Positions 1 through 64,000 of a DNA stretch of 64,000 bases are shown piece by piece. Where the stretch lies: the IMG/VR virus record IMGVR_UViG_3300010334_006426, positions 1 through 64,000 of that record. One strand, written 5' to 3'. The notes beneath the pieces were generated by a model, which saw only the letters and a program-made list of their open reading frames with translations, ran no database searches and was not told where the DNA came from. Position numbers and translations under genes: made by a program. The DNA is from a virus. Positions within the stretch are counted from its first letter, which is position 1, and every line of letters starts with the position of its first letter.

Positions 1-10
1 AAAAGAATCT

Positions 11-778
11 TCATAATCTTATTACACCTTCAGGGTATATGTCTCTATTATCATACCATTCATCTTTTATATGAAACCATTTTTCTGGCATAATAACTTT
101 TTTATTTTTGTTTTTATTAAGATAAGAGCCCCACCAACCAAAAGAAGAGGCCGAACTTATATTGTCTGTACATAGAGTAGAGAAAATAAAATCAGCATAA
201 AAGCTATTTGAATTTATAATTCTTATATTAGAGGTTTGCTTTATTTTTAATGTAGTATATGCATAGTTATCAGTCACAACAACAAATAATCTATTTTTAC
301 CAAAATATTCAAAACTCTTTTTAAGATACTCAGGATTTTCCAAAACGTCACAGTGTATATGTCTTGGATCTATTGCACCGCCTGAGTATGTACGAATCTG
401 TACACCTACCGGTTGATCTTTTAGATAATCTTTATACTTTTCATTTACTTGCTCTACCAATTCATCCGGAAACTCGAATGATTTTAATATTTTTTCTTTA
501 TTATGTTTAAAATATTTTTCTGTTTGAAAATAGCCATTTAAAGCTAAATTTGGCAGTCTTGGAATAGGTGAATAATAAAAATGTTTTTCTGTATAGCGAT
601 TAGTTATTATAGGTAGTTCATTATATGTTTTTAACTTGTTTTTAAAAACAGCATTAGCTTCAAAAGATGGAAATATAGCTTCATCGTTACAATCTATTGC
701 GTGAGATATTGTTGCCGCTATTTGAAAAAGTTGATTACCAAATCTTCCATTTTGACCTAATAAAGGATAGCAAATCAT
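11..778 (-). CDS. Glycosyltransferase family 11-like (fucosyltransferase-type)
   Basis: Complete 255-residue protein. Near the N-terminus (residues 11-19) it reads GRFGNQLFQ, matching the G-x-G-N-Q-x-F-Q signature of family 11 alpha-1,2-fucosyltransferases. Mid-protein VQIRTY sits where the family has its H-x-R-R-G-D-Y nucleotide-sugar motif, and SSFGWWGSYL near residue 215 matches the conserved S-S-F-S-W-W-G block. Both are typical of the family; the first is degenerate here. It overlaps the next gene upstream by 4 nt and is the last visible gene of a minus-strand operon of three glycosyltransferases and GMP reductase. It probably transfers a sugar to a surface glycan or another acceptor; donor and acceptor are not determinable. 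Confidence 0.75.
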   Translation of the reverse strand: MICYPLLGQNGRFGNQLFQIAATISHAIDCNDEAIFPSFEANAVFKNKLKTYNELPIITNRYTEKHFYYSPIPRLPNLALNGYFQTEKYFKHNKEKILKSFEFPDELVEQVNEKYKDYLKDQPVGVQIRTYSGGAIDPRHIHCDVLENPEYLKKSFEYFGKNRLFVVVTDNYAYTTLKIKQTSNIRIINSNSFYADFIFSTLCTDNISSASSFGWWGSYLNKNKNKKVIMPEKWFHIKDEWYDNRDIYPEGVIRL

Positions 779-2124
779 AATGTATAGCTCTCTCTTTCCT
801 TTGTTTGAGAATTATTAAGCTGTGGATGCCATAAGTGTAAGTTGTATGCGTTACGATTAGACTTAATAGCTGTATTATGCTTTGCAACAACATTATCAAA
901 CAATTCTTTCTCTTCTCCACCGTAACAATCTTTTGACGGAAACCCATTTACACTAAAGAATAATTTTCTTGGAATCGAAAAATTATTACCCCACGGATAC
1001 CAAGTATTAAAAGCTTCATTGTATGTATAAGCGCTATTATCGTGACGTAAATCCTTTTCAATAATTTTTATTTTCTTAAGAAGCTCTATATGATCAGTAC
1101 TATCTAAATATTTTTCAATTTCTTCAGTAGTCCTTTCGTTCGGACCAAAAATTATATCATTCTGCATATCTGGGTCCATATGGGCTGAAACAAAATTAGA
1201 CGAAAATAAATTATCACCATTAGTAAAGATTAGTCTGTCACCGGTAGATAGTGTTGCTGCCGTGTTCCAGTTATCAGCAAGAGTATATTTTCTATCTTTT
1301 GATTTTTTATTTAGCGATACCCTTACACCGCTAAATAATTTTTCTACCATCTGTAACGTTCCATCGTTAGAGTTGTCATCGGCTAGAATGACTTCATAAT
1401 TATCGTAAGACTGTTTAATAATACTGCTCAAACTAAATTTAAGCCTCTTACACTGATTATAGGACGAAATTATAACTGAAGCTTTTTTTGAAAAAGTTTT
1501 TAAGAATGGAATAGGTTGCTGCTTGTTTTCTATATCGGAAAAATCTTCCAACTGCCAGCATATCTTTGGTTTAAAAGCATAACAGTTATTGCCAGATTGT
1601 ATGCTTGTTAATATTACATCTATAGGCTGCTTGAGATCAAAAGTATTTTCTGGTAAATTATTCAATAGAAAGGGTATATGCTTACAGTTTAACCCGTAAC
1701 AATTAGTTGTATATGTATGAGATATTTTTTCTAAATTAACATTAATGGATTTATTTTTTGTTTGATGGTTACCGCCAAAATAAAGCATATCCCAATCCTT
1801 AGGTACCTGTCTATAAAAAAACTCAAAAGTTTCATTAAACTTCTCACAAAATACGTTATCATCTTCAACAACAAGAACATTTTTATAATTCTTTTCCTTA
1901 GCATCTATAAAGACTTTTCTATGACTATATGCACAGCCCGTCACACCTTCATGGTTCCATCCATTGCCAACCGCCTTATTAACTAGTACCGCTTTACCAT
2001 CAACAGCTTCTATCAATTTAAATGTAGACGATATTCTGTTAAACTGCTCAGTAATATGCTTTAACCTATCAGGTCTTCTCTTTAAGTTAATAACATAAAC
2101 ACAGTCAAAATATTTATTGAGCAT
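775..2124 (-). CDS. Two-domain glycosyltransferase: GT25-like + GT2-like fusion
   Basis: A 449-residue protein with two glycosyltransferase domains. Residues 1 to about 190 resemble LPS-type family 25 enzymes: YVINLKRRPDRL at the N-terminus, TGCAYSHRKVF near residue 63 and the acidic VVEDDN near 86. From about residue 213 a GT-A family 2 domain begins with SVIISSYNQC, followed by a D-D-N motif (LADDNSNDG) typical of the nucleotide-sugar and metal site. It overlaps both neighbours by 4-11 nt, so the operon is translationally compact. The fusion suggests two successive sugar transfers by one polypeptide; substrates are unknown. Confidence 0.75.
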   Translation of the reverse strand: MLNKYFDCVYVINLKRRPDRLKHITEQFNRISSTFKLIEAVDGKAVLVNKAVGNGWNHEGVTGCAYSHRKVFIDAKEKNYKNVLVVEDDNVFCEKFNETFEFFYRQVPKDWDMLYFGGNHQTKNKSINVNLEKISHTYTTNCYGLNCKHIPFLLNNLPENTFDLKQPIDVILTSIQSGNNCYAFKPKICWQLEDFSDIENKQQPIPFLKTFSKKASVIISSYNQCKRLKFSLSSIIKQSYDNYEVILADDNSNDGTLQMVEKLFSGVRVSLNKKSKDRKYTLADNWNTAATLSTGDRLIFTNGDNLFSSNFVSAHMDPDMQNDIIFGPNERTTEEIEKYLDSTDHIELLKKIKIIEKDLRHDNSAYTYNEAFNTWYPWGNNFSIPRKLFFSVNGFPSKDCYGGEEKELFDNVVAKHNTAIKSNRNAYNLHLWHPQLNNSQTKERESYTL

Positions 2125-2929
2125 ACTTCTTATGAATTTGTTTGAGAATTTTTCTTAACTTAGGTTCGGGGGTATCCTCTACAGATCCGTGCCATGCAGG
2201 ACTTACACCGTGCTTTTTCTTAAAAAGCTCCATTCCGTTTAAAATATTATCCTTCCAATCCGACCTCGGTCGAATAGAGCTACTATTTTCAGAGCATTCT
2301 ATCTCATCTAGATATTTGTGACTGTCAGCTAAATCAGCAAAATTCCAATATGGAGTAAACATACCTGATTTTGTCATTCTATAGTCATGATCTACATGTT
2401 CAAATGCATTGGTGTAATCTTCATCTAAGAGTCCAACATCCTCTAGGACCTGCTTACTATAGTAACAAAATGCCCCTACGCTATGCATGTTTATAGCTAT
2501 TTTTATCTTACCATAATCAATAACATATCTAGGTTGCGGTTCACCGCCTGAAACTCCTCCTTTATTAGCCGGGCCGTGATAACCAAAATTAAAATGCTGT
2601 ATGCCTGTGATGTTTCTAGCCTCAATATATTTTTGAAAAACGTTTGGATCTTTAACTATAATATCATCCTCAACAATAAAGATGTGATCACAGTCGCTGC
2701 CTAGTAAGTAACGAAAAAGTTTATTTTTCGATTTCCCGACACCAAGATTTGTACTATTGTGAAAATAGGTAAATGACTTTTCTTTCTGAAGTTTATCTAT
2801 ATCTTCAAAATCGCTACCATCATTAACAACTGCTAACACGGGGTTATCTGGAATAGATCTAAAGCATTTAAGAAAAAACTTAGGCCTATTACATGTAACA
2901 ATTCCAACACCTATTTTATTTGATTGCAT
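2114..2929 (-). CDS. Glycosyltransferase family 2-like protein
   Basis: A 271-residue GT-A-fold protein. IGVGIVTCNRPKFF opens the Rossmann-like nucleotide-binding half, VVNDGSD near residue 34 is a typical GT2 loop, and VEDDI near residue 85 is the D-x-D-like metal site. The region after residue 170 (YTNAFEHVDHDYRM) resembles the acceptor-side acidic motif of GT2 enzymes. This is one of the few genes here with a good Shine-Dalgarno: read on the minus strand, AAAGGTGG lies 6 nt before the ATG. Its start lies inside the end of the GMP reductase gene (14 nt overlap). Acceptor unknown. Confidence 0.75.
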   Translation of the reverse strand: MQSNKIGVGIVTCNRPKFFLKCFRSIPDNPVLAVVNDGSDFEDIDKLQKEKSFTYFHNSTNLGVGKSKNKLFRYLLGSDCDHIFIVEDDIIVKDPNVFQKYIEARNITGIQHFNFGYHGPANKGGVSGGEPQPRYVIDYGKIKIAINMHSVGAFCYYSKQVLEDVGLLDEDYTNAFEHVDHDYRMTKSGMFTPYWNFADLADSHKYLDEIECSENSSSIRPRSDWKDNILNGMELFKKKHGVSPAWHGSVEDTPEPKLRKILKQIHKKYAQ

Positions 2930-3881
2930 AAAAATCCACCTTTCTTAAATCCGATAATTGTGTACCACCACTGTAACTAATGGCAGAAGAAAGATCTTGT
3001 CGAATTTCTTCAAACTTATCTAAATACGTCATAGTGTTGTGAGGTACCTTTTTTAGTGTACCTTCTATGTGTACATTTTCCACTTTATTATGCACAGATG
3101 CTGAGCCGAAATATAATTTATATGTTTGTCCGCTTTCATCCTCAAAAACATCAGCTGGGCTATCGCTGCATTCCGCAAATAATGACCCGCACATAACCAT
3201 ATCTGCACCTGCAACTATTGCTTTAGCAATATCACCATTGCATTTTATCCCACCATCTGCAATAATTGGTATACCGATATTTTCTTGAAAGATATTCCTA
3301 ACACATGTAAACATAGGCATCGTAAAACCGGTTTTATCCTTTGTTGTACAGGCATTACCTTGACCTATACCAACCTTAACCGCATCTGCACCTGCATTCA
3401 TAAGATCTAATGCCGCGTGTGCCGTTGCAATATTACCAGCTATCAAAAACGTTTTTGGTAGCGTATTCTTTATAAACTCCACCATCCTAATACAATCATC
3501 GCTATGACCGTGAGCAATATCAATAGTAATATAGTCTATACTATAATCGCTATTCTTAATACAATTAACAAGCGATATATCTTCTTGCTTAATACCTACA
3601 CTTATTGAGGTATAGAAATTCTCTTCAATTGCTTTAGTTACAAAATATTTGTTATTGTCAAATCTGTGCATTGTGTAAAAAAATCCGTTATTAGCTAATA
3701 CTTTAGCTAGTTTTTCATCAATAGTGCACTTCATATTAGAAGGTATTACAGGCAAATTAAACGTTCTTTGACCGAGCGTTGTAGATACCTTAGCTTTAGA
3801 TCTAGACTTTAATATACCCCGGTTTGGAGTTAAAGTTATGTCACTGTAAGAATATGCAGTCTTAACTACTTCCTGTTGCAC
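2916..3881 (-). CDS. guaC: GMP reductase (Bacillus GuaC type)
   Basis: A 321-residue TIM-barrel enzyme of the IMPDH/GMPR family without CBS domains, as expected for GMP reductase (NADPH-dependent GMP to IMP plus ammonia). The catalytic Cys is residue 178 in GIGQGNACTTKDKTGF. The C-terminal half (GSLFA, YFGSAS, IEGTLKKVPH, QDLSSAISYSGG, RKVDF) follows the Bacillus-type GuaC pattern rather than IMPDH. The start is GTG; a TATAAT-rich stretch ends about 3 nt upstream, suggesting a nearly leaderless transcript. It is the first gene of an operon continuing into three glycosyltransferases. It may shift guanine nucleotides toward adenine for an AT-rich genome (inference). Confidence 0.88.
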   Translation of the reverse strand: MQQEVVKTAYSYSDITLTPNRGILKSRSKAKVSTTLGQRTFNLPVIPSNMKCTIDEKLAKVLANNGFFYTMHRFDNNKYFVTKAIEENFYTSISVGIKQEDISLVNCIKNSDYSIDYITIDIAHGHSDDCIRMVEFIKNTLPKTFLIAGNIATAHAALDLMNAGADAVKVGIGQGNACTTKDKTGFTMPMFTCVRNIFQENIGIPIIADGGIKCNGDIAKAIVAGADMVMCGSLFAECSDSPADVFEDESGQTYKLYFGSASVHNKVENVHIEGTLKKVPHNTMTYLDKFEEIRQDLSSAISYSGGTQLSDLRKVDFYAIK

Positions 3882-3884
3882 TTG

Positions 3885-3900
3885 TATATATTATAATATA
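3885..3900 (-). promoter_or_regulatory. Early-type TATAAT-rich element upstream of guaC
   Basis: On the minus strand the sequence TATATTATAATATATAC lies directly before the guaC GTG. It resembles a sigma70 -10 element placed too close to the start for a normal leader. It is part of a 44-nt divergent region shared with the fibre-like gene. Confidence 0.4.
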
Positions 3901-3913
3901 ACTAAATATAATC

Positions 3914-3921
3914 AATAAATA
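3914..3921 (+). promoter_or_regulatory. T4-type late promoter box AATAAATA
   Basis: Matches the NATAAATA form of the gp55-dependent late -10 element. It ends 4 nt before the ATG of the fibre-like gene at 3926. Confidence 0.6.
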
Positions 3922-3925
3922 ATGT

Positions 3926-5011
3926 ATGCTCAATAATAGTGTAAATGTCAGAGATCTAAACCAAGTAGATCAAATTAATGAAGGTGATCTACTTATACTA
4001 GAAACATCTAGCGGTACTAATACTATTGACTTTCAAAATTTTGTTGTCGGACCAAATAACGTAAGTTGGTATTCCAGTTTTTTAGCGGTTAGCTCTATTT
4101 TTACCTCGCTTAGTACACAGGGTACCTTTGCCTCTCTTATAACTCCTACTATTTCATCAACCAATATTACAACAGCAAATATCTCAGCAAGATTTTTAAA
4201 CCTTGTTCATGTACCTGCAAATGATGGTGCTAACCCTAACATTTTTATAGGCGAAGGCACGACAGCTGACGGGTTGACCGGATTTAATATTTTCTTTGAT
4301 GAATTATTAAATCAGTTAACAGTTTCTTCTTCTTTTAGTGGTGTAGTTAATAATACTTTCGTAGCAGATCGTAATGGAAATATTGGGTTAGGCTCAACTG
4401 CTCCTAGCACCAGATTGGAAATTGTTAATAACAGTGCTCTTGATACAGCTACACCCGGTAAAAATAATTTTTATGGGTTACATTTTAACGGCCAAACCAC
4501 CCAGGATTATGCTGGCGGTATAACATGGAACGGTGGGAGTGCTGGTGCCCAGGCAGGAATCTATGTACAGGGTTCTGGACTGTATGGAACAAAAATGTAT
4601 TTCGGTACAACAGATAATTATAATATAGGTTCAAAAACAAGCATGATAATTGATCACAAAGGCAATACTTTAGCACTATCAGGTATCGGGTTTATTAAAA
4701 ATGGCGGAACTGTCACTCAGCCTAGCAGCAAAGGCGATGCTGTCACTATGCATGCACCTGCAGGTAAAATTGCTGTAGCTAGCGGAAATATTCTTTATCC
4801 TGGATACGCATCATTTAATTTTAATAATTTTTGTATTTCAAATACAGATATAATTTTATTACAACAGCAAACAGGTACAATGGGTGCTTATAATATAACA
4901 GCTTTGCCTTCCAATGGATCAGCCACTATAACCATTAGAAATGTTTCTAATGGTGCTTTAAATGAACCTTTTGAGATAAGATTTGCTGTAATAAAGACAG
5001 CCGCTTCTTGA
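3926..5011 (+). CDS. Tail-fibre-like virion protein
   Basis: A 361-residue Ser/Thr/Asn/Gly-rich protein of the composition typical of phage fibres and adhesins. The N-terminal segment (VRDLNQVDQINEGDLLIL) resembles short attachment domains of tail fibres. Residues about 150-165 (NGNIGLGSTAPSTRLEI) carry the G-x-G-x-x-x-P-x-x-x-L-x-I motif common in beta-structured fibre and C-terminal chaperone-associated repeats. A late promoter box 4 nt before the ATG fits a structural gene. It stands alone between minus-strand genes. Receptor specificity cannot be read from the sequence. Confidence 0.6.
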   Translation: MLNNSVNVRDLNQVDQINEGDLLILETSSGTNTIDFQNFVVGPNNVSWYSSFLAVSSIFTSLSTQGTFASLITPTISSTNITTANISARFLNLVHVPANDGANPNIFIGEGTTADGLTGFNIFFDELLNQLTVSSSFSGVVNNTFVADRNGNIGLGSTAPSTRLEIVNNSALDTATPGKNNFYGLHFNGQTTQDYAGGITWNGGSAGAQAGIYVQGSGLYGTKMYFGTTDNYNIGSKTSMIIDHKGNTLALSGIGFIKNGGTVTQPSSKGDAVTMHAPAGKIAVASGNILYPGYASFNFNNFCISNTDIILLQQQTGTMGAYNITALPSNGSATITIRNVSNGALNEPFEIRFAVIKTAAS

Positions 5012-5025
5012 TCAAGGCTAGTAAG

Positions 5026-5268
5026 TTAATACTGAAACGTATTATTATCTTCTGGAGTCTCTTCTTTATGAAACGGTAATGCTTTGTAAATCTTGTGTAG
5101 AATTTGCTTATCTTTAAGACCTAATGCTTTTAATCTGGAGTATTCTTTTCTGAAAGCACTTTTAAATTCCATAGAAAGGCTAAAATTTCGCGGGTAAAAC
5201 AACCGGGAAACTGTTTTAATGGGTTTATAGTTTTCTAATATCTTCTTTGCTTTGTTGTCAAAATTCAC
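5026..5268 (-). CDS. Small basic late protein, unknown function
   Basis: An 80-residue Lys/Arg-rich protein that I do not recognise. It is predicted to be mostly helical, with two possible helices (residues 4-15 and 32-65). The start is GTG, supported by a late box AATAAATA ending 5 nt upstream on the minus strand, the same spacing seen at many late genes here. It ends 15 nt from the fibre-like gene stop in a convergent arrangement. A small DNA-binding or internal virion protein would fit the charge, but this is speculation. Confidence 0.5.
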   Translation of the reverse strand: MNFDNKAKKILENYKPIKTVSRLFYPRNFSLSMEFKSAFRKEYSRLKALGLKDKQILHKIYKALPFHKEETPEDNNTFQY

Positions 5269-5273
5269 ACTAT

Positions 5274-5281
5274 TATTTATT
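5274..5281 (-). promoter_or_regulatory. Late promoter box AATAAATA
   Basis: Minus-strand NATAAATA box ending 5 nt before the GTG start at 5268; it selects that GTG as the start. Confidence 0.6.
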
Positions 5282-5975
5282 ATAGAATACCTTTGTCTTT
5301 TTTCAGAAATTCTTTTTGATCTCTTATTAATTGCTCCATTTTAGCAATCTCATCCATGTTAACTAAGCTTTGCTCTTCACCGTACATTGTGCCTTCCGGT
5401 GTAACATACATTGCAATCTGCTCTATTCTCTCTTCTGTTGTACCGGAGATTTCTATAAGAGCGGGGCTATCGTGTTGTGGGAAAAAAGGCGAGACACCAG
5501 TAGTCTGAATTTGCTTATGAATGGCTTTAAAGATATTATCTATTTCAATAACATATTGTGGGTCAGTTTCCCTAATTAAATTACTTTCTATAGGCCCCAT
5601 TAAATCTCTGGTTATTAGAAAAATAATATCCAATGAGCGCATACTTTCTTTTACTTTTTCTATAGACATATTAATGTAATTTTCATTAAATCCCTTTAGA
5701 CCCTTATCATGTGCCCAGAGCGTATAAACTATATTATCTAACGGGCATCTATCATACACAACCTTATCATGCGGTGTGTAAGGCTTTTGTTGTGTAATCA
5801 TGAAATCTAATATTGCTAGTTGTGTCTTTTTATCTGTTTTTTTACTATGCCTGTTATTTTTTATTACATCTCTATATGTTGTTTTTGGCGTTTTATAATC
5901 AGACCAACGCTCTAGAAATGCTTTTACTACTGTAGTCTTACCTGTACACGCTGTTCCGCTAAAGGCAATCCGCAT
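5280..5975 (-). CDS. P-loop nucleotide/nucleoside kinase-like NTPase
   Basis: A 231-residue protein with an N-terminal Walker A GTACTGKTT (residues 7-15) and a kinase-like DRCPLDN motif near residue 100, in the place where deoxynucleoside and NadR-type kinases have a D-R-x motif. The fold pattern (beta-strand/P-loop, DR motif, later LITRDLMGP lid-like Arg) fits the NadR/thymidylate-kinase-like group. It could phosphorylate a nucleoside or nucleotide during DNA precursor synthesis; the substrate is unknown. The last about 30 residues (MEQLIRDQKEFLKKDKG) form a charged helix. No late box precedes it; an AT-rich early-type element does. Confidence 0.65.
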   Translation of the reverse strand: MRIAFSGTACTGKTTVVKAFLERWSDYKTPKTTYRDVIKNNRHSKKTDKKTQLAILDFMITQQKPYTPHDKVVYDRCPLDNIVYTLWAHDKGLKGFNENYINMSIEKVKESMRSLDIIFLITRDLMGPIESNLIRETDPQYVIEIDNIFKAIHKQIQTTGVSPFFPQHDSPALIEISGTTEERIEQIAMYVTPEGTMYGEEQSLVNMDEIAKMEQLIRDQKEFLKKDKGIL

Positions 5976-6005
5976 ATTGTTATAATAGTGTAAAGTTCCT
6001 TGTAA

Positions 6006-6560
6006 TCAACGGCCAATGAGCGGTTTGAATATATCCTCAAATGTTTTTGGCGGGTTGTTGAATCTATCGGGTTTTCTTAATTCAGCTTCTGTTTGTCCTT
6101 CTCTACCAAAAGGATTTGATTTTGTAGCGCCTTGTGGTATATTTTGAAAAACAATTCTATGTGTTTTAGGCGGTGAGCTTGGACGCGACAATTCTGGATA
6201 ATTTAGTTGATGTGTACCTATAGTTAAATTATCACCATTTAAATTAGCTATGCTACCCATATACGGTCCAAATAATTCATTTATATCTTGTGCCAGTTGC
6301 TGCATAGAATATTGATTTTCAGCTTGTGCTTGCTGTAAGTTTTTACCATTCTCTTGAATATAATTCATTAAATCAGAAATCATTGCTTGAAAAATAGCAT
6401 TAGAACGTTGCTGTAATTCTAAAGGATTTGCAGAATATTTTTGTTCTAAATCTTTTAGTGCTTCATCAAGAACATCCGCTTTTCTCTCCAATTCATCTCT
6501 AAACGTTTCTGCACTAGAAGATGCACCTTCTCTAAGAAAAAACTTGTTAAATGGCTTCAT
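6006..6560 (-). CDS. Internal/capsid-targeted protein candidate, unknown function
   Basis: A 184-residue protein that I do not recognise. It starts MKPFNKFFLREGAS, a leader resembling the T4 capsid-targeting sequence, with a possible prohead-protease site after E11 (L-R-E|G). Residues about 15-100 are helical and probably coiled-coil (ELERKADVLDEALKDLEQKY); the C-terminal third is Pro/Asn-rich and likely disordered. Its ATG overlaps the stop of the upstream gene (ATGA). It forms an operon with the Gly/Ala-rich membrane-type protein and the M15 peptidase, all three carrying the leader. Confidence 0.6.
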   Translation of the reverse strand: MKPFNKFFLREGASSSAETFRDELERKADVLDEALKDLEQKYSANPLELQQRSNAIFQAMISDLMNYIQENGKNLQQAQAENQYSMQQLAQDINELFGPYMGSIANLNGDNLTIGTHQLNYPELSRPSSPPKTHRIVFQNIPQGATKSNPFGREGQTEAELRKPDRFNNPPKTFEDIFKPLIGR

Positions 6561-8260
6561 TTTTTTCTTAATTTATTTACAAAGTCTAAGGTGGTATCAT
6601 ACTCTTGATCTTGTGGTTGTTGATTGTATTGTATAGGAGCAGCTTGCATAGGATTAGCAGCAGTAGCTTGCTTACCAAAAGGATCTAATACTTGTTGACC
6701 AGGTCTAATAATATTTGTAACTTCTTTATATCGTTTTGTTGCTGGATCGTATACAGCGGGAGTAACAAAAGTACCCAAGGCTGCTGCCTGCGCTGGTGTT
6801 AATACACGCCCACCAAAAGTATAGACCATATTACTTTGACCGGGTAGAGTAGGACCAGAGGAAGATTGATCATTATTACCCTCTCCTTCATCTTTCGTTT
6901 CACCACTTCTACCAGAAGTTTCTTTCATTTTTTTATCAAACCATGCATTTAAAGGGTTTATTATATTTGCAAACAATCTTGTCTGCATCTGTCTGTAAGC
7001 TTGGAACGCCGGTAACCCAACTCTAGTTAATTTCTTTACTGTCTTTTTTGCAGATTTTGCTAATCCCTTACCTACACCCTGGATAACTTCTTGCGTTGCA
7101 TTTGCAGCTTTTGTCTCAATAGATTTAGCTGCTTCCTTACTTGCAGCCTCAGCGCCAGTTTCTGCGGTTTTAGCAACTTCTTTTTCAATCTTAGCTGCCC
7201 CCTCCGCTGCTTTTAAAGCCGCACCCGGTGTTGCAATTTTATCAAAATATTTTAAATCTGGATAAACTTTTCGAATCACATCTATTACACTTGCAGGGGG
7301 TATATTGCCCATTTCTTTGCCAATGGTATGAAGATATGGCGCAACTAATGCGTCAGCCGGATTATCTACAATAAACTCAATAGCTTTTTTCACGGCACCT
7401 TCCTCACCATAAACTTCTCTAGGATTTTTTTTCATTCTTTCTCCTAGATGATAAATCTGCTTATCAACTAACTCTTTAAAGGTTTTATTTGTTTTTATGC
7501 CTTCCATTGCTGCTCGCGCGTAGTATTCTGTCCATTTAGCTACTTCCTCTGGTGATTTGCCTTCTAAACCTTTTAACGTGCCGGTTTTTGCAGTAGCCTC
7601 TAAAGTTTCTCCGGTACCTTTACCAAATGCATCAATAGCTGCTTTCTTAGCTTCTGCACCGCCTATTTTTTCAGCTGCCATTGCCATGGCTTCTGGCCCG
7701 CCCTTTGTACCTTTAACCAGCTTTAACATTTTTGTGTATATCTCCTCTATAAGCTTAGGAAATTTTGCGGCATTTTTGGTAGCATAATGGATGCTACCTC
7801 TTAACCCTATCCAACCGCCGCCGCCTATAGCAGCACCGGCTGCGGCACCAGGTATTGCGCCTACACCTGCACCAGCAGCCCCGGCTGCTGCACCTGCACC
7901 TGCGCCCATAAATAGACCCATATTTGGAACACAATTAAACAAATTTAATGCATACATCATCCAATTAAAAGTAGATGGTTTTTTTCTCCAAATAAAATAT
8001 GCTTCAATTGCATCGTCAACAGACATAAGACCTGTAGGATCTATTATTTCTACTGCTGTCATAAATATTTTACCTGCTGTACTATCTGCGTCCCCGGCTA
8101 ACCACTTTAACCCAGGAATTTTTTTACCCTTCAATGCAAATTTACCAATAGGATCAAGTATATTCTTTTCTAGTGGTTCTAAAAAATTACCTAACGATTC
8201 TAACGAACCTTCATTTAAAGGTTTATACTCATTAGCTACATATTGCTTAAACGTTTTCAT
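6557..8260 (-). CDS. Large capsid-targeted protein with Gly/Ala-rich membrane segment (ejection-protein candidate)
   Basis: A longer open frame extends upstream, but I place the start at the ATG ending at 8260. This gives MKTFKQYVANEYKPLNEG, nearly identical in style to T4 MKTYQEFIAEA, and it lies 1 nt beyond the preceding stop. The 567-residue product has a strongly hydrophobic Gly/Ala segment (about nt 7780-7910, reading GAGAGAAAGAAGAGVGAIPG) able to insert into a membrane. Long Ala/Lys/Glu-rich helical stretches and a disordered Gln/Pro-rich C-terminus follow. I infer an internal virion protein ejected with the DNA that may form a membrane channel. No family assignment is possible by eye. 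Confidence 0.6.
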   Translation of the reverse strand: MKTFKQYVANEYKPLNEGSLESLGNFLEPLEKNILDPIGKFALKGKKIPGLKWLAGDADSTAGKIFMTAVEIIDPTGLMSVDDAIEAYFIWRKKPSTFNWMMYALNLFNCVPNMGLFMGAGAGAAAGAAGAGVGAIPGAAAGAAIGGGGWIGLRGSIHYATKNAAKFPKLIEEIYTKMLKLVKGTKGGPEAMAMAAEKIGGAEAKKAAIDAFGKGTGETLEATAKTGTLKGLEGKSPEEVAKWTEYYARAAMEGIKTNKTFKELVDKQIYHLGERMKKNPREVYGEEGAVKKAIEFIVDNPADALVAPYLHTIGKEMGNIPPASVIDVIRKVYPDLKYFDKIATPGAALKAAEGAAKIEKEVAKTAETGAEAASKEAAKSIETKAANATQEVIQGVGKGLAKSAKKTVKKLTRVGLPAFQAYRQMQTRLFANIINPLNAWFDKKMKETSGRSGETKDEGEGNNDQSSSGPTLPGQSNMVYTFGGRVLTPAQAAALGTFVTPAVYDPATKRYKEVTNIIRPGQQVLDPFGKQATAANPMQAAPIQYNQQPQDQEYDTTLDFVNKLRKK

Positions 8261-8261
8261 A

Positions 8262-8885
8262 TTATCCTCTATACTCAAAGTGATGCGGGTCACCCGGAAT
8301 TTGAGCATAATACCATCCAAACTTCGGCCCGTTAGTTTGCATCCATGCATATTCAGATGTACCGCGTTGTAAATCTAGTGCATTACCTAAGCCGTGTTTA
8401 GATGATCCAGGCTTACCTACAACAGCATATTTTCCTCTTAGACCTGCTTGATGATCTGTATTTCTATATGCACTATTAATTTTTATAGGTCCACCGTAAG
8501 CTTGTTGTGCAGAAAGAAAGGCTTTTGCAGCTCTAGGTGCAAGGTATGCATCATCTTTATACCATTGAGATAAACCAGGAGCTTCAGCATCATACTTACC
8601 AACCTTAACCAAATCCTTTTGCTGCAATTGACCGTTCTTACCGCTCATTGCAACAGGAGCATTTCTAGCTGTTACTTCAGGTTTTGCTATCGGCTTTGCA
8701 GAAGGCTGAACGACAGAAGAAGTAGGCTTAGCAGTAGAAATAGCCGTCTGCGGTGTACCAGGGGCTATATTTGTTTTAGATGCGGTATTACCTGTCTGAG
8801 CAGGCCTTTTAAGCTGGGTCGTTCTAGAAGATGCACCGGAGACATCGAAATATGCTTCTTTTACAAATTTTTTGAAACTAATCAC
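8262..8885 (-). CDS. M15-type murein peptidase (D-Ala-D-Ala carboxypeptidase/endolysin-like) with capsid-targeting-like leader
   Basis: A 207-residue protein. The C-terminal half is an M15 zinc peptidase: SKHGLGNALDL (residues 162-172) matches S-x-H-x-x-G-x-A-x-D, and PHHFEY near residue 201 supplies the last zinc His. KINSAYRN before it is also typical. Residues 30-90 are a Pro/Ala/Thr/Lys linker. The start is GTG, fixed by a late box TATAAATA 4 nt upstream. The first residues MISFKKFVKEA resemble the T4 capsid-targeting leader with a V-K-E|A site. It may be a lysin, but the leader and operon suggest a packaged wall-degrading enzyme used at DNA entry (inference). Confidence 0.8.
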   Translation of the reverse strand: MISFKKFVKEAYFDVSGASSRTTQLKRPAQTGNTASKTNIAPGTPQTAISTAKPTSSVVQPSAKPIAKPEVTARNAPVAMSGKNGQLQQKDLVKVGKYDAEAPGLSQWYKDDAYLAPRAAKAFLSAQQAYGGPIKINSAYRNTDHQAGLRGKYAVVGKPGSSKHGLGNALDLQRGTSEYAWMQTNGPKFGWYYAQIPGDPHHFEYRG

Positions 8886-8889
8886 ATAT

Positions 8890-8897
8890 TATTTATA
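8890..8897 (-). promoter_or_regulatory. Late promoter box TATAAATA
   Basis: Exact T4 late consensus on the minus strand, ending 4 nt before the GTG of the M15 peptidase gene. It probably drives the three-gene operon down to 6006. Confidence 0.75.
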
Positions 8898-8947
8898 TTC
8901 AATACAGGTAATGTATTAGAATATATAAGTCTATCAAATAAAATGAC

Positions 8948-9145
8948 TTATCTATTGATAACTGAGGCTAGTCTGGATTTAAACTGCTCTACAAACTTTT
9001 CTACAAAACTATCTAGAGCTTTATTGCCAGCTTCTATGCCATTATTCTTAATAATATTAGTTAGCTGGTCTTGATTGAGAAGAACTCTCCAGGATTCTTT
9101 GCCACCATTTTCACCAGTAATATTGACATCGATATTAATATTCAT
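8948..9145 (-). CDS. Small protein, unknown function
   Basis: A 65-residue protein that I do not recognise. The N-terminus (MNINIDVNITGENGG) looks like a beta-hairpin and the rest (residues 25-62) an amphipathic helix. No clear late box or Shine-Dalgarno was seen upstream. It sits between the late M15 operon and queE, in the same orientation. Confidence 0.45.
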   Translation of the reverse strand: MNINIDVNITGENGGKESWRVLLNQDQLTNIIKNNGIEAGNKALDSFVEKFVEQFKSRLASVINR

Positions 9146-9178
9146 AAAACAATTTAATTAAAAACAATATAAATGCAA

Positions 9179-9925
9179 CTACACCTTTAATGCTTTATCC
9201 CAAATTACAAGTTGTAGCCTAGGACTAAACTTTAAATCATGCTTTTTACATAATTCTGCAACCATTGCCGCCTTATTTGTATGTTCTGTCCTACTACCAC
9301 AACATGGCATTAACCATACCCTATGCTTAGGTACTAATACATCAGGATGTTCGATGTACTTTCGATATACTTCATCTAAATCTCTTAGATCATTAATCAC
9401 AAATTTAAAGCCTGAACCCGCCCTAACGTGCCATCTGAGGACGGTAGGTTTATATCTTTTTTCTTCTGAATCACCATTATTCGATAGCTTTGGCGAAGTT
9501 GTATATGTAGCTTGATATACTGACCATTCATCTAATGGCTGTATAGTTGCATTTGTTTCGAAATCAATTTTAGGTATAAACCCATTTCTCTTAGAAAACT
9601 CTCTTACTAGCTCCAATAAAGCTTTCTGCTGGATAAGAGGTTCACCGCCAGTAATCTTCCATATTGCTCCATCACGTAAATGCTTTGTGTGTCCTTCATT
9701 GTCTAATATATCAAGAATATCATTAACTGTAAAACGGTTTTTTACGGACCAACTGACAAAACTATCACAACCATGAGGTGAATCAGCTGATGCAAACCCC
9801 TTGCAAGTTAAATTACACATTGAAACTCGCATGAAAACTGAGGGCATGCCCGCATATTCTCCTTCACCTTCAATAGTATAAAAAATCTTATCATCGCTTA
9901 AGAAAATAATAGGTTGCTCACTCAT
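9179..9925 (-). CDS. queE: 7-carboxy-7-deazaguanine synthase (QueE), radical SAM
   Basis: A 248-residue radical SAM protein. FYTIEGEGEYAGMPSVF near the N-terminus is the substrate-proximal QueE motif (I-Q-G-E-G family position). Cluster cysteines C37, C41 and C53 give C-x3-C-x11-C rather than the common C-x3-C-x2-C; such spaced clusters are known in the QueE family. ITGGEPLIQQ near residue 92 is the SAM-binding GGEP motif. It converts carboxy-tetrahydropterin to CDG in preQ0 synthesis. QueD is encoded 0.8 kb away on the same strand, separated by plus-strand phoH. The upstream region has an early-type AT-rich element rather than a late box. Confidence 0.88.
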   Translation of the reverse strand: MSEQPIIFLSDDKIFYTIEGEGEYAGMPSVFMRVSMCNLTCKGFASADSPHGCDSFVSWSVKNRFTVNDILDILDNEGHTKHLRDGAIWKITGGEPLIQQKALLELVREFSKRNGFIPKIDFETNATIQPLDEWSVYQATYTTSPKLSNNGDSEEKRYKPTVLRWHVRAGSGFKFVINDLRDLDEVYRKYIEHPDVLVPKHRVWLMPCCGSRTEHTNKAAMVAELCKKHDLKFSPRLQLVIWDKALKV

Positions 9926-9961
9926 TATTAATATAATATATGCTTTATTCGGTTATTCAAG
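9926..9961. promoter_or_regulatory. Divergent early-type promoter region (queE / phoH)
   Basis: An AT-rich stretch between two divergent starts. Read on the minus strand, ATATTATATTAATA ends at the queE ATG. This is one of a group of ATATTAT-type elements abutting start codons of early-class genes here. Confidence 0.35.
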
Positions 9962-9969
9962 AATAAATA
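9962..9969 (+). promoter_or_regulatory. Possible late promoter box AATAAATA before phoH
   Basis: NATAAATA match ending 7 nt before the phoH ATG. It is embedded in AT-rich sequence, so it is weaker evidence than the boxes at structural genes. Confidence 0.35.
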
Positions 9970-9976
9970 TATATAG

Positions 9977-10720
9977 ATGTCGAAAAAAGACAGACAGCTC
10001 AAAAAAGCTGCAAAATTTGATAAAAGCGGTAGCGATTTATTAAAGTCGGATATTTTTCTTAATTTCAAAATAGATCAAAAGTTTCATTTTAACGATAGGC
10101 ATAAAGCTTTTGTTGAGAAAGCAAGTGACCCTAACTCCCAAATAATATTTTGCGATGGACCTGCAGGTTCTTCTAAGACTTATTGTGCAGTATATGTTGC
10201 GTTGACTATGTTAAAAGAACGTAAGATTGATGAAATATTCTACATTAGAAGTATCGTTGAATCTGCGACTCGAAAGCTAGGAAGCTTACCCGGAGAAGTA
10301 GATGAAAAGTTTAAGCCCTGGAGTATACCACTAATTGAAAAATGTGACGAGCTTGTTGGTAAGCAAACAACAAATGTTTTATTTGAAAGTGAGTATATTA
10401 AGTCAATACCAGTAAACTTTCTTCGTGGCTCAACTTTTGCTAATTCCGTGGTTATTGTTGATGAAGCCCAAAATTTAGAGCACAGCGAACTTGTCACAAT
10501 ATTAACTAGATTTGGTAGAAACTGTAAGTTATTTGTTATTGGCGATGCGAGACAATCAGATATTTTTGACAAATCTGGCTTTAAAAAGATTATGAATGTA
10601 TTTGATACTGATGAAAGCAGTGCCCATGGTATACACTCATTTCATTTCACCGAGGACGATATAACTAGAAGTAAGCTACTTAAATATATTGTTAAAGTTA
10701 TAAGTACAATCAAAAAATAA
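9977..10720 (+). CDS. phoH: PhoH-like P-loop ATPase
   Basis: A 247-residue PhoH-family ATPase. Walker A is GPAGSSKT (residues 61-68), the RSIVES / RKLGSLPGEVDEKFKPW block is the family signature, and VVIVDEAQNL near residue 157 is Walker B. FVIGDARQSD near 190 is the sensor-like G-D-x-x-Q motif. PhoH proteins are very common in marine T4-like phages; the role is unsettled (an RNA- or phosphate-stress-related ATPase/helicase has been proposed). Its stop abuts the end of queD, which lies convergently. Confidence 0.88.
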   Translation: MSKKDRQLKKAAKFDKSGSDLLKSDIFLNFKIDQKFHFNDRHKAFVEKASDPNSQIIFCDGPAGSSKTYCAVYVALTMLKERKIDEIFYIRSIVESATRKLGSLPGEVDEKFKPWSIPLIEKCDELVGKQTTNVLFESEYIKSIPVNFLRGSTFANSVVIVDEAQNLEHSELVTILTRFGRNCKLFVIGDARQSDIFDKSGFKKIMNVFDTDESSAHGIHSFHFTEDDITRSKLLKYIVKVISTIKK

Positions 10721-11359
10721 TTACATACCCCAGCTAGTACCGCCAAATGGATTTGACCAACCTGTTGTAACGTTGTTACCCACTGTTGTACGTGCTGGTA
10801 ACGAGGCATTACCAGTGCTACTATCTACCTTTACATTCTCGACAGGCTTTTGATCAAACGGAAGCTCAAATTGCTCTGCATATACTTTAGCTGTATGTTT
10901 ATCACATGAACACTTACGACTCTCCGCAGAGACGATTGCAGAATTTTTATCATGCTCCCAAACTTCAACCTTTTGTACCCAACATCTATTGTTTGTTATG
11001 CCTCTTACATGTGCATCAGCCACATCAAAACACCAGTCTGCTGTTCTTTCAATGCCCACACCTTTATGCATAATTCTAAGATCTGCTGCACCGGCATCAT
11101 GCAAAGCTTTAAATTGATCTAACAATGGGTCATCTGCAGAAACACAAAATGTATGGTCAAATTGTTTTTCTAAAACTTGCTTGAGTTCCTTTAATCCACC
11201 AAAATCTACAACCCAATTTCTTTCATCCAGTCTATCACATGCAAACCAAAATTTTGCTACTAACCTGTAACCATGTATTAATTTGCAATGACTATCTGCT
11301 CTCCATTGCCTAAATGCACAACTACCTAATTCAATTATCTTTGTACTCTCAAATTGCAT
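10721..11359 (-). CDS. queD: QueD-like 6-carboxy-tetrahydropterin synthase
   Basis: A 212-residue member of the 6-pyruvoyl-tetrahydropterin synthase/QueD fold. Recognisable blocks are CAFRQWRADSHCKLIHGY (residues 14-31), VVDFGGLK (about 50), DHTF (about 68) and a later GIERTADWC. Compared with ordinary QueD, the HGH zinc motif reads HGY and the usual A-A-H ligand is replaced by F-R-Q-W, while C25 and H29 remain. About 40 C-terminal residues are extra and low-complexity. It would convert dihydroneopterin triphosphate to carboxy-tetrahydropterin between FolE and QueE. The altered metal site makes the exact reaction less certain. Confidence 0.78.
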   Translation of the reverse strand: MQFESTKIIELGSCAFRQWRADSHCKLIHGYRLVAKFWFACDRLDERNWVVDFGGLKELKQVLEKQFDHTFCVSADDPLLDQFKALHDAGAADLRIMHKGVGIERTADWCFDVADAHVRGITNNRCWVQKVEVWEHDKNSAIVSAESRKCSCDKHTAKVYAEQFELPFDQKPVENVKVDSSTGNASLPARTTVGNNVTTGWSNPFGGTSWGM

Positions 11360-11394
11360 ATGTTTATATTAATATGCAAATACGGCTAATCAAG

Positions 11395-11709
11395 TTATTT
11401 CTTTTGATTTGCCTTGCAGTCCGTACAACCATCACAATCACAGCCTTCTGCAGCATACTTACAGTGTTCTTCTGTAACTAATTTGAAACTATAATACTTT
11501 TCAAGATATGTTGAAACGGCACCATCAAAACTCTCACTTGTTTTGGTCTTACCTGCATTATTCAATGCTATAGCAGCCGCTTGCTTCTGTGCAGCTTCCT
11601 TGCTAGCAGGCTTTGAAGAACCTATCTTACCTTTAGCTTTGTAACTATTCATTAATTCAGAAATATTTTTACCTACTGTTTGTGCTGATGATCCGGGGTT
11701 TAATGGCAT
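11395..11709 (-). CDS. Small late protein with Cys-rich tail
   Basis: A 104-residue protein. The segment from residue about 27 to 55 (GKIGSSKPASKEAAQKQAAA then IALNNAGK) resembles a Lys/Ser/Ala motif found in many small phage proteins that end a stretch with Q-A-x-A-I-A-L; the function of that family is unknown. The C-terminus has a compact Cys cluster (HCKYAAEGCDCDGCTDC) that could bind a metal. A late promoter box 5 nt upstream marks it as a late gene. Packaging of a small metal-binding protein is possible but unsupported. Confidence 0.5.
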   Translation of the reverse strand: MPLNPGSSAQTVGKNISELMNSYKAKGKIGSSKPASKEAAQKQAAAIALNNAGKTKTSESFDGAVSTYLEKYYSFKLVTEEHCKYAAEGCDCDGCTDCKANQKK

Positions 11710-11714
11710 AATAA

Positions 11715-11722
11715 TATTTATA
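11715..11722 (-). promoter_or_regulatory. Late promoter box TATAAATA
   Basis: Exact late consensus ending 5 nt before the ATG at 11709 (minus strand). Confidence 0.7.
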
Positions 11723-12974
11723 TTAAATTAACACCTTTTAATTCTTTTAAAACAAATATAATAGGCTTAGTCGACTTTTTAATTTGCGGCAACTCTGCAA
11801 GTTTTTGCATAACTTTATCAAATTTATCTAGATTTCTATCTTTATTTGGTAATATTTTGTCAGAAATTTTATTTACCATATCGCCTAAATCATCTGGCAG
11901 GTTATTTGCAAGCAATTCTTCTAATGCCTTTCTAACAGTCTGTCTTACTTCGTCTTGAATAGTCTGTAAGGATATTTTACCCTCTTGATCTGTAATTCTA
12001 TTTAGAACTGAAATGATTTTACTTCCTTGATAATCCATAACCTTTGCATTGTAATATCTATCTTGTTCTTTTATTTTTTTAAATTTAATAATTAATATAC
12101 CTTTTTGCTCGGGATTGCCTAGAACTGCAAAATCTAAGCTTAAATCTATTTCCCTAGCTAGTTCAGTAGGCTCTAGTTCTATAATTTGGTTAACTTTTCT
12201 TCTACCTTCGAAAATACCTTTAGTGGTCATTCCTGAAGCCTGGTACTCCACCACCCCGTGCTTCATAGTCTTTAAGCCTTTAAGAGGTAAATTTTTTACA
12301 TAAATAGTATCGCCTTCCCTAACACCAGTAGGATATTCTTTTGACTTAGCTTTTCCATATCTGTCTACATCTACTAAATCATTAGGATTTAATGTTCTTA
12401 TAAATTTACCCAATTTACCTATAAAATTATTTTTACCTACAACAAACTTAGGAATACTAGAATAGGCTGATACGGCTTTGCCCGCTAAATTGCCTGCTGT
12501 TTTTAATAAATCGATAGGTGATAATCCTGGTATTAAATCTACTCCACTTTCATTTTGTAATATATTCTTATAAAAAGCCTTTAATTTTTCACTTTCATAA
12601 CCTAGTTCTTTTAAATAGGTTTCTATAAATTCATCGTTATTACTATTGAGAATATTTTTATAGCTAGGATTATCTTTGTTGATATTATTTTTCTGCAAAG
12701 CAGTTAAGATTTTTTTTTTGAAATTATCGAATGATGGTTTTTCTTGTACCGGTTCTATATGCTTCTTATCAACAGTCTGAATAGGTTCTATATTACTAGG
12801 GACATTTAATACATATACTTCAACAGTGTCAATACTTTCTGATAATATATAGCCTTCAAAGCTAGATACATTCTCATAGCCAAATGTAGATAGCTGTGAC
12901 GGGTCTACCTTAATTCTAACTTTCTTGAGCTTAGTTTGACCTAATGCTCTTTCAATTAAACCATCTACACGCAT
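11718..12974 (-). CDS. Late protein of unknown function, N-terminal small beta-domain
   Basis: A 418-residue protein that I do not recognise. Residues 17-58 (KVRIKVDPSQLSTFGYENVS and on to VEVYVLNV) look like a small beta-barrel, residues 80-140 are helical, and residues about 205-330 look beta-rich with repeated Ile/Val/Lys strands. The C-terminal 60 residues are helical and basic. A GATAAATA box ends 4 nt before its ATG, so it is a late, probably virion-associated, gene. It ends 9 nt from the start of the next minus-strand gene. Confidence 0.5.
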   Translation of the reverse strand: MRVDGLIERALGQTKLKKVRIKVDPSQLSTFGYENVSSFEGYILSESIDTVEVYVLNVPSNIEPIQTVDKKHIEPVQEKPSFDNFKKKILTALQKNNINKDNPSYKNILNSNNDEFIETYLKELGYESEKLKAFYKNILQNESGVDLIPGLSPIDLLKTAGNLAGKAVSAYSSIPKFVVGKNNFIGKLGKFIRTLNPNDLVDVDRYGKAKSKEYPTGVREGDTIYVKNLPLKGLKTMKHGVVEYQASGMTTKGIFEGRRKVNQIIELEPTELAREIDLSLDFAVLGNPEQKGILIIKFKKIKEQDRYYNAKVMDYQGSKIISVLNRITDQEGKISLQTIQDEVRQTVRKALEELLANNLPDDLGDMVNKISDKILPNKDRNLDKFDKVMQKLAELPQIKKSTKPIIFVLKELKGVNLI

Positions 12975-12978
12975 ATGT

Positions 12979-12986
12979 TATTTATC
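12979..12986 (-). promoter_or_regulatory. Late promoter box GATAAATA
   Basis: NATAAATA form on the minus strand, ending 4 nt before the ATG at 12974. The same box and spacer (ACAT) recur on the plus strand at 47439. Confidence 0.65.
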
Positions 12987-13020
12987 CTTGATTAACCATG
13001 TTTATAACTTATAATAATGT

Positions 13021-13677
13021 ATGGTTAAAAAACGTAATTTACAATTTGCAAATCACAATCACCCAGTAAACGAGCAAGAAAAACAAGAGATTATAGATAA
13101 AGCGGCTAAAGCCTATGAATCTTACATGGATGCTCTTGGCTATGATTGGAGAAATGATCCGAACAGCGCTAATACACCACATAGGGTTGCTAAGGCTTTC
13201 GTAGAGGATTTTGCCTGGGGATGTTATAGTGAACCTCCTAAGATCACAGCATTTGATAATATAGATAAGTATGATGGCATAGTTGCGCAGACTAATATCA
13301 AAGTTACTTCTCTGTGCTCTCATCATCATGCACCTTTTACAGGTTTTGCACATGTCGCATATATCCCATCTAAAAATGGAAAGGTTATTGGGTTGAGTAA
13401 GCTTAATAGAATAGTTGATTGGTTCTCGCGTAGACCACAAGTTCAAGAAAACTTAACAATGCAAATACACGATTATATCGATACAGTTTGTGAAAAGAAT
13501 AATGGCGTTGCAGTTATGATTGAAGCAGGACATACTTGTTGCTCCAATAGAGGTATCAGGCATGACTCTACTATGCGTACGGCTAGAATGTCAGGGGCCT
13601 TTCTAGACAATAAAGATAACTCTAGGGCCGAGTTTTACAAGTTTGTTGAGTTTGCACAAAATAGAAAACTTACCTGA
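13021..13677 (+). CDS. folE: GTP cyclohydrolase I (FolE)
   Basis: A 218-residue FolE of normal length. SLCSHHHAPFTG (residues about 98-109) provides Cys and His zinc ligands, and HTCCSNRG near residue 177 provides the second Cys. TPHRVAKAFVED near residue 50 and IGLSKLNRIVDWFSRRPQVQ near 125 are the GTP-binding blocks. It makes dihydroneopterin triphosphate from GTP, the entry to both folate and 7-deazaguanine synthesis. With QueD, QueE and QueC in the same genome the deazaguanine route is the likely purpose. An early-type TATAATAATG sequence directly precedes the start. Confidence 0.93.
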   Translation: MVKKRNLQFANHNHPVNEQEKQEIIDKAAKAYESYMDALGYDWRNDPNSANTPHRVAKAFVEDFAWGCYSEPPKITAFDNIDKYDGIVAQTNIKVTSLCSHHHAPFTGFAHVAYIPSKNGKVIGLSKLNRIVDWFSRRPQVQENLTMQIHDYIDTVCEKNNGVAVMIEAGHTCCSNRGIRHDSTMRTARMSGAFLDNKDNSRAEFYKFVEFAQNRKLT

Positions 13678-13698
13678 CTAAATAATTAGTGTAATCTC

Positions 13699-14007
13699 AT
13701 CATAAAAGGTGAGCTCACTGTTCCACCTTCCAGCATTTCTTGCGTTAGGGATTTAGTATTTTTTTCCCATGAATACTGTAACTATAATGTTTTAATAGAA
13801 TCTGATAATAAAGATAAATGTTACGATAGATTAAAAAAGTTTGGTGTAATGGATTATGTAGAGGACATCTTAACAGAAAATGAAGAGGAAGGATTGAGAA
13901 TAGATAATAATTTTAATTACTCACCCACAATCTGTATGGTTAAATTTATTAAAGTAGAGAATATACACTACATTTTACATTCAATAGGCTTTAACGGTTT
14001 ATATTAA
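13699..14007 (+). CDS. Unrecognised coding frame lacking a standard start codon
   Basis: This region looks empty, but one plus-strand frame is open from 13690 to the stop at 14005-14007 (105 codons). It translates to protein-like sequence (GELTVPPSISCVRDLVFFSH, later DRLKKFGVMDYVEDIL and FIKVENIHYILHSIGFNGLY). No ATG, GTG or TTG lies near its beginning; the earliest candidates are ATC at 13699 and ATA at 13702. It overlaps the convergent protease gene by 17 nt, as real genes do here. Either a non-standard start is used, the N-terminus was lost, or there is a sequence change. The same frame runs back to folE through two stops. Confidence 0.4.
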   Translation: MIKGELTVPPSSISCVRDLVFFSHEYCNYNVLIESDNKDKCYDRLKKFGVMDYVEDILTENEEEGLRIDNNFNYSPTICMVKFIKVENIHYILHSIGFNGLY

Positions 14008-14395
14008 TATTCACAACACCGCCATTTTGCTTTATAAATTCTTCACCCAATAGTACAGGAGTGTCGTTTTCACTTCTATCAGCAAGACTAAATGGCACAC
14101 CGTTAAATTGTTCTTTACCTAAACTACAATCTAATTTTACTACAGGTCTATCTTCTTTATTGCCGCTACCTATGTGAATGTATACTCTATCTGCGACAGG
14201 CAGTGTTAATCTTTTATCATTTACTGTTGTAAAAGTGACCTTGTCATTCTTTTCCTCTAGATCTAAAGCATGCAATACATTATAAGCACTATTCCCCGTA
14301 TCTACTTTAGCTTTAACAGTTCCTATATGCTGTAAAGTTATACCTTCTGTTAGACCAAGTATTTGTTCGTAAAAAAATTGTTTAAACGTAACCAT
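13991..14395 (-). CDS. Retropepsin-like aspartic protease with capsid-targeting-like leader
   Basis: A 134-residue protein. Residues 27-41 (TVKAKVDTGNSAYNV) carry the D-T-G catalytic triad motif in the context A-K-x-D-T-G that is typical of retropepsin-like proteins related to the RimK-associated zinc/aspartic protease group. The second hallmark VLLGEEF (about residue 113) matches the hydrophobic-hydrophobic-G-x-[DE]-F pattern. The N-terminus MVTFKQFFYEQ resembles the T4 capsid-targeting leader. A late box lies 9 nt upstream. It could act as a dimeric protease in the capsid or after ejection. The Asn after DTG, where many family members have Ala, is slightly unusual. Confidence 0.65.
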   Translation of the reverse strand: MVTFKQFFYEQILGLTEGITLQHIGTVKAKVDTGNSAYNVLHALDLEEKNDKVTFTTVNDKRLTLPVADRVYIHIGSGNKEDRPVVKLDCSLGKEQFNGVPFSLADRSENDTPVLLGEEFIKQNGGVVNININR

Positions 14396-14404
14396 ATAAT
14401 ATAG

Positions 14405-14412
14405 TATTTATT
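14405..14412 (-). promoter_or_regulatory. Late promoter box AATAAATA
   Basis: Minus-strand box 9 nt before the protease ATG, back-to-back with a plus-strand late box only 2 nt away. Confidence 0.5.
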
Positions 14413-14414
14413 AC

Positions 14415-14422
14415 TATAAATA
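14415..14422 (+). promoter_or_regulatory. Late promoter box TATAAATA
   Basis: Exact consensus 6 nt before the ATG at 14429. Confidence 0.65.
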
Positions 14423-14428
14423 ATAATA

Positions 14429-14947
14429 ATGAGCGAAAAAAAAGAAGTATTGAATATAACGGAAGCTTATAAAAAGATTGTTATAAATGAATTAGGCGGC
14501 TCAACTCCAGGGGACGGAGTCAGCACGGTACCCGCTCCGCAACATTCTTCTGTTGTTGCAATAAAAAATGAAGAGGAAATATCGCCTAGAGAAGTAGAAA
14601 CGGGCGAAACCGGCTCAGATATGGCTAAAGGTGAATTATACAAACTACATAAAGATGCTAAGGACTTATATAATTTAATATCTTCATGTGAAAATTTAGA
14701 ACCATGGATTTTTAGCAAAATAACTGTTGCCGCTAGTTATATTCAAGGGGTAAAAAATTATTTAGAATATGATAATTTTAAGAAAAAAGGAGAGTTTACC
14801 CCTGAAGCCGGAGGACATGAAGATCTTGTTGCAATGAAAGTGAAGGACATGCTAAATGGAGAGAGTCGTGAAGTTGTTGAGAAGGTTTTACGTCAAGCAA
14901 TATTTAATTTAGAAGCTATACAAGCGCTAGAAGAAGTTAAGCAATAG
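14429..14947 (+). CDS. Late protein, unknown function
   Basis: A 172-residue protein. The N-terminal 70 residues are polar and likely disordered. Residues about 73-115 (ELYKLHKDAKDLYNLIS, WIFSKITVAASYI) form a helical module that I recall as recurring in T4-like marine phage proteins of unknown function. The early segment ITEAYKKIVINE may be another leader with an I-N-E site, but it is less like the T4 leader. It is transcribed from an exact late box and overlaps the end of the convergent ligase-like gene by 11 nt. Not recognised further. Confidence 0.5.
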   Translation: MSEKKEVLNITEAYKKIVINELGGSTPGDGVSTVPAPQHSSVVAIKNEEEISPREVETGETGSDMAKGELYKLHKDAKDLYNLISSCENLEPWIFSKITVAASYIQGVKNYLEYDNFKKKGEFTPEAGGHEDLVAMKVKDMLNGESREVVEKVLRQAIFNLEAIQALEEVKQ

Positions 14948-16262
14948 TTCTTCTCGGGCCACCAAATTGTCTATTAATTTTAGTAAACTCTAATCTGTCT
15001 ACTAATTTAACATGATTAGTACCAACAAATAATACAATTCCTTCATCTTTTGTCGGGGTAAAAGAGCCATCAGCATTTTGTATAAATGTTTTGCCTACTT
15101 TTGATTCTAACGTAGCTAGCGCTTGCAGTAATAAATTCTTAGCACGTGCCATGTGAAATGTACCTGTAATTAAATTCAAAAAATTTTCTTTATTTTGCTC
15201 TAAAAACGATAGCACACTATTCATTCTTAATTCGATATTATGTTTACCAGTAGGTGTTTTTTTTGATTCTTGTTCTTTCGTATATCTTGAAGCAATAAAT
15301 TGCCTCAAACCGTCAATAAATTTGTCTATAAAAAACTCCTCTCCTCTAGCGGCGGCACCAAAAATACCTTGTGGTGCAATATCTACCTGTTTGTTTAAAT
15401 ATATTTTTAATAATGACAGAATAGGATTAGTTAGGTATTCGGCATTAAACTGCTGTGATATATTTCCAATATATAACTTAGCTTTACTTGCTTCAGCATT
15501 TATTTTTTTTAAAAGATCATCCGAAATATTAACAGATAAAGAACTAAAATTACTACTCTGAATAAACGCTTTAGATTTTACGCTGCTGGATATTAATGAG
15601 TCAACGTTTCTACCTTGCGAGATTAGCTCTATACCACCAGTACTAGTAGGTTTACCCTTAAATGATTCATGAACTATAATGCCAACTTCTGAATTACTTA
15701 CTCTATTAGATAATGGACTCTTCGAATCTACAGGAACTGCATAAGCAATTATATTTGGCTTAAAAGTAATAAAATTCTCTTCCCCAATCTTTACAATTTT
15801 TTTATCTTTTGGAAGTGCAAATAATACATCAGCTTGATATATTTTGCCAGACCCGTCATAGGCCTGCCTCAAATATTTAAGTAAATTTTTTAATTTATTT
15901 TCTAGTTCAGGCTTATCGCCATAAAAAAGATTAACCTCAGAATCAGCATGCATTATTTTTGGATTTGCTTGACTCAATCCGCCTTTAAGTGATATAAAAA
16001 ACTGATTTTTAAATTGTGATCTCGGATCAATACCAAATAGAATCATTGGACTGCCATCTATTTTTGCATTCATTTCTTGGTTCGTTTCAAAGCCTTTTAT
16101 TTTTTTGTTTATTTCATCTATATGTTGAATAAAATTTTCAAACCCTTCTTTACCATTTTCAATTGCTAAATCTTCTAAATGAGATAAATGTGTTTTTAAG
16201 TGTGCATCACTTTCTATTATTACTTTTTTTTCTTCTTGAATAAAATTTATAAAAGAGTTCAT
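14937..16262 (-). CDS. Ligase/capping-type nucleotidyltransferase-like protein with capsid-targeting-like leader
   Basis: A 441-residue protein. AKIDGSP (K67) matches motif I (K-x-D-G) of the covalent nucleotidyltransferase superfamily of DNA/RNA ligases and capping enzymes. IYQADVLF could be motif III, ITFKPNIIAYAV motif IIIa, DEGIVLF (E407) motif IV and VKLVDR (K419) motif V, in the right order. The spacing between motifs is long. I recall similar K-x-D-G-[AS]-P proteins of unknown function in T4-like cyanophages. The N-terminus MNSFINFIQEE resembles the capsid leader. Its ATG overlaps the stop of the HxGH nucleotidyltransferase gene, so the two are co-expressed. Ligase activity is inferred. 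Confidence 0.6.
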   Translation of the reverse strand: MNSFINFIQEEKKVIIESDAHLKTHLSHLEDLAIENGKEGFENFIQHIDEINKKIKGFETNQEMNAKIDGSPMILFGIDPRSQFKNQFFISLKGGLSQANPKIMHADSEVNLFYGDKPELENKLKNLLKYLRQAYDGSGKIYQADVLFALPKDKKIVKIGEENFITFKPNIIAYAVPVDSKSPLSNRVSNSEVGIIVHESFKGKPTSTGGIELISQGRNVDSLISSSVKSKAFIQSSNFSSLSVNISDDLLKKINAEASKAKLYIGNISQQFNAEYLTNPILSLLKIYLNKQVDIAPQGIFGAAARGEEFFIDKFIDGLRQFIASRYTKEQESKKTPTGKHNIELRMNSVLSFLEQNKENFLNLITGTFHMARAKNLLLQALATLESKVGKTFIQNADGSFTPTKDEGIVLFVGTNHVKLVDRLEFTKINRQFGGPRRTIA

Positions 16263-16894
16263 TTTTTTAATCTTTCGTAAACTTTTGCCATATCTTCCTT
16301 TGTAATCGGTGGTAAAAACTTCTTAAACAAATCAAAATTATTTTTGCTTAAAGCTTCTCTAGCTTTTGTCGCTGATGTTAATCTAGATACTTCTTTTTGA
16401 TTTATACTCTTGACCTCTTTACCGCTAAACACAGATGCGTTTTGATTCTTAAAAAAGGCGCTATATCTATCTTGTGCATCTTCTTGACTAGCGTATAAAT
16501 TTATTGAATAAGGTCCTTTAGTTTTCTGCTGTATCAAAGACACTACTTCCTGAGCTTTTGGATGAGGTGCTTGCGATCTGGGTGTGGGTGTAAATCTACC
16601 ATTATTAAGAATATCTGCAATATGGTAAACCGCTAAAACAGGCGACCCTGAGGTTAGTATAAAATTAATATTTTTAGGTAAATATGTTTTGTACATATTC
16701 CATATATCTAGAGATTGTTGAGATGTAATATTATCCCTATCTATAGCAGATATAAGTACAAACACCATGTTATTCTCGAGACAGGCCTTTTTTACTGTAT
16801 CAAAATGCCCTTTGTGTGGGGGTTTAAACGCACCAGGAAATACACCTATAGAGGTTTCCGCGGACTCGATTAAAAACTGTCTAAACGTTTTCAT
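16259..16894 (-). CDS. HxGH nucleotidyltransferase (cytidylyltransferase/NMNAT-like) with capsid-targeting-like leader
   Basis: A 211-residue protein. GVFPGAFKPPHKGH (residues 17-30) is the nucleotide-binding H-x-G-H motif of the cytidylyltransferase/adenylyltransferase superfamily. SRLTSATKAREAL (about residue 170) corresponds to the second signature I-S-[ST]-T-x-x-R. The first ten residues MKTFRQFLIE differ little from T4 MKTYQEFIAE and precede a Ser, a plausible cleavage site. It starts directly after the stop of the upstream gene (no gap) and overlaps the K-x-D-G gene by 4 nt. The nucleotide substrate (NMN, glycerol-3-phosphate or other) is unknown. Confidence 0.72.
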   Translation of the reverse strand: MKTFRQFLIESAETSIGVFPGAFKPPHKGHFDTVKKACLENNMVFVLISAIDRDNITSQQSLDIWNMYKTYLPKNINFILTSGSPVLAVYHIADILNNGRFTPTPRSQAPHPKAQEVVSLIQQKTKGPYSINLYASQEDAQDRYSAFFKNQNASVFSGKEVKSINQKEVSRLTSATKAREALSKNNFDLFKKFLPPITKEDMAKVYERLKK

Positions 16895-18073
16895 TTAGAG
16901 ATTCTTCAGCGGTTCTTTTAAGCCTATCTTAGGCGCGCCAGCACTAATCTGATTTGCATAAATAAATTCGCCTAATCTTTCTTTTGGAATATAAACAAAT
17001 ACATCTGAATTAACTATAAAAAGACCAGTTTCAGGAAAAGTATTAAAAATAACGTTTGTCAATGCAGTACGTATTTCCTCCAGTCCTTGAGCTAAATTTA
17101 AACTTTTTATGGTTTGTTTAAACGAATCTTGATTAGTACATTTTTTAAACAGCCTGCATTGTTTTTGTGTAATGGACCTATCTATGTTTCTAGCTTCTTT
17201 TTCAAAAAAATCTTTTTCCTGCTGATCATCTGCATTTATTTTATAATTCTTCAATATTGTATCGTACAAATCTTTTATATTGGTATTGTTTCCGCCAGGT
17301 GTAGTAGTTGTAACAACATCATTTAATACGTCAGCAAACTGTTTTAACGAAAAAATTAATGCAGGCCGGAGTTTATAATGACCTAGCGCTAGTTTATCGC
17401 CTAATAAAATTCCTTGAGACAGCTCCACGTTTGACTTGCTAAGAATAGTATGTATGTATTTGTCTATTGTCCAGCCCTCCAGACGGTCTTGATACTGAGG
17501 TCCAACAGCTATTCGAGTAATAGGGTTTTTTATTATGGCATCGTTAATAGCGGCCTTACTACTATCATCCATAGAATCATATGCTCTTAACACTTCATCT
17601 AAAAATCCATTTACGGCGTTTATTACTTGTGTTGCTGCCTGCTTACCGTTAGTGCCTGTACGAACTGTTTTTGTTTTCTTACCTTCCTTATCAGTAACAA
17701 TTTTAATTTCCTTAACTTCATAATGACCGCCATCTGGAGCTAAAACGTCAAAGCTAACCCCGGAACCCTGTATAATACTAAATGAACGTCTTTTAAATTC
17801 CGCAGCTTTATGGGCCTCTAACCGCCTAAGAGCATCATAAGAACTAACACCCCAAAATATACAAGCAAGACTATACTCACCTCTACCTACTCCGCCGTCT
17901 ATTGTATTAAAAAGCTCAGTTGGGTTTGCAAGATTAAATTCTGTCCATTTGTACTGCCTGCCAGGCTCAAATGCATTGGTTTGTTCTAATAAAACTTGCC
18001 GTCTTGGTAGAGGCGGTATAGGCCTGAACATGACCTGTTCTGTATATAGACAGTTTAAACTCTTGTAGTCCAC
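16895..18073 (-). CDS. Late protein with possible PD-(D/E)XK nuclease motif
   Basis: A 392-residue protein without a recognised family. Residues about 60-125 contain GRGEYSLACIFWG, then SFDVLAPDGGHYEVKEIK, an arrangement E...D...E-x-K compatible with a PD-(D/E)XK nuclease core. The rest is mixed helical. The start is GTG, chosen because a CATAAATA late box ends 4 nt before it; an in-frame Met 15 codons on would give MFRPIPPLPRRQVLLEQ, which also holds a possible L-L-E|Q site. It heads an operon with the two nucleotidyltransferases. The nuclease reading is tentative. Confidence 0.5.
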   Translation of the reverse strand: MDYKSLNCLYTEQVMFRPIPPLPRRQVLLEQTNAFEPGRQYKWTEFNLANPTELFNTIDGGVGRGEYSLACIFWGVSSYDALRRLEAHKAAEFKRRSFSIIQGSGVSFDVLAPDGGHYEVKEIKIVTDKEGKKTKTVRTGTNGKQAATQVINAVNGFLDEVLRAYDSMDDSSKAAINDAIIKNPITRIAVGPQYQDRLEGWTIDKYIHTILSKSNVELSQGILLGDKLALGHYKLRPALIFSLKQFADVLNDVVTTTTPGGNNTNIKDLYDTILKNYKINADDQQEKDFFEKEARNIDRSITQKQCRLFKKCTNQDSFKQTIKSLNLAQGLEEIRTALTNVIFNTFPETGLFIVNSDVFVYIPKERLGEFIYANQISAGAPKIGLKEPLKNL

Positions 18074-18077
18074 AAGT

Positions 18078-18085
18078 TATTTATG
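18078..18085 (-). promoter_or_regulatory. Late promoter box CATAAATA
   Basis: Ends 4 nt before the GTG at 18073 on the minus strand; drives the three-gene nuclease-like/nucleotidyltransferase/ligase-like operon. Confidence 0.65.
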
Positions 18086-18087
18086 AT

Positions 18088-18441
18088 TTATTCTTTAGGT
18101 TCAGTATTAACATCAATAGAATTCGAATACTTCTTCATTATATCGACTATAGAAGTAAGTACTTGTGAAGCATTCGTTTCGTTGATTTCAGGCAAATCTT
18201 TTAAGGCTTTTTCATCTAAATCGCCAGGATTCATAAAAAGTGCTTTTCTTAGCAATCTAACTAAAAAAACTTCACCTTCCGATGTAAGAGGGTTTTGATC
18301 GCTATCAGCTGGTTGTTCGGTCGGGACCGGTGGGGTTGCGGGCAGAGGTGCAGCGGCCGGGTCAGCAGAGGGCATTTGCTCTTGAGGTCCTTGCTCGTTT
18401 ATCTCAGCAAGTTTTTTATTAATAATTTCTAGAAATTTCAT
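18088..18441 (-). CDS. Small late protein with capsid-targeting-like leader
   Basis: A 117-residue protein. MKFLEIINKKLAEINEQ is a leader-like amphipathic start with possible L-A-E and I-N-E cleavage sites. A Pro/Ala-rich disordered stretch (residues 19-52) follows, then a helical C-terminal domain (residues 55-105). The ATG shares one base with the stop of the preceding gene (a TAATG overlap), so the two small genes form an operon. Not recognised; an internal head protein is the best guess. Confidence 0.5.
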   Translation of the reverse strand: MKFLEIINKKLAEINEQGPQEQMPSADPAAAPLPATPPVPTEQPADSDQNPLTSEGEVFLVRLLRKALFMNPGDLDEKALKDLPEINETNASQVLTSIVDIMKKYSNSIDVNTEPKE

Positions 18442-18830
18442 TACACGCTAGGAGTTGTAGGCGTGGTTGGCGCTTGAGGTGTAGCAGCTTTTTGCAAATC
18501 TGTTACAACCTTAGTAATATTGTCAACTGCTTTAGAGCTAACATCTGTTAGCTGCTTTTTAGCATCAGTAATCTTTTTTGTTACATCTGTTTTTAATTTT
18601 TGAACTTCAGGATCATCTTTAAGTACATCCATTGCTTTCATGAGAGCATTAACAACTCCGCCTGTAGGAGTCATGCCTGCAGCTGTGGTTGCAACGCTCT
18701 GTACGGTTTGAGCAACACTAGGAGTTGCGGGAGTAACCGCTGGAGTTGCGGTATATTCCTTTAACCATTGAGGCTTATCTAAACTAAGCTCTTCATACTT
18801 TGCTTGCAACATGTTTAAGAATTTCATCAT
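18441..18830 (-). CDS. Small late Ala/Thr/Pro-rich protein with capsid-targeting-like leader
   Basis: A 129-residue protein. It begins MMKFLNMLQAKYEE, with tandem ATG codons, so the start could be either. Residues 28-60 are Ala/Thr/Pro/Val-rich and disordered; residues 65-115 are a Lys/Asp-rich helix. A CATAAATA box ends 3 nt before the first ATG and 6 nt before the second. Composition (small, disordered, charged helix) resembles internal head proteins, but there is no recognisable homology. Confidence 0.5.
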   Translation of the reverse strand: MMKFLNMLQAKYEELSLDKPQWLKEYTATPAVTPATPSVAQTVQSVATTAAGMTPTGGVVNALMKAMDVLKDDPEVQKLKTDVTKKITDAKKQLTDVSSKAVDNITKVVTDLQKAATPQAPTTPTTPSV

Positions 18831-18833
18831 CTA

Positions 18834-18841
18834 TATTTATG
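18834..18841 (-). promoter_or_regulatory. Late promoter box CATAAATA
   Basis: Minus-strand box 3 nt from the first and 6 nt from the second of two tandem ATG codons. Confidence 0.55.
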
Positions 18842-19355
18842 TTATAAATAACCCTAGTTTCATATTAAAATTATTATCTATATCTGATGATGATGTAATA
18901 TTGTACTTTACTAGCATTGCCTTTAACTTCTCTACATTAGGATGTTTCTTGGCCCTATTAAAGACCTTAAATACTTTTATTCTAGCCTCTTTGCCTTCGC
19001 CCTTGCAGCAATTTACAATAACCTCAAATTCAGCAATACTAATTTTTTCGTATAAATATGTAAGTGACAATATTTTAGCTACTCTTATAAAAGTAGAGTA
19101 AAAGAAATTAAAATAATCTTTGAACTCCTCTAATTTTGCAGATTTTGACGTATAAAACAACAATTTCTGATGCTTATTTTTATCTATAACGTTAAAGATA
19201 CTATTACAAATTCTAAGCACTATAAAGCTTTTAATAAGTTTAGATTTATTCTGCAAACAGAATTTACTATTATCTTCAGAGACACTACTTTCTACTCTTT
19301 CTAAAATGTTATCTACATTAATTATCTTAACGCTGCAACCCTGAACGTATGACAT
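18837..19355 (-). CDS. Helical protein, unknown function
   Basis: A 172-residue, Lys- and Phe-rich, mostly helical protein that I do not recognise. It has four scattered Cys without a metal-binding pattern. Upstream on the minus strand TATAATAAAATT runs into the ATG, an early-type rather than late signal. Its end overlaps the late box of the next gene. It has neither leader nor membrane segment. Confidence 0.45.
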   Translation of the reverse strand: MSYVQGCSVKIINVDNILERVESSVSEDNSKFCLQNKSKLIKSFIVLRICNSIFNVIDKNKHQKLLFYTSKSAKLEEFKDYFNFFYSTFIRVAKILSLTYLYEKISIAEFEVIVNCCKGEGKEARIKVFKVFNRAKKHPNVEKLKAMLVKYNITSSSDIDNNFNMKLGLFIT

Positions 19356-19373
19356 AATTTTATTATAAAGGAA

Positions 19374-19796
19374 TTATTTTTTGTTATCAATAAAATTCTT
19401 TGGCGGTGAGCCTATTCTTACGTTTAGGATGCCATTGTAATATTCCTCTCTAAGTATGACATCTTTTTCTATTTGCTCTTTTATCTCTCTATAGCCTAAT
19501 TCCCACTTAGAGTCACAGAAGTGTAGTATTGTAAATTCAAAATTTTCTTTACCATACTTTACTATATCCTCATTAAGCTCAACTGATGACCCTGTGTAAG
19601 ACTTCCAATCTGTTTCTTTTATCTCATGTCTTTTATTCTTCTTACCTTTTAACGGCGGCCGCTTTAATGTAGTTATGCACTGTTTTTTACCAATGTATTT
19701 TCGTTTAGTTACAAGATTTTGAATTTCGTATATAAAGCCAAAAGCATTTTCTTTAAAGGTAACTCTGTGGCCTAATTTCCAATGTCCTAAATTCAC
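19374..19796 (-). CDS. GIY-YIG-like endonuclease
   Basis: A 140-residue protein. GFIYEI (residues 20-25) and KYIGKK (33-38) form the GIY-YIG pair, and Lys/Arg-rich KRPPLKGKKNKRHEIK follows. An extended W-K-S-Y-T-G-S module and EEYYNG near residue 120, with the catalytic-type Glu, complete the pattern. It could be a homing-type or host-DNA nuclease, or a repair nuclease. The start is GTG, 3 nt after the stop of the upstream small gene. No intron or split gene was seen nearby to suggest recent homing. Confidence 0.6.
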   Translation of the reverse strand: MNLGHWKLGHRVTFKENAFGFIYEIQNLVTKRKYIGKKQCITTLKRPPLKGKKNKRHEIKETDWKSYTGSSVELNEDIVKYGKENFEFTILHFCDSKWELGYREIKEQIEKDVILREEYYNGILNVRIGSPPKNFIDNKK

Positions 19797-19799
19797 CGA

Positions 19800-20021
19800 C
19801 TATTTAATCAGCGGCCGTCTTTGTACAACTATTTTACGTTTTTTGCCAATTTTTTTAGCTCCGAGTGCTACAGGGACCCTACTATCTCCAGGTGCATAGA
19901 AATCCGTATTACCAACAGCACCGCCATGGCCCATTGACGTTGCAGTACCAAAAACACCACCGTCACCAGCAGCATTCATTTCATAAAAAAATGTTTTAAA
20001 TGTCTTATACTTGATTATCAT
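19800..20021 (-). CDS. Small late protein with capsid-targeting-like leader
   Basis: A 73-residue protein. The first 14 residues MIIKYKTFKTFFYE resemble the capsid leader with an F-Y-E|M site. The rest is Gly-rich (GDGGVFGTATSMGHGG, then FYAPGDSRVP and LGAKKIGKKRKIVVQRRP) and ends very basic. I recall A-P-G-D-x-R-V-P motifs in small phage proteins of unknown function. A CATAAATA box lies 14 nt upstream; an in-frame ATA codon would be at the usual 5-nt spacing. A packaged basic peptide could bind DNA (inference). Confidence 0.5.
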   Translation of the reverse strand: MIIKYKTFKTFFYEMNAAGDGGVFGTATSMGHGGAVGNTDFYAPGDSRVPVALGAKKIGKKRKIVVQRRPLIK

Positions 20022-20035
20022 AGACGTTATCTTAT

Positions 20036-20043
20036 TATTTATG
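20036..20043 (-). promoter_or_regulatory. Possible late promoter box CATAAATA
   Basis: Minus-strand box 14 nt before the ATG at 20021, ending just beside the uvsY start on the other strand. Confidence 0.4.
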
Positions 20044-20044
20044 A

Positions 20045-20440
20045 ATGGATCAGCTCAATCTATATATAAAAGAATTAGAAGAGGACGTTAAGCTAGATGA
20101 GTTAAATCTTAAGGAAGCAGCATTAATGTTACCTGCACGCAAAGCCAAATGGGTTTCTAGGTTAATTATAGAAAAAAATAATTTAAATGAATTAATAAAA
20201 AAGAAAAATAAAATTATTAGTGAAGTTGTAGAGACTATCAAAAAAGAATCAGCAGTTAGATTGACATTACCGGTTTTAGAGAAAGCAGCCGAAAGGCATA
20301 CTGTAGTTTCTGATATTGCTATGGAAATTTCTAAAAGAGAAAACATAATAGAATTTTTAGAGCGTGTAGAAAAAACAATCCATAGCATAGGGTTTGATTT
20401 AAAAAACTTGATTGAAATTATCAAGATGGAGACCTCTTGA
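20045..20440 (+). CDS. uvsY: UvsY-like recombination mediator
   Basis: A 131-residue, helical, charged protein close in length to T4 UvsY (137). The N-terminal L-x-x-D-V-x-L-D and P-A-R-K-A-K-W segments, the central Lys-rich helix and the C-terminal IIEFLERVEKTIHSIGFDLK follow the UvsY layout. The adjacency to uvsW supports the call. UvsY helps load UvsX onto gp32-coated ssDNA. The ATG at 20041 is out of frame and stops after 16 codons, so 20045 is the start. Confidence 0.75.
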   Translation: MDQLNLYIKELEEDVKLDELNLKEAALMLPARKAKWVSRLIIEKNNLNELIKKKNKIISEVVETIKKESAVRLTLPVLEKAAERHTVVSDIAMEISKRENIIEFLERVEKTIHSIGFDLKNLIEIIKMETS

Positions 20441-21918
20441 TGGTAAATTTTGAGTTAGATAAAACTGGCAAATACGGATACATTGCAGGTGATCACATAA
20501 ACGATATAAGAGAATTTTTCTCTGTAAAAAACGAGGGCGCTAGATTTGCTAGAATGAAAGGTAGGTTTATTCCATCTAGAACCTACGCTATTACACCTGG
20601 TGGGCGAATTGACCCTTGCTTATTCTATGAAATTACTAAATTTCTTCTTCAGAATAATTATTGCAAGCAAGATCAAATTAGAGCATCTAGCGATTTCCTA
20701 AATGTCATTTTACCAGCACAATCAAGTTATCATAAAAATATTTCTTACTCTAAGGAGCCTTTCAACAATTTAACGCTACAACTTAGAGATTATCAAAAAT
20801 CTGTAGTTACAAAATGCTTAGAGTCAGGCAGAGGGGTAGTTGTACTGGCGACTGCGGGCGGTAAGACTCTTATTATGGCCTCCCTTTTATCTAACTTTTT
20901 TCATTTTAAAAATAATTTTAAGTGTTTAGTTATCGTACCCGACCTTGGATTAGTTGAACAAACATTTTCTGACTTTAATAATTATGGTGTACCTTTTAAA
21001 GTTAGACGGTGGACAGGTTCGCATCAATTAGAACATAATAAGAATGATTCGTCTAATGTTATTGTTGCTAACTTAGGTATACTGCAGTCAGATAACTCAG
21101 ATTTATCCTGGCTTGAAGATATAGATTTAATAATAATTGATGAAGTTCATAAGCTAAGAAGAGGTAATAAAATAAATGACATATTAAAAGGAATTAAAAC
21201 TAATATTCGTTTTGGGTTTACAGGTACTATGCCGGAAGATAAACTAGATCAATGGAATATAATAGGTAAAATCGGGCCTATAATTTACGAGAAAAACAGC
21301 TTTCAACTTAGAACCGAAAAATATATATCTAATGTAACCGCTAATATATTAGAAGTTACCTATAATAGTACACCGCCAACAGTAAAAGATATTGTTAACC
21401 CAGCGGAAAAATATAGAATTGAACTTGAATTTTTGTTTACCAATTTATTCAGAAACAATACTTTAGCGGTATTGTGTAATAACGCGCCAAATAATGTATT
21501 GGTATTAATAGATTATATTAAGCACGGGCAAGAACTATATGAGCATTTAACTAAATTTTGTAATAGAAAGCAAATATTTTTTATAAGAGGCGAAGTTGAG
21601 GTTTCAGATAGAGAGGAAGTAAAAAATTTAATGGAAAAAAGTAGCAATGTCGTCTGTATTGCCATAAGTAAAATATTCAGCACAGGGGTAAATATTAAGA
21701 ATTTACATTTTATTGTTTTTGCAGGAGGCGGCAAGGCCAAGATAAAAACAATTCAAAGTATAGGCAGAGGGCTACGCTTACATGAAAGTAAGGATAAGCT
21801 ATATATTTTTGACATAGCAGATCAGTTAACATATGGTAAACGGCATCAATTAAAGCGGCAGCAACTCTATGATATGGAAAAAATTCCATATTCGGTAAAA
21901 AAAATAACTGAAAAATAA
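20440..21918 (+). CDS. uvsW: UvsW-like SF2 helicase
   Basis: A 492-residue superfamily 2 helicase, near T4 UvsW (503). The Q-motif-like LRDYQKSVV is followed by Walker A TAGGKT (about residue 140), Walker B DEVH (about 235), motif III FTGTMPEDK and the C-terminal SIGRGLRLHES motif VI. UvsW unwinds branched DNA and R-loops and promotes the switch to recombination-dependent replication. A TTG precedes the ATG, but the ATG overlapping the uvsY TGA is the better start. It continues the operon toward gene 55. Confidence 0.9.
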   Translation: MVNFELDKTGKYGYIAGDHINDIREFFSVKNEGARFARMKGRFIPSRTYAITPGGRIDPCLFYEITKFLLQNNYCKQDQIRASSDFLNVILPAQSSYHKNISYSKEPFNNLTLQLRDYQKSVVTKCLESGRGVVVLATAGGKTLIMASLLSNFFHFKNNFKCLVIVPDLGLVEQTFSDFNNYGVPFKVRRWTGSHQLEHNKNDSSNVIVANLGILQSDNSDLSWLEDIDLIIIDEVHKLRRGNKINDILKGIKTNIRFGFTGTMPEDKLDQWNIIGKIGPIIYEKNSFQLRTEKYISNVTANILEVTYNSTPPTVKDIVNPAEKYRIELEFLFTNLFRNNTLAVLCNNAPNNVLVLIDYIKHGQELYEHLTKFCNRKQIFFIRGEVEVSDREEVKNLMEKSSNVVCIAISKIFSTGVNIKNLHFIVFAGGGKAKIKTIQSIGRGLRLHESKDKLYIFDIADQLTYGKRHQLKRQQLYDMEKIPYSVKKITEK

Positions 21919-21921
21919 TTT

Positions 21922-22521
21922 ATGAAAAACGCTAAAAATAAAAAACCTAAAATAACTTCTAAACAGAAAGATGTCAAGGGGGATGAATTGCCACCTGAAT
22001 TAACTGATTTAAAATCTGTTATCGGTACAATCCCTAAGGAAGGCAAGCCCGTACCTGGTAAGAAATTAAAACCATCAGAAAAACCTCATTATGTTAATAG
22101 TAAGCAATTTGAAGAGGAAATTAAAATATATTATCAAACCGATAACATGACTGAATATTTAGCAGATGCTATAAGACGAATTGCTTATGGTCTATCGTTT
22201 GCTCCTAATTTTATTAATTATTCATATAGAGATGAAATGATTGGTGATGCTGTAGTAAAGATGTACCAAGCATTAAAGTACAAAAAATTTAAGCTTGACC
22301 AAGGGTTCAGTCCTTTTAGTTACTTTACAACTATTGCATTTCATGCATTTATAAGTCGTATTAAAAAAGAAAAAAAGCATCATCAATTAATAGTAGACTA
22401 TAGGGAGCGAAATTACGACAGTCTTATCAATAAAGACGAGGCGGACACCGGGATACGCGTTTACACCAGTGAAGGTGGTGGAGGTATGGATAACAGCCTC
22501 TATAATGAGAGTAATGCCTAA
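21922..22521 (+). CDS. 55: gp55-like late sigma factor
   Basis: A 199-residue protein matching T4 gp55 (185 residues) in its core. HYVNSKQFEEEI begins the conserved part, RDEMIGDAVVKMYQALKYK corresponds to the sigma region 2-like helix, and FSYFTTIAFHAFISRIKKEKK is the strongly conserved block that gives -10 recognition. It has a longer Lys/Pro-rich N-terminus. gp55 directs host RNA polymerase to TATAAATA late promoters, of which more than twenty are visible in this window. It is the key regulator of the late genes here. Confidence 0.85.
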   Translation: MKNAKNKKPKITSKQKDVKGDELPPELTDLKSVIGTIPKEGKPVPGKKLKPSEKPHYVNSKQFEEEIKIYYQTDNMTEYLADAIRRIAYGLSFAPNFINYSYRDEMIGDAVVKMYQALKYKKFKLDQGFSPFSYFTTIAFHAFISRIKKEKKHHQLIVDYRERNYDSLINKDEADTGIRVYTSEGGGGMDNSLYNESNA

Positions 22522-23554
22522 TAGTCAGATTGCTATATTCTCCGATTTACATCTTGGTGTTCATATGAACAGCCAAGTATGGCATGACGTTTCTTTGAAC
22601 TGGGCTAAGTGGATTACAGAAGAACTTAAATCCAAAAACATTAAAGAAATAATATTTTGTGGAGATTTTTTTCATAGTCGTAGCGAAATTACCGTTAACA
22701 CCCTACATCACGCAAGTACAATATTAGAGTATTTTAAGGACTTTAAATTGTATATGTTAGCGGGTAATCACGATTCATTTTATAAAAATAATTGCACCGT
22801 TAATAGTATCCGCATTTTCTACGGCCGTGATAATATTATTATTGTAGATAGACCTACCTTACTGCAAATTGGCGGTAAAGAATGTTTTTTTGCACCGTGG
22901 GGTACAGAATTAAGCGAAATACAAGATTGTGATATAGTGTTTGGTCATTTTGAAATTGAAACATTTAAAATGAATACCTTTAAAGTATGTGAAGGCGGTT
23001 TTAAGTCGCAGGATTTATTAAAGTTTGCTCCTCTTGTTATTTCAGGTCACTTTCATTTAAGAGAAGAAAGAAAATATAGCAACGGCACAGTTCTATATGT
23101 TGGTTGTCCATTTGAATTAGATTTTGGCGATGAAGGGTCTACTAAAGGGTATTATATTTTAGATATGAACAAAGCGAGCTATGATTTTTACCCCAACGAT
23201 ATATCACCTCGTCATATAAAGATAAATCTTTCCGATCTTATAAAAATTGAAAATTTTACTGAAGCTGGTAGAACAGTTCTCGGAAATAATATTATCAAGC
23301 TCGGTTTAGATAAAAACATATCTGCTCAAGATTTAGAGAAATTAACAATTAAACTTCATAACTTTAAACCATTGAATTTAGTTGTAGATAACAGTATAGA
23401 GTTTGACAAGTTCGGAGCAGATTTGGAGTCTAATATAGATCTTAGCGGGGTAGATATTGCTAAGGCTATTACAGACTTTGTTCAAATGTTAGATATAGAC
23501 AATAAAAAAGATGTTGTTGAATATACTGTATCCTTATACAACCAGTGTAAATGA
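22514..23554 (+). CDS. 47: gp47-like recombination nuclease (Mre11-type subunit)
   Basis: About 346 residues from the chosen ATG (T4 gp47 is 339). Calcineurin-type phosphodiesterase motifs are in order: FSDLHLG (near residue 9), GDFFHSR (about 52), GNHDSF (about 87), FGHFEIE and SGHFHLRE (about 175). The frame extends further upstream, but an ATG overlapping the end of gene 55 fits the local overlap style and places the first motif correctly. With gp46 it resects DNA ends for recombination-dependent replication and host DNA degradation. Confidence 0.9.
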   Translation: MPNSQIAIFSDLHLGVHMNSQVWHDVSLNWAKWITEELKSKNIKEIIFCGDFFHSRSEITVNTLHHASTILEYFKDFKLYMLAGNHDSFYKNNCTVNSIRIFYGRDNIIIVDRPTLLQIGGKECFFAPWGTELSEIQDCDIVFGHFEIETFKMNTFKVCEGGFKSQDLLKFAPLVISGHFHLREERKYSNGTVLYVGCPFELDFGDEGSTKGYYILDMNKASYDFYPNDISPRHIKINLSDLIKIENFTEAGRTVLGNNIIKLGLDKNISAQDLEKLTIKLHNFKPLNLVVDNSIEFDKFGADLESNIDLSGVDIAKAITDFVQMLDIDNKKDVVEYTVSLYNQCK

Positions 23555-25356
23555 AGAAAATAATTTTTAATACATTAACAATAAAGAATTTTCTTAGCAT
23601 AGGTGAAACCCCTGTTAAGATTAATTTTAAGTCAGGGTTACACGGTATTACTGGTATAAACAAAGATCAATTTGATAGAAGGAATGGTGTAGGTAAGAGT
23701 ACTATACCTGATGCATTATATTTTGCCCTGTTCGGGACCACAATAAGAGAGCTCAAAAAAGAATTTATTATAAACAATATTACTGGTAAAACTTGTGAAG
23801 TTTCTCTATTGTTTAGTATTATTAAAGGTAAAGAAAAAACTAATTACGAAATCATCAGAACACTCGAGCCCAGTAAGTGTATGCTGTATCAGAATGATAG
23901 AGATATAACACGTGATAGTATTGTTAATACTACCCAATATATTTGTGAACTAATTCAATGTACACCAGAAATATTTCAAAACTGTGTTATTATGACGGTG
24001 AATAACACAGTGCCTTTTATGGCTAAGAAAAAAACTGAAAAGCGTAAATTTATTGAAGGTATTTTTAATCTTGAAATTTTTAGTAAAATGCTTTTGCAGT
24101 TACGCGATGAATATAACGAGGTCAAAAAGACGTTAGACGTAGAAAACGCAAAGCAAGAGGAGGTTGAAACATCAGTAGCAACATTAATGCAACAAAAAGA
24201 AAAAACACACCGGGAGTATGAAGATAGAAAAAATACTCTATTAAAAAGAAAAGACGATATAACAAAAGAAATATTTAGTATAAATGAAAGAATTTCTAGT
24301 TTTACTCCTATTAATGAAGATGAGGTTAATAAAAATCTTAACCTTTTAGCAAATAAATTACAGGAATGCGACAATAAAATCCATGAGCTAGGCAAAAATA
24401 TTGCTGCGTTAGAAACAAAGAATGAATTTGTTGTTGGATCTTTAGCTAAAATAGGTACAGAAGACGATATATGCCCTACTTGCTTGAGACAGGTAGAGGA
24501 CCAGGATAAGCAGCATATTCATAAAACTATCACAGTCTATAAGACCGAATTAAAGCAAAGAGAGTCTGAAATACGGGGGTTTGAGTCAAAGTTATCCGAG
24601 ATGAATACACTTAAAGCGAAAATAGTTGATGCCATTAAGAAGGGTCAAAATAGTATTAGTAAGAATAATTTGCTAAAACAACAGCATAAAAATGATTTGG
24701 AAAAAATTAAGCAAATAGATGAATTAAATGGGCAGATAGAGCAAGACCTTAAGCATTTAAGTGATAGTAGTACAACGATGGATAATTTAATTACCGATAC
24801 TGAAGATAAGCTTACAAAGATAAAAGAAAAGACAAATGGGTTAAGAAAAGTTATTAATCTGCTTGATACTGTAAAATTTGTTGTTAGTGAAGAGGGGGTA
24901 AAGAGTTTTATTGTGAAAAGAATTTTAAAGCTGTTTAATAGTAAGCTAGCTTCTTATCTTAAAAGATTAAACTCTAACGCCATTATAACCTTTAATGAAT
25001 ATTTTGAAGATACAATTATTAATGCCAAAGGCAAAGAAACTACTTATTTCAACTTTAGCGGAGCGGAGAGAAAGGTTATTGATTTAGCTATAATGTTTAG
25101 CTTTATAGATATGTTAAGTCTGCAAGGCAATATATATTATAATATTCAATTTTATGATGAGTTACTAGACACTAGTTTAGACGAAGCTGGTGTTGAATTA
25201 GTATTAAGACTATTAGCGGAATTTGTTGAAAAGAACGGTTTCGGTGTATATATAATTACCCATAGAAAGGAATGTTCTAGACTGGTGAGCGGTGAAACAA
25301 TTTATCTCGAAAAACAAAATGGAATTACAACCCTAGGTAAATATATTAACAGTTGA
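23551..25356 (+). CDS. 46: gp46-like recombination nuclease (Rad50-type ATPase subunit)
   Basis: A 601-residue SMC-like protein (T4 gp46 is 560). Walker A is NGVGKST (about residue 46), a long coiled coil spans residues 180-460, a zinc-hook CPTC lies near residue 307, and the ABC signature FSGAERK near 501 precedes the Walker B/D-loop (QFYDELLD). It overlaps the end of gene 47 by 4 nt. Partner of gp47. Confidence 0.93.
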   Translation: MKKIIFNTLTIKNFLSIGETPVKINFKSGLHGITGINKDQFDRRNGVGKSTIPDALYFALFGTTIRELKKEFIINNITGKTCEVSLLFSIIKGKEKTNYEIIRTLEPSKCMLYQNDRDITRDSIVNTTQYICELIQCTPEIFQNCVIMTVNNTVPFMAKKKTEKRKFIEGIFNLEIFSKMLLQLRDEYNEVKKTLDVENAKQEEVETSVATLMQQKEKTHREYEDRKNTLLKRKDDITKEIFSINERISSFTPINEDEVNKNLNLLANKLQECDNKIHELGKNIAALETKNEFVVGSLAKIGTEDDICPTCLRQVEDQDKQHIHKTITVYKTELKQRESEIRGFESKLSEMNTLKAKIVDAIKKGQNSISKNNLLKQQHKNDLEKIKQIDELNGQIEQDLKHLSDSSTTMDNLITDTEDKLTKIKEKTNGLRKVINLLDTVKFVVSEEGVKSFIVKRILKLFNSKLASYLKRLNSNAIITFNEYFEDTIINAKGKETTYFNFSGAERKVIDLAIMFSFIDMLSLQGNIYYNIQFYDELLDTSLDEAGVELVLRLLAEFVEKNGFGVYIITHRKECSRLVSGETIYLEKQNGITTLGKYINS

Positions 25357-25387
25357 ACTAGTACAAATGATTTATATATAATACAAA

Positions 25388-26611
25388 ATGTTCGCTTCTA
25401 ACCCCTTTACCCCGCCGCTTTTACAACATACGCAATACTCTAACCCTATTGCACCTTCACAATCTATTGTACAGGCTGATAATTCATTGCCGCCAGAGGT
25501 CAATTTACCTAGAGTTGTTCAATATTATGCAGATTACTCTGGCTGTGGATTCTGGCGTATGCTTTGGCCTGAGCATTTATTAAATGCCTATGGACATATG
25601 ACAGTTCACGGTAGTACAGTAATGGTTCTCGATCCAAGATGGTACGTAAATGTTAAAGCAGTAAGAGTTCAAAGACAGGCAACTTCATCACAATTGCAGT
25701 TTGTAAAGTTTTTAAAAGAGGTATCCAAGCAGATTGGTTTTAGAATTATTTACGAGATAGATGATTTAGTATTTTGTGAAGATATACCAGATTATAATAA
25801 ATTTAAAACGGCTTTCGTTGATCCTGAGATCAGAAAAAATGCTCAAGAGATAATGTCGTTGTGCGACGAGATTACTGTTACGTGTGATTTCATGAAAGAC
25901 TATTATGCTGAAAAAACAGGGCATAAAAATATTACTGTAATACCTAATTTTCCGCCAAAATTTTGGTTAGGACATTTTTATGATGAAAAGACAATAAGTT
26001 CTAATTACGATATCTATAAAAACAAGCCAAGAATTTTATACGCTGGATCAGGAGCTCATTTTGATGTTGAAAACCGTGTAAACCAAAACGATGACTTTGC
26101 TCATGTTGTTAAAGCTATATATGATACACACAATGAATTTCAGTGGGTATTTTTAGGCGCTTACCCGCTTGCATTGAGACCTTTAATTGAAGCTGGTGTA
26201 GTCGAGTTTCATCCCTGGGTAAATCTTTATAATTATGGTGAGAAAATTAAAAATTTAAGAATTAATATGGTTGTTGCTCCGCTTCAGAACAATACATTCA
26301 ACAAAAGTAAATCAGATTTAAAATGGATCGAAGCTAATTGCTTTGGCTTACCTATTGCCTGCCAGGACTTATGTACATACAAAGATGCTGAGTTTAGGTT
26401 TAAAACAGGCGATGAGATGATTGAGAATATTAGGGAAGTTCTTAGTAAGAAGGGCAGATATATGAATATTTGTTCAGCTGCACGTAAGCAAGCAGATAAG
26501 CGTTGGTTGGAGAATGATGAAAATCTGGCGTGTTATCGCGAACTATTCAGCTTCCCTTACGGAAGTAAAGATAGAGCTCAGCTCAATAGAATTAATAATA
26601 TTAAAGCTTAG
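25388..26611 (+). CDS. GT-B glycosyltransferase
   Basis: A 407-residue protein with two Rossmann-like halves. The N-terminal half has YYADYSGCGFWRM and IYEIDDLVF (near residue 120); the C-terminal half has ILYAGSGAHFD, FLGAYP and KWIEANCFGLPIACQD (about residue 320), resembling the donor-site E-x-x-x-x-G-x-P of GT4-type enzymes. Donor and acceptor are unknown. It sits between gp46 and gp43, in the early-type gene block, preceded by an AT-rich TATATAAT element. Candidates are surface glycan or hypermodified-base glycosylation; neither is shown. Confidence 0.7.
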   Translation: MFASNPFTPPLLQHTQYSNPIAPSQSIVQADNSLPPEVNLPRVVQYYADYSGCGFWRMLWPEHLLNAYGHMTVHGSTVMVLDPRWYVNVKAVRVQRQATSSQLQFVKFLKEVSKQIGFRIIYEIDDLVFCEDIPDYNKFKTAFVDPEIRKNAQEIMSLCDEITVTCDFMKDYYAEKTGHKNITVIPNFPPKFWLGHFYDEKTISSNYDIYKNKPRILYAGSGAHFDVENRVNQNDDFAHVVKAIYDTHNEFQWVFLGAYPLALRPLIEAGVVEFHPWVNLYNYGEKIKNLRINMVVAPLQNNTFNKSKSDLKWIEANCFGLPIACQDLCTYKDAEFRFKTGDEMIENIREVLSKKGRYMNICSAARKQADKRWLENDENLACYRELFSFPYGSKDRAQLNRINNIKA

Positions 26612-26927
26612 TTAAGACTTTAAACAGATAGCAAATACTTGGATAAGTTATAAACGTTAATACAGGTGTAATCAACGTTGCATTAGAAAAAAGTACAAAA
26701 AGTATTCCTACCAAAAGAGAAAGCCAGAAACTCAAACATATCCAACAAGACAATAGCTTACTGAGAAACGGACTCTTAATACACAGATAGTCATCAAACT
26801 CCATATTAATAATAAAGTCTTTGTTAAAGAAAATTTTGCCAAGAGTTATTTTAAGTGGGCTACCAAACCATAATAACAGAAGACTGCAAACAAATAAAGA
26901 ACCTGTAAAAAAATCTATAATGCTCAT
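26601..26927 (-). CDS. Small membrane protein with CxxC motif
   Basis: About 108 residues from the ATG that overlaps the stop of the upstream gene. Three hydrophobic segments are visible (about residues 8-25, 55-80 and 85-105), and LLSCWICLSFWLSLL carries a C-x-x-C-x-x-F-W pattern that recalls small phage membrane proteins with S-C-x-x-C-x-G-F-W. It is an inner-membrane protein candidate of unknown function, located next to the DNA polymerase gene on the opposite strand. Its end overlaps the convergent glycosyltransferase by 11 nt. Confidence 0.55.
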   Translation of the reverse strand: MSIIDFFTGSLFVCSLLLLWFGSPLKITLGKIFFNKDFIINMEFDDYLCIKSPFLSKLLSCWICLSFWLSLLVGILFVLFSNATLITPVLTFITYPSICYLFKVLTKL

Positions 26928-27115
26928 TGTATTAACTGTTGCTGTAACCTTGCAATATATTGCTGTCTTAGGTTTCTTTCTGCACAACTCCCACACCCGC
27001 CTTGCTTTCGTACGTTATCAAAATCTTGGCCATACTGATGCCGGAGAGATTCACAGTCCCTGATTTTGTCAGGGCATGGCTTAGTAAAATCAAAGAATTG
27101 CATTATTTCATCCAT
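26924..27115 (-). CDS. Small Cys-containing protein
   Basis: A 63-residue protein. The frame extends upstream, but the ATG at 27115 follows an AT-rich early-type element (ATAATATATTAT ends at the ATG) and the upstream part is low-complexity. It has C-P-D-K-x-x-x-C and GGCGSCAER, possibly a metal-binding pair, followed by a Gln/Arg-rich helix. It overlaps the membrane-protein gene by 4 nt (ATGA), so the two are likely co-translated. Function unknown. Confidence 0.5.
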   Translation of the reverse strand: MDEIMQFFDFTKPCPDKIRDCESLRHQYGQDFDNVRKQGGCGSCAERNLRQQYIARLQQQLIQ

Positions 27116-27160
27116 ATAATATATTATTGCTAAAGTAAGAAAATCAATTATTATATATAG

Positions 27161-29746
27161 ATGATAGGATATAGAAATGTTGCATACGACCCGAGGCAAG
27201 AGCTTATACGCTTGTTTACCTGGGATAGTAATGGAAAGAGAGTTGCTATTGACTCTACTTTTCATCCTTATATATTCCTAGAAAGTAACAATTCTCAAGA
27301 CGCTACAAGTATCTTTAATACAAAATTAAAGAAAAAAAGCTTTAGAAATCAATTTGAAAAATCCAGATATTTAAATGAAACTAAAACAAGTAGAATTTTT
27401 GAAAATTTATCTCCCTCGCAGCAATTCCTGATTGATAATTTTTGGCAAGTAAATGAGAGTGCTGAATTCTCACAATTTCCCCTTAAACTATTTTTTCTAG
27501 ATATCGAAACATATTCTGTAGATGACTTTCCAAATATCGAAACTGCCAATCATCCTATTAATATCATAACTATTTATGATACTTTAGTTAAAAAATTTGT
27601 AACTTGGGGTACTAAACCTTATCATAAAATTGCAGAGGATCAGGTTTATTTTTACTGTAAAACTGAAAGAGAGATGCTTGAAAGATTTATAAAACATTTT
27701 GAAAATGATTATCCTGACGTTGTGCTGGGATGGAATTCAGTATTGTTCGACTTGCCATATTTAATTAATAGAATTAGAGGATTGTTCGATGATGCCACGG
27801 TAGCAAGATTAAGCCCTATGCAAAGGGTACATAGTAGAACCCTCAGAGGACAATTTGGTAAGGAGCAAGTAAGATGGTATATTGACGGTATATCGTGCTT
27901 AGACTACCTAGATATTTACAAGCGTTTCTGCATGGTATTGAGAGAGAATTATAAGCTCAATAATATTACTAAAATAGAGCTGGGTGAACAAAAGATAGAT
28001 TACGGTGAAACTAATTTGAGTAGTCTTGCTGATACAGATTGGGGCAAATTTGTCGAATATAACATTCAGGACGTACGACTACTTGTTAGATTAGAGGAAA
28101 AGTTACAATATTTTCAATTATTACGAATGTTAAGCTACACAGGATTAACAACAATGGAAGCTGCGATGGGTAGTATGAGCGTCATTATCGGCGCATGTGC
28201 TGTAAGGGCAAGATATAGAAATAAAAAAATACCTACTTTTATTAGAGGAGAAGACGATGGAAAGCAGAACGAGGGTGCCTACGTGAGTGAGCCAAAAAGA
28301 GGATTTCAGAAGAGTGTTGTCAGTTTTGATGCAAACAGTCTATATCCGTCTGTGATGATAACTTTAAATTTATCCCCTGAAACAAAGATGGGTGTTATAG
28401 AGAATCAAACAAAAGAAGAAGTCACAATTAGGGATACTAACAACAATATGGTTACTCTTCCTATATCTAAATTTGCTACTTTAGTGCAGCAAGAGAAACT
28501 AAGCATAAGTAAAGCTAAAGTTTTGTTTAGTCAGAAGCACAAAGGGATTATCCCTGAAATGGTTGATTTATATTACAAATATCGCGTCCAGGTGAGAAAA
28601 GATTTAAAGAAAGTCAAGAGACATCTTACCACACTAATAAAGGGGACAGCGGAATATCAAAAGACTAAAGACGAGATAAACGTTTTGAATATCAAGCAAC
28701 ACACGATAAAAATCTTTATTAATACAGTCTACGGGGCACTTGGCAATAAAGTTTTTCCTCTTGGAGATGATGACCTGGCTAGAAGTATTACACTAACCGG
28801 GCAGGCAGTTATTAAGCAAGGCAATATTATACTATCAAACTATATTAAGGAAAAGGCTAATCTATCAGAAGATGATATTAAGAAGGATACACCAATCATT
28901 TATAATGATACAGACTCAGTATATATCACATTACAGTCTTTAATCGAAAAAGCAGGCTTGCCATTTCTTAATAACGGCAAAATTGCACCTGAGTTTTATA
29001 AAGAAGTTGAAAATATAGAGAATTATCTCAATTCTCAGATAAAGCTCTGGTGTGAGAAGTCTCTAAATAGCCATGACAGTAGAATTATTTTTAAACGCGA
29101 AGCAATTTGTGACGTTGGTGTTTTCCTACAAAAAAAACGCTATGTTATTCATATTTTAGATGAAGAAGGTATACCTACAGAGAAATTTAAGTATACAGGT
29201 GTAGAAATAGCTAGAACAACAATGCCTGCACCAATTAAGCCGCACGCAAAAAGAATTGTTGAAACAATGTTACTAACTCAAGATCAGCAAAAGACGGGTG
29301 AGGTAATTGCCGAGACATACGATTTATTTAAAACGCTTCCTTTTAACGATATATCTTTTGTTACTGGTTTAAAGGGCTATGAAAAGTATTCTCACCGTTG
29401 CGATGGGTTTAAAACTGTCAAATCAATGCCCTTACACGTAAAAGCTGCTTATATGCACAACTTGTTATTAACGACTTTTAATATTGACAAGAAGTATGAA
29501 AAAATAGGGTCAGGAGATAAGATAAGATATTTTTATGTCAAGCAGCCTAATAAGTTTAATATTAGTGCTATCGCATACAAATATTATTATCCGGAAGAAT
29601 TTGCTAATATATTTGAACCAGATCATGATTTAATGTTTGAAAAGATTATATACAGTGCTGTAGAGCGTTTTTACGAAGCAGTGAACTGGGTACCTAAAAA
29701 ACCAGGTGAAGCGCTTCAATGCGATTTATTTTCACTTTTAAGTTGA
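27161..29746 (+). CDS. 43: gp43-like family B DNA polymerase
   Basis: An 861-residue replicative polymerase (T4 gp43 is 898). The exonuclease motif DIETYS is at about residue 113, and VLGWNSVLFDLPYL is Exo II. Polymerase motif A is SFDANSLYPSV (about 387), motif B is IKIFINTVYGALGNK (about 520), motif C is YNDTDSVY (about 580), and KKRYV follows near 655. All catalytic residues are present. It starts right after an AT-rich TTATTATATATAG element without a Shine-Dalgarno. It is the core of the replisome with gp45, gp44, gp41 and gp61. Confidence 0.97.
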   Translation: MIGYRNVAYDPRQELIRLFTWDSNGKRVAIDSTFHPYIFLESNNSQDATSIFNTKLKKKSFRNQFEKSRYLNETKTSRIFENLSPSQQFLIDNFWQVNESAEFSQFPLKLFFLDIETYSVDDFPNIETANHPINIITIYDTLVKKFVTWGTKPYHKIAEDQVYFYCKTEREMLERFIKHFENDYPDVVLGWNSVLFDLPYLINRIRGLFDDATVARLSPMQRVHSRTLRGQFGKEQVRWYIDGISCLDYLDIYKRFCMVLRENYKLNNITKIELGEQKIDYGETNLSSLADTDWGKFVEYNIQDVRLLVRLEEKLQYFQLLRMLSYTGLTTMEAAMGSMSVIIGACAVRARYRNKKIPTFIRGEDDGKQNEGAYVSEPKRGFQKSVVSFDANSLYPSVMITLNLSPETKMGVIENQTKEEVTIRDTNNNMVTLPISKFATLVQQEKLSISKAKVLFSQKHKGIIPEMVDLYYKYRVQVRKDLKKVKRHLTTLIKGTAEYQKTKDEINVLNIKQHTIKIFINTVYGALGNKVFPLGDDDLARSITLTGQAVIKQGNIILSNYIKEKANLSEDDIKKDTPIIYNDTDSVYITLQSLIEKAGLPFLNNGKIAPEFYKEVENIENYLNSQIKLWCEKSLNSHDSRIIFKREAICDVGVFLQKKRYVIHILDEEGIPTEKFKYTGVEIARTTMPAPIKPHAKRIVETMLLTQDQQKTGEVIAETYDLFKTLPFNDISFVTGLKGYEKYSHRCDGFKTVKSMPLHVKAAYMHNLLLTTFNIDKKYEKIGSGDKIRYFYVKQPNKFNISAIAYKYYYPEEFANIFEPDHDLMFEKIIYSAVERFYEAVNWVPKKPGEALQCDLFSLLS

Positions 29747-29776
29747 TTTTTTTTAAGCATCATATATATTATTGAT

Positions 29777-30136
29777 ATGAGTAATATTATTGTTTTTGTA
29801 AATCATGTCGGTCAAACCCTTATTGCAGAGCAGCTGCAAGAAACTAAGGATAATTTAAAAATTAAGAATCCTGCTATTCTGCATGTTGTTCCTAATCAAA
29901 CGGGTCAACTGCAAGTTCAATTAATTCCATATTTTTTCAAGGAATTTATTGAACCTAAGGCAAGAAAAGAAGGTGCTATTTTTAATTTTGATAAGTCTAA
30001 GGTTGTTTCTAGCGAGATTAAGCTAGAACCAAAGCTTGCAGAGCAGTACAATCGCATCTTTTCTGATACCCCTGTTGCAAATGCTACATCACAGCAGGGC
30101 GGCGAAGCTTCAGTTATCAAGTTGTTTGACGAATGA
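29777..30136 (+). CDS. Small protein between gp43 and UvsX, possibly Sm-like
   Basis: A 119-residue protein. The first 60 residues (FVNHVGQTLIAEQLQETKDN, then LKIKNPAILHVVPNQTG and VQLIPYFF) show a five-strand beta pattern resembling small Sm/LSm-like phage proteins. The C-terminus is polar. I recall short proteins of this pattern in T4-like marine phages, function unknown. It does not resemble RegA, which follows gene 43 in T4. It overlaps uvsX by 4 nt. Confidence 0.5.
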   Translation: MSNIIVFVNHVGQTLIAEQLQETKDNLKIKNPAILHVVPNQTGQLQVQLIPYFFKEFIEPKARKEGAIFNFDKSKVVSSEIKLEPKLAEQYNRIFSDTPVANATSQQGGEASVIKLFDE

Positions 30137-31215
30137 AGCAAGACGAGATACTGTCAAAAGCATTTAAAGCGTTAGATGCCCTTAACCCGGAAGCTACGTT
30201 TTTATCTGAAAACGCACTCTGTAATGTTGATACTTGGTATGATACAGGCTGCTACGCTCTAAATGCTATTGTATCTGGTAAACTACGTGAAGGCGGTATC
30301 CCTAAGGGTAGAATAACAATATTTGCCGGTCCTTCGCAAACAGGTAAAACATTGCTTGTAAATAAAATTCTTGGACTAGCTCAGAAGAAAGGTATTATAC
30401 CAGTAATATTTGATACTGAGTTTGCTATTGACAAGACAACCACCGCTGGTGTTGGTCTTGATCCAGATAAAACAAAATATGTACCTGTTTATACTATTGA
30501 AAATGCTCGTAATCAAATCAGTACATTTTTAGATAGTATTGTTGAGAATAATCTACAAGGTAAATTTATTATTAGCTTAGATAGCTTAGGTAATCTTGCA
30601 GGTAGTAAAGAAGTTTCAGATGTTGAGAAAGACAAGAGCGCTGCCGATATGGGCACAAGAGCTAAAGGGTTAAAGAGTATGCTAAGACTTTTAACTTATA
30701 AAGCGGGTCGCGCAGGTGTCCCTATTCTGATGACTAATCATACTTATAGCGATCCTGCATCACTGTATCCTTCACTAGTACAAAATCAAAGCGGTGGCAG
30801 TGGCCCTCTTTATATGGCTAGTGTAATTGTTCAGTTAGCTAAGAGAAATGAAAAGCAGGAAAATGAAGAGGAAGCAATCCTGCCTGAAGCTAAGAATTAT
30901 AATGGCGTAACATTGAGAGCACTGACTGTAAAAAATAGATTTGTACCGCCTTTTCTTGAGGCTAGCATTAATTTGAACTATTTAACTGGTCTCGATAAGT
31001 ATAGTGGCTTACTCGAGATGGCTGTTAACCATGGTTTGATTATTCAAACCGGTTCTACTTACACCAAACCAGACGGTACCAAGCTAGGTTACGCAAAGAA
31101 CTTTACTAAAGATAAAAAGTTCTTTGATGAGTTAATCCCTTTGCTAGATAAAAAGCTTGAAACCGCATACAAATATGGAAACGTATCTGATGAGGTTGTG
31201 AGTGAAAAAGAATAA
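30133..31215 (+). CDS. uvsX: UvsX RecA-like recombinase
   Basis: A 360-residue RecA/RadA-family protein (T4 UvsX is 391). Walker A GPSQTGKT is near residue 66, Walker B IISLDSLGNL near 153, and LMTNHTYSDPAS-type loop and GGSGPLYMASVIVQL follow. It forms filaments on ssDNA and performs strand exchange, with UvsY and gp32. The start overlaps the small upstream gene by 4 nt, and its end overlaps queC by 14 nt. Confidence 0.93.
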   Translation: MKQDEILSKAFKALDALNPEATFLSENALCNVDTWYDTGCYALNAIVSGKLREGGIPKGRITIFAGPSQTGKTLLVNKILGLAQKKGIIPVIFDTEFAIDKTTTAGVGLDPDKTKYVPVYTIENARNQISTFLDSIVENNLQGKFIISLDSLGNLAGSKEVSDVEKDKSAADMGTRAKGLKSMLRLLTYKAGRAGVPILMTNHTYSDPASLYPSLVQNQSGGSGPLYMASVIVQLAKRNEKQENEEEAILPEAKNYNGVTLRALTVKNRFVPPFLEASINLNYLTGLDKYSGLLEMAVNHGLIIQTGSTYTKPDGTKLGYAKNFTKDKKFFDELIPLLDKKLETAYKYGNVSDEVVSEKE

Positions 31216-31945
31216 AGTAGTTGTTCCTATTTCCGGCGGTATGGATAGTACTGTCATTTTATATAAAGCTGTAGAGCAGTTTGGCGTAGAAAATGTTCTT
31301 GGATTATCATACGATTATGGCCAACGGCACAAAAGAGAATTAAAATTAGCAAAATACCATATTGAAAAATTAAAAATAAAAGAATGGTCTACTATTGACG
31401 TGACGTTTATCAGACAGCTTGCACCAACAAGTAGTTTGACTAATGATGATATTGATACACCTGATATAAGACAAATCGCGGGTGAGGCGCAACCTAAATC
31501 GTATGTTCCAAATAGAAATATGATTTTTTTGAGCATTGCTGCTTCGTATGCAGAAGCTGTAGGCGCTAGTGTGGTGTATCACGGTGCGACTAAAGTTGAT
31601 AGTTTAGCCGGCTACTGGGATGCTAGTCCAGAATTTCTACCAACTATTAACAGTGTATTAGCTCTTAATAGAGAAATTAGAATTAGTATAGAAGCCCCGT
31701 TAATAGAAATGGATAAGGCTGATATTGTAAAAGAGGGTATTAGACTGAAAGTACCGTTTAGCAAAACATATACGTGTTATTCTGGTGAAAATTTGAGCGA
31801 TGCAAATTCACCTAGCAGTGCATTGCGTATCAAAGGATTTGCAAAAGCTGGTTATATAGACCCTCTTAAATATAGACAAGATTTAAGCAATGTATGGGAA
31901 AAGTATAATTGTAGATTAATTGACTACGACACATATAATAATTAA
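31202..31945 (+). CDS. queC: QueC-like preQ0 synthase lacking the zinc-binding cysteines
   Basis: A 247-residue PP-loop ATPase. PISGGMDSTV (residues 9-18) is the PP-loop; LSYDYGQRHKREL and YVPNRNMIFLS are QueC blocks. It would convert CDG to preQ0. The C-terminal zinc site, normally C-x7-C-G-x-C-x-x-C followed by R-L-K-G-F, reads CYSGENLSDANSPSSALRIK with the same length. C192 is kept, but the other three positions (200, 203, 206) are Asp, Ser and Ser. The flanking residues align without gaps, so this is substitution and not deletion. GTG start inside uvsX; the stop abuts the amidotransferase ATG directly. Confidence 0.85.
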   Translation: MKKNKVVVPISGGMDSTVILYKAVEQFGVENVLGLSYDYGQRHKRELKLAKYHIEKLKIKEWSTIDVTFIRQLAPTSSLTNDDIDTPDIRQIAGEAQPKSYVPNRNMIFLSIAASYAEAVGASVVYHGATKVDSLAGYWDASPEFLPTINSVLALNREIRISIEAPLIEMDKADIVKEGIRLKVPFSKTYTCYSGENLSDANSPSSALRIKGFAKAGYIDPLKYRQDLSNVWEKYNCRLIDYDTYNN

Positions 31946-32620
31946 ATGTGTGGTATTTTTGGAGCGACTGAAAGAGAGCAATTTCTCACCCTCTACGAAT
32001 TAAATCAAAAGAGAGGCAATTTTGCCACATCGCTCTGCTTTGTTAATAAGAAAGGCGATATGCATATTCATCGCTGGAGCGGCGTCATAGATACTCGGCA
32101 AATTAAAAAAACTCTAGATAATACAGAAGAAGAAATTGTTATGCTTGTCGGTCATACACAAGCACCTACTTCCTCGAAAAGAAAGTATTCTGCAGAAACC
32201 GCTCACCCTTTTAACGTACAAAACTATACAATAGCACATAATGGGGTTTTATCTAATTTTAATGATTTGAAGGAAATGTTTGACCCTAAATGGAAGAATC
32301 CTGTTGATAGTAGTATTATACCTTTTATGTGTACAATGTATGAAGAAGAATTTCCAAACAGTGAAAGTATAGAAGCAATTATACATACGCTAGGTAAACT
32401 GGAAGGTACGTTTGGACTATGGATATATGAATCATCGCGCAATACAATGTATCTTGCAAGATGTGGTAGTACGTTGTTTGCTAATAAAATAGAAAATAGT
32501 TTTAGCAGTGTAAAATTTAAAAACTCTGAAGCTCTGGACGAAGGGAGTTTATATCAATTGACACCTGAAGGGATTACAGCTGTAGGGGTGTTTGACTGTG
32601 ACAGTCCGTTCTTTACTTAA
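31946..32620 (+). CDS. Class II glutamine amidotransferase domain protein
   Basis: A 224-residue stand-alone Ntn-type glutaminase. It starts MCGIFG, so Cys2 is the nucleophile after Met removal. GHTQAPT near residue 70 and AHNGVLSN near 93 are conserved in the GlmS/PurF glutaminase domain. No synthetase domain is attached. Direct contact with queC recalls the GAT-QueC proteins that turn preQ0 into archaeosine in some archaea, and the gat-queC gene of phage 9g, where the DNA carries deoxyarchaeosine. I therefore infer an ammonia donor for a 7-deazaguanine DNA base. An asparagine-synthase-like or unrelated role is possible. Confidence 0.78.
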   Translation: MCGIFGATEREQFLTLYELNQKRGNFATSLCFVNKKGDMHIHRWSGVIDTRQIKKTLDNTEEEIVMLVGHTQAPTSSKRKYSAETAHPFNVQNYTIAHNGVLSNFNDLKEMFDPKWKNPVDSSIIPFMCTMYEEEFPNSESIEAIIHTLGKLEGTFGLWIYESSRNTMYLARCGSTLFANKIENSFSSVKFKNSEALDEGSLYQLTPEGITAVGVFDCDSPFFT

Positions 32621-33465
32621 TCACCGAAGCTAAATCCACCAGCGTCAACTCCTCTATCTCTACCTATCATTCCTAGCTCCCGGGCAACCGTACCTGCGTC
32701 GTCTGTCTCTGGATAATCTTCTATTGTATCCACTTCACCCGATCCTTCGCCTTCTGCAGATTGTTTTTCTACTTGCTTTTCCTTTAGTACTCCTGCTTGC
32801 TTAAGAATATCTATTAAATCATAAGATTTTATCTTTAATTGCTGATCTTTAGGCAAGCCCGGGGTCTCGTTGTATTCTTTTATAGCGTTTTTAAGTACAC
32901 CTAAAATTTCTTTTTCGTTAATATCTTCGTCAGGCAGCCCAAAGACTAAAGCCTTCAGCTTCTTATTCTCAATAGCTACCGATTTATCTATTTCATATAC
33001 AGTTTCTGTCTTTACTGGCTTAGCCTCTGGAGCAGATTTTGCACCATCTTCTACAGCTTTTTCCACTTCTTTAGGCTGCGCTACGGCATTACCATGTTCA
33101 TCTATATCAATAACATCAAGTAAATTATTAACTATTCTAGCTGTATAGCCTGCAACAGTTGATCCAATTTTTAGTTCGTCTTTTATTAAATTAATTAACT
33201 CAACCTTGAATTTATCTTTTGAACCAGGGTAAAATAGTTTATATTCCATACCATTAGATGTATGTGTTACAGGTTTGAACAGCTTGGTTTCTATACTGTT
33301 AATTAATGAATCAATTTTTTCGTCCGGTAACCCCTTCAAGCCGTAACCACCACCAGCACCCTGACGGGGATCAGATTTAAATTTTAACTTATCAACAGCA
33401 TATTTTGCCATTTCATCTAAATGCTTTGAATATGCCTCAAAAATAAATTTACTATCATTGTCCAT
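32617..33465 (-). CDS. Late protein of unknown function with leader-like N-terminus
   Basis: A 282-residue, acidic, mostly helical protein. The start MDNDSKFIFEAYSKHLDEM has an I-F-E|A site like the other leader-bearing proteins, though it lacks the basic residue at position 2-3. Residues 35-52 are Gly-rich, and the C-terminal 50 residues are Glu/Gly/Asp-rich and disordered. A TATAAATA box lies 10 nt upstream. It stands alone on the minus strand within the replication genes. Possible internal or core head protein. Confidence 0.5.
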   Translation of the reverse strand: MDNDSKFIFEAYSKHLDEMAKYAVDKLKFKSDPRQGAGGGYGLKGLPDEKIDSLINSIETKLFKPVTHTSNGMEYKLFYPGSKDKFKVELINLIKDELKIGSTVAGYTARIVNNLLDVIDIDEHGNAVAQPKEVEKAVEDGAKSAPEAKPVKTETVYEIDKSVAIENKKLKALVFGLPDEDINEKEILGVLKNAIKEYNETPGLPKDQQLKIKSYDLIDILKQAGVLKEKQVEKQSAEGEGSGEVDTIEDYPETDDAGTVARELGMIGRDRGVDAGGFSFGD

Positions 33466-33475
33466 AGTACTTGAT

Positions 33476-33483
33476 TATTTATA
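33476..33483 (-). promoter_or_regulatory. Late promoter box TATAAATA
   Basis: Exact consensus 10 nt before the ATG at 33465, a longer spacing than usual here. Confidence 0.6.
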
Positions 33484-33505
33484 AGAAATCATTATAATTT
33501 CATGT

Positions 33506-34156
33506 ATGATAGGGGTTTTTTCAGTAAGTCCGTTAGAGGGAAACTGTTTACTAGAGAAGACATTGCCAAAAAATAGTAATTTAACCCTTAATATTCAATA
33601 TAATAATAAAGTCATAGGACTTAGTAAATTCTATAATAGTATAATAGAAGATGCAAAGAACGACAAATATGAGGTAGTTATTTGCTGTCATCATGATGTT
33701 TCTTTAAGATTCGCGAATCTAGAAGTTGCTGCTAAAGATGCTTTAATGAATTTTGATGTTGTTGGTGTCGCAGGAGGGCGCGTACCTTCGATTATAGAGA
33801 AAAATTTATGGCATTGGATGATGCCCAGTTCTAACTACAGAGGTATAGCTGCTCACGGAGATAAAATTGATAATATGTTTGTTACATCTTTTGGCCCTAC
33901 CCCTGCATCGGTTGATGTATTAGACGGGGTATTTTTAATGTTCAATACTAAAAAGGTTAGAGATTCTGGTGCCAGATTTGATGAAAGTTTTATGTGGCAT
34001 CATTATGATATAGATTTTAGCTTGACTTGTAGAAAGCATAATCTTAAATTAGGTGTATGGCCTGTACTAGTATATCATCAGAGTCCAGGGTTAAGAGACC
34101 TAGAGGATAAGGAATGGGTAAAAAGTAATAACTTTTTTAAATTAAAATGGAAGTAA
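33506..34156 (+). CDS. GT-A glycosyltransferase-like protein
   Basis: A 216-residue protein. VVICCHHDVSLRF near residue 55 matches the D-x-D-type nucleotide-sugar loop (H-H-D-V), LDGVFLMFNTKKV near 143 and FDESFMWHHYDIDFSLTCRK near 156-175 match the acceptor-side motif of family 2/StrF-like glycosyltransferases. It is shorter than the usual GT2 but has both halves of the fold. Overlap of 10 nt with gene 41 places it in the replication operon. Acceptor unknown. Confidence 0.7.
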   Translation: MIGVFSVSPLEGNCLLEKTLPKNSNLTLNIQYNNKVIGLSKFYNSIIEDAKNDKYEVVICCHHDVSLRFANLEVAAKDALMNFDVVGVAGGRVPSIIEKNLWHWMMPSSNYRGIAAHGDKIDNMFVTSFGPTPASVDVLDGVFLMFNTKKVRDSGARFDESFMWHHYDIDFSLTCRKHNLKLGVWPVLVYHQSPGLRDLEDKEWVKSNNFFKLKWK

Positions 34157-35484
34157 AAACAAAAAAACAATTAGATTTAGATTTTTATGAAAATGTAGTG
34201 ATATACAACTCGCTCATTAACCCTGATTATCTTTCATCTATTATAGATTCGCTCGATGTTAGGTATTTTAAAAATAAAGATATTAAAAATATCATTTCAA
34301 TTATTATTAAATTTTTTCAAGAGAGAGGAACAACGCCCACTCATACCGAACTTAAGGCCTATCTTATTAACGATGAGCTCAAGACAAGCTTCAAGAACGT
34401 TGTTAATTTGTTTGTAGATTTAGATAAAAAATTTGAAAAAAATGAATTGGTAGATAACACAGAATTGTTTTTAAAAGAAAAAGCAGTATACCATGCATTG
34501 TTAGACGCGGCCGATAAATTAGATTCTAAACAATTAAATACAGCTGACCTTCTTACTAAGATAGAAAAAGCTGTTGGGATTAACCTATCTCAGCATATGG
34601 GTATAGAATTATTTAATGATATAGATTTATTTATTAAAGATCTTCATAGCGAAGAACCACATATCAAATCTGGCTGGAAATGGTTAGACGGTAAACTTGG
34701 CGGAGGTTTTCTAGAAAACGGTAGAGCTCTTTATGTATTTGCAGGTGAAACGAATGTAGGGAAAAGTATTGTTCTAGGAAATATTGCTACAAATATTGCC
34801 CTGGATGGAAAGACAGTATTACTAGTTTCTCTTGAAATGAGCGAAATGATGTACGCGAGAAGACTATCATCTTCTATAACCAGTATACCTCTTAGCCATT
34901 TAAAATCGGAATCGGACAATTTAAAGCAATTAATTACACAGATAGCTTCTGGCAAAAGCTCTAAGATTATTATTAAAGAGTTCCCGCCCTCCACACTAAC
35001 ACCACATCAATTAAAGGCTTTTGTTAAGAAGCTTATTCAAAAAAATATTAAACCGGATGCTATTGTGTTGGATTATTTAAATCTTTTACACAGCCCACTC
35101 GGTAATAACAGCTATGAAAGAGTTTTATATGCGGCACAACAAGTACGGGCTTTGAGTTACGAGCTAAACTGTCCAATTATTTCAGCTACACAGCTGAACA
35201 GGTCTGGTTATAATGTTGATAACCCCGGTTTAGAAACAATATCTGAGAGTATAGGTCTTGCAACCACTTCAGATGCAATTATATCTATTTGGCAAAAAGA
35301 TGAAGATAAAGAACTTGGTATTATTAATATAGGTATGACAAAGAACCGATTTGGGCCTAATTTTGGCAGTATTGCATTAAAAATCGATTATAATACATTA
35401 CAGATTACAGAAGACGATACTATTAACGAAAGCGAAGAGGCTAGAGAATTTACTAAATCGCTCGCTAATTTAAGTTCTACGTGA
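34147..35484 (+). CDS. 41: gp41-like replicative DNA helicase (DnaB type)
   Basis: A 445-residue DnaB-family helicase (T4 gp41 is 475). Walker A is GETNVGKS (about residue 200), SLEMSEMMYARR near 228 is motif 1a, DAIVLDYLNLL near 303 is Walker B, and SATQLNRSG near 340 plus KNRFG near 400 (arginine finger region) complete the RecA core. The N-terminal about 150 residues form the primase-binding helical part. Works with gp61 and the gp59-like loader encoded nearby. Confidence 0.93.
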   Translation: MEVKTKKQLDLDFYENVVIYNSLINPDYLSSIIDSLDVRYFKNKDIKNIISIIIKFFQERGTTPTHTELKAYLINDELKTSFKNVVNLFVDLDKKFEKNELVDNTELFLKEKAVYHALLDAADKLDSKQLNTADLLTKIEKAVGINLSQHMGIELFNDIDLFIKDLHSEEPHIKSGWKWLDGKLGGGFLENGRALYVFAGETNVGKSIVLGNIATNIALDGKTVLLVSLEMSEMMYARRLSSSITSIPLSHLKSESDNLKQLITQIASGKSSKIIIKEFPPSTLTPHQLKAFVKKLIQKNIKPDAIVLDYLNLLHSPLGNNSYERVLYAAQQVRALSYELNCPIISATQLNRSGYNVDNPGLETISESIGLATTSDAIISIWQKDEDKELGIINIGMTKNRFGPNFGSIALKIDYNTLQITEDDTINESEEAREFTKSLANLSST

Positions 35485-35526
35485 TTTTCACCCCACCACA
35501 AATAAATTCATATAGTTTTAGATTGT

Positions 35527-35793
35527 ATGAATTTCAACAATATACATCAAGAAGAAACAGATCACTTATTTAGATCTTATTGTAGTTTTGTCTGTATTGC
35601 GTTTAATAAGAAATATAACCTTGCAAATATTTTATTATTATTTTTACAGAACAAAAATTTAAAAAGTTTATTTAAGTCACTATTAGATGTTGAAAGCGAT
35701 GTTCTTGCAGTTAAAATGTTCCTTGAGTTTGATCCTTCATTATGTAAAAGCAAATATATAATGAAGTATCTAAACACTCATAGAGCAAAATGA
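35527..35793 (+). CDS. Small protein between gp41 and gp59-like genes
   Basis: An 88-residue helical protein rich in Leu, Phe and Lys; not recognised. In T4 the gene before 59 and 32 is 33, the late coactivator, but I see no sequence resemblance to gp33. It overlaps the next gene by 4 nt. Function unknown. Confidence 0.5.
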   Translation: MNFNNIHQEETDHLFRSYCSFVCIAFNKKYNLANILLLFLQNKNLKSLFKSLLDVESDVLAVKMFLEFDPSLCKSKYIMKYLNTHRAK

Positions 35794-36422
35794 TTTCAGA
35801 AAAAATAATTTATAATCTCTTTTTAAAGGTTTCCAGGTCACAGGCTGGTCTACCCTACAGACTTAGAAAGCAATGGCATGGTTTTGAGGAGACGCCCCAC
35901 TATCAACATGTATTAAGACTAAAAAACTTTTTCTCTCGCAACAAAAGTGTTGATATAAATGATTTTTTCTCTGCTCCATATACAATATATCCAGGCGAAA
36001 GTGGGTTTGATCTACCATTTTACTCATCACCCAAAGCAATAAAGATATATACTTTAGCTCAAAAAAAGAAGCTTTTATTGGAACCTGATGATAATTATCA
36101 TTTACAAAGTATTACTAAAGGTTTAAAATATATTTTTCGATACTGCAAAGAAAAAAATATAAAAATTTTTCAGTATCCAGAATATAGGGAAGGTATTCAC
36201 CCTGCTTTTATTTCACATTTAAAAGAAAATCGAGTCAGTATATACAACATGTTTGCTTTTGAAAATTTTGATAAATGGTTAAGAACTGTTGACTCTGATA
36301 TACTTCATTTTATTCTTGGAGATCTTTACAATAACTTAGATGTTTTTAGGACTAAGTTTCTGACAAGTAAGTATGCTAAAAAATTATCTACAGTAGGATT
36401 AAAGAAAATATCGGAAAAATAA
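35790..36422 (+). CDS. 59: gp59-like helicase loader (tentative)
   Basis: A 210-residue, basic, helical protein, near T4 gp59 (217). IIYNLFLKVSRS near the N-terminus, the Arg/Lys-rich RLRKQW then HYQHVLRLKNFFSR, KAIKIYTLAQKKK mid-protein, and HPAFISHLKENRVSIYNMFAF near residue 150 can be laid over the same elements of gp59 by eye. The position directly before gene 32 is as in T4 (59-32). gp59 loads gp41 on gp32-coated forks. The similarity is distant, so the call leans on synteny. Confidence 0.5.
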   Translation: MISEKIIYNLFLKVSRSQAGLPYRLRKQWHGFEETPHYQHVLRLKNFFSRNKSVDINDFFSAPYTIYPGESGFDLPFYSSPKAIKIYTLAQKKKLLLEPDDNYHLQSITKGLKYIFRYCKEKNIKIFQYPEYREGIHPAFISHLKENRVSIYNMFAFENFDKWLRTVDSDILHFILGDLYNNLDVFRTKFLTSKYAKKLSTVGLKKISEK

Positions 36423-36465
36423 AAAAAATAGTTGATTCTTTTTTCGAATACATTATTATATATAC

Positions 36466-37305
36466 ATGAGCGTAATTACCAAATCAATGTTTGAAAGCAT
36501 TAAAAGTGCTTTAGTAAAAAATAACACCCAACCTTCCCGTAATAAGGATATTTTAAAGTGTGAGGTAGGCAATACATATACAGTCCGATTGTTACCGAAC
36601 GCTACTAATCCTGAAAAAACATTCTTCCATTATTATACTTTTGGATGGACCAGCTTCTGCACTGGCCAATATGTTTCTGCTATTAGTCCCTCTAGTTTTG
36701 GTGGCCGTGATCCTATTGCAGAATATCGCTACAAAGTATTAAAAACTGGCACCGAAGAGGAAAAAAACAAAGCAAGAGCTATTATTCGCTCCGAAAAATG
36801 GTTGGTAAATGCTTATATTATCAACGATCCAGTTAATCCCGATAATAATGGCAAAAATATGATTGTTCGTTACGGTAAGCAGCTTCATAAGATTATTATG
36901 GATGCGATTGAAGGAGAAGGTGCAGAAGATTTTGGTCTTAAGATATTTGACCTTTCTGAAAAAGGATGTAATCTTAAGATCAAGGTTGAGCAGCAGGGGG
37001 ATTATCCCACATATGTTAGCAGCAAGTTTACACCTGCTAAAGCTATTGAAGGACTCGATAAGTCTAAATTTGATAGTATCTACAAAGGAATTATTGACCT
37101 GGACACTGTTTTCCCTGTTAAGAGCTGTGATGACCTCAAGATTATGCTCGATGAGCATTATTTCTGTAGTTCATCCGAACAGTCTGAGTCAACTGCTGCT
37201 GCACCTACCAAGAGTAATAAGAATGCCCCGACAGCTTCAGCAGAAGATTTGCTGGAAGATGATACAGTCAAGCAGCTTTTGGCGGATATTGAAGATACAA
37301 AATAA
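36466..37305 (+). CDS. 32: gp32-like single-stranded DNA-binding protein
   Basis: A 279-residue protein (T4 gp32 is 301). The N-terminal basic segment with SMFESIK is followed by the OB-fold core (YTVRLLPNATNPEKTFFHYY, GWTSFCTGQYVSAISPS) and the acidic C-terminus (EDLLEDDTVKQLLADIED) that recruits partners. The T4 zinc site (His/Cys ribbon) is not seen; the corresponding loop has one Cys only, as in marine relatives. It binds and protects ssDNA for gp43, UvsX and the gp59-like loader. Confidence 0.88.
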   Translation: MSVITKSMFESIKSALVKNNTQPSRNKDILKCEVGNTYTVRLLPNATNPEKTFFHYYTFGWTSFCTGQYVSAISPSSFGGRDPIAEYRYKVLKTGTEEEKNKARAIIRSEKWLVNAYIINDPVNPDNNGKNMIVRYGKQLHKIIMDAIEGEGAEDFGLKIFDLSEKGCNLKIKVEQQGDYPTYVSSKFTPAKAIEGLDKSKFDSIYKGIIDLDTVFPVKSCDDLKIMLDEHYFCSSSEQSESTAAAPTKSNKNAPTASAEDLLEDDTVKQLLADIEDTK

Positions 37306-37718
37306 TGTCTGATATTATTAATCTTGACCCTAATGCTGATCCGCATGCCAGGGAAGTGGTTCTTAATTTGCTCGGTGCAACATTATCTGAATTAAGAGAT
37401 ATCGATAGAGCTGTTGTTGGTTCTTCTCGTAATATATCTGCGTTAAAAACAGATTTAAAAAATGTTTTTACACAGCCAGGTCCGCAGTCAACAACAGTTG
37501 CAGCCGGTTTAAATATCCAACAACCACCTCCGTTAACCCCTGTTCCTATTCAAGTTGCCGCAGTCAACACTACACAACAAGTAGAGACTATTCAAGAGGA
37601 TCCAAATCAACTAGTATTTGATTTTAATAAAAAAATTACACCAGATGATGTTATTGACAAGTTAGATAGAATTTTAGACAAATTAGATTCAGTTATTAGT
37701 TTAATTAAAAAAAATTAA
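37305..37718 (+). CDS. Protein of unknown function after gp32
   Basis: A 137-residue protein sharing one base with the gp32 stop codon. Residues 1-45 are helical, residues 55-95 are Pro/Gln/Val/Thr-rich and disordered, and the C-terminus (FDFNKKITPDDVIDKLDRIL then DKLDSVISLIKK) is an amphipathic, probably coiled-coil, helix. It may bind a replication or transcription partner through that helix; the T4 gp33 role was considered but there is no recognisable match. Confidence 0.5.
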   Translation: MSDIINLDPNADPHAREVVLNLLGATLSELRDIDRAVVGSSRNISALKTDLKNVFTQPGPQSTTVAAGLNIQQPPPLTPVPIQVAAVNTTQQVETIQEDPNQLVFDFNKKITPDDVIDKLDRILDKLDSVISLIKKN

Positions 37719-37753
37719 TATTGCAATCTATTGTTAGCTAATATAATCATATT

Positions 37754-38482
37754 GTGAATGTATTCATACCCAATAAAAAATTGTTTTTAAGTGGGTTTTT
37801 GTCACCATTATCGAAAATAAATGATAGTTGTGTTGTATGCATAAAGGATTCAGGTCTTAACTGTACCGTTTGTACAGCTGACTCGTCTATCATTCTTAAT
37901 GCGCAATATAAGCTTAATCTTGATATTGATAATACATTATGTTTGAACATTGCTGATGTAAAGAAAGTTATAAAAGCTTTTGAATGTATCAGCGGGGATA
38001 CATTTACTTTTAATGTTGATAAAAACAATATTAACTATTCCGGGCCAGAAGTTAATTTTAAATATCATTTACTAGAAAACGGAATTATAACACAACCTAA
38101 GCTTAATATTGATAAAATAGATTGTTTAGAATTTCCTATCTCTTTTGTTGTTCAATATAAAACTTTAATAGAATTATTGAGAGGTAGTACCTTTGCAACT
38201 GAAAGTAACAAGCTTTATCTGTATTCTAAAGATAATAAGATTTACGGTGATCTGACTGATAGAGCAAGACACAATATAGATAGTTTTTCTATACCATTAG
38301 CTGAATACACTGGCGTAGAATTAACAGATATATGCTTGAACTTTGAATTAATCAGAATAATTAGTAGTGTGAGGGTCAAGCAGTTAGAATGTAAGATTAA
38401 TCCCAAGCTTGGTGTTATTGTTTTTCAATTAAATGACGAGACAATAAAAACAAGATATATTGCCTCTTCACTGGTAAAATGA
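37754..38482 (+). CDS. 45: gp45-like sliding clamp
   Basis: A 242-residue protein (T4 gp45 is 228) with the two-domain beta/alpha repeat of processivity clamps: KLFLSGFLSPLSKINDS at the start of domain 1, INYSGPEVNFKYHLL mid-protein and TIKTRYIASSLVK at the C-terminus, as in gp45. It forms the trimeric ring for gp43 and, in T4, the mobile activator of late transcription with gp33/gp55. GTG start after an AT-rich ATATTGTG sequence. Overlaps the next gene by 4 nt. Confidence 0.8.
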   Translation: MNVFIPNKKLFLSGFLSPLSKINDSCVVCIKDSGLNCTVCTADSSIILNAQYKLNLDIDNTLCLNIADVKKVIKAFECISGDTFTFNVDKNNINYSGPEVNFKYHLLENGIITQPKLNIDKIDCLEFPISFVVQYKTLIELLRGSTFATESNKLYLYSKDNKIYGDLTDRARHNIDSFSIPLAEYTGVELTDICLNFELIRIISSVRVKQLECKINPKLGVIVFQLNDETIKTRYIASSLVK

Positions 38483-38841
38483 AAACGCCTAATAATAAAA
38501 TTAGAACGCCTAGCTATTTTATGAAGAGGCTACGTGACAACGGTTTTATTGTTTTAAGAATATTTGATAGATATGGAAAGCACGATCCTAGGAGATGGAC
38601 AGTTCTAGTTGACCCTGGGTTGGCTTCTGTTTTTATCACCTGTTTTTCAAATAAAGATTTTAACGGTGATTTAATGTTTGAACTAAATGATGGCGGTATT
38701 AGATTTAATAAAAACTATAGCATTAAAACCGATAGTATAGAAGTAATTATCACCTATTTGTTAGATCGCGGTATTAACAATAATCCTCACAACAGCCCGT
38801 ATTATGTGCAAAGACCTAAATATTCTAGTGAAAAAACCTGA
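38479..38841 (+). CDS. Conserved-looking phage protein, unknown function
   Basis: A 120-residue protein, starting in an ATGA overlap with gene 45. PSYFMKRLRDNGFIVLRIFD, then HDPRRWTVLVDPG and SVFITCFSNKDF form a compact alpha/beta pattern that I recall from marine T4-like phages without a known role. The position after the clamp suggested gp62, but length and sequence do not fit the clamp-loader small subunit (187 residues in T4). Confidence 0.5.
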   Translation: MKTPNNKIRTPSYFMKRLRDNGFIVLRIFDRYGKHDPRRWTVLVDPGLASVFITCFSNKDFNGDLMFELNDGGIRFNKNYSIKTDSIEVIITYLLDRGINNNPHNSPYYVQRPKYSSEKT

Positions 38842-38860
38842 TAAAAATAAAGACGATAAT

Positions 38861-39157
38861 ATGGACAAAAAACCTAAAATAGCTAATGTTGAAAAAAAGC
38901 AAATAGAAGATCTGCTAAAATCTAGTCTTCAGGACTTTTTGCTACGTAAATCGACTATTGGTTCGGAAAAAGCTAAAAATGTTCAAAATCTTGTTTCTCT
39001 CATTACAGAATATTTGAGTGCATTTATAGTAATTGGTTATGATGTTTCTGGTGAGCCTGTTAACCTGATACATGCAACTAATCAAATGGATGCTGATGCT
39101 CTAAGTGCTGCAATTAATAAATTTATTATCCATTCAATTCAAAATAACGACAAGTGA
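38861..39157 (+). CDS. Small helical protein, unknown function
   Basis: 98 residues from the ATG at 38861. A GTG at 38828 and an ATG at 38804 are in frame upstream, overlapping the previous gene. The core (QIEDLLKSSLQDFLLRKS and LISLITEYLSAFIVIGYD-like helices) is amphipathic. No motif recognised. It overlaps the RmlD-like gene by 4 nt. Confidence 0.45.
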   Translation: MDKKPKIANVEKKQIEDLLKSSLQDFLLRKSTIGSEKAKNVQNLVSLITEYLSAFIVIGYDVSGEPVNLIHATNQMDADALSAAINKFIIHSIQNNDK

Positions 39158-40017
39158 AAACGGTTTTAATCTTTGGCAAAGGATTTATCGGTAGGGGATT
39201 AGAAAAGTTTTTACTCACAAAAAATGTTTCGGTAGAAGCGTATAGCCATGCAGAGTTAAATTATTCTGATCCTGTTTTATTACAGCAATTTTTAAAAGAT
39301 AGATACTCTAATTATGAAGTTGTAATTAATTGCTCTGGTTACACAGGCTTGCCTAATGTTGACGGGTGCGAAAGTAATAAATCAGATTGTTGGTTTAGAA
39401 ACGTTATTGTTCCTAGGAATATTGTTTTAAGTTCTAATATGTTCGAATTACCAGTATTTCAAATTAATAGTGGGTGCATCTATACCGGATACGAGAAACA
39501 TTTTTCGGAATTAGATGAGCCTAATTTTGGATTGTTTAATAATGAAAGTAGTTTTTATAGTAAGACAAAGCATGCTTCAGAGACTATTTTTAAGAATTGT
39601 CTTGTTTACAGCATTAGAATTCGCATGCCGTTTGAAGGTTCATTGGATAAGAAAAATTATTTATATAAACTCTACAAATATAATAGCTTGATAAGCTCTC
39701 CGAATAGTTTAACTAGCACGGAAGATCTTTATAATTTTCTATTAAAATTTATAATACTTAGGAATACAATTGTTCCCGGGCCTATAAACGTTGTTAACGA
39801 AGGGTGTATGGAGGCTAAAGATATTATTGATATATTTAAAAAACATAATGTTATTAACGAAAAATGGAATTTTATTAATTTGGAAAATCTTAATACTGTC
39901 GCAAAAAGAAGTAATTGTATTTTAAGTACAGACAAAATTAAATCAGTCAATCTTCAGCTACCTGATGTACTAGAGTCCCTTGAAAGAGATATTAAAAAAT
40001 TTGCATCTTTACTTTAA
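39154..40017 (+). CDS. RmlD-like NAD(P)-dependent sugar reductase/epimerase
   Basis: A 287-residue extended SDR-type protein. VLIFGKGFIGRGLEKFL (residues 4-20) is the dinucleotide-binding G-x-x-G-x-x-G motif; INCSGYTGLPNVD near residue 60, INSGCIYTGY near 108 and YSKTKHASE (Y-x-x-x-K, about 134) follow RmlD/dTDP-4-dehydrorhamnose reductase. GTG start in a 4-nt overlap. It would make or alter a nucleotide sugar for the phage glycosyltransferases (inference). Ordinary RmlD is about the same length. Confidence 0.68.
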   Translation: MKTVLIFGKGFIGRGLEKFLLTKNVSVEAYSHAELNYSDPVLLQQFLKDRYSNYEVVINCSGYTGLPNVDGCESNKSDCWFRNVIVPRNIVLSSNMFELPVFQINSGCIYTGYEKHFSELDEPNFGLFNNESSFYSKTKHASETIFKNCLVYSIRIRMPFEGSLDKKNYLYKLYKYNSLISSPNSLTSTEDLYNFLLKFIILRNTIVPGPINVVNEGCMEAKDIIDIFKKHNVINEKWNFINLENLNTVAKRSNCILSTDKIKSVNLQLPDVLESLERDIKKFASLL

Positions 40018-40279
40018 TAAAAATTTACCTACTAACCGCGGAATTTATGCTGTTGAAAAAGGTCAATTTATTGGAGAGTTTTTTGTCTATATAAAAACTC
40101 TAGATAACGGGGAATTCTCTTTTTTGAGCTTACCAAAAATGAATAAAAGAAACGTTACCTCGGAGTCTTTTAATACAGGTCTTAAGAATAAGATTATTGT
40201 TTTTATTGAAAAATTACCAAAGCCTATATACAGATTATGCTGTCAGCAGTATAATAAGTCTGTTGATAAGCAGAAATAG
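39980..40279 (+). CDS. Small basic protein, unknown function
   Basis: A 99-residue frame beginning at a TTG inside the previous gene; a later TTG (about 40001) is also possible and no ATG is available near the start. The core (NRGIYAVEKGQFIGEFFVYI) looks like a small beta-sheet, followed by KPIYRLCCQQYNKS. Not recognised. The weak start makes its N-terminus uncertain. Confidence 0.45.
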   Translation: MKEILKNLHLYFNKNLPTNRGIYAVEKGQFIGEFFVYIKTLDNGEFSFLSLPKMNKRNVTSESFNTGLKNKIIVFIEKLPKPIYRLCCQQYNKSVDKQK

Positions 40280-40281
40280 CA

Positions 40282-40289
40282 TATAAATA
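40282..40289 (+). promoter_or_regulatory. Late promoter box TATAAATA
   Basis: Exact consensus ending 4 nt before the ATG at 40294, lying inside the replication block. Confidence 0.7.
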
Positions 40290-40293
40290 TAGT

Positions 40294-40470
40294 ATGGACT
40301 TTGTCAGACCAATAAAAATTACTAGCCCTATTAGCGGTCAACCAGTCGAACCTAAAATTGTAGAGCGGGTTTACGAAGGCAAGCTTTACAAAGAAGCGCA
40401 TTGGATTGACCCGGCTAGCGGTACCTTTATTCGTAAAGGTATAATTAGCGTGGAAGATATAAAAAAGTAA
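40294..40470 (+). CDS. 58-residue late protein
   Basis: A short frame supported by an exact late box at the standard 4-nt spacing. The product reads MDFVRPIKITSPISGQPVEP, then ERVYEGKLYKEAHWIDPASG and FIRKGIIS, a beta-rich small protein with no Cys. I recall similar short proteins in T4-like marine phages. Function unknown. It is a late gene placed between an early-type small gene and the primase gene. Confidence 0.6.
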   Translation: MDFVRPIKITSPISGQPVEPKIVERVYEGKLYKEAHWIDPASGTFIRKGIISVEDIKK

Positions 40471-40504
40471 TTGATTGTTCATAGTTTTACTTTAAACTTA
40501 AATA

Positions 40505-41533
40505 GTGGTATTATTAACTGAAGATTACATTATATCTAAGTTTTATCAGTACGCTGGGAATCCTAGGTACAATAGACTTTCTAAATCGTATAATGGTGGT
40601 TGTCCCACGTGTAGAGAGGGCACCTCGTGGGGAAAGAAGAGGCGCTTATACTACGTAACTAGAAAAAATTTAATATTTTGTCATAATTGCGGTTTAAGTA
40701 TGCGCCCGGCTAAATGGATACAATCTGTTTCTGGTCTTACATATGGAGAGGTCTTAAAAGAAAATAGTGGATTTCAGACAGAAATAAATTTAAGTGAAAC
40801 AAATAACGAACCTGAAAAGATTGTTAATCAAGAGGAATTACCTCTAGATCCTATTAATTTATTGGACCCTTCTCAAGTAAGTTTCTATAGCAATGATAGT
40901 ATAATTAAAGATGCTTTATCATTAGTTAGAAAAAGACGTTTAGATACAGCAGTCAACAGACCTAAGACGCTTTGGATTAGCTTAAAAGATAAAATTCATA
41001 GAGATAGATTGGTTGTACCGTTTTACGACATAGATGAAAAAATCGTTCACTATCAGTCGCGTACTATAAGGGAAAATAAATATAAAAAATTTCCAAAATA
41101 TCTATCTAAATTAAATAGCGAAAAAAGTCTTTTTGGAATTAATAGCATAAGCGAAAAAATTCCTTATCTGTTTATAACGGAAGGTCCAATCGATGCCTTT
41201 TTCATTGAAAATGGAATAGCTGTTGCAGGTATTAATGAAAGTAGTGATTTAGTATTTACAGATAAACAAAAATCACAAATAGCTGCTTTTCCGTTGCATG
41301 AAAAAATTTGGATATTGGATAATCAGCGGAATGATAAGGCTAGTAAAAAGAAGACTAACATCTTACTTAAGAAAGGTTATAAGGTTTTTATATGGCCGGA
41401 GAAAACAAAACATTTCAAAGACTTAAATGAAATGGCTATAAATCTAAAGATAGATAAAGTTTCTACAAAATTTATACTTGAAAATACCTTCTCCGGTATT
41501 AAGGGTAGTTTATTATTGTCTAACCTAGATTAA
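40505..41533 (+). CDS. 61: gp61-like DNA primase
   Basis: A 342-residue protein, the same length as T4 gp61. A zinc ribbon with C33, C36 (CPTC) and C59, C62 (CHNC) is followed by the Toprim core: FITEGPIDAFFIE near residue 222 and WILDNQRNDKA near 275. It synthesises RNA primers with gp41. The start is GTG, 34 nt after the preceding gene; the end overlaps the convergent late gene by 4 nt. Confidence 0.85.
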   Translation: MVLLTEDYIISKFYQYAGNPRYNRLSKSYNGGCPTCREGTSWGKKRRLYYVTRKNLIFCHNCGLSMRPAKWIQSVSGLTYGEVLKENSGFQTEINLSETNNEPEKIVNQEELPLDPINLLDPSQVSFYSNDSIIKDALSLVRKRRLDTAVNRPKTLWISLKDKIHRDRLVVPFYDIDEKIVHYQSRTIRENKYKKFPKYLSKLNSEKSLFGINSISEKIPYLFITEGPIDAFFIENGIAVAGINESSDLVFTDKQKSQIAAFPLHEKIWILDNQRNDKASKKKTNILLKKGYKVFIWPEKTKHFKDLNEMAINLKIDKVSTKFILENTFSGIKGSLLLSNLD

Positions 41534-41955
41534 CCTTCTTCACCAGAAATAAGATAACCCTTTAACGATTCATTTAGAGAGCTCAACTCCATAGCTACTC
41601 TAGCTAATCTCTTCTTCTCACTGTTAGATATTTTTTCAAACAATGTATCGCACCCTGCTGCGGCTAATTGAGACTGTACACTATTACCATCGACTCCGTT
41701 GATAAAGGCTATAAACTTTTCAACCTCCTGTATCCAGCCTGCTAATGTTTTCTTTTGTGCCGCGTTATGTGCGCCTCTAACTTGGTCGACACCTTGAGGA
41801 GGTGTCTGTGCGTCCAAAGTCGCGGGATCTGTACCAGGATCTAGTTCTGCTTGCATTGCGCCAGAATCAGTTTTAATTTGTTGTTTTTCTTCGTCTGCTT
41901 CTAATATACTTAAAAATCGTCTTTCAAACAAATTGGGCTTTTCAAACAAGTTCAT
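41530..41955 (-). CDS. Late protein with capsid-targeting-like leader
   Basis: A 141-residue protein. MNLFEKPNLFERRFLSILE then ADEE is a leader with an I-L-E|A site, the sequence most like a T4 cleavage site. Residues 30-62 are polar and disordered, residues 65-135 are helical (KKTLAGWIQEVEKFIAFING; EKKRLARVAMELSSL). Two overlapping late boxes precede it. Function unknown; internal head protein candidate. Confidence 0.55.
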   Translation of the reverse strand: MNLFEKPNLFERRFLSILEADEEKQQIKTDSGAMQAELDPGTDPATLDAQTPPQGVDQVRGAHNAAQKKTLAGWIQEVEKFIAFINGVDGNSVQSQLAAAGCDTLFEKISNSEKKRLARVAMELSSLNESLKGYLISGEEG

Positions 41956-41960
41956 AATAT

Positions 41961-41975
41961 TATTTATTATTTATG
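41961..41975 (-). promoter_or_regulatory. Tandem late promoter boxes (AATAAATA and CATAAATA)
   Basis: Two NATAAATA boxes, 41961-41968 and 41968-41975, share a base. The nearer ends 5 nt before the ATG at 41955. Confidence 0.6.
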
Positions 41976-41994
41976 GAGAAGATTAAATATATAT

Positions 41995-42366
41995 ATGATT
42001 AAAAAAGTCAGTACACTCAATGAAGATTCGCAAATGCTTTATAATAAATGGGTTAGAGGTATCGCTACAAGAGAATTACAACCAGAAATAATTACATTAT
42101 CTGATATAGTAAATAGATTTCGTAATAATAATAAAGCTCCTAAAAAGCTACCTTATCCTTTGGATAGTGTAGTAGACTTTTTAGGCGATATATTTGTTAA
42201 GTGTGCTGACTTAAGACGTACCTTGGCGCAAGGCGTTGTGAGCCCTTTAATTAAAGACAAAGCGTCAAAAATTAAAACAGTTAGAGATTTAAATAAAAAA
42301 ATAGAGAGAATACAGCAGCAAATATTTGATTGTACTGAAGATCTCAATAAATTACTTGAAAAGTAA
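41995..42366 (+). CDS. Helical protein, unknown function
   Basis: A 123-residue, basic, helical protein. The C-terminal 30 residues (VRDLNKKIERIQQQIFDCTE) form a coiled coil. An AT-rich ATATATAT stretch runs into the ATG, an early-type signal. Not recognised; it precedes a small membrane-anchored zinc-ribbon protein. Confidence 0.5.
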   Translation: MIKKVSTLNEDSQMLYNKWVRGIATRELQPEIITLSDIVNRFRNNNKAPKKLPYPLDSVVDFLGDIFVKCADLRRTLAQGVVSPLIKDKASKIKTVRDLNKKIERIQQQIFDCTEDLNKLLEK

Positions 42367-42389
42367 TATTTTGGTTTTAATATATATTA

Positions 42390-42821
42390 ATGGCTAAAAA
42401 GATATTACAAAGCTTTGGTCTTACCTTTTTAATTAGCGCTATTCTTGCTTGGCCGTTGACATTTCTAGGCGTTAGCTTTATTAGTGGCGTTCTTTTTTTC
42501 AGCGCAGTTCAATTCGTAGGGTTTTATTTTTATAGAGAAATACAAGAGCGTAAACTGCTTTTAGAGCAGCAAAATTTTATTTTAGCTAGAGAAGCCGAAC
42601 TAAGTAAGCAGGGGTCAGAGGTTATATGTCCCTGTGATAGACAGGTTAAATGCTTTGTTCCTATAAAGCTAAACGAGAGAAATGAATACGTATGCCCAGG
42701 TTGCAACAAGGATGCTAATGTTAATGTATTATTAAAAACTGTTTTGGTCACTACCCCTATAATTGAGTCTGCTGAAGATGTGATAGCAAATAATTTAAAG
42801 GAAAAAAATGGAAGTAATTAA
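42390..42821 (+). CDS. Membrane-anchored zinc-ribbon protein
   Basis: A 143-residue protein with two N-terminal hydrophobic helices (residues about 8-24 and 28-50), a short coiled coil (EIQERKLLLEQQNF) and a zinc-ribbon: CPCDRQVKC and VCPGC near residues 78-106. This plan (two helices, then a four-Cys ribbon) recurs in small phage proteins of unknown function. It would sit in the inner membrane with the ribbon in the cytoplasm. It overlaps the next gene by 14 nt. Confidence 0.55.
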   Translation: MAKKILQSFGLTFLISAILAWPLTFLGVSFISGVLFFSAVQFVGFYFYREIQERKLLLEQQNFILAREAELSKQGSEVICPCDRQVKCFVPIKLNERNEYVCPGCNKDANVNVLLKTVLVTTPIIESAEDVIANNLKEKNGSN

Positions 42822-43194
42822 TGTACCTGCAAGCCAAGTATTACCTGTATCAGGGTATGTGGCACCACCTTCTATAGCACAAGTTAAGAAAGAAGCAGAA
42901 GAATTCTTTTTTTCAAAAGGATTATTAGCACACAAAATCTATAAAAATGCATACACTAGCTCACTCGCTGATTCACCGTCATCAGAACAGTTTATTCAAG
43001 ACTTTTTTAACGTTTTAGAAAATTCAATCAAGACGCAGATAAAAAACAACAATCAAGATGTTTCTATATCTATAAAATTAGTTTTTGATACATTGAGAAA
43101 TAGTTTTAATATTTTATCCGCTCTTGGAGTAAAAATTGATCCAATTACGTTTTTTGCCACGCTGGTAGCGTTTATTTTAAGTAAATTAAGATAG
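42808..43194 (+). CDS. Small protein, unknown function
   Basis: A 128-residue protein. The N-terminal 25 residues are Pro/Val-rich, the rest helical; the last 40 residues (FNILSALGVKIDPITFFATL) are hydrophobic and could be a buried helix or membrane segment. Not recognised. It follows the zinc-ribbon protein in an operon. Confidence 0.45.
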   Translation: MEVINVPASQVLPVSGYVAPPSIAQVKKEAEEFFFSKGLLAHKIYKNAYTSSLADSPSSEQFIQDFFNVLENSIKTQIKNNNQDVSISIKLVFDTLRNSFNILSALGVKIDPITFFATLVAFILSKLR

Positions 43195-43232
43195 TTGTTG
43201 CGTATGTTTATTTTTTCATCTATTATGATGAA

Positions 43233-43601
43233 ATGAGCAATACAATCCAAATTAACTGTAAAGATAAGACCATTTCCATGAAAAAAATCGAATATGCTAG
43301 ATGGCTTTGTCTTATAGAAGCAATTGATCTTGTTGAAAAAAAAGCTGAAGAACTTAAAGCGGACTTAATAGGTGATGACTTCTGGGTTAAGCCTTTAGCT
43401 TTTCAGAAGTATATAGACCACAGATTAGAGACTATGGTGATTGATGTAGATAGAGAAGAATTTAATATACCTACTATGGTTTCTATACAATCCAACAAAG
43501 ACCTTGTACCTGTTAATGTTGAAGTACAGGAAACAGAAGATCAGTCTGAAGAAGAGTTTGAGCCTACTGAAAAAGATTTGTCTGTGCTGACTATGGTTTA
43601 A
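43233..43601 (+). CDS. Small acidic protein, unknown function
   Basis: A 122-residue protein with a beta-hairpin-like start (TIQINCKDKTISMKK), an alpha-helical middle and an acidic C-terminus (EVQETEDQSEEEFEPTEKDL). It ends 4 nt inside the convergent neck-like gene. Not recognised. Confidence 0.45.
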   Translation: MSNTIQINCKDKTISMKKIEYARWLCLIEAIDLVEKKAEELKADLIGDDFWVKPLAFQKYIDHRLETMVIDVDREEFNIPTMVSIQSNKDLVPVNVEVQETEDQSEEEFEPTEKDLSVLTMV

Positions 43602-44350
43602 TAGTAGCCGCCGTAAATTTCTGTATTGTTCACAGACATGTCAAAGATATTTTTACTGCTAAATTTATCTGAACTTTCTGGATAACTAGAAGGCCTTGGG
43701 CTATATGTAACATCGTTAGGTAGGTTTGTTGTAATAGTTCCATATCTTTCATTATCGTAGACTTGGTTGCTACCCTTTTCTTGAGGCAGATTAGGTTCAA
43801 AAGAATAGTCAAATCTCTTTGCCTTTAATAACCATACATAATGGCCCATTAAAGGATTTATTTGTGAATTCTCTTGATCTAAACGCTCTGTAATTTCATA
43901 CATCTTTCCATCACGGTCTCCTGGTCGTGAGTTTCCGTATTCTGCTAGCTTAAATACATCACCGGCTTTAGGTTCAGCATCAGGTGGAAAAGTAGCGTAA
44001 AAAGAACTTATGTGCATGTACGCGGTACATGTTTCATCACTCATATAGCCAAATTTACTAAGTATAAGGGCATTCTCAGATAACTGTATTGCCATAACAA
44101 CATCTTTTGGATCTTCAAATCTAGAAGTAGGCTGCTCCCCATATACGTTATCAGCAGATAATAAATTATAGCTATTTCTATAATATTTTACTTTTTGACC
44201 ATACAAATCTAATTGTTCACGCCAGTAGTTGCTATATAACTGTCTCTCACATTCATTATTATCTTTCTCTGTAAACCTTAACGTACTTGTTGTATATTTT
44301 AATGGATAGGTTCTAATGCAGTTTGTTCCGGTATATCTATCGACACTCAT
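43598..44350 (-). CDS. 14: gp14-like neck protein (tentative)
   Basis: A 250-residue protein (T4 gp14 is 256). WREQLDLYGQKVKYYRNSY followed by VYGEQPTSRF corresponds to the gp14 block with C-Y-Y-V-P-R and F-G-E-D-x-x-x-x-F; LSKFGYMSDETCTAYMH matches the central F-G-x-x-x-x-D-E, and EPKAGDVFKL with a later YEITE matches the E-P-K-E-G-D and F-E-I-N parts. It would connect head and tail. It starts in an ATGA overlap with the upstream late gene. In T4 it lies next to gp13, gp15, gp16 and gp17; here it is isolated on the opposite strand. Confidence 0.55.
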   Translation of the reverse strand: MSVDRYTGTNCIRTYPLKYTTSTLRFTEKDNNECERQLYSNYWREQLDLYGQKVKYYRNSYNLLSADNVYGEQPTSRFEDPKDVVMAIQLSENALILSKFGYMSDETCTAYMHISSFYATFPPDAEPKAGDVFKLAEYGNSRPGDRDGKMYEITERLDQENSQINPLMGHYVWLLKAKRFDYSFEPNLPQEKGSNQVYDNERYGTITTNLPNDVTYSPRPSSYPESSDKFSSKNIFDMSVNNTEIYGGYY

Positions 44351-44712
44351 TTTTGAAGAATATAACCTCCCAGGTTGTGGTCAAACTTTAATAAAATGCC
44401 TGTATTACCTAGAGATTTTGGTGTGTTTGGGTTGACCCTAGAAATACCGTATTTAGTGCAAATTTTTTGGATTTCATCTTGAGATAAAGCCTTTCTATTT
44501 GTATTTGAAGTTCTTAAATCATTCATAGCTTGTATAGACTTTGGATCTACTTTGTGCATATCAGGAACCGTTTGCGCGTGCTTTCTGAATCCAGGATCTT
44601 TTATAACTTTACGGTGACGTTGTGTTGGCTTGAGCTCTGTTAGCGTTCCTTGATTCCAAGTTGTTATTTCCTGAATTAATATATTATTAAATATTTTTTC
44701 GAAAATACTCAC
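44347..44712 (-). CDS. Late protein with capsid-targeting-like leader
   Basis: A 121-residue basic protein. GTG start, fixed by a TATAAATA box 4 nt upstream. MSIFEKIFNNILIQE is an amphipathic leader with an I-Q-E|I site; the rest is Lys/Arg/Asn-rich (LKPTQRHRKVIKDPGFRKHA). It heads the operon with the neck-like gene, so it may be a neck or internal protein. Not recognised. Confidence 0.5.
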   Translation of the reverse strand: MSIFEKIFNNILIQEITTWNQGTLTELKPTQRHRKVIKDPGFRKHAQTVPDMHKVDPKSIQAMNDLRTSNTNRKALSQDEIQKICTKYGISRVNPNTPKSLGNTGILLKFDHNLGGYILQK

Positions 44713-44716
44713 ATAT

Positions 44717-44724
44717 TATTTATA
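44717..44724 (-). promoter_or_regulatory. Late promoter box TATAAATA
   Basis: Exact consensus ending 4 nt before the GTG at 44712. Confidence 0.75.
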
Positions 44725-44728
44725 ATAA

Positions 44729-44752
44729 AAAAGCCGTCATAAGACGGCTTTT
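44729..44752. terminator. Intrinsic terminator hairpin
   Basis: A perfect 10-bp stem AAAAGCCGTC / GACGGCTTTT with an ATAA loop, followed by T-rich sequence on both strands. On the minus strand it lies just after the acidic protein gene ending at 44773. It is the clearest terminator seen in the window and would act in both directions. Confidence 0.8.
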
Positions 44753-44772
44753 CTACTTTTATGTAAGGTTCT

Positions 44773-45366
44773 TTATTTAAAGAAATCGCCAGCCTTGTAA
44801 CCTGGTGCGTTTACTTTATTGTTCTTGCCTTGTAAGGAATGACCCTTACTATCAGGTAGAGCAGAAGGCTTACCATCCATTGTTACACCTTTGGTGTCAC
44901 CGGAAGCCTTGGAGCTCTTAGCATGGCCAAGCTTACCTGGAACTTTATTGTTCTTGCCTTGTAGGGATTGACCTTTACTATCGGGAAGTTCTTCTAATTC
45001 CGTGGCTTCACCAGCAACAGCTTCTTCATCTTCATCTTCATCTTTCTCTTTCTTGTCGGCCTTACTCTGTTCATCTTCGTCGGAGCCAGCTTCTTCAGCG
45101 CCAGCTTCTTCAGCGCCAGCTTCAGATCCTTCTACATCTTCTTTATCTTCGCCGTGTTCTTCAGAGCCACCTAGTACATCGCCGAGCATATCATGTAGCT
45201 TCTGAGCAACATCGCGAGGAAGAGTTACTGTAACATCTTCGTGTTCACCGCCAAGGTCTTCAGCTTTATCAGCCTCAGCACCCTCGGGGCCGGCTTGAAT
45301 GCCTAAATCAAAGGCATCATCCTTCATTACATCTTCGTAAAGTCTATCAAAAATTGATTTGCTCAT
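44773..45366 (-). CDS. Nested late gene: short form of the acidic protein
   Basis: An in-frame ATG at 45366 lies 5 nt after an exact TATAAATA box situated inside the longer frame, so a separate 197-residue protein is predicted. It starts MSKSIFDRLYEDVMKDDAF, a self-sufficient leader-like N-terminus (L-Y-E|D). In the long form the box is translated as Asn-Ile-Asn-Asn-Asn. The short form may be the true core/scaffold-type protein, the long form a read-through fusion of two former late genes. Protein data are needed to know which is made. Confidence 0.6.
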   Translation of the reverse strand: MSKSIFDRLYEDVMKDDAFDLGIQAGPEGAEADKAEDLGGEHEDVTVTLPRDVAQKLHDMLGDVLGGSEEHGEDKEDVEGSEAGAEEAGAEEAGSDEDEQSKADKKEKDEDEDEEAVAGEATELEELPDSKGQSLQGKNNKVPGKLGHAKSSKASGDTKGVTMDGKPSALPDSKGHSLQGKNNKVNAPGYKAGDFFK

Positions 45367-45699
45367 ATTATTATTTATATTCGCTGGATCCTTTTTTTCA
45401 AGAGCCGTAGAAAATTTTTGTGGCTCAAAATGATTATTTTTTTTAGCAGTTTTTGGATCCACTATATCTTTACTAAACCCTTCTGCAGCCTCTGGGCCAG
45501 TATTTTTTAAAGAAAAAGCATTTTTATCACTTCCCTTAGAGGTAATTTTCTTAGTATCTATTTTTTTATCCTTAGCAGAGGCAAAAGTATTCAAAGTTTT
45601 AACAGTCTTCTCTTCAACGACATTTTGCTTTATTTCAGGGCTTTTTTTCATAGCCTCGTAAACTAACCCTATATCCTTTATACTTTTTACTCTTGTCAT
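44773..45699 (-). CDS. Acidic Lys/Glu-rich late protein (long form)
   Basis: A 308-residue protein. It begins MTRVKSIKDIGLVYEAM with a V-Y-E|A site. Residues 20-110 are Lys/Asp-rich; residue 112 is the internal start described separately. Residues 150-230 are highly acidic with a repeated A-E-E-A-G module. The C-terminus has two copies of LPDSKG[QH]SLQGKNNKV. The composition suits a scaffold/core or DNA-mimic head protein, but no family is recognised. A late box lies 7 nt upstream and the gene is followed by a strong terminator. Confidence 0.55.
   Translation of the reverse strand: MTRVKSIKDIGLVYEAMKKSPEIKQNVVEEKTVKTLNTFASAKDKKIDTKKITSKGSDKNAFSLKNTGPEAAEGFSKDIVDPKTAKKNNHFEPQKFSTALEKKDPANINNNMSKSIFDRLYEDVMKDDAFDLGIQAGPEGAEADKAEDLGGEHEDVTVTLPRDVAQKLHDMLGDVLGGSEEHGEDKEDVEGSEAGAEEAGAEEAGSDEDEQSKADKKEKDEDEDEEAVAGEATELEELPDSKGQSLQGKNNKVPGKLGHAKSSKASGDTKGVTMDGKPSALPDSKGHSLQGKNNKVNAPGYKAGDFFK
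45090..45125 (-). repeat. Short tandem repeat in the acidic protein gene
   Basis: Two to three copies of a 15-nt unit (AGCTTCTTCAGCGCC on the plus strand), encoding repeated A-E-E-A-G on the minus strand. Confidence 0.65.
45372..45379 (-). promoter_or_regulatory. Internal late promoter box TATAAATA
   Basis: Exact consensus inside a coding frame, 5 nt before an in-frame ATG at 45366. Confidence 0.7.
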
Positions 45700-45706
45700 A
45701 TATATG

Positions 45707-45714
45707 TATTTATA
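45707..45714 (-). promoter_or_regulatory. Late promoter box TATAAATA
   Basis: 7 nt before the long-form ATG at 45699; 5 nt from the plus-strand box of the terminase gene. Confidence 0.6.
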
Positions 45715-45719
45715 TTATT

Positions 45720-45727
45720 AATAAATA
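45720..45727 (+). promoter_or_regulatory. Late promoter box AATAAATA
   Basis: Ends 4 nt before the terminase ATG at 45732. Confidence 0.6.
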
Positions 45728-45731
45728 AAAT

Positions 45732-47447
45732 ATGGGAGATAAAGAAAAATATTATCTAGGCAACGAAAGGCTTCCTACTACCAGCACGAAGTTTGAGTAC
45801 ACCCCGGATATGATAAACGAGCTTAAAAAATGCAAAAAAAACTTATTGCATTTTGCTGAAAACTACTTCTTTATCATTAATTTAGATAGAGGTAAAGAAA
45901 AAATTAAGCTATACTCTTGTCAAAAAAGAGTTTTAAGAAGTTTAAGAGATAGCCGTTTTATAATATTGCTATCTTCTAGACAGAGCGGCAAAACAACACA
46001 AATGACTATATATTGCCTTTGGAATGCATGCTTTAACGATGATCAAAGAATATTAATTGTAGCTAATAAAGAGCAGACAGCAAAAAATATATTTAAAAGA
46101 ATAAGAATGGCATATGAGATGTTGCCTAACTTTATAAAACCTGGAGTAGTAGAGTATGGTCAAACTAGCATGACACTCACCAATGGTAGCAGCATAGGTA
46201 TCAGTACAACCAGCAGTGATGCAGGTAGAGGCGACAGCTGCAATTGTTTAATTTTAGATGAGCTAGCCTTTATCGACAATCATATAGTTGATAAATTCTG
46301 GGAATCTGTTTACCCTATTATTAGTAGTTCTAAGAAAAGTAAAATTTTTATAGCTAGTACTCCTAATGGTACGGATAATCTTTTTTACAGATTGTTCAAG
46401 GGAGCTGAAGAAGGTGATAATAACTGGAAAGCAGAAAGAATTGATTGGTGGGAAATACCAGGTCGTGATGAAAAGTGGAAACATGATACAATTAAAACAT
46501 TAGGCAGTCTCGAGACATTTTCACAAGAATTTGGAAATGAATTTTTGCATGGTGGTGAAAGTAGTCTCAACGAGCAACTATACAATTCCTGTTTAAGGGA
46601 TTGTAGGGAGCCTGAATTTATTTTTGAAGAAGGAAAATATTTACTGTGGGAGGAGCCTAGGGAGGGAAGACTCTATACCGTTGGTGTTGATGTTAGCGAA
46701 GGTGTAAATGAATGCGCTAGTGTAGCGCAAATTTTAGATATTACAGATTTATCGCATGTAGAACAGGTTGCAGTTTTTCATACTCGCAACACACCACCAT
46801 TTCAATTTACCTCAAAACTTTTAGATATTTTAAATCAGTGGGGAAGACCCCCGGTTTGTATAGAGAGAAATAGTTGCGGTGCTCAGGTAGTAGAGCAGTT
46901 AAAATTCACACACGGGTATGAAAATATTGTTTCATGGGGGGCTAAGGCGGGTGACAAAACAGAATTCAAAAGGGTGGGTATTCTTTCACACACAAATACA
47001 AAATACAGAGGTATTACTAATATGAGATATTGGGTAAATGAGTTAAAAGCTATAAAATTCAGAGACATTAATACATTAAAAGAATTTAAAACTTTTATAA
47101 GATACCCTAATAATACCTGGGGTGCTAGGCCAGGTGCAGATAGCTATGATGACCGTGTTATGGCCTTGGTTTGGGCATTAATAATTTTAGAAAATGAATT
47201 ATGTAGTAGATATTTTGATGTTGTAAAGCTTGATGATTGTGATAGGCCTCAAGTTTTAAAATCTCTTGATTATGGAATTAGAGGTGTAATTAGCCCCTTA
47301 AGTTTATATAGTAACGAGAAAGATTCTGGTATAAACACGGCATTACCGACTATATTTCAAGAAGACGCAGCTTCTGCTGACCTGGAGATGGACGATTTAA
47401 GAAGACAAGGCTGGTACTTGCCAGGTGAATCTTATTTTGATAAATAA
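45732..47447 (+). CDS. 17: gp17-like large terminase (ATPase/nuclease)
   Basis: A 571-residue protein (T4 gp17 is 610). Walker A SSRQSGKTT is near residue 80, Walker B LILDELAFID near 172, SKIFIASTPNGTDN near 198 is the coupling motif, and the RNase H-like nuclease domain has VGVDVSEG near 316, ERNSCG near 378 and DSYDDRVMAL near 472 for the three acidic residues. It packages DNA into the prohead. A late box at the 4-nt spacing precedes it and the tail genes follow. Confidence 0.95.
   Translation: MGDKEKYYLGNERLPTTSTKFEYTPDMINELKKCKKNLLHFAENYFFIINLDRGKEKIKLYSCQKRVLRSLRDSRFIILLSSRQSGKTTQMTIYCLWNACFNDDQRILIVANKEQTAKNIFKRIRMAYEMLPNFIKPGVVEYGQTSMTLTNGSSIGISTTSSDAGRGDSCNCLILDELAFIDNHIVDKFWESVYPIISSSKKSKIFIASTPNGTDNLFYRLFKGAEEGDNNWKAERIDWWEIPGRDEKWKHDTIKTLGSLETFSQEFGNEFLHGGESSLNEQLYNSCLRDCREPEFIFEEGKYLLWEEPREGRLYTVGVDVSEGVNECASVAQILDITDLSHVEQVAVFHTRNTPPFQFTSKLLDILNQWGRPPVCIERNSCGAQVVEQLKFTHGYENIVSWGAKAGDKTEFKRVGILSHTNTKYRGITNMRYWVNELKAIKFRDINTLKEFKTFIRYPNNTWGARPGADSYDDRVMALVWALIILENELCSRYFDVVKLDDCDRPQVLKSLDYGIRGVISPLSLYSNEKDSGINTALPTIFQEDAASADLEMDDLRRQGWYLPGESYFDK
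47439..47446 (+). promoter_or_regulatory. Late promoter box GATAAATA
   Basis: Ends 4 nt before the ATG at 47451 and overlaps the last codons of the terminase gene. Confidence 0.6.
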
Positions 47448-47450
47448 CAT

Positions 47451-48044
47451 ATGGCTACTTCTCCAAATCAGCTTCCTATTTTTCAAAGCCCTCTAAACAA
47501 ACAGAGAAAAGATAAATTTATATGTGTTTTAACTATTCCAAGAATTTTGAGGGATGAGGTTAAAGATATAGCAAGAAGAAATTCTTCTATAAATTTCGAT
47601 GCATTACAATTTAGTATCTTTGGTGCTGTTGCCCCGCCTATAGAAATTCCTCCTGTAGGTATACCATATGCAGGGCAAACATTAAAGGTTACATCTTATG
47701 CGCGTCCATCATTCCCAACATTAAAGGTAGATTTTACCGTAGATAACTGGTTTAATAACTATTGGGTAATATACAAGTGGCTTGAAGTGTTTAATGATCC
47801 TAAAATAGGTATCTTTAGCCCTCAGGACAAAGAAGTTGAATCTAGAACTGGTGAATATATGACAAATATATCTATATATGGTTTAGACGAATATAATAAC
47901 AAAACAATTCAATTTGATTATATTAGATCATTTCCAACTGCCTTACAAGGCATAGAATATAATGATAGGGATGCTGACGAAATGGTATGTAGTTTTAATT
48001 TTGCTTACCATCAATTAAAGGTTTCTCTATTACCTGTAAATTAA
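47451..48044 (+). CDS. Tail-tube-like protein (first paralogue)
   Basis: A 197-residue protein with the gp19/gp54-type tube fold pattern. PPVGIPYAGQTLKVTSYARP and FPTLKVDFTVDNWFNNYWVI cover the central beta strands and the domain-helix, and ISIYGLDEYNN plus FNFAYHQLKVSLLPV the C-terminal strands. It is shorter than gp54 (320). It lies between terminase and sheath rather than after the sheath as gp19 does. A tail terminator or baseplate-proximal tube protein is possible. Confidence 0.5.
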   Translation: MATSPNQLPIFQSPLNKQRKDKFICVLTIPRILRDEVKDIARRNSSINFDALQFSIFGAVAPPIEIPPVGIPYAGQTLKVTSYARPSFPTLKVDFTVDNWFNNYWVIYKWLEVFNDPKIGIFSPQDKEVESRTGEYMTNISIYGLDEYNNKTIQFDYIRSFPTALQGIEYNDRDADEMVCSFNFAYHQLKVSLLPVN

Positions 48045-48090
48045 TTTGTAGACTTTTTTTATTTTTTTTGAAAAAGTTAAACATAAGTAA

Positions 48091-48098
48091 TATAAATA
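48091..48098 (+). promoter_or_regulatory. Late promoter box TATAAATA (sheath operon)
   Basis: Exact consensus, 7 nt before the ATG of an 11-codon open frame that precedes the sheath gene. Confidence 0.7.
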
Positions 48099-48105
48099 TT
48101 AACGT

Positions 48106-48141
48106 ATGAGTAACAATTCCCTTGCAGGAGATAATAACTAA
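48106..48141 (+). CDS. 11-codon leader open frame upstream of the tail sheath
   Basis: A mini-frame encoding MSNNSLAGDNN. It starts 7 nt after an exact late box and stops 5 nt before the sheath ATG. AGGAG lies inside it at 48126-48130, 16 nt from the sheath ATG, which is far for a Shine-Dalgarno. It may couple translation of the sheath to the mRNA 5' end. It may also be chance, being very short. Confidence 0.4.
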   Translation: MSNNSLAGDNN

Positions 48142-48146
48142 AATAT

Positions 48147-50573
48147 ATGGCAAGAACAATTCAAAGCCCAGGAGTTGAAATTCGTGAGGTTGATCTTTCC
48201 TTAAGACCAGTAATCACACAAGGTACTAGCGTTTTTGTCGCTGGTTTCTCCAATCAAGGCCCTATCGACGAAGTTTTACAGCCAGCAAGTATTAGTGAGT
48301 TTGAACAAATCTACGGTACACCGACAAATGCTGCTGAGAGATATTTTTATCATACAGTAAAAGCTTCCCTACAAGCCCCGGTTCAATTAAAAGTTACAAG
48401 ACTACCCTATGGTGAAGCTAAGGGCGAAGGGTTTAATGCATGGAGATATAGTGCATTAGTTTATCCTGTTATCTCTCTGACAACCGACAAAGTAGGCTTA
48501 TCTTCCGTAGAATTAAGAAGTCTTAGCGGTTCTAATGCATATTATCTAAAATCGCCAACACATCTTGAACTTACTTTAGAACAATATCAAAATTTAATTA
48601 ACAATAATATCTCTTGGGAAAATTTTGCTGGAGGTTATTTTGATTCTCCTAGTAGTATCTCTTATGAGACAATTGGTAATGCAGGTTTAGTTATTCTAAA
48701 CAAATCTCAAGTTTCGAATAATAATAAATTCGAAGGCTATTATGTTGCTATTACTGATAATGCAAATGTAAATCCTGCCACACCTTTTGACGGTATTAAC
48801 GGTATTAAGTCGATTGGAGCTAATTTACCTTCAATAAACAGCTTTATAAGCGTACCTACAACAAGACTTAATTTTCCATTGACGGCAACTAAGTTTGGCG
48901 ATGGTAGTAGTATTAGTGAAATCATGGAAAATGCTGCTACATTTGATATTTCTCCAGCCTCGTTCAGTGATACACTTACAATTGGTGTATTTAAATTGAG
49001 ACAGAGTGTATTTTCTCCTGATGTTATTTCGCTGGATTATGTTTTAGCTGAAAAATATATTGGCTCTTTAGATTACTATAGGCAAATTGCTGATCCAAAT
49101 GGCGGCCCTGCAGCAGCCTTTTATATTGGTAATGTAACAGAAAGATCACCCAATATCAAGGTCTTGGTAAATCCATGGATTTCTAATCAAGGTAGAAATA
49201 CCTGGCTTGGTAGTGATGGCAACCCCACAAAGACAGTAAGGGTCACTAACAAACAAGGGGCTATTCCGTTAGCATTACCTGGTTATACCGAAACCGCTAA
49301 AAGTTATATAACCCGTATTGGTGCTGCTTCTGCTATCAATGGTACAAACTTATCCGACCTATTAACCACCACAATGGAAGGTAATAAGTTGTTCCCATTA
49401 GGCGTTTATACTGATACAGTAGTTTCTAATAAAAATATCGGTAATCTACCACAGAAGCTTGAAAGAGCTTTCGAGCTTGTTGAAAATCCTGACCTATACA
49501 ATATTAATCTAGTACCCGAAGCCGGTCTAGGTACTATATTTGTAAGCGTAGCAGAGCAAGCATTTAACAACAATTTGCCTGTTTCGGCTTGCGGACCTTA
49601 CCATGAAAATACACCGGTAAATAGTCTTAGCGGATTGTTCATTACTAATAATGAGCTCTTGGGTGAAGAAGGATCGAGAATCAGATCTAATTATAATGCA
49701 GTTGCAAGTATAATGGTAAATGCTGCACAGAATCAAAGAAAAGATTTCCTTGTAATCCTGGACGCCTTGAGACATATATTTGTTCAAGGCGAAAACCACA
49801 AGGTTTTAAGCAACAAGAAGATTTATAGCCCTAATGCTGGTGTTGGAGTCGATCCTAAAGCTTCAGACTACACTCCCACGAGCTTTAGTCAGCATATCTA
49901 CTGGCCATTAAGACATCAATTTAGCTTAATTGATTCTAGCTACGCTTGCAGCTACGCTACTGTTGCTCAAGTATTAGACCCATCATCTAATCGTCAAGTC
50001 TGGGTACCTTTCTCTGGGTTTGCAGCAGCCGCTATGGGTAATACTGATGCTAACTTCCAGCCCTGGTTTGCGCCTGCTGGATTTACAAGAGGCGTTCTAT
50101 TAGGAGTAAATGATTTAGGTATGTATCCTAAGCAAAAACAACGTGATCAACTGTACAAGATAGGCCTGAACCCTGTGCCGTTCTTCCCCGTTGAAGGGTT
50201 TGTAATCTTTGGTCAGAAGACCTTGCTTAAGAAGCCAAGTGCATTTGATCGTATTAACGTACGTAGATTGTTCTTAGATCTAGAAGTTGCAACTAGAGAT
50301 ACCGTTAAATATTTCGTATTCGAACCAAATACACTATTTACAAGAACACAAGTTGTAAATACACTTACACCTATATTTGATAATGCTAAGAATACAGAGG
50401 GATTATATGATTATCTAATCATTTGCGATGAGCGTAATAATACACCCGATGTAATAGATCAAAATGAATTGAAGGTCGATATTTATCTTAAGCCAGTACG
50501 CGCTGCAGAGTTTATCTTAGTAAGCTTCTATGCAACTCGTACCGGTCAAAACTTCCAGGAGTTACTAGCGTAA
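48147..50573 (+). CDS. 18: gp18-like tail sheath protein
   Basis: An 808-residue protein, longer than T4 gp18 (659). It opens SPGVEIREVDLSLRPVITQG and TSVFVAGFSNQGP, the usual sheath N-terminus. The C-terminal domain contains the conserved RRLFLDLEVATRDTVKYFVF and EFILVSFYATRTGQNFQELL end. The extra length lies in the middle (about residues 100-450), where sheath domains facing outward are variable. It forms the contractile sheath around the gp19 tube. Confidence 0.93.
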   Translation: MARTIQSPGVEIREVDLSLRPVITQGTSVFVAGFSNQGPIDEVLQPASISEFEQIYGTPTNAAERYFYHTVKASLQAPVQLKVTRLPYGEAKGEGFNAWRYSALVYPVISLTTDKVGLSSVELRSLSGSNAYYLKSPTHLELTLEQYQNLINNNISWENFAGGYFDSPSSISYETIGNAGLVILNKSQVSNNNKFEGYYVAITDNANVNPATPFDGINGIKSIGANLPSINSFISVPTTRLNFPLTATKFGDGSSISEIMENAATFDISPASFSDTLTIGVFKLRQSVFSPDVISLDYVLAEKYIGSLDYYRQIADPNGGPAAAFYIGNVTERSPNIKVLVNPWISNQGRNTWLGSDGNPTKTVRVTNKQGAIPLALPGYTETAKSYITRIGAASAINGTNLSDLLTTTMEGNKLFPLGVYTDTVVSNKNIGNLPQKLERAFELVENPDLYNINLVPEAGLGTIFVSVAEQAFNNNLPVSACGPYHENTPVNSLSGLFITNNELLGEEGSRIRSNYNAVASIMVNAAQNQRKDFLVILDALRHIFVQGENHKVLSNKKIYSPNAGVGVDPKASDYTPTSFSQHIYWPLRHQFSLIDSSYACSYATVAQVLDPSSNRQVWVPFSGFAAAAMGNTDANFQPWFAPAGFTRGVLLGVNDLGMYPKQKQRDQLYKIGLNPVPFFPVEGFVIFGQKTLLKKPSAFDRINVRRLFLDLEVATRDTVKYFVFEPNTLFTRTQVVNTLTPIFDNAKNTEGLYDYLIICDERNNTPDVIDQNELKVDIYLKPVRAAEFILVSFYATRTGQNFQELLA

Positions 50574-50577
50574 CAAT

Positions 50578-50584
50578 AAAGGAG
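50578..50584 (+). promoter_or_regulatory. Shine-Dalgarno-like AAAGGAG before the tube gene
   Basis: AAAGGAG lies 13 nt before the gp19 ATG, farther than usual. Most other genes in the window lack any such motif. Confidence 0.4.
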
Positions 50585-50592
50585 AATAAATA
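50585..50592 (+). promoter_or_regulatory. Late promoter box AATAAATA
   Basis: Ends 5 nt before the tail tube ATG at 50598. Confidence 0.55.
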
Positions 50593-50597
50593 ATTTT

Positions 50598-51149
50598 ATG
50601 GCAGACGTAAAACAACTTATTGCAGATTTTTACAGAGTAGCTTCCGCTAGAGACTTCCAGCGTGATATTCAATTTCGTGTATTGAGTATTACCCCTGGCG
50701 GTACAACAGTAACATTTGATGAAAATGATCTAGTATATGCAAAGGCTGCGTCGCTACCCGCGCGCTCTATTACAGCAGTAAATGCAAAATATATGGGATT
50801 AAATTTTAATCTACCAGGTGTTGCTACATATCCCGGTAGTGAAGGTTATATACTTAATTTCTATAATGATGCTAAGAATAATCTTCGCCAGAAATTTGAA
50901 GATTGGACACGTGATACCTTTAATGATGCTAACAGCACTGGTAATTACTTCACCCCAACACAATCGAGTACAATTGACTTAGTACAGCTCGATACACAAA
51001 TGAACAGGGTTGCGCAATATCAACTTGTTGGTGTTAGTATTCGCAATGTCGGTGCAATCGAATATCCAATAGGCGATGGTACAGGGCAGATTGTCAATTT
51101 CCCAGTAACTCTTGCTTATCATTACTTTACTCGTAAGCAAGTTTCTTAA
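50598..51149 (+). CDS. 19: gp19-like tail tube protein
   Basis: A 183-residue protein (T4 gp19 is 163), directly after the sheath as in T4. ARDFQRDIQFRVLSITPGG and SLPARSITAVNAKYMGLNFN are typical of the tube N-terminal half; LRQKFEDWTRDTF is the conserved helix, and LVGVSIRNVGAIEYPIGDG the C-terminal strands. It polymerises into the inner tube. Confidence 0.88.
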   Translation: MADVKQLIADFYRVASARDFQRDIQFRVLSITPGGTTVTFDENDLVYAKAASLPARSITAVNAKYMGLNFNLPGVATYPGSEGYILNFYNDAKNNLRQKFEDWTRDTFNDANSTGNYFTPTQSSTIDLVQLDTQMNRVAQYQLVGVSIRNVGAIEYPIGDGTGQIVNFPVTLAYHYFTRKQVS

Positions 51150-51166
51150 TAGAAAATTAAATTTGC

Positions 51167-51174
51167 CATAAATA
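51167..51174 (+). promoter_or_regulatory. Late promoter box CATAAATA
   Basis: Ends 5 nt before the ATG at 51180. Confidence 0.6.
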
Positions 51175-51179
51175 TTTGA

Positions 51180-52118
51180 ATGGCATTATCTAATCCAATT
51201 ACCGACGCTTTTCAGGGCTTAGCATCTAATACAGTTGGTATTGGTAGAGGAATAAACCCCTTAAGTCAGCCACAAATTACAGACATTCTCGGGTTTAATA
51301 TACCTGGCGTCCCATTAATCAGTACAAGAGATTATTTCCTTCTTCAACTTCAAAGCTGGCTTACGGCTATACCGTTACAAACACAATGGATTGCAGTTAT
51401 AGACAGTTTTCCATATTGCTTAAGAACTGAAATACTTCAAAATATGGAACGTTCTGATGGCGGTAAAAAAAGCTATGATATAGATCGAGCTAAAGCAATT
51501 TTAACTAGCTATCCATTTCAAAAAGTAATAGGTTGTGTATTTGCACAAGGGGCTTTCGTACCTGGCGAGCAGCTAACAGTTAGAGACACTGCTTTAGATA
51601 ATAACAGAGGATTTATACCTGGAATAGTTGCTGAAAAAAGAGTGGGATATAGCGGGTCACCTTTGAGATTAGATTTCTTAGAAACCAATACAAGTATAGT
51701 TGATTTTATCTTCAGGCCCTGGGTAATGTTAGCTAGTCATTATGGGTTAGTCGCTAGACCAAATGATATGCCAGGCAGCAAAGATTTTTATAACGTTAAG
51801 TCAAACATAACACTTCTTTGCTATACAAGAAGCTATCAAAACGTAAGTCAAATTCCGCGAAAAGTTTTTACTTTTTATAATGTCGTCCCCACTTTAATCA
51901 ATAATTTTACATTAGACTATAAAGAAGAACCTCAACAAGCAACTGCCTATAGCGTTAATTTTACTTATACAAACTATACTATTCAAAATAGTATGTATTT
52001 CCCTATTGCGGATATCATTAAGACAGTTTCTAATGCAGCGAATGGCAGCTATTCGCCTGTTGTTTCGCCGCTACAGAATTCATCTAATTCCCCCGTCAAT
52101 GTAGGTGGCTTTTTCTAA
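51180..52118 (+). CDS. 54: gp54-like baseplate tail tube initiator (tentative)
   Basis: A 312-residue protein, near T4 gp54 (320). It shows the extended tube-fold pattern: WIAVIDSFPYCLRTEILQNM near residue 75, RLDFLETNTSIVDFIFRPW near 165 and AYSVNFTYTNYTIQNSM near 260. It is the third tube-fold protein in this cluster. Its length and position between gp19 and the hub genes favour the tube initiator that sits on gp48. The alternative is a second tube or tail terminator. Confidence 0.5.
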   Translation: MALSNPITDAFQGLASNTVGIGRGINPLSQPQITDILGFNIPGVPLISTRDYFLLQLQSWLTAIPLQTQWIAVIDSFPYCLRTEILQNMERSDGGKKSYDIDRAKAILTSYPFQKVIGCVFAQGAFVPGEQLTVRDTALDNNRGFIPGIVAEKRVGYSGSPLRLDFLETNTSIVDFIFRPWVMLASHYGLVARPNDMPGSKDFYNVKSNITLLCYTRSYQNVSQIPRKVFTFYNVVPTLINNFTLDYKEEPQQATAYSVNFTYTNYTIQNSMYFPIADIIKTVSNAANGSYSPVVSPLQNSSNSPVNVGGFF

Positions 52119-52137
52119 ATTTTTTGTTTAATAATAT

Positions 52138-52965
52138 ATGGAATTTTACCTAAATTGTTGGGTACCATCGTTAAGCGGTTTTTTTAAATTAAAAGAATTA
52201 AAAAACTCTCAACTATCTATTTTATCTAAATATATTTTAAATGAAGATCATGAAGGCACTAATATGTGCTTTAATGAAATTATTAATAAAAATTTTCTAG
52301 AGATAAACCCTAATTTAAATGTTAACCGTTTTGATAAGTGGTTTATTTTAAGTTTTTTAAGAGCTACAAATATTTCTCCAATACTCTACTTACAAACTGC
52401 TAATACAGCTAACGTTCCTTGTAATATAGAGCTGTCTCTCTATGAAACGCTTACAAGATTATCAGAAATTTCACCTGTTAGTGCTATCGATGTCAAACTA
52501 GAAAATATTAATATAATACTCTATCCTAGCGAGAGTTTATATACAGTTGAACCTGTTGTAGATTCTGTTAAAGAACTAAAACATCTTAAAAATAATATTA
52601 CTAATAGAGATGAAATTTACAAGCTTTTAGGAAGAAGAGAAAATTTGAGAAATTATTTAGCGCAGCAAATGTTATATTTTGATAGTCTTAGCAATGACTT
52701 GATAATAAAAAATGAAAACCCTGCTCTCAAGCTTACGAATATACCTGTAAGAGTTTTTGATAATACTTTATTCTTTTTTTTAAGATCTATCTATCTACCC
52801 TATTGCAAAGGTGTTTACGAAAAACTTTTCAGTCTTAAAAAATTAATGAATTTGAGCCTAGATGAGTATTATCAACTTACCCCGTCAGAATGCGATATTT
52901 TAATAAGCCTTTATAAGCAGGATGAATCGTCTAAAACGCAGCATAGTTACAGTCTTCAACAATAA
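52138..52965 (+). CDS. 26: gp26-like baseplate hub subunit (tentative)
   Basis: A 275-residue, Leu/Asn-rich protein. FYLNCWVPSLSGFFKLKEL followed by SILSKYIL resembles the T4_baseplate (gp26) pattern, and VNRFDKWFILSFLRATNIS the later conserved part. LGRRENLRNYLAQQM forms a helix. It lies directly upstream of the large disordered protein and gp48. T4 gp26 is 208 residues, so this is larger. The assignment is weak and rests partly on gene order. Confidence 0.4.
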   Translation: MEFYLNCWVPSLSGFFKLKELKNSQLSILSKYILNEDHEGTNMCFNEIINKNFLEINPNLNVNRFDKWFILSFLRATNISPILYLQTANTANVPCNIELSLYETLTRLSEISPVSAIDVKLENINIILYPSESLYTVEPVVDSVKELKHLKNNITNRDEIYKLLGRRENLRNYLAQQMLYFDSLSNDLIIKNENPALKLTNIPVRVFDNTLFFFLRSIYLPYCKGVYEKLFSLKKLMNLSLDEYYQLTPSECDILISLYKQDESSKTQHSYSLQQ

Positions 52966-52972
52966 ATTTGTC

Positions 52973-52980
52973 TATAAATA
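52973..52980 (+). promoter_or_regulatory. Late promoter box TATAAATA
   Basis: Exact consensus ending 4 nt before the ATG at 52985. Confidence 0.75.
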
Positions 52981-52984
52981 ATAT

Positions 52985-54919
52985 ATGGATAATACAGACA
53001 ATGCAGTTGAGTCAGAACAAAATATAAAAAGTTCTGATAATGTTACTCTATTAAACAACAAGGAAGCTGAATTTTCTGTGCCTAGCTCTACTGATGAAAA
53101 TATTTACTATACGTTAGCGTCATTAGAAGCTGATAGTCTCAATCGAAAAGTTTTAAGAGATAAAGAACTATACGGCGATTTAGATAAAGCTGATGAAAAA
53201 GCTAAGACTCTTTTAGAGCAGGACATGGTATTTGATATTCCTGAAATCAAGCCTGATGAAGCCTCGTTAAATATTAGCGACACTAAAAAAGAAGATGCTT
53301 TCGCGCAGGAGCAACCTGCAAATATTGAGAGTGACAAGAGTAAAAAATCTCAAAACACTGATTCACCTGTTAAAAGCGAAAATAATCAACTTGGTTCCGC
53401 AAAAACTAAGCCCGTTGAACCATCTCAGCCTACAATAGCATCTAAAGCAAAGCAGGAAGCAGATGAAATAAGACGTAACGCACAAATTCAAATAGAAAAA
53501 ATGAAATCTGAGGTCTCGCAATCTGTAGAGCCTCCTCCAAATATATATGATGCTCCTAAGCCAAGACAGCAGTCGTCTCAAAGTACAGTTAATAATAAGA
53601 ATAAAGAAAGCAAAGAAGAGGAAGGATCTACTTTAAAGAAATTTGAGGTACCACAATGGGCCGAAAACATTTCAAGAAAAATGCCTGTGCAACCAGAAGC
53701 TTTAAATGAAGACAGTTTGGCTGTAAGTAGGGAAGCTAGAGATATTAACCTGACTCAACCTGATAAATCATCCTCTTTAGAACCTGAGAAAAAACCGGGT
53801 CAGTCACAAGCACCTGTAAAATTATCAGAAACATTACAATCTAAGACTGGTGATCAGCAGCCTGTTTTAGAAAGCTCTTCAACAAAAAATATTAAAAGCG
53901 ACATCAATAAGACAGAAGAGATTACGGTGACAGATGGAAAAGATAAAATAGAAAAAAAACAACCTAAAGAAGAGGTTAAACCGGAAAAGCCAGTATTGAA
54001 TGTACAAGACATTCAGCAAGCTAGTACACCGCAACAAAATACTCAAAGTAACAACTCGGTTGATTCACTTAAAAAGTTTTTAAATTTTTTGACACCGTCA
54101 CAGCAAACAGAAGCAGCTGAAGTATTGAGTGAAAATAAACCACAACAGACACAAGATAATGATATGCCACAACAGCAGCAACCTAATATAGATAATAACA
54201 TAGAACAACCTACAGTTGTAGCTGGTCCAGAACCTGAAAATAAACCTAATATTCTTGATGAACCTTTTCAAAATAAAAGACCTATAGACAATCCGCAAAT
54301 TGCTGGTCAAGTTATGTCTATAATAAATTCAATCAACAATAATACTATAAACCCTAACTTAGATCTTTTCAATTTCAAATCTTATGTTAACAAAGGTATT
54401 AAGGAAAGAGGATTGCTAAATCAAATGCCTCAAGTTAATAATATGGAAAATCTACTTAAACAGATACCATTTCTACAGCCTCCTTTAGCAGGTAATAATG
54501 AACCTCAACAAAATAGACCTCAAGGACAGATGCCTTTTCTTGATTTTAACTCCTTTGTACCTAAGGTTGAAGAGAAGAGGCAATCTACACCAATCACTAA
54601 TAATAATGACAAACTATTAACAGATATGAATATAAACTTAAATAAAATTTCGGCCACCATACAGCAATCTCAGCAGAATTTAATAAATTCATTAAATAAT
54701 TTAAGCAATATTGCTAATCAAATCTTGAAAACAATACCTTCTATTTCTATATCGCAGGATAATAGCTCTGTAGCCTCCGGGGGAAATCAAAAAAATTCTG
54801 GAAGATTTTCACCCACAGAAAACTTAAATTTAATTGGTAATTATAGAGACGATTTAGGTTTAACACCTAGAAATTATACTACTAACACCATATTTCCAGG
54901 GAATAATAGTATAGTATGA
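52985..54919 (+). CDS. Long disordered Gln/Asn/Lys/Pro-rich tail protein
   Basis: A 644-residue protein that I do not recognise. Residues 1-450 are low-complexity and disordered (many Gln, Asn, Lys, Ser, Pro), with a charged helix near 155-180. The last 100 residues hold a possible short coiled coil (LLTDMNINLNKISATIQQSQ, QNLINSLNNLSNIANQILK). In T4 the gene before gp48 is gp29, the tape measure (590 residues), so position and length suit that role, but the sequence lacks the long helical character. An alternative is a baseplate/tail-associated disordered protein. Confidence 0.5.
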   Translation: MDNTDNAVESEQNIKSSDNVTLLNNKEAEFSVPSSTDENIYYTLASLEADSLNRKVLRDKELYGDLDKADEKAKTLLEQDMVFDIPEIKPDEASLNISDTKKEDAFAQEQPANIESDKSKKSQNTDSPVKSENNQLGSAKTKPVEPSQPTIASKAKQEADEIRRNAQIQIEKMKSEVSQSVEPPPNIYDAPKPRQQSSQSTVNNKNKESKEEEGSTLKKFEVPQWAENISRKMPVQPEALNEDSLAVSREARDINLTQPDKSSSLEPEKKPGQSQAPVKLSETLQSKTGDQQPVLESSSTKNIKSDINKTEEITVTDGKDKIEKKQPKEEVKPEKPVLNVQDIQQASTPQQNTQSNNSVDSLKKFLNFLTPSQQTEAAEVLSENKPQQTQDNDMPQQQQPNIDNNIEQPTVVAGPEPENKPNILDEPFQNKRPIDNPQIAGQVMSIINSINNNTINPNLDLFNFKSYVNKGIKERGLLNQMPQVNNMENLLKQIPFLQPPLAGNNEPQQNRPQGQMPFLDFNSFVPKVEEKRQSTPITNNNDKLLTDMNINLNKISATIQQSQQNLINSLNNLSNIANQILKTIPSISISQDNSSVASGGNQKNSGRFSPTENLNLIGNYRDDLGLTPRNYTTNTIFPGNNSIV

Positions 54920-56388
54920 ACTTATTTGCATTTGAAAAATTTGGTTCTCCTAAACCTCAATATCAAGGAGCTCCTCGCTTAGTTCCCGTTGGCTCTATAA
55001 GCGGACCCGGGGCAAACAACATAGCCAAAGATAGTTCAAGTTACGGACTGATTGATGTTGTTAATAATTTTCAATGGACTACCTCACCAAAGTCATCTAG
55101 GATGGAAGTACCTGCTATATTTTTAAAAGAAAAAAGACTTAAGAACAATTCATTGTATGCGCAAGTAGCTTACTACGGCATGGCTCTTGGCGGTATTTTA
55201 GGCGGCGCAGCTGGCGGTCTTACGGCTTTAAATAATTCTATCAGGCCTTTTATGACTTCTGTTTTAGGTGGGTTTGGTGCAGGTACTTTTACTCAGGTTT
55301 TAAATAACGCCTTAGGGCAGCTAACATCATATATTTCTGGTAATGCTGGCGCGGCTGAATCTGGTATTTTTAGTTCTAATATTACAAGAATAGCAGAGGG
55401 TGTAGGTGCTATAGCAGGGTGGAACGCTACACCAGAAACAATACAAGCAGGTGTAAATGCTATTGCCTCCATATCCCAACAGTTAGGCAGATTTACTCCA
55501 GACAATTTTAATATACCTAGTCTTAATAGCGATATACTATCACCTTATGAAGGATTGTATATTACAGAAGATACAAAATTTATTTATAATATGCCTTATT
55601 TCTCGAACGAACAGAATACTGTTAATAATATGTTTGGTGATTTTGATGAAGTAATGGGTGAAGGTGGTATAGATCCATTAAATGCATACGGTACAGCAAA
55701 AAATGTAAGGGCTGCAGCAAATTTTGTTTCTGGTACAGTTAATTTCGATGCCCCGGGCATCTATATTGAAAAGCCAAAATTTTTCAATTTTAAAGAAACA
55801 GGCGAACAAATAAGGTTTAGTTTTCCTCTTATCAATACCGGATGGTCTACGTTTGAAGACGTGGTTCAGAATTGGCAATTAATGTACATGCTTGCCTATC
55901 AAAATCGCCCTAACAGAAGAACACGAGACTTAATTGATCCGGCAGTAATTTATGAAATTACAATACCGGGGGTAAGATTTTACCCTTACGCATACATAAG
56001 CAGCATGGCTATTAATTTTGTAGGTGCTAGAAGAAGAATGAACATAAGAGTACCTTTAGAAGGTGGTCTGGGAACTATTAACACTATTATACCTGATGCC
56101 TATGTAATTGATATAACATTTACTACTCTTGTATCTGAAACACAGAATTTCTTGTATGCTTGCTTACATGACAAGCAAGATATCATAACAACATCAAGTT
56201 CTAGGTCGCCTTTTGATATTTTTGGTGATGATCTTTCTAAGAATTATTCAGGCGCATTAAAACAAAATCTAAATCCCAATACACAGTCGTCCGCAAATAA
56301 GCTATTGAATGCGGCAGGAGATTTTGTACCTAGAGTCATTAATACATTTAAACAATCACCATTAGATATATTAGGAGGCGGCTTGTGA
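54916..56388 (+). CDS. 48: gp48-like baseplate tail-tube cap protein
   Basis: A 490-residue protein, larger than T4 gp48 (364). A Gly/Ala-rich hydrophobic segment spans residues about 75-125 (GILGGAAGGLTALNNSIRP). The C-terminal half is gp48-like: KFFNFKETGEQIRFSFPLIN, EDVVQNWQLMYMLAYQNRPN, ISSMAINFVGARRRMN and IIPDAYVIDITFTTLVSETQ. It is the plate-proximal start of the tail tube. It overlaps the previous gene and gp53 by 4 nt each. Confidence 0.7.
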   Translation: MNLFAFEKFGSPKPQYQGAPRLVPVGSISGPGANNIAKDSSSYGLIDVVNNFQWTTSPKSSRMEVPAIFLKEKRLKNNSLYAQVAYYGMALGGILGGAAGGLTALNNSIRPFMTSVLGGFGAGTFTQVLNNALGQLTSYISGNAGAAESGIFSSNITRIAEGVGAIAGWNATPETIQAGVNAIASISQQLGRFTPDNFNIPSLNSDILSPYEGLYITEDTKFIYNMPYFSNEQNTVNNMFGDFDEVMGEGGIDPLNAYGTAKNVRAAANFVSGTVNFDAPGIYIEKPKFFNFKETGEQIRFSFPLINTGWSTFEDVVQNWQLMYMLAYQNRPNRRTRDLIDPAVIYEITIPGVRFYPYAYISSMAINFVGARRRMNIRVPLEGGLGTINTIIPDAYVIDITFTTLVSETQNFLYACLHDKQDIITTSSSRSPFDIFGDDLSKNYSGALKQNLNPNTQSSANKLLNAAGDFVPRVINTFKQSPLDILGGGL

Positions 56389-56777
56389 TTGGATTAAGTG
56401 CTTTAGGCGGGTTTAGAAAAGATATTAATCTTTTAGAAAAAATACCATCTATTAGTTATGAAAATATTTTTCGTATGTATTTGACTGAAAATACTGATAA
56501 TACAAATTTCTATTATTATAATTTGCTCAATAGTGTTTATTTTCCAGATGATATACCTAGCAGCATCTATTATGCTATTACGTTAAATAAAAGACTTCCA
56601 TGGACAGCTATTAGTTATAATGAATATAGAACTACAGATTTATGGTGGCTAATTGTCTTAGCAAACAAAATACATAACCCAGTTTACTATCCCGCACCAG
56701 GTTCAACCTTAAGAATTATTAAACCTGAATATGTAAAGCTTATATTTAACGAAATAACCGCTCAAATAAAACAATAA
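56385..56777 (+). CDS. 53: gp53-like baseplate wedge protein
   Basis: A 130-residue protein. The conserved C-terminal part reads YNEYRTTDLWWLIVLANKIH and YYPAPGSTLRIIKPEYV, the diagnostic block of gp53 wedge proteins with its LysM-like end. It is shorter than T4 gp53 (196). GTG start overlapping the gp48 stop (GTGA). It clamps adjacent wedges around the hub. Confidence 0.8.
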   Translation: MIGLSALGGFRKDINLLEKIPSISYENIFRMYLTENTDNTNFYYYNLLNSVYFPDDIPSSIYYAITLNKRLPWTAISYNEYRTTDLWWLIVLANKIHNPVYYPAPGSTLRIIKPEYVKLIFNEITAQIKQ

Positions 56778-58330
56778 TGAACCCAATAGTACAAAATTTG
56801 TCCTTTTCGAGTCAAGGCGAACATGTTCAAATTGGCGACATGCAGTATGAGTTTAATGTTCAGCTTTATAATGGCGATGGTAATTCTATAGGGATAAAAT
56901 ACCCTAGTATAGTAGAGCTTTGTATATCTGATTTAATTACTACATTTGCCCCTGATGGTTATCTAATTTTTAATAATCCTTTAGATGCAATCGAGAGTGT
57001 TCAAAGCATATCAACAGATGTAAGAGGTATGCCTCAGCAGGCATTTACACCTTTCACTTTTAGAGGAGATGGTAGAGATTTTCTTGTTATAAATATAAAA
57101 CCCTCTGTCAACATAGGTGACAGTGATCCACTTAATACATCGGATGATAATGAGTACTCTTTTAGCTATGTATTTACAGTGTACGATATGCAAGATATTA
57201 TAACTGATGATAGAGAAGTTAAACTAAAAAAACTTTTTCTGTGTGACTTAACTTTTCAAATTTTAAATGAAAAAAATAGCTATTTTTCTACAGCTAAAAT
57301 GACAGATGGAAAAGGTAAAAGTAATACCGAGAGAAGTGCTTTTACTGGACAAGCATTAAGACAGCTACTATCAGATGTTTTATCTAAAGATACTAAGCTT
57401 AAACAATCTTTTAGTACCGAATGGGATCTTGGAAGTGAGAAAATATTTTACAGTAGCCCAGCTGGAAATAAAGCTATAGATGATTTGTATTACTTGTTAG
57501 ATTATCATGTTAGTGGTAAAGAAAATGATTATTGCCCAGCATTATTGAGAAAAAGTAGAAAAAATGTATGGGCATTAACACCGATTACTAAATTATTTCG
57601 TACCGCTTACTATAAAGGATCTTCTTCTTTTGGAGATATAGGTGGAACCGGGTTATCAGAAAATTTTATATTAGGAAAGCCTACTACTGGTGACTATGAT
57701 CCGTTAAACGTTATTGAACGTAATCCTTCCTCTTCAGTATTTGCAAATAATTTACCAGATTATTCTTATATAGAAAATTTTGAAAGTGCTAGTATATCTG
57801 CCACATCAAATACTTTAGGTGTTGCGACACATGTTGTTCATAGCTATGACCCGGCTAATAAAACCTTTTCTATAGACTTAACAGAAAATAATATTAATAG
57901 TTCTTATAACAAATATAAAAAATATTTTGTTAATTCGCAGAAAGGTGTAATGGGGTCTTCACCTAGCCCTAATATATTTTTAAACAAAACTAAGACAGAA
58001 AATAAATCAATTCAACACGTATTTAATCCCAACACAAATCAATCTATACGATTAAATTCAGGTACTAATAAAATTATGTTAAACTCAATTTTTAATAATA
58101 CTACCATTGCTTTTAAAACAAGAGGCAGTATTCTAAGAGAAGCTGGTAAATTCTTTACTTTAGAGAGACGAGACTTTGCAAATAATTCTGCTTTTGATAA
58201 TAAAATGCTAGGTACATATTTCATTACTAAGGTAGATCATGTATTTAAGAACGGTCAATATTATAACTATATAGTAGGAGTTAAGACGTATGCTGCAGAA
58301 AGCATGAACATGTCTAATGAAATTATATGA
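56777..58330 (+). CDS. 27: gp27-like baseplate hub protein (tentative)
   Basis: A 517-residue beta-rich protein. VELCISDLITTFAPDGYLIF and FRGDGRDFLVINIKP resemble the first hub beta-barrel; LLSDVLSKDTKLKQSFSTEW the middle; and the C-terminal MLGTYFITKVDHVFKNGQYY has the G-x-Y-x-I-x-x-V-x-H pattern of hub proteins of the gp27/gpD class. Longer than T4 gp27 (391), perhaps with insertions. It shares a base with the gp53 stop codon. The hub carries the spike and ends the tube. Confidence 0.5.
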   Translation: MNPIVQNLSFSSQGEHVQIGDMQYEFNVQLYNGDGNSIGIKYPSIVELCISDLITTFAPDGYLIFNNPLDAIESVQSISTDVRGMPQQAFTPFTFRGDGRDFLVINIKPSVNIGDSDPLNTSDDNEYSFSYVFTVYDMQDIITDDREVKLKKLFLCDLTFQILNEKNSYFSTAKMTDGKGKSNTERSAFTGQALRQLLSDVLSKDTKLKQSFSTEWDLGSEKIFYSSPAGNKAIDDLYYLLDYHVSGKENDYCPALLRKSRKNVWALTPITKLFRTAYYKGSSSFGDIGGTGLSENFILGKPTTGDYDPLNVIERNPSSSVFANNLPDYSYIENFESASISATSNTLGVATHVVHSYDPANKTFSIDLTENNINSSYNKYKKYFVNSQKGVMGSSPSPNIFLNKTKTENKSIQHVFNPNTNQSIRLNSGTNKIMLNSIFNNTTIAFKTRGSILREAGKFFTLERRDFANNSAFDNKMLGTYFITKVDHVFKNGQYYNYIVGVKTYAAESMNMSNEII

Positions 58331-59154
58331 GCATTACTACAGATCCACAGCTAACACAAATAAATTTATTTTATAAGAAGGATTTCTACGAAAAAGCATC
58401 CAACTATCTTGGCGCAATACAAAGTTATTCTACTGAGCTCGGTTATGCTATAGAACATTCTAAGGCAAAAGTCGCTAATGACCCTATAACAGCGATGTCA
58501 GATTTCTACGTTAAGATGGATAATAGAATGAAAAGTATGGGAGCACAATTTACAGCGCATTGGATAAAAAATTATAATTTAACATTAGAAAAAGTAAGAA
58601 ATGAAGTTGGTCTAAAAATTGGTACAGGTACTTTTTATCGCAGTTTTGGTGATAGTATTGGCAGTATAGCTAGACAAGAAACTCTTTACGATGAGAGCAC
58701 CACATCAATTCAAAATAAAGCTTTTCCTGTGAGATATGGTTCTTCTATGTCGAACAAAATACACCCTCAAATACAATTACTTTATGCGGACTTTAGTAAT
58801 AAACTTAATAAAATTTTTAATCAAAATTTACAAAATATACAATCAACAGGTTCTTTGTCTACTAAATCCCATGGAGAAAATTTAGTGCCCGACGTAGAGC
58901 ATTCAAAAAGAATACAGAGCATAATTGCAACGTTAAATCAAAAAATAAGGAATGAATTTAAGGAACTTTACAATGTAATACTTCTCTATTGTCAGTACAA
59001 TCCTAGAGCATCAACTCAAAATATTCAATTTGTTCCAAATTTTAACATTACAGTTAATGTAGAAGGTAACAACTTAAATCAAGATATACTCTTTAATCAA
59101 TTACAAGAAGTTAAGAAAGATATTGTCACGAAGACAATACTGGGACTAGGGTAA
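58327..59154 (+). CDS. Structural/baseplate-associated protein, unknown function
   Basis: A 275-residue, helical, basic protein in an ATGA overlap with the hub gene. Helices at residues 20-100 and 170-235 dominate, and the end (VPNFNITVNVEGNNLNQDIL) is beta-like. It ends 29 nt inside the convergent small-terminase-like gene. Its place in the baseplate block suggests a hub-assembly or wedge role, but no family is recognised. Confidence 0.5.
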   Translation: MSITTDPQLTQINLFYKKDFYEKASNYLGAIQSYSTELGYAIEHSKAKVANDPITAMSDFYVKMDNRMKSMGAQFTAHWIKNYNLTLEKVRNEVGLKIGTGTFYRSFGDSIGSIARQETLYDESTTSIQNKAFPVRYGSSMSNKIHPQIQLLYADFSNKLNKIFNQNLQNIQSTGSLSTKSHGENLVPDVEHSKRIQSIIATLNQKIRNEFKELYNVILLYCQYNPRASTQNIQFVPNFNITVNVEGNNLNQDILFNQLQEVKKDIVTKTILGLG

Positions 59155-59608
59155 CATTTACTGCCTCTGCTTGTGCCTCTATAACTTTTGCTTCGTCCAG
59201 AATGCGCTTAAACACCTCATCTCGACTTAATAAAAGTTTTTCTTTTCTATCATCGTCTTTCAACATTTTTCTAGATTCAATTTCCATAATTTTTAAATCT
59301 TTTGCAGAGTCTTTCTTCATTTGTGTTACGTGAATATCTTTAATAATAGAAAGCGCACTCGACACAGCCTTTAATGCCTCAGATAGTGCTTCTACCTCTC
59401 GACTTTCAGGGTTATTCATTACATAATCCTTTACACCTTCAACTATTTCAAGACCTTGAGTTACTAGCTTACCAGTACTATTAAGTACAAAACTTTCTAA
59501 CTTTTCCCTAGGTAGATCGAAATTATTATTGAGAAGATCCTTATTATTGTTTGTATTAACTTTTAATTGGGTTATTAAGTCGTCTACGCTAAATTCTTTT
59601 TCTGCCAT
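59126..59608 (-). CDS. 16: gp16-like small terminase subunit (tentative)
   Basis: A 160-residue, entirely helical protein (T4 gp16 is 164). A central block EALSEALKAVSSALSIIKDI then HVTQMKKDSAKDL parallels the gp16 helices M-E-V-F-A-T-L-M-G-Q-M-T and I-L-K-L-H-K-D-M-K-D, the part that forms the central coiled coil of the ring. The late box is at 4 nt. It lies far from gene 17, in the opposite direction. The similarity is by pattern only. Confidence 0.42.
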   Translation of the reverse strand: MAEKEFSVDDLITQLKVNTNNNKDLLNNNFDLPREKLESFVLNSTGKLVTQGLEIVEGVKDYVMNNPESREVEALSEALKAVSSALSIIKDIHVTQMKKDSAKDLKIMEIESRKMLKDDDRKEKLLLSRDEVFKRILDEAKVIEAQAEAVNVTLVPVLSS

Positions 59609-59612
59609 TCAT

Positions 59613-59620
59613 TATTTATA
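59613..59620 (-). promoter_or_regulatory. Late promoter box TATAAATA
   Basis: Exact consensus ending 4 nt before the ATG at 59608 (minus strand). Confidence 0.75.
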
Positions 59621-59656
59621 CCTTGAAATTAATATACAATATATTATATTATTACT

Positions 59657-60100
59657 ATGAGTAATGTTCCTTATTCCCCTAACATGAAGTTTGAGAAAAC
59701 TCATCCTAACGCACAGCTTCCTAAGAAAAATTTTCCTACAGATTCTGGCTGGGATTTATTTGCTGTCGAAAATACTGTTATCCCTGCTAATGGCAAAGCT
59801 GTTGTGCCCGTTGGACTTAAGCTGGCCTATCTTGAAGACGGGTATTGGCTGAGTGTTGAGTCTAGATCCGGCTTGAGCTTTAAAAACTCCATTTTAGCCC
59901 ACCCTGGAGTTATAGATCAAAACTATAGAGGCGACCTTGGTGTGCTACTATATAATCATAGCAGCGCGGATTATAATGTTTCAGCAGGTGAGAGAATAGC
60001 CCAGCTGGTATTACACTATAATATACAAATTAATGTTGATTGGGGTGCTATTCAACTGACGGATAGAGGCGAAAAAGGATTCGGAAGTAGCGGTAAATGA
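59657..60100 (+). CDS. dut: dUTPase
   Basis: A 147-residue trimeric-type dUTPase with all five motifs: DSGWDLFA (about 28-35), SVESRSGLSF (about 70), HPGVIDQNYRGDLGVLLYNH (about 83-102), GERIAQLVL (about 113) and the C-terminal RGEKGFGSSGK. It hydrolyses dUTP to dUMP, keeping uracil out of DNA. An early-type ATATTATATTATTACT element precedes the start. It overlaps gene 44 by 4 nt. Confidence 0.95.
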   Translation: MSNVPYSPNMKFEKTHPNAQLPKKNFPTDSGWDLFAVENTVIPANGKAVVPVGLKLAYLEDGYWLSVESRSGLSFKNSILAHPGVIDQNYRGDLGVLLYNHSSADYNVSAGERIAQLVLHYNIQINVDWGAIQLTDRGEKGFGSSGK

Positions 60101-61032
60101 TAGATGTCGATAAAGTCTGGACGGAAAAATACCGTCCTGCAACATTGAATGATATAGTTTTATCAGAAAAAAATAAATCTATACTTAAAAAGTTTGTTGA
60201 TCAAGATGAAATTCCTAATCTTCTTTTTTGCGGGCATGCTGGTATAGGAAAAACAACATCAGCTAAAGTGCTTATTAATATACTTGACGCAGAACATATC
60301 TACCAAAATTGCTCTGAGGTGGGGATTGATGCAGTTCGGAATGATATAACAGGGTTTAGTAGAACAAAGAGTTTTAACGGTAAGAAGAAAATTGTTTTGC
60401 TAGATGAGATTGATGGAATGGCTTCTATAGAAGCGCAAAGATCTCTACGTAATGTTTTGGAAGAATACGCCGGGCACTGCAGATTTATATTGACTTGTAA
60501 TTACAAGCACAGAGTTATTGTACCGCTGCAAAGCAGATGCCAGTCTATTGATCTAGATCCAAATATTACTGAGGTTGCAAAGAGATGTTTCACCATCTTA
60601 AAGCAAGAGACAATTGCTGTTGACGAAGAAAATAAAAAGAGATTAGTTGGATTAATTAGAAAATATTTTCCAGATATACGCAAGTGTATCAATGAAATGC
60701 AAAAGTTTTCCACAGACGGTAAGCTCACTATACCTGATTTAAATGTTAATAGTGACTTTGCCGATAAAATAATTAAACTAGTAACTAGCAAGAAGGTTCT
60801 ACAGGGTCGAAAATTTGTTATTGAGAATGAAGCTTCTTTTAACGGGGATTACCCTATTTTGATGAAAAATGTCTTTGATGAAATCTGTAAAGGTAATTAT
60901 GGCTTAACAGAAAATCAAAAAAGAATGTGGCTTGTTACTACTGGCGAATACATGTACAGATCGGCATTAGTTCTAGATCAAGAAATAAATTTTTACTGTT
61001 TATTGTTGGCGTTATCAGAGATTAGCGCTTAG
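60097..61032 (+). CDS. 44: gp44-like clamp loader ATPase
   Basis: A 311-residue AAA+ protein (T4 gp44 is 319). EKYRPATLNDIVLSEKNK begins the core, Walker A is GHAGIGKTT (about residue 47), Walker B VLLDEIDGM (about 102), SRC motif PLQSRCQSID near 147. It loads gp45 with gp62; no gp62 gene was recognised in the window. The end overlaps the convergent late gene by 11 nt. Confidence 0.93.
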   Translation: MIDVDKVWTEKYRPATLNDIVLSEKNKSILKKFVDQDEIPNLLFCGHAGIGKTTSAKVLINILDAEHIYQNCSEVGIDAVRNDITGFSRTKSFNGKKKIVLLDEIDGMASIEAQRSLRNVLEEYAGHCRFILTCNYKHRVIVPLQSRCQSIDLDPNITEVAKRCFTILKQETIAVDEENKKRLVGLIRKYFPDIRKCINEMQKFSTDGKLTIPDLNVNSDFADKIIKLVTSKKVLQGRKFVIENEASFNGDYPILMKNVFDEICKGNYGLTENQKRMWLVTTGEYMYRSALVLDQEINFYCLLLALSEISA

Positions 61033-61645
61033 GTAAATACTTGGCCGTAGATTTTCCTGGATTAGGGAAATTAGGATTAACTTCTGGAGTGCGAGCATCT
61101 TTTGCAGGTGAGCTAGGTATTTGAACATTTACATTATTAAGTTTTCTATCACCTTCATTATCTTTATTATTACCTAAATCACTAGTCTGTGTTTGTCTAA
61201 AAGGGCGTAATGTTGCTTCAGCTGTTTTTTCTGCTTGCTCTAGCTTAGGGTCTATATTAACGTTACCTTCTCTTTTTAGACTATTAGGAACCGGGGCTAA
61301 ATTAGGGTATGTATGTATAGGTTCTAAAAGATGTGCTGGTACAGTAATAAATTCACGATATAAACCAGGCGCAACCTCTTGAACTATGTCAACTATGAAC
61401 GATTCTGCTTCGTTTTGTATATCACCAGAGTGAATAGTGGGTCTAACTGTTTTTATGGCGCTAACACGAAGATTGAGACCGCTATCTTTGAAAGATTTGG
61501 CCTTTTGAACATAGTTTGGAGCTTGCTTCTTGAAGAAATCATCACTAAATGCATTTTCTGTGAATTTAACTAAATCACCAGTTAGAAATCCACCTCTAGT
61601 AAACCTTTGAATAGAAGATTCATATAGCCTGACAAATTTGTTCAT
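61022..61645 (-). CDS. Late protein with capsid-targeting-like leader
   Basis: A 207-residue protein. MNKFVRLYESS has an L-Y-E|S site near the start. RFTRGGFLTGDLVKFTENAF and NLRVSAIKTVRPTIHSGDIQ, then FITVPAHLLEPIHTYPNLAP form a beta-rich core that I recall from many T4-like marine phage proteins of unknown function. The C-terminal 70 residues are Pro/Asn-rich and disordered. A late box is 6 nt upstream. A virion protein is likely. Confidence 0.6.
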   Translation of the reverse strand: MNKFVRLYESSIQRFTRGGFLTGDLVKFTENAFSDDFFKKQAPNYVQKAKSFKDSGLNLRVSAIKTVRPTIHSGDIQNEAESFIVDIVQEVAPGLYREFITVPAHLLEPIHTYPNLAPVPNSLKREGNVNIDPKLEQAEKTAEATLRPFRQTQTSDLGNNKDNEGDRKLNNVNVQIPSSPAKDARTPEVNPNFPNPGKSTAKYLPKR

Positions 61646-61651
61646 ACATAT

Positions 61652-61659
61652 TATTTATA
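61652..61659 (-). promoter_or_regulatory. Late promoter box TATAAATA
   Basis: Exact consensus ending 6 nt before the ATG at 61645. Confidence 0.7.
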
Positions 61660-61702
61660 GCTTAAAACCGTTAAATAAATACTTTTGTAACAAATATTAC
61701 AC

Positions 61703-61710
61703 TATAAATA
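61703..61710 (+). promoter_or_regulatory. Late promoter box TATAAATA
   Basis: Exact consensus ending 4 nt before the gene 25 ATG; the spacer TAGT is the same as at 40290. Confidence 0.75.
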
Positions 61711-61714
61711 TAGT

Positions 61715-62182
61715 ATGGCAGCTATTGTATTAAACTCGTTTTCGGCACCTGCTTCAGGCGCTTTATATAGAGACTTACTATTAGATCTTAAAATAAACTA
61801 TACTAGAAACCTACAATTAGAAAAACATAGAGAAGTGAAGGATTTGCAAAGATCAGAAGATATAGGCGCAATTAAAAATAGCCTATTTAATTTATTTACT
61901 ACTATACCTGGTCAAAAAATATTAAACCCTATTTATGGCTTAAATTTATTGCAATATTTATTTGTACCCGCGTCAACATCACAAGCTAGAATTATTGGGG
62001 AGGTAATCTTTACTGGTGTAAAAAGATTTGAACCTAGATTATTAATTCGCAAGGTTAACGTTGAAGCTATCGAAGATCAGAATCAATATAACGTAGCAAT
62101 GATAATGGATGTACCCTCTTTAAACGTTACAAATGTATCTTTAAATGGAACATTAAATGATTCGGGATTTTATTATAATTAA
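61715..62182 (+). CDS. 25: gp25-like baseplate wedge protein
   Basis: A 155-residue protein (T4 gp25 is 132) of the gpW/gp25 type. DIGAIKNSLFNLFTTIPGQK followed by ILNPIYGLNLLQYLF is the conserved block with the E-R-x-x-x-P-x-x-G-L position, and VEAIEDQNQYNVAMIMDVP the later strands. It is the inner wedge component that contacts the sheath. Late promoter at the standard 4-nt spacing; gene 6 follows after 2 nt. Confidence 0.85.
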   Translation: MAAIVLNSFSAPASGALYRDLLLDLKINYTRNLQLEKHREVKDLQRSEDIGAIKNSLFNLFTTIPGQKILNPIYGLNLLQYLFVPASTSQARIIGEVIFTGVKRFEPRLLIRKVNVEAIEDQNQYNVAMIMDVPSLNVTNVSLNGTLNDSGFYYN

Positions 62183-62184
62183 AC

Positions 62185-64000
62185 ATGAATACAGATATTA
62201 CAAATAATCCATTTAGTTTGCCTATTAACGCTTATGCAGCGTTCGATGCCTCTAGTTTAAAATCGTTAATGATACAGCGCTTGAGCCAGGGTAATGTATT
62301 TACAGATCAAATTTACGAGGGTAGTAATTTTAATAGTCTACTCGACATTATAGCTTACAGTTATAATGTTCTGTTGTTTTATCTAAACAAAACTGCTAGT
62401 GAGAGTATCTTTAGCCAGGCACAGCTGTATGAGAACATGAATAAAATTGTAAAGTTGCTTGGGTATAATCCAATAGGCGTACAAACCAGTATTTTGAGTT
62501 TCAATACAACCGCGCCATCCAGTCTACCTAGTGGAGTTTATACTATTCCAAGATATTCTTACTTTACAATAAACGGTATACCGTATTCATTCACCGAAGA
62601 TGCAACATTTATAAAAAATAGCGATGGTGATGAAGTCTTGCAAAACTTAAGTGATTCTAGCGTCTTGTATCAAGGATTAATGACACCATATCCAAGTTAT
62701 ATAGCTAACGGCGCGCCCTACGAAGAATTTATATTAGCCGCAGTTGGTGATGAGGGTAATGCAGATTTAATAGACCATAATAACATACATGTTTACGTTA
62801 CAACTAAGAACGGAACGTATGAACAATGGAATAGGGTAAATAGTCTTTACTTAGAATCATCTAACAGTAAGAGTTTTGAATGTCGTCTTAATGAAAATCA
62901 AAGATATGTTATAAAATTTGGTAATAATGTTAATGGAAAACAAATACCACAAAATAGTTTAATAACTGTCTTTTATCTTAAGAGTAGCGGTTATGCAGGG
63001 CAAATAGGGCCAAACGTTTTGGACGGTAATAGATTATTTCTTTATAATCAGCCAACATACAACAAGATTTTTAACGATATTAAAACAAATACAACTTACC
63101 TAAATGATGCTCAAGCATCTTTATTATCATTTAGTAACTCATCTCCTAGCACAGTCTTTAACGGGTATGAAAGTACTAAAGATATACGTAACAACGCGCC
63201 TAATTTATTTAAAACACAATATAGATTAGTTACTACAACTGATACGGAACTTTATATAAAAAATAATTTTAATAATGTTATTAATGATGTAGCTGTATTG
63301 AATAATTGGGAGTATCTAGCAGAGCATGTACGTTATCTATACAATTTAGGGCTAAGGTCCCCTAATAATGATAGCCGTGTATTGTTTAATCAAGTTACTT
63401 TTGCCGATAGTTGTGACTTTAATAATCTATATGTTTACGTGGTTCCTAAATTGCAAAATAATAATTTTAGTACAACTCTTAGAAATAATTTTCTCAATAC
63501 TGGATTAAAAGATAAAATTATAAACACTATACAGAATTTAAAAATGGCTACAACAGAGATAGTCATGATGGACCCTGTCTACATTGCAGTATCGCTGGGG
63601 GTAGCTAGTATAGATGAAATAAACAACAAAGAACTTACTACTTCTATAGGGGATGAAACAACTATACTTGTCGGTAGATCGCCTAATAGTAGATTTTCAG
63701 AAAATGAAATAAAATCTCAAATTAATAATATAATAACTAGTTATTTTAGTGTTGAAAACTGTAAGCTAGGGCAAACTATAGATTTACTATCTTTAACATC
63801 ATCAATATTATCATTAGAAGGTGTAACTTCTTTAAGAACTCAAAGAGTTGTAAATGGACAGCAAATAGTGAAAAACGGATTAAGTTTTATGGTGTTTAAT
63901 CCCGTATACAGCGACTCTAACGAAGATATAAATATTATAAATCAAAACCTTACTCTACAAAGATTTAAAATTCCATATTTGTACAAATCGGAGACAATAT
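62185..64000 (+). CDS. 6: gp6-like baseplate wedge protein (partial, runs off the window)
   Basis: An open frame from the ATG at 62185 to the window edge, 605 codons seen; the stop lies beyond. T4 gp6 is 660 residues, so little is missing. FDASSLKSLMIQRLSQGNVF and GSNFNSLLDIIAYSYNVLLF are the typical start, with NTDI..PF before it; IKFGNNVNGKQIPQNSLITV matches the gp6/gpJ G-D-G-x-x-G-x-x-P loop. The order 25-6 differs from T4, where 53-5-6 are together. It forms the wedge backbone. Confidence 0.85.
   Translation, partial: MNTDITNNPFSLPINAYAAFDASSLKSLMIQRLSQGNVFTDQIYEGSNFNSLLDIIAYSYNVLLFYLNKTASESIFSQAQLYENMNKIVKLLGYNPIGVQTSILSFNTTAPSSLPSGVYTIPRYSYFTINGIPYSFTEDATFIKNSDGDEVLQNLSDSSVLYQGLMTPYPSYIANGAPYEEFILAAVGDEGNADLIDHNNIHVYVTTKNGTYEQWNRVNSLYLESSNSKSFECRLNENQRYVIKFGNNVNGKQIPQNSLITVFYLKSSGYAGQIGPNVLDGNRLFLYNQPTYNKIFNDIKTNTTYLNDAQASLLSFSNSSPSTVFNGYESTKDIRNNAPNLFKTQYRLVTTTDTELYIKNNFNNVINDVAVLNNWEYLAEHVRYLYNLGLRSPNNDSRVLFNQVTFADSCDFNNLYVYVVPKLQNNNFSTTLRNNFLNTGLKDKIINTIQNLKMATTEIVMMDPVYIAVSLGVASIDEINNKELTTSIGDETTILVGRSPNSRFSENEIKSQINNIITSYFSVENCKLGQTIDLLSLTSSILSLEGVTSLRTQRVVNGQQIVKNGLSFMVFNPVYSDSNEDINIINQNLTLQRFKIPYLYKSETI

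Follow-up and report, generated by a model that had tools for sequence, protein, structure and literature searches.

Results

Two overlapping genes with leader-like starts in a T4-like virus

The window analysed here is the whole stretch of 64,000 nt at positions 1–64,000 of IMGVR_UViG_3300010334_006426, a record of 105,140 bases in full. The virus is T4-like: UvsY, UvsW, a late sigma factor, gp46/47, the gp43 polymerase and UvsX are encoded within the window, and a T4-type head protease (phrog_207, 6e-58; locus L100) and a T4-type major capsid protein (phrog_138, 1e-83) are found further along the record. A gene for an HxGH adenylyltransferase-like protein and, directly behind it, a gene for a DUF6267 protein lie on the minus strand (Table 1). 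Both open reading frames, their motifs and the overlap joining them had been reported in the initial annotation of this DNA and were confirmed; the plus strand reads TCAT where the two genes meet, so that stop and start share ATGA on the coding strand. Purifying selection acts on both genes, with a dN/dS of ~0.1 in comparisons with close relatives, whose synonymous sites are near saturation.

Table 1 Positions of the gene pair, its leaders and its neighbours in the window
Feature	Position	Strand	Family or basis
DUF6267 protein, 441 aa	14937-16262	-	PF19782; proposed covalent nucleotidyltransferase / ligase catalytic subunit
HxGH adenylyltransferase-like protein, 211 aa	16259-16894	-	TIGR00125; NMNAT/PPAT type
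ATGA stop/start overlap, 4 nt, transferase then DUF6267	16259-16262	-	Sequence
Leader MKTFRQFLIE of adenylyltransferase	16865-16894	-	Compared with T4 IpI/IpII/IpIII
Leader MNSFINFIQE of DUF6267 protein	16233-16262	-	Compared with T4 IPs; relatives MNSFVQFLKN, MNSFITFLKQ, MNTFKNFLGQ
Leader-bearing neighbour (MVTFKQFFYEQ)	13991-14395	-	PF05618 'Zn_protease' / aspartyl-protease-like; adjoins pair in relatives too
Gene directly upstream of pair	16895-18073	-	No family match; 90% identity in L008, ~24-26% in L009/L018

Elsewhere in the window we noted QueE, QueD, a FolE-type GTP cyclohydrolase (recognised from its sequence by eye) and QueC with an adjacent glutamine amidotransferase, at 9179-9925(-), 10721-11359(-), 13021-13677(+) and 31202-32620(+), a 7-deazaguanine synthesis set that suggests modified phage DNA. 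The left end (11-3881(-)) is occupied by a glycosyltransferase cluster with a dehydrogenase.

DUF6267 carries the ordered motifs of covalent nucleotidyltransferases

The larger protein matches PF19782 with an E-value of 2.2e-57 (195.6 bits against a cut-off of 27; profile positions 2-371 of 376) and PHROG 455 with 1.5e-27, two families that carry no assigned function, and the profile search gave no other family above threshold. Its K-x-D-G, E-G-I-V and K-x-V elements had been taken in the initial annotation for ligase/capping-enzyme motifs, and they proved to stand in the proper order and to be invariant across homologues. AKIDGSP (residues 66-72), YQADVLF (142-148), EGIV (407-410) and VKLVDR (418-423) supply motif I (K67-x-D-G), motif III (Q143-x-D145), motif IV (E407-G) and motif V (K419...R423), with K93 as motif Ia and an N-terminal HxxHxED element (H25, H28, E30, D31) ahead of them. 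The family-wide forms are K-x-D-G, a basic Ia, Q-[GA]-D, E-G-[FY]-V and K-[LI]-V-[DN]-R.

Throughout a set of 15 homologues, 11 of them distant (24-28% identity, found with tblastn) and three close (found by pattern scan), K67, D69, G70, K93, D145, E407, G408, K419, R423 and the HxxHxED element are invariant; the proposed motif lysine, Lys67, is thus kept in the close homologues. The invariance of K67, D69, G70, K93, D145, E407, G408 and K419 holds in a 72-row alignment, in which that of motifs I and Ia is partly built in because two of the IMG/VR search patterns contained both; motifs III, IV and V, and the members found with tblastn, are free of this bias. A helical segment of ~150 residues separates motifs III and IV, and an OB-fold or other substrate domain was not recognised. 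Short forms of ~300 aa (P-SSM4, S-RIM2, S-TIM4 and others), encoded at the same genomic place, are without ~100 residues, much of this helical part, and keep every motif, as expected of a catalytic core.

A single-protein search also returned 11 DUF6267 loci in cellular genomes, all of them in marine MAGs whose taxa are mixed and contradict one another; we take these loci for phage contigs that were binned with cells. The S-PM2 gene is split in AJ630128 (L001), whereas LN828717 has it in one piece and joined to the transferase. We discounted the split as a probable sequencing frameshift, since there is one match in LN828717 and a fused protein of 591 aa is present in the structure database.

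A tentative resemblance of the predicted fold to ligases

AlphaFold models were obtained with a pLDDT of 89.4 for the window protein and 90.1 for a canonical relative (L076). When the L076 model was compared with the PDB by Foldseek, ranks 1-7 were all DNA ligases (human LigIV at E 0.018 and probability 0.82, Thermococcus DNA ligases at probability 0.60-0.66), and by manual count 27 of the best 50 matches were ligases or a capping enzyme (8p4a). The first four matches of the window protein were T4 RNA ligase 2 (twice), human LigIV and a Naegleria RNA ligase, and among viral models the first named match, past DUF6267 relatives and one unnamed match, was again RNA ligase 2. Comparison of a predicted structure with DNA and RNA ligases had been proposed in the initial annotation; the matches are mostly ligases and the predicted fold appears to resemble them, at similarities that for both models stay short of E < 0.001 and at low TM-scores (~0.2), which we ascribe, without proof, to the helical insert.

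Comparison of profiles gave a suggestive result. Among 14 profiles compared by HHalign, T4 Rnl1 came first (P 0.006; non-ligase profiles, 0.14-0.51), with its motifs IV-V in register with those of DUF6267; the matches to Rnl2, in register at motif I, and to DNA ligases were not significant. A profile of the short forms alone brought no gain in this comparison, and phmmer/hmmsearch against PDB sequences gave no match.

Set against known enzymes, DUF6267 shares with the ATP-dependent DNA ligases (PF01068; T4 gp30, LigIV, Thermococcus) motifs I, Ia, III, IV and V in order, the best Foldseek matches, and the role that would be expected in a T4-like replication cluster. It differs from them in having no sequence-level match and a large helical insert, in keeping any DNA-binding domain outside the chain (possibly in DUF6433), and in its Asp in motif III and K-x-V in motif V. 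Ligases have Glu in motif III, and their motif V is usually K-x-K or K-x-D. With T4 Rnl1 (PF09511) and Rnl2 (PF09414) it shares EGYVA followed ~12 residues on by K-x-V, and they provide the best HHalign and some of the top Foldseek matches, but its scores are far below the family thresholds, and the helical insert and the linked adenylyltransferase set it apart. NAD+-dependent LigA (PF01653) likewise has a conserved N-terminal element before the core, and the partner may provide an NMN/NAD+ link to that enzyme; there is, however, no PF01653 match, and HxxHxED need not be related to the LigA Ia domain. Taking motifs and models together, DUF6267 is very probably a member, if a very divergent one, of the covalent-nucleotidyltransferase (ligase/capping) superfamily.

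The partner is of the adenylyltransferase type

The smaller protein carries PPHKGH at residues 25-30 and SATKAR near its C-terminus, and matches TIGR00125 above the cut-off (1.6e-6) and a PHROG cytidyltransferase (1.6e-9). By profile matches, its nearest solved structures are PPAT and NMNAT, not cytidylyltransferases. It had been introduced as a cytidylyl/adenylyltransferase; the adenylyltransferase type stands, and as judged from the sequence the protein is closer to NMNAT/PPAT than to the cytidylyltransferases. The scores do not go as far as supporting NMN specificity, since PPAT models score equally well and the protein is below the equivalog cut-offs of both NMNAT (TIGR01526, 23.4 bits against 341) and PPAT (TIGR01510, 24.5 against 103). 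The HxGH and SATK/ISGTK motifs are shared with the cyanophage 'cytitidyltransferase'/NMNAT (T4-like GC 190, phrog_395/3041) and with NMNAT/NadR/NadM, from which the window protein differs by an insert of its own near residues 100-130.

DUF6267 and the transferase are linked or fused throughout T4-like cyanophages

We found the partner, by the same profile, in all 16 DUF6267-bearing genomes tested, fused to DUF6267 or within ~1.2 kb of it in 13, among them every one of the 11 named isolates that were looked at first; S-CREM2 and S-SCSM1 are exceptions in which the two genes are far apart. DUF6267 precedes the transferase in the fusions of L031/L047 and L048/L024/L094 and follows it in L082, while in L089 (1043 aa) a HAD-like domain stands between the transferase and DUF6267. 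Fusion thus seems to have occurred at least three times, in both orders, in events that look independent, and PHROG 455 itself spans DUF6267 and transferase parts. Among phage records DUF6267 occurs in 466 and the transferase in 547, with near-equal numbers per cyanophage group. The pair is not peculiar to this phage but near-universal in T4-like cyanophages, where it is annotated as 'hypothetical' and 'cytitidyltransferase', and most cyanophage DUF6267 genes sit between replication genes, with UvsX, gp41 and MazG nearby.

The HxGH transferase was also seen in other contexts. In L029 (5447-8584, 1045 aa) it is fused to a RimK ATP-grasp and to PF05618, the family that adjoins the pair in the window; in L036 (5229-7211) it stands behind a longer N-terminal part holding a Pol-beta nucleotidyltransferase domain, and L050, L063 and L083 have a similar longer N-terminal part.

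Most DUF6267-bearing cyanophages have no recognisable ligase

Homologues of the T4 g30 ligase were not found in cyanomyoviruses in an earlier study, whose authors considered either that distant homologues had gone unidentified or that the gene is truly absent, and preferred absence (PMC2984593). In our searches, 10 of the 11 named DUF6267 genomes gave no match to PF01068, PF01653, PF09414 or PF09511, with T4 as a control scoring for PF01068 and PF09511. Six further cyanophages, all of which carry DUF6267, gave no match to PF01068 (T4 again being positive, and itself without DUF6267), PF01653 had no match in any of 16 genomes, and none of the four families was matched in the 105-kb fragment of the window's own genome. 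DUF6267 and a normal ligase do occur together in DLP6, Vibrio phage EniLVp02 and three IMG/VR genomes, which speaks against DUF6267 as a simple replacement. Nearly all tested T4-like cyanophages have DUF6267 and no recognisable ligase, and most have DUF6433 as well.

DUF6433 enters through a 2021 survey, in which most subgroup 2.1 jumbo phages were without a ligase and had a stand-alone ligase DNA-binding domain, exemplified by AAX44695.1 of P-SSM2 (PMC7824862). This protein is Pfam DUF6433 (PSSM2_317, L168:38440-39063), and the published claim was reproduced here, because the whole DUF6433 profile can be aligned to the N-terminal domain found in ATP-dependent ligases (P 2e-4; score 35, where other families reach no more than 20). 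DUF6433 is present in 13 named DUF6267 genomes, absent in T4, widespread in cyanophages and their kin (L173-L184), and was not found in the window's genome, an incomplete 105-kb fragment. Within the open-access literature we found no paper linking DUF6267 to the missing cyanophage ligase.

Leaders mark some lineages and would predict packaging there

Both proteins begin with a leader-like sequence, as the initial annotation had pointed out, and these starts indeed resemble those of the T4 internal proteins (MKTYQEFIAE in IpII and IpIII, MKTFKEF in IpI, from the T4 record), which share the form MK(T/S)(F/Y)xxF(I/L)xE; the leader here is on predicted enzymes, whereas the T4 IPs are small inhibitors. 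A loose leader pattern was met in 47 of 91 DUF6267 proteins and 25 of 46 partners, compared with 55 of 524 other open reading frames of the same loci, and is thus about five times commoner in each of the two; Fisher p-values exaggerate this difference, because the rows are related to one another. A T4-type leader and a gp21-type protease are both found in this genome.

The other leader-bearing open reading frames of the window are likewise encoded on the minus strand, within 6006-16894. They include 6006-6560(-), 6557-8350(-) (at an internal start) and 8262-8885(-) (with a weak M15/VanY peptidase match), which together with the PF05618 protein beside the pair are candidate injected proteins.

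The cyanophage transferase has been reported in virions of several cyanophages, among them S-SCSM1, S-SZBM1 and S-CREM2 (PMC9602691, PMC9146016, PMC10665884). The partners found in these three virions all bear the leader (MKSFLQFLKEAAE, MRFRQFIIEAVA and MKNFSSFLTEADE, respectively), whereas the DUF6267 proteins of the same phages are leaderless and absent from the three published virion lists (PMC9602691, PMC9146016, PMC10665884): S-SZBM1 has no 397-aa entry, S-CREM2 gp87 is outside the table and S-SCSM1 gp115 is unmarked as a virion protein. The leader therefore seems to predict packaging, and in the window's lineage it would predict packaging of both proteins. In two of the three proteome papers the authors considered both that the virion carries the transferase into the cell and that the protein is only a co-purifying one. 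Injection had been put forward as a property of the pair. Because most cyanophage DUF6267 proteins are leaderless and these are unlisted in the three proteomes, we dropped the reading of the pair as a generally injected module; the leader, and hence injection, belongs to some lineages only.

Discussion

We favour, with some reserve, the reading that DUF6267 is the catalytic subunit of a ligase in T4-like marine phages and that its partner makes or regenerates the nucleotide donor. The data show the genes, their motifs and conservation, a similarity of the predicted fold, linkage and fusions, the leaders and the lack of known ligases; catalysis, an NAD+ donor, a DNA substrate and packaging in this phage are what we infer. 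Lys67 would accept AMP and transfer it to a 5'-phosphate end, to be sealed in the next step, the substrate most likely being DNA. The partner probably makes the adenylate donor for DUF6267, and its adenylyltransferase-like nature suggests NAD+ as the link. If the donor is NAD+, each cycle would release NMN, which the partner could turn back to NAD+ with ATP; such recycling is suggested by linkage and fusion, and would in turn account for the close operon arrangement and for the recurrence of fusion. Most cyanophages would make the enzyme in the cell, from within the replication cluster, and DUF6433, a separate protein, may supply the DNA-binding domain. In the window's lineage both proteins would instead enter the head, lose their leaders to the prohead protease and be delivered by injection, so that they could act at once on incoming DNA or on cell RNA. 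Taken as a whole, a split ligase with DUF6267 as catalytic part, DUF6433 as DNA-binding part and an NMNAT-type enzyme, in one operon or chain with DUF6267, to regenerate NAD+, packed in the head and injected in some lineages, is a rather unlikely combination. The initial annotation had left the target open among DNA, RNA and protein; the nucleotidyltransferase kind that it proposed survives the two checks set there, on the fold and on the motif Lys, and of the possible activities ligation, in replication or repair, is judged the most likely.

T4 Rnl1 and Pnkp form an RNA-repair counter to tRNA restriction, and DUF6267 could similarly be the RNA ligase of an RNA-repair cassette that counters such restriction, not a replicative DNA ligase. 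We hold this to be unlikely but deserving of weight. The spacing and wording of motifs IV-V (EGYVA...KLVDR) are closest to T4 Rnl1, phages with a normal DNA ligase keep DUF6267, and a leader with early injection would suit counter-defence; moreover, the HAD-like domain of L089 has a weak polynucleotide-kinase match, and in L036 the partner shares a chain with a Pol-beta nucleotidyltransferase, a kind of enzyme known to accompany RNA ligases (PMC7824862). On the other hand, the cyanophage gene lies beside UvsX, gp41 and MazG, the canonical member has DNA ligases as its best Foldseek matches, and DUF6433 co-occurs with DUF6267, all of which speak against an RNA ligase.

It is also conceivable, if improbable, that the likeness is one of fold, and that DUF6267, though able to bind a nucleotide or NAD+, no longer carries out ligase chemistry and instead assists the adenylyltransferase, structurally or as a regulator, in supplying NAD+ during infection. 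The Asp for Glu in motif III and the atypical motif V would fit this, as would the published assignment of the virion partner to NAD+ metabolism (PMC9602691, PMC10665884). Against it, Lys67, Glu407 and Lys419 are invariant in 72 of 72 sequences and kept in the 300-aa forms, which argues for catalysis. That DUF6267 modifies something else (NAD/GMP capping of RNA or NMPylation of protein) with a donor made by the partner, as the capping enzyme 8p4a among the Foldseek matches, the RimK ATP-grasp and PF05618 fusion of L029 and a leader compatible with a virion effector like T4 Alt might suggest, is about as improbable; ligases far outnumber capping enzymes in both Foldseek searches and no triphosphatase or methyltransferase partner was seen.

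A catalytic subunit of a ligase thus remains our preferred reading of DUF6267, and the wider result is a stronger point than the motifs and leaders first noted: a near-universal protein that may be the ligase missing from T4-like marine phages, with an adenylyltransferase beside it or in one chain. Few viruses are as abundant as the T4-like cyanophages. If the reading is true, the published ligase gap would be closed by a protein with ligase motifs that nearly all of them encode and that has gone unannotated, and the 'NMNAT/cytidylyltransferase' of their virions, just as widespread and so far unexplained, would have a reason.
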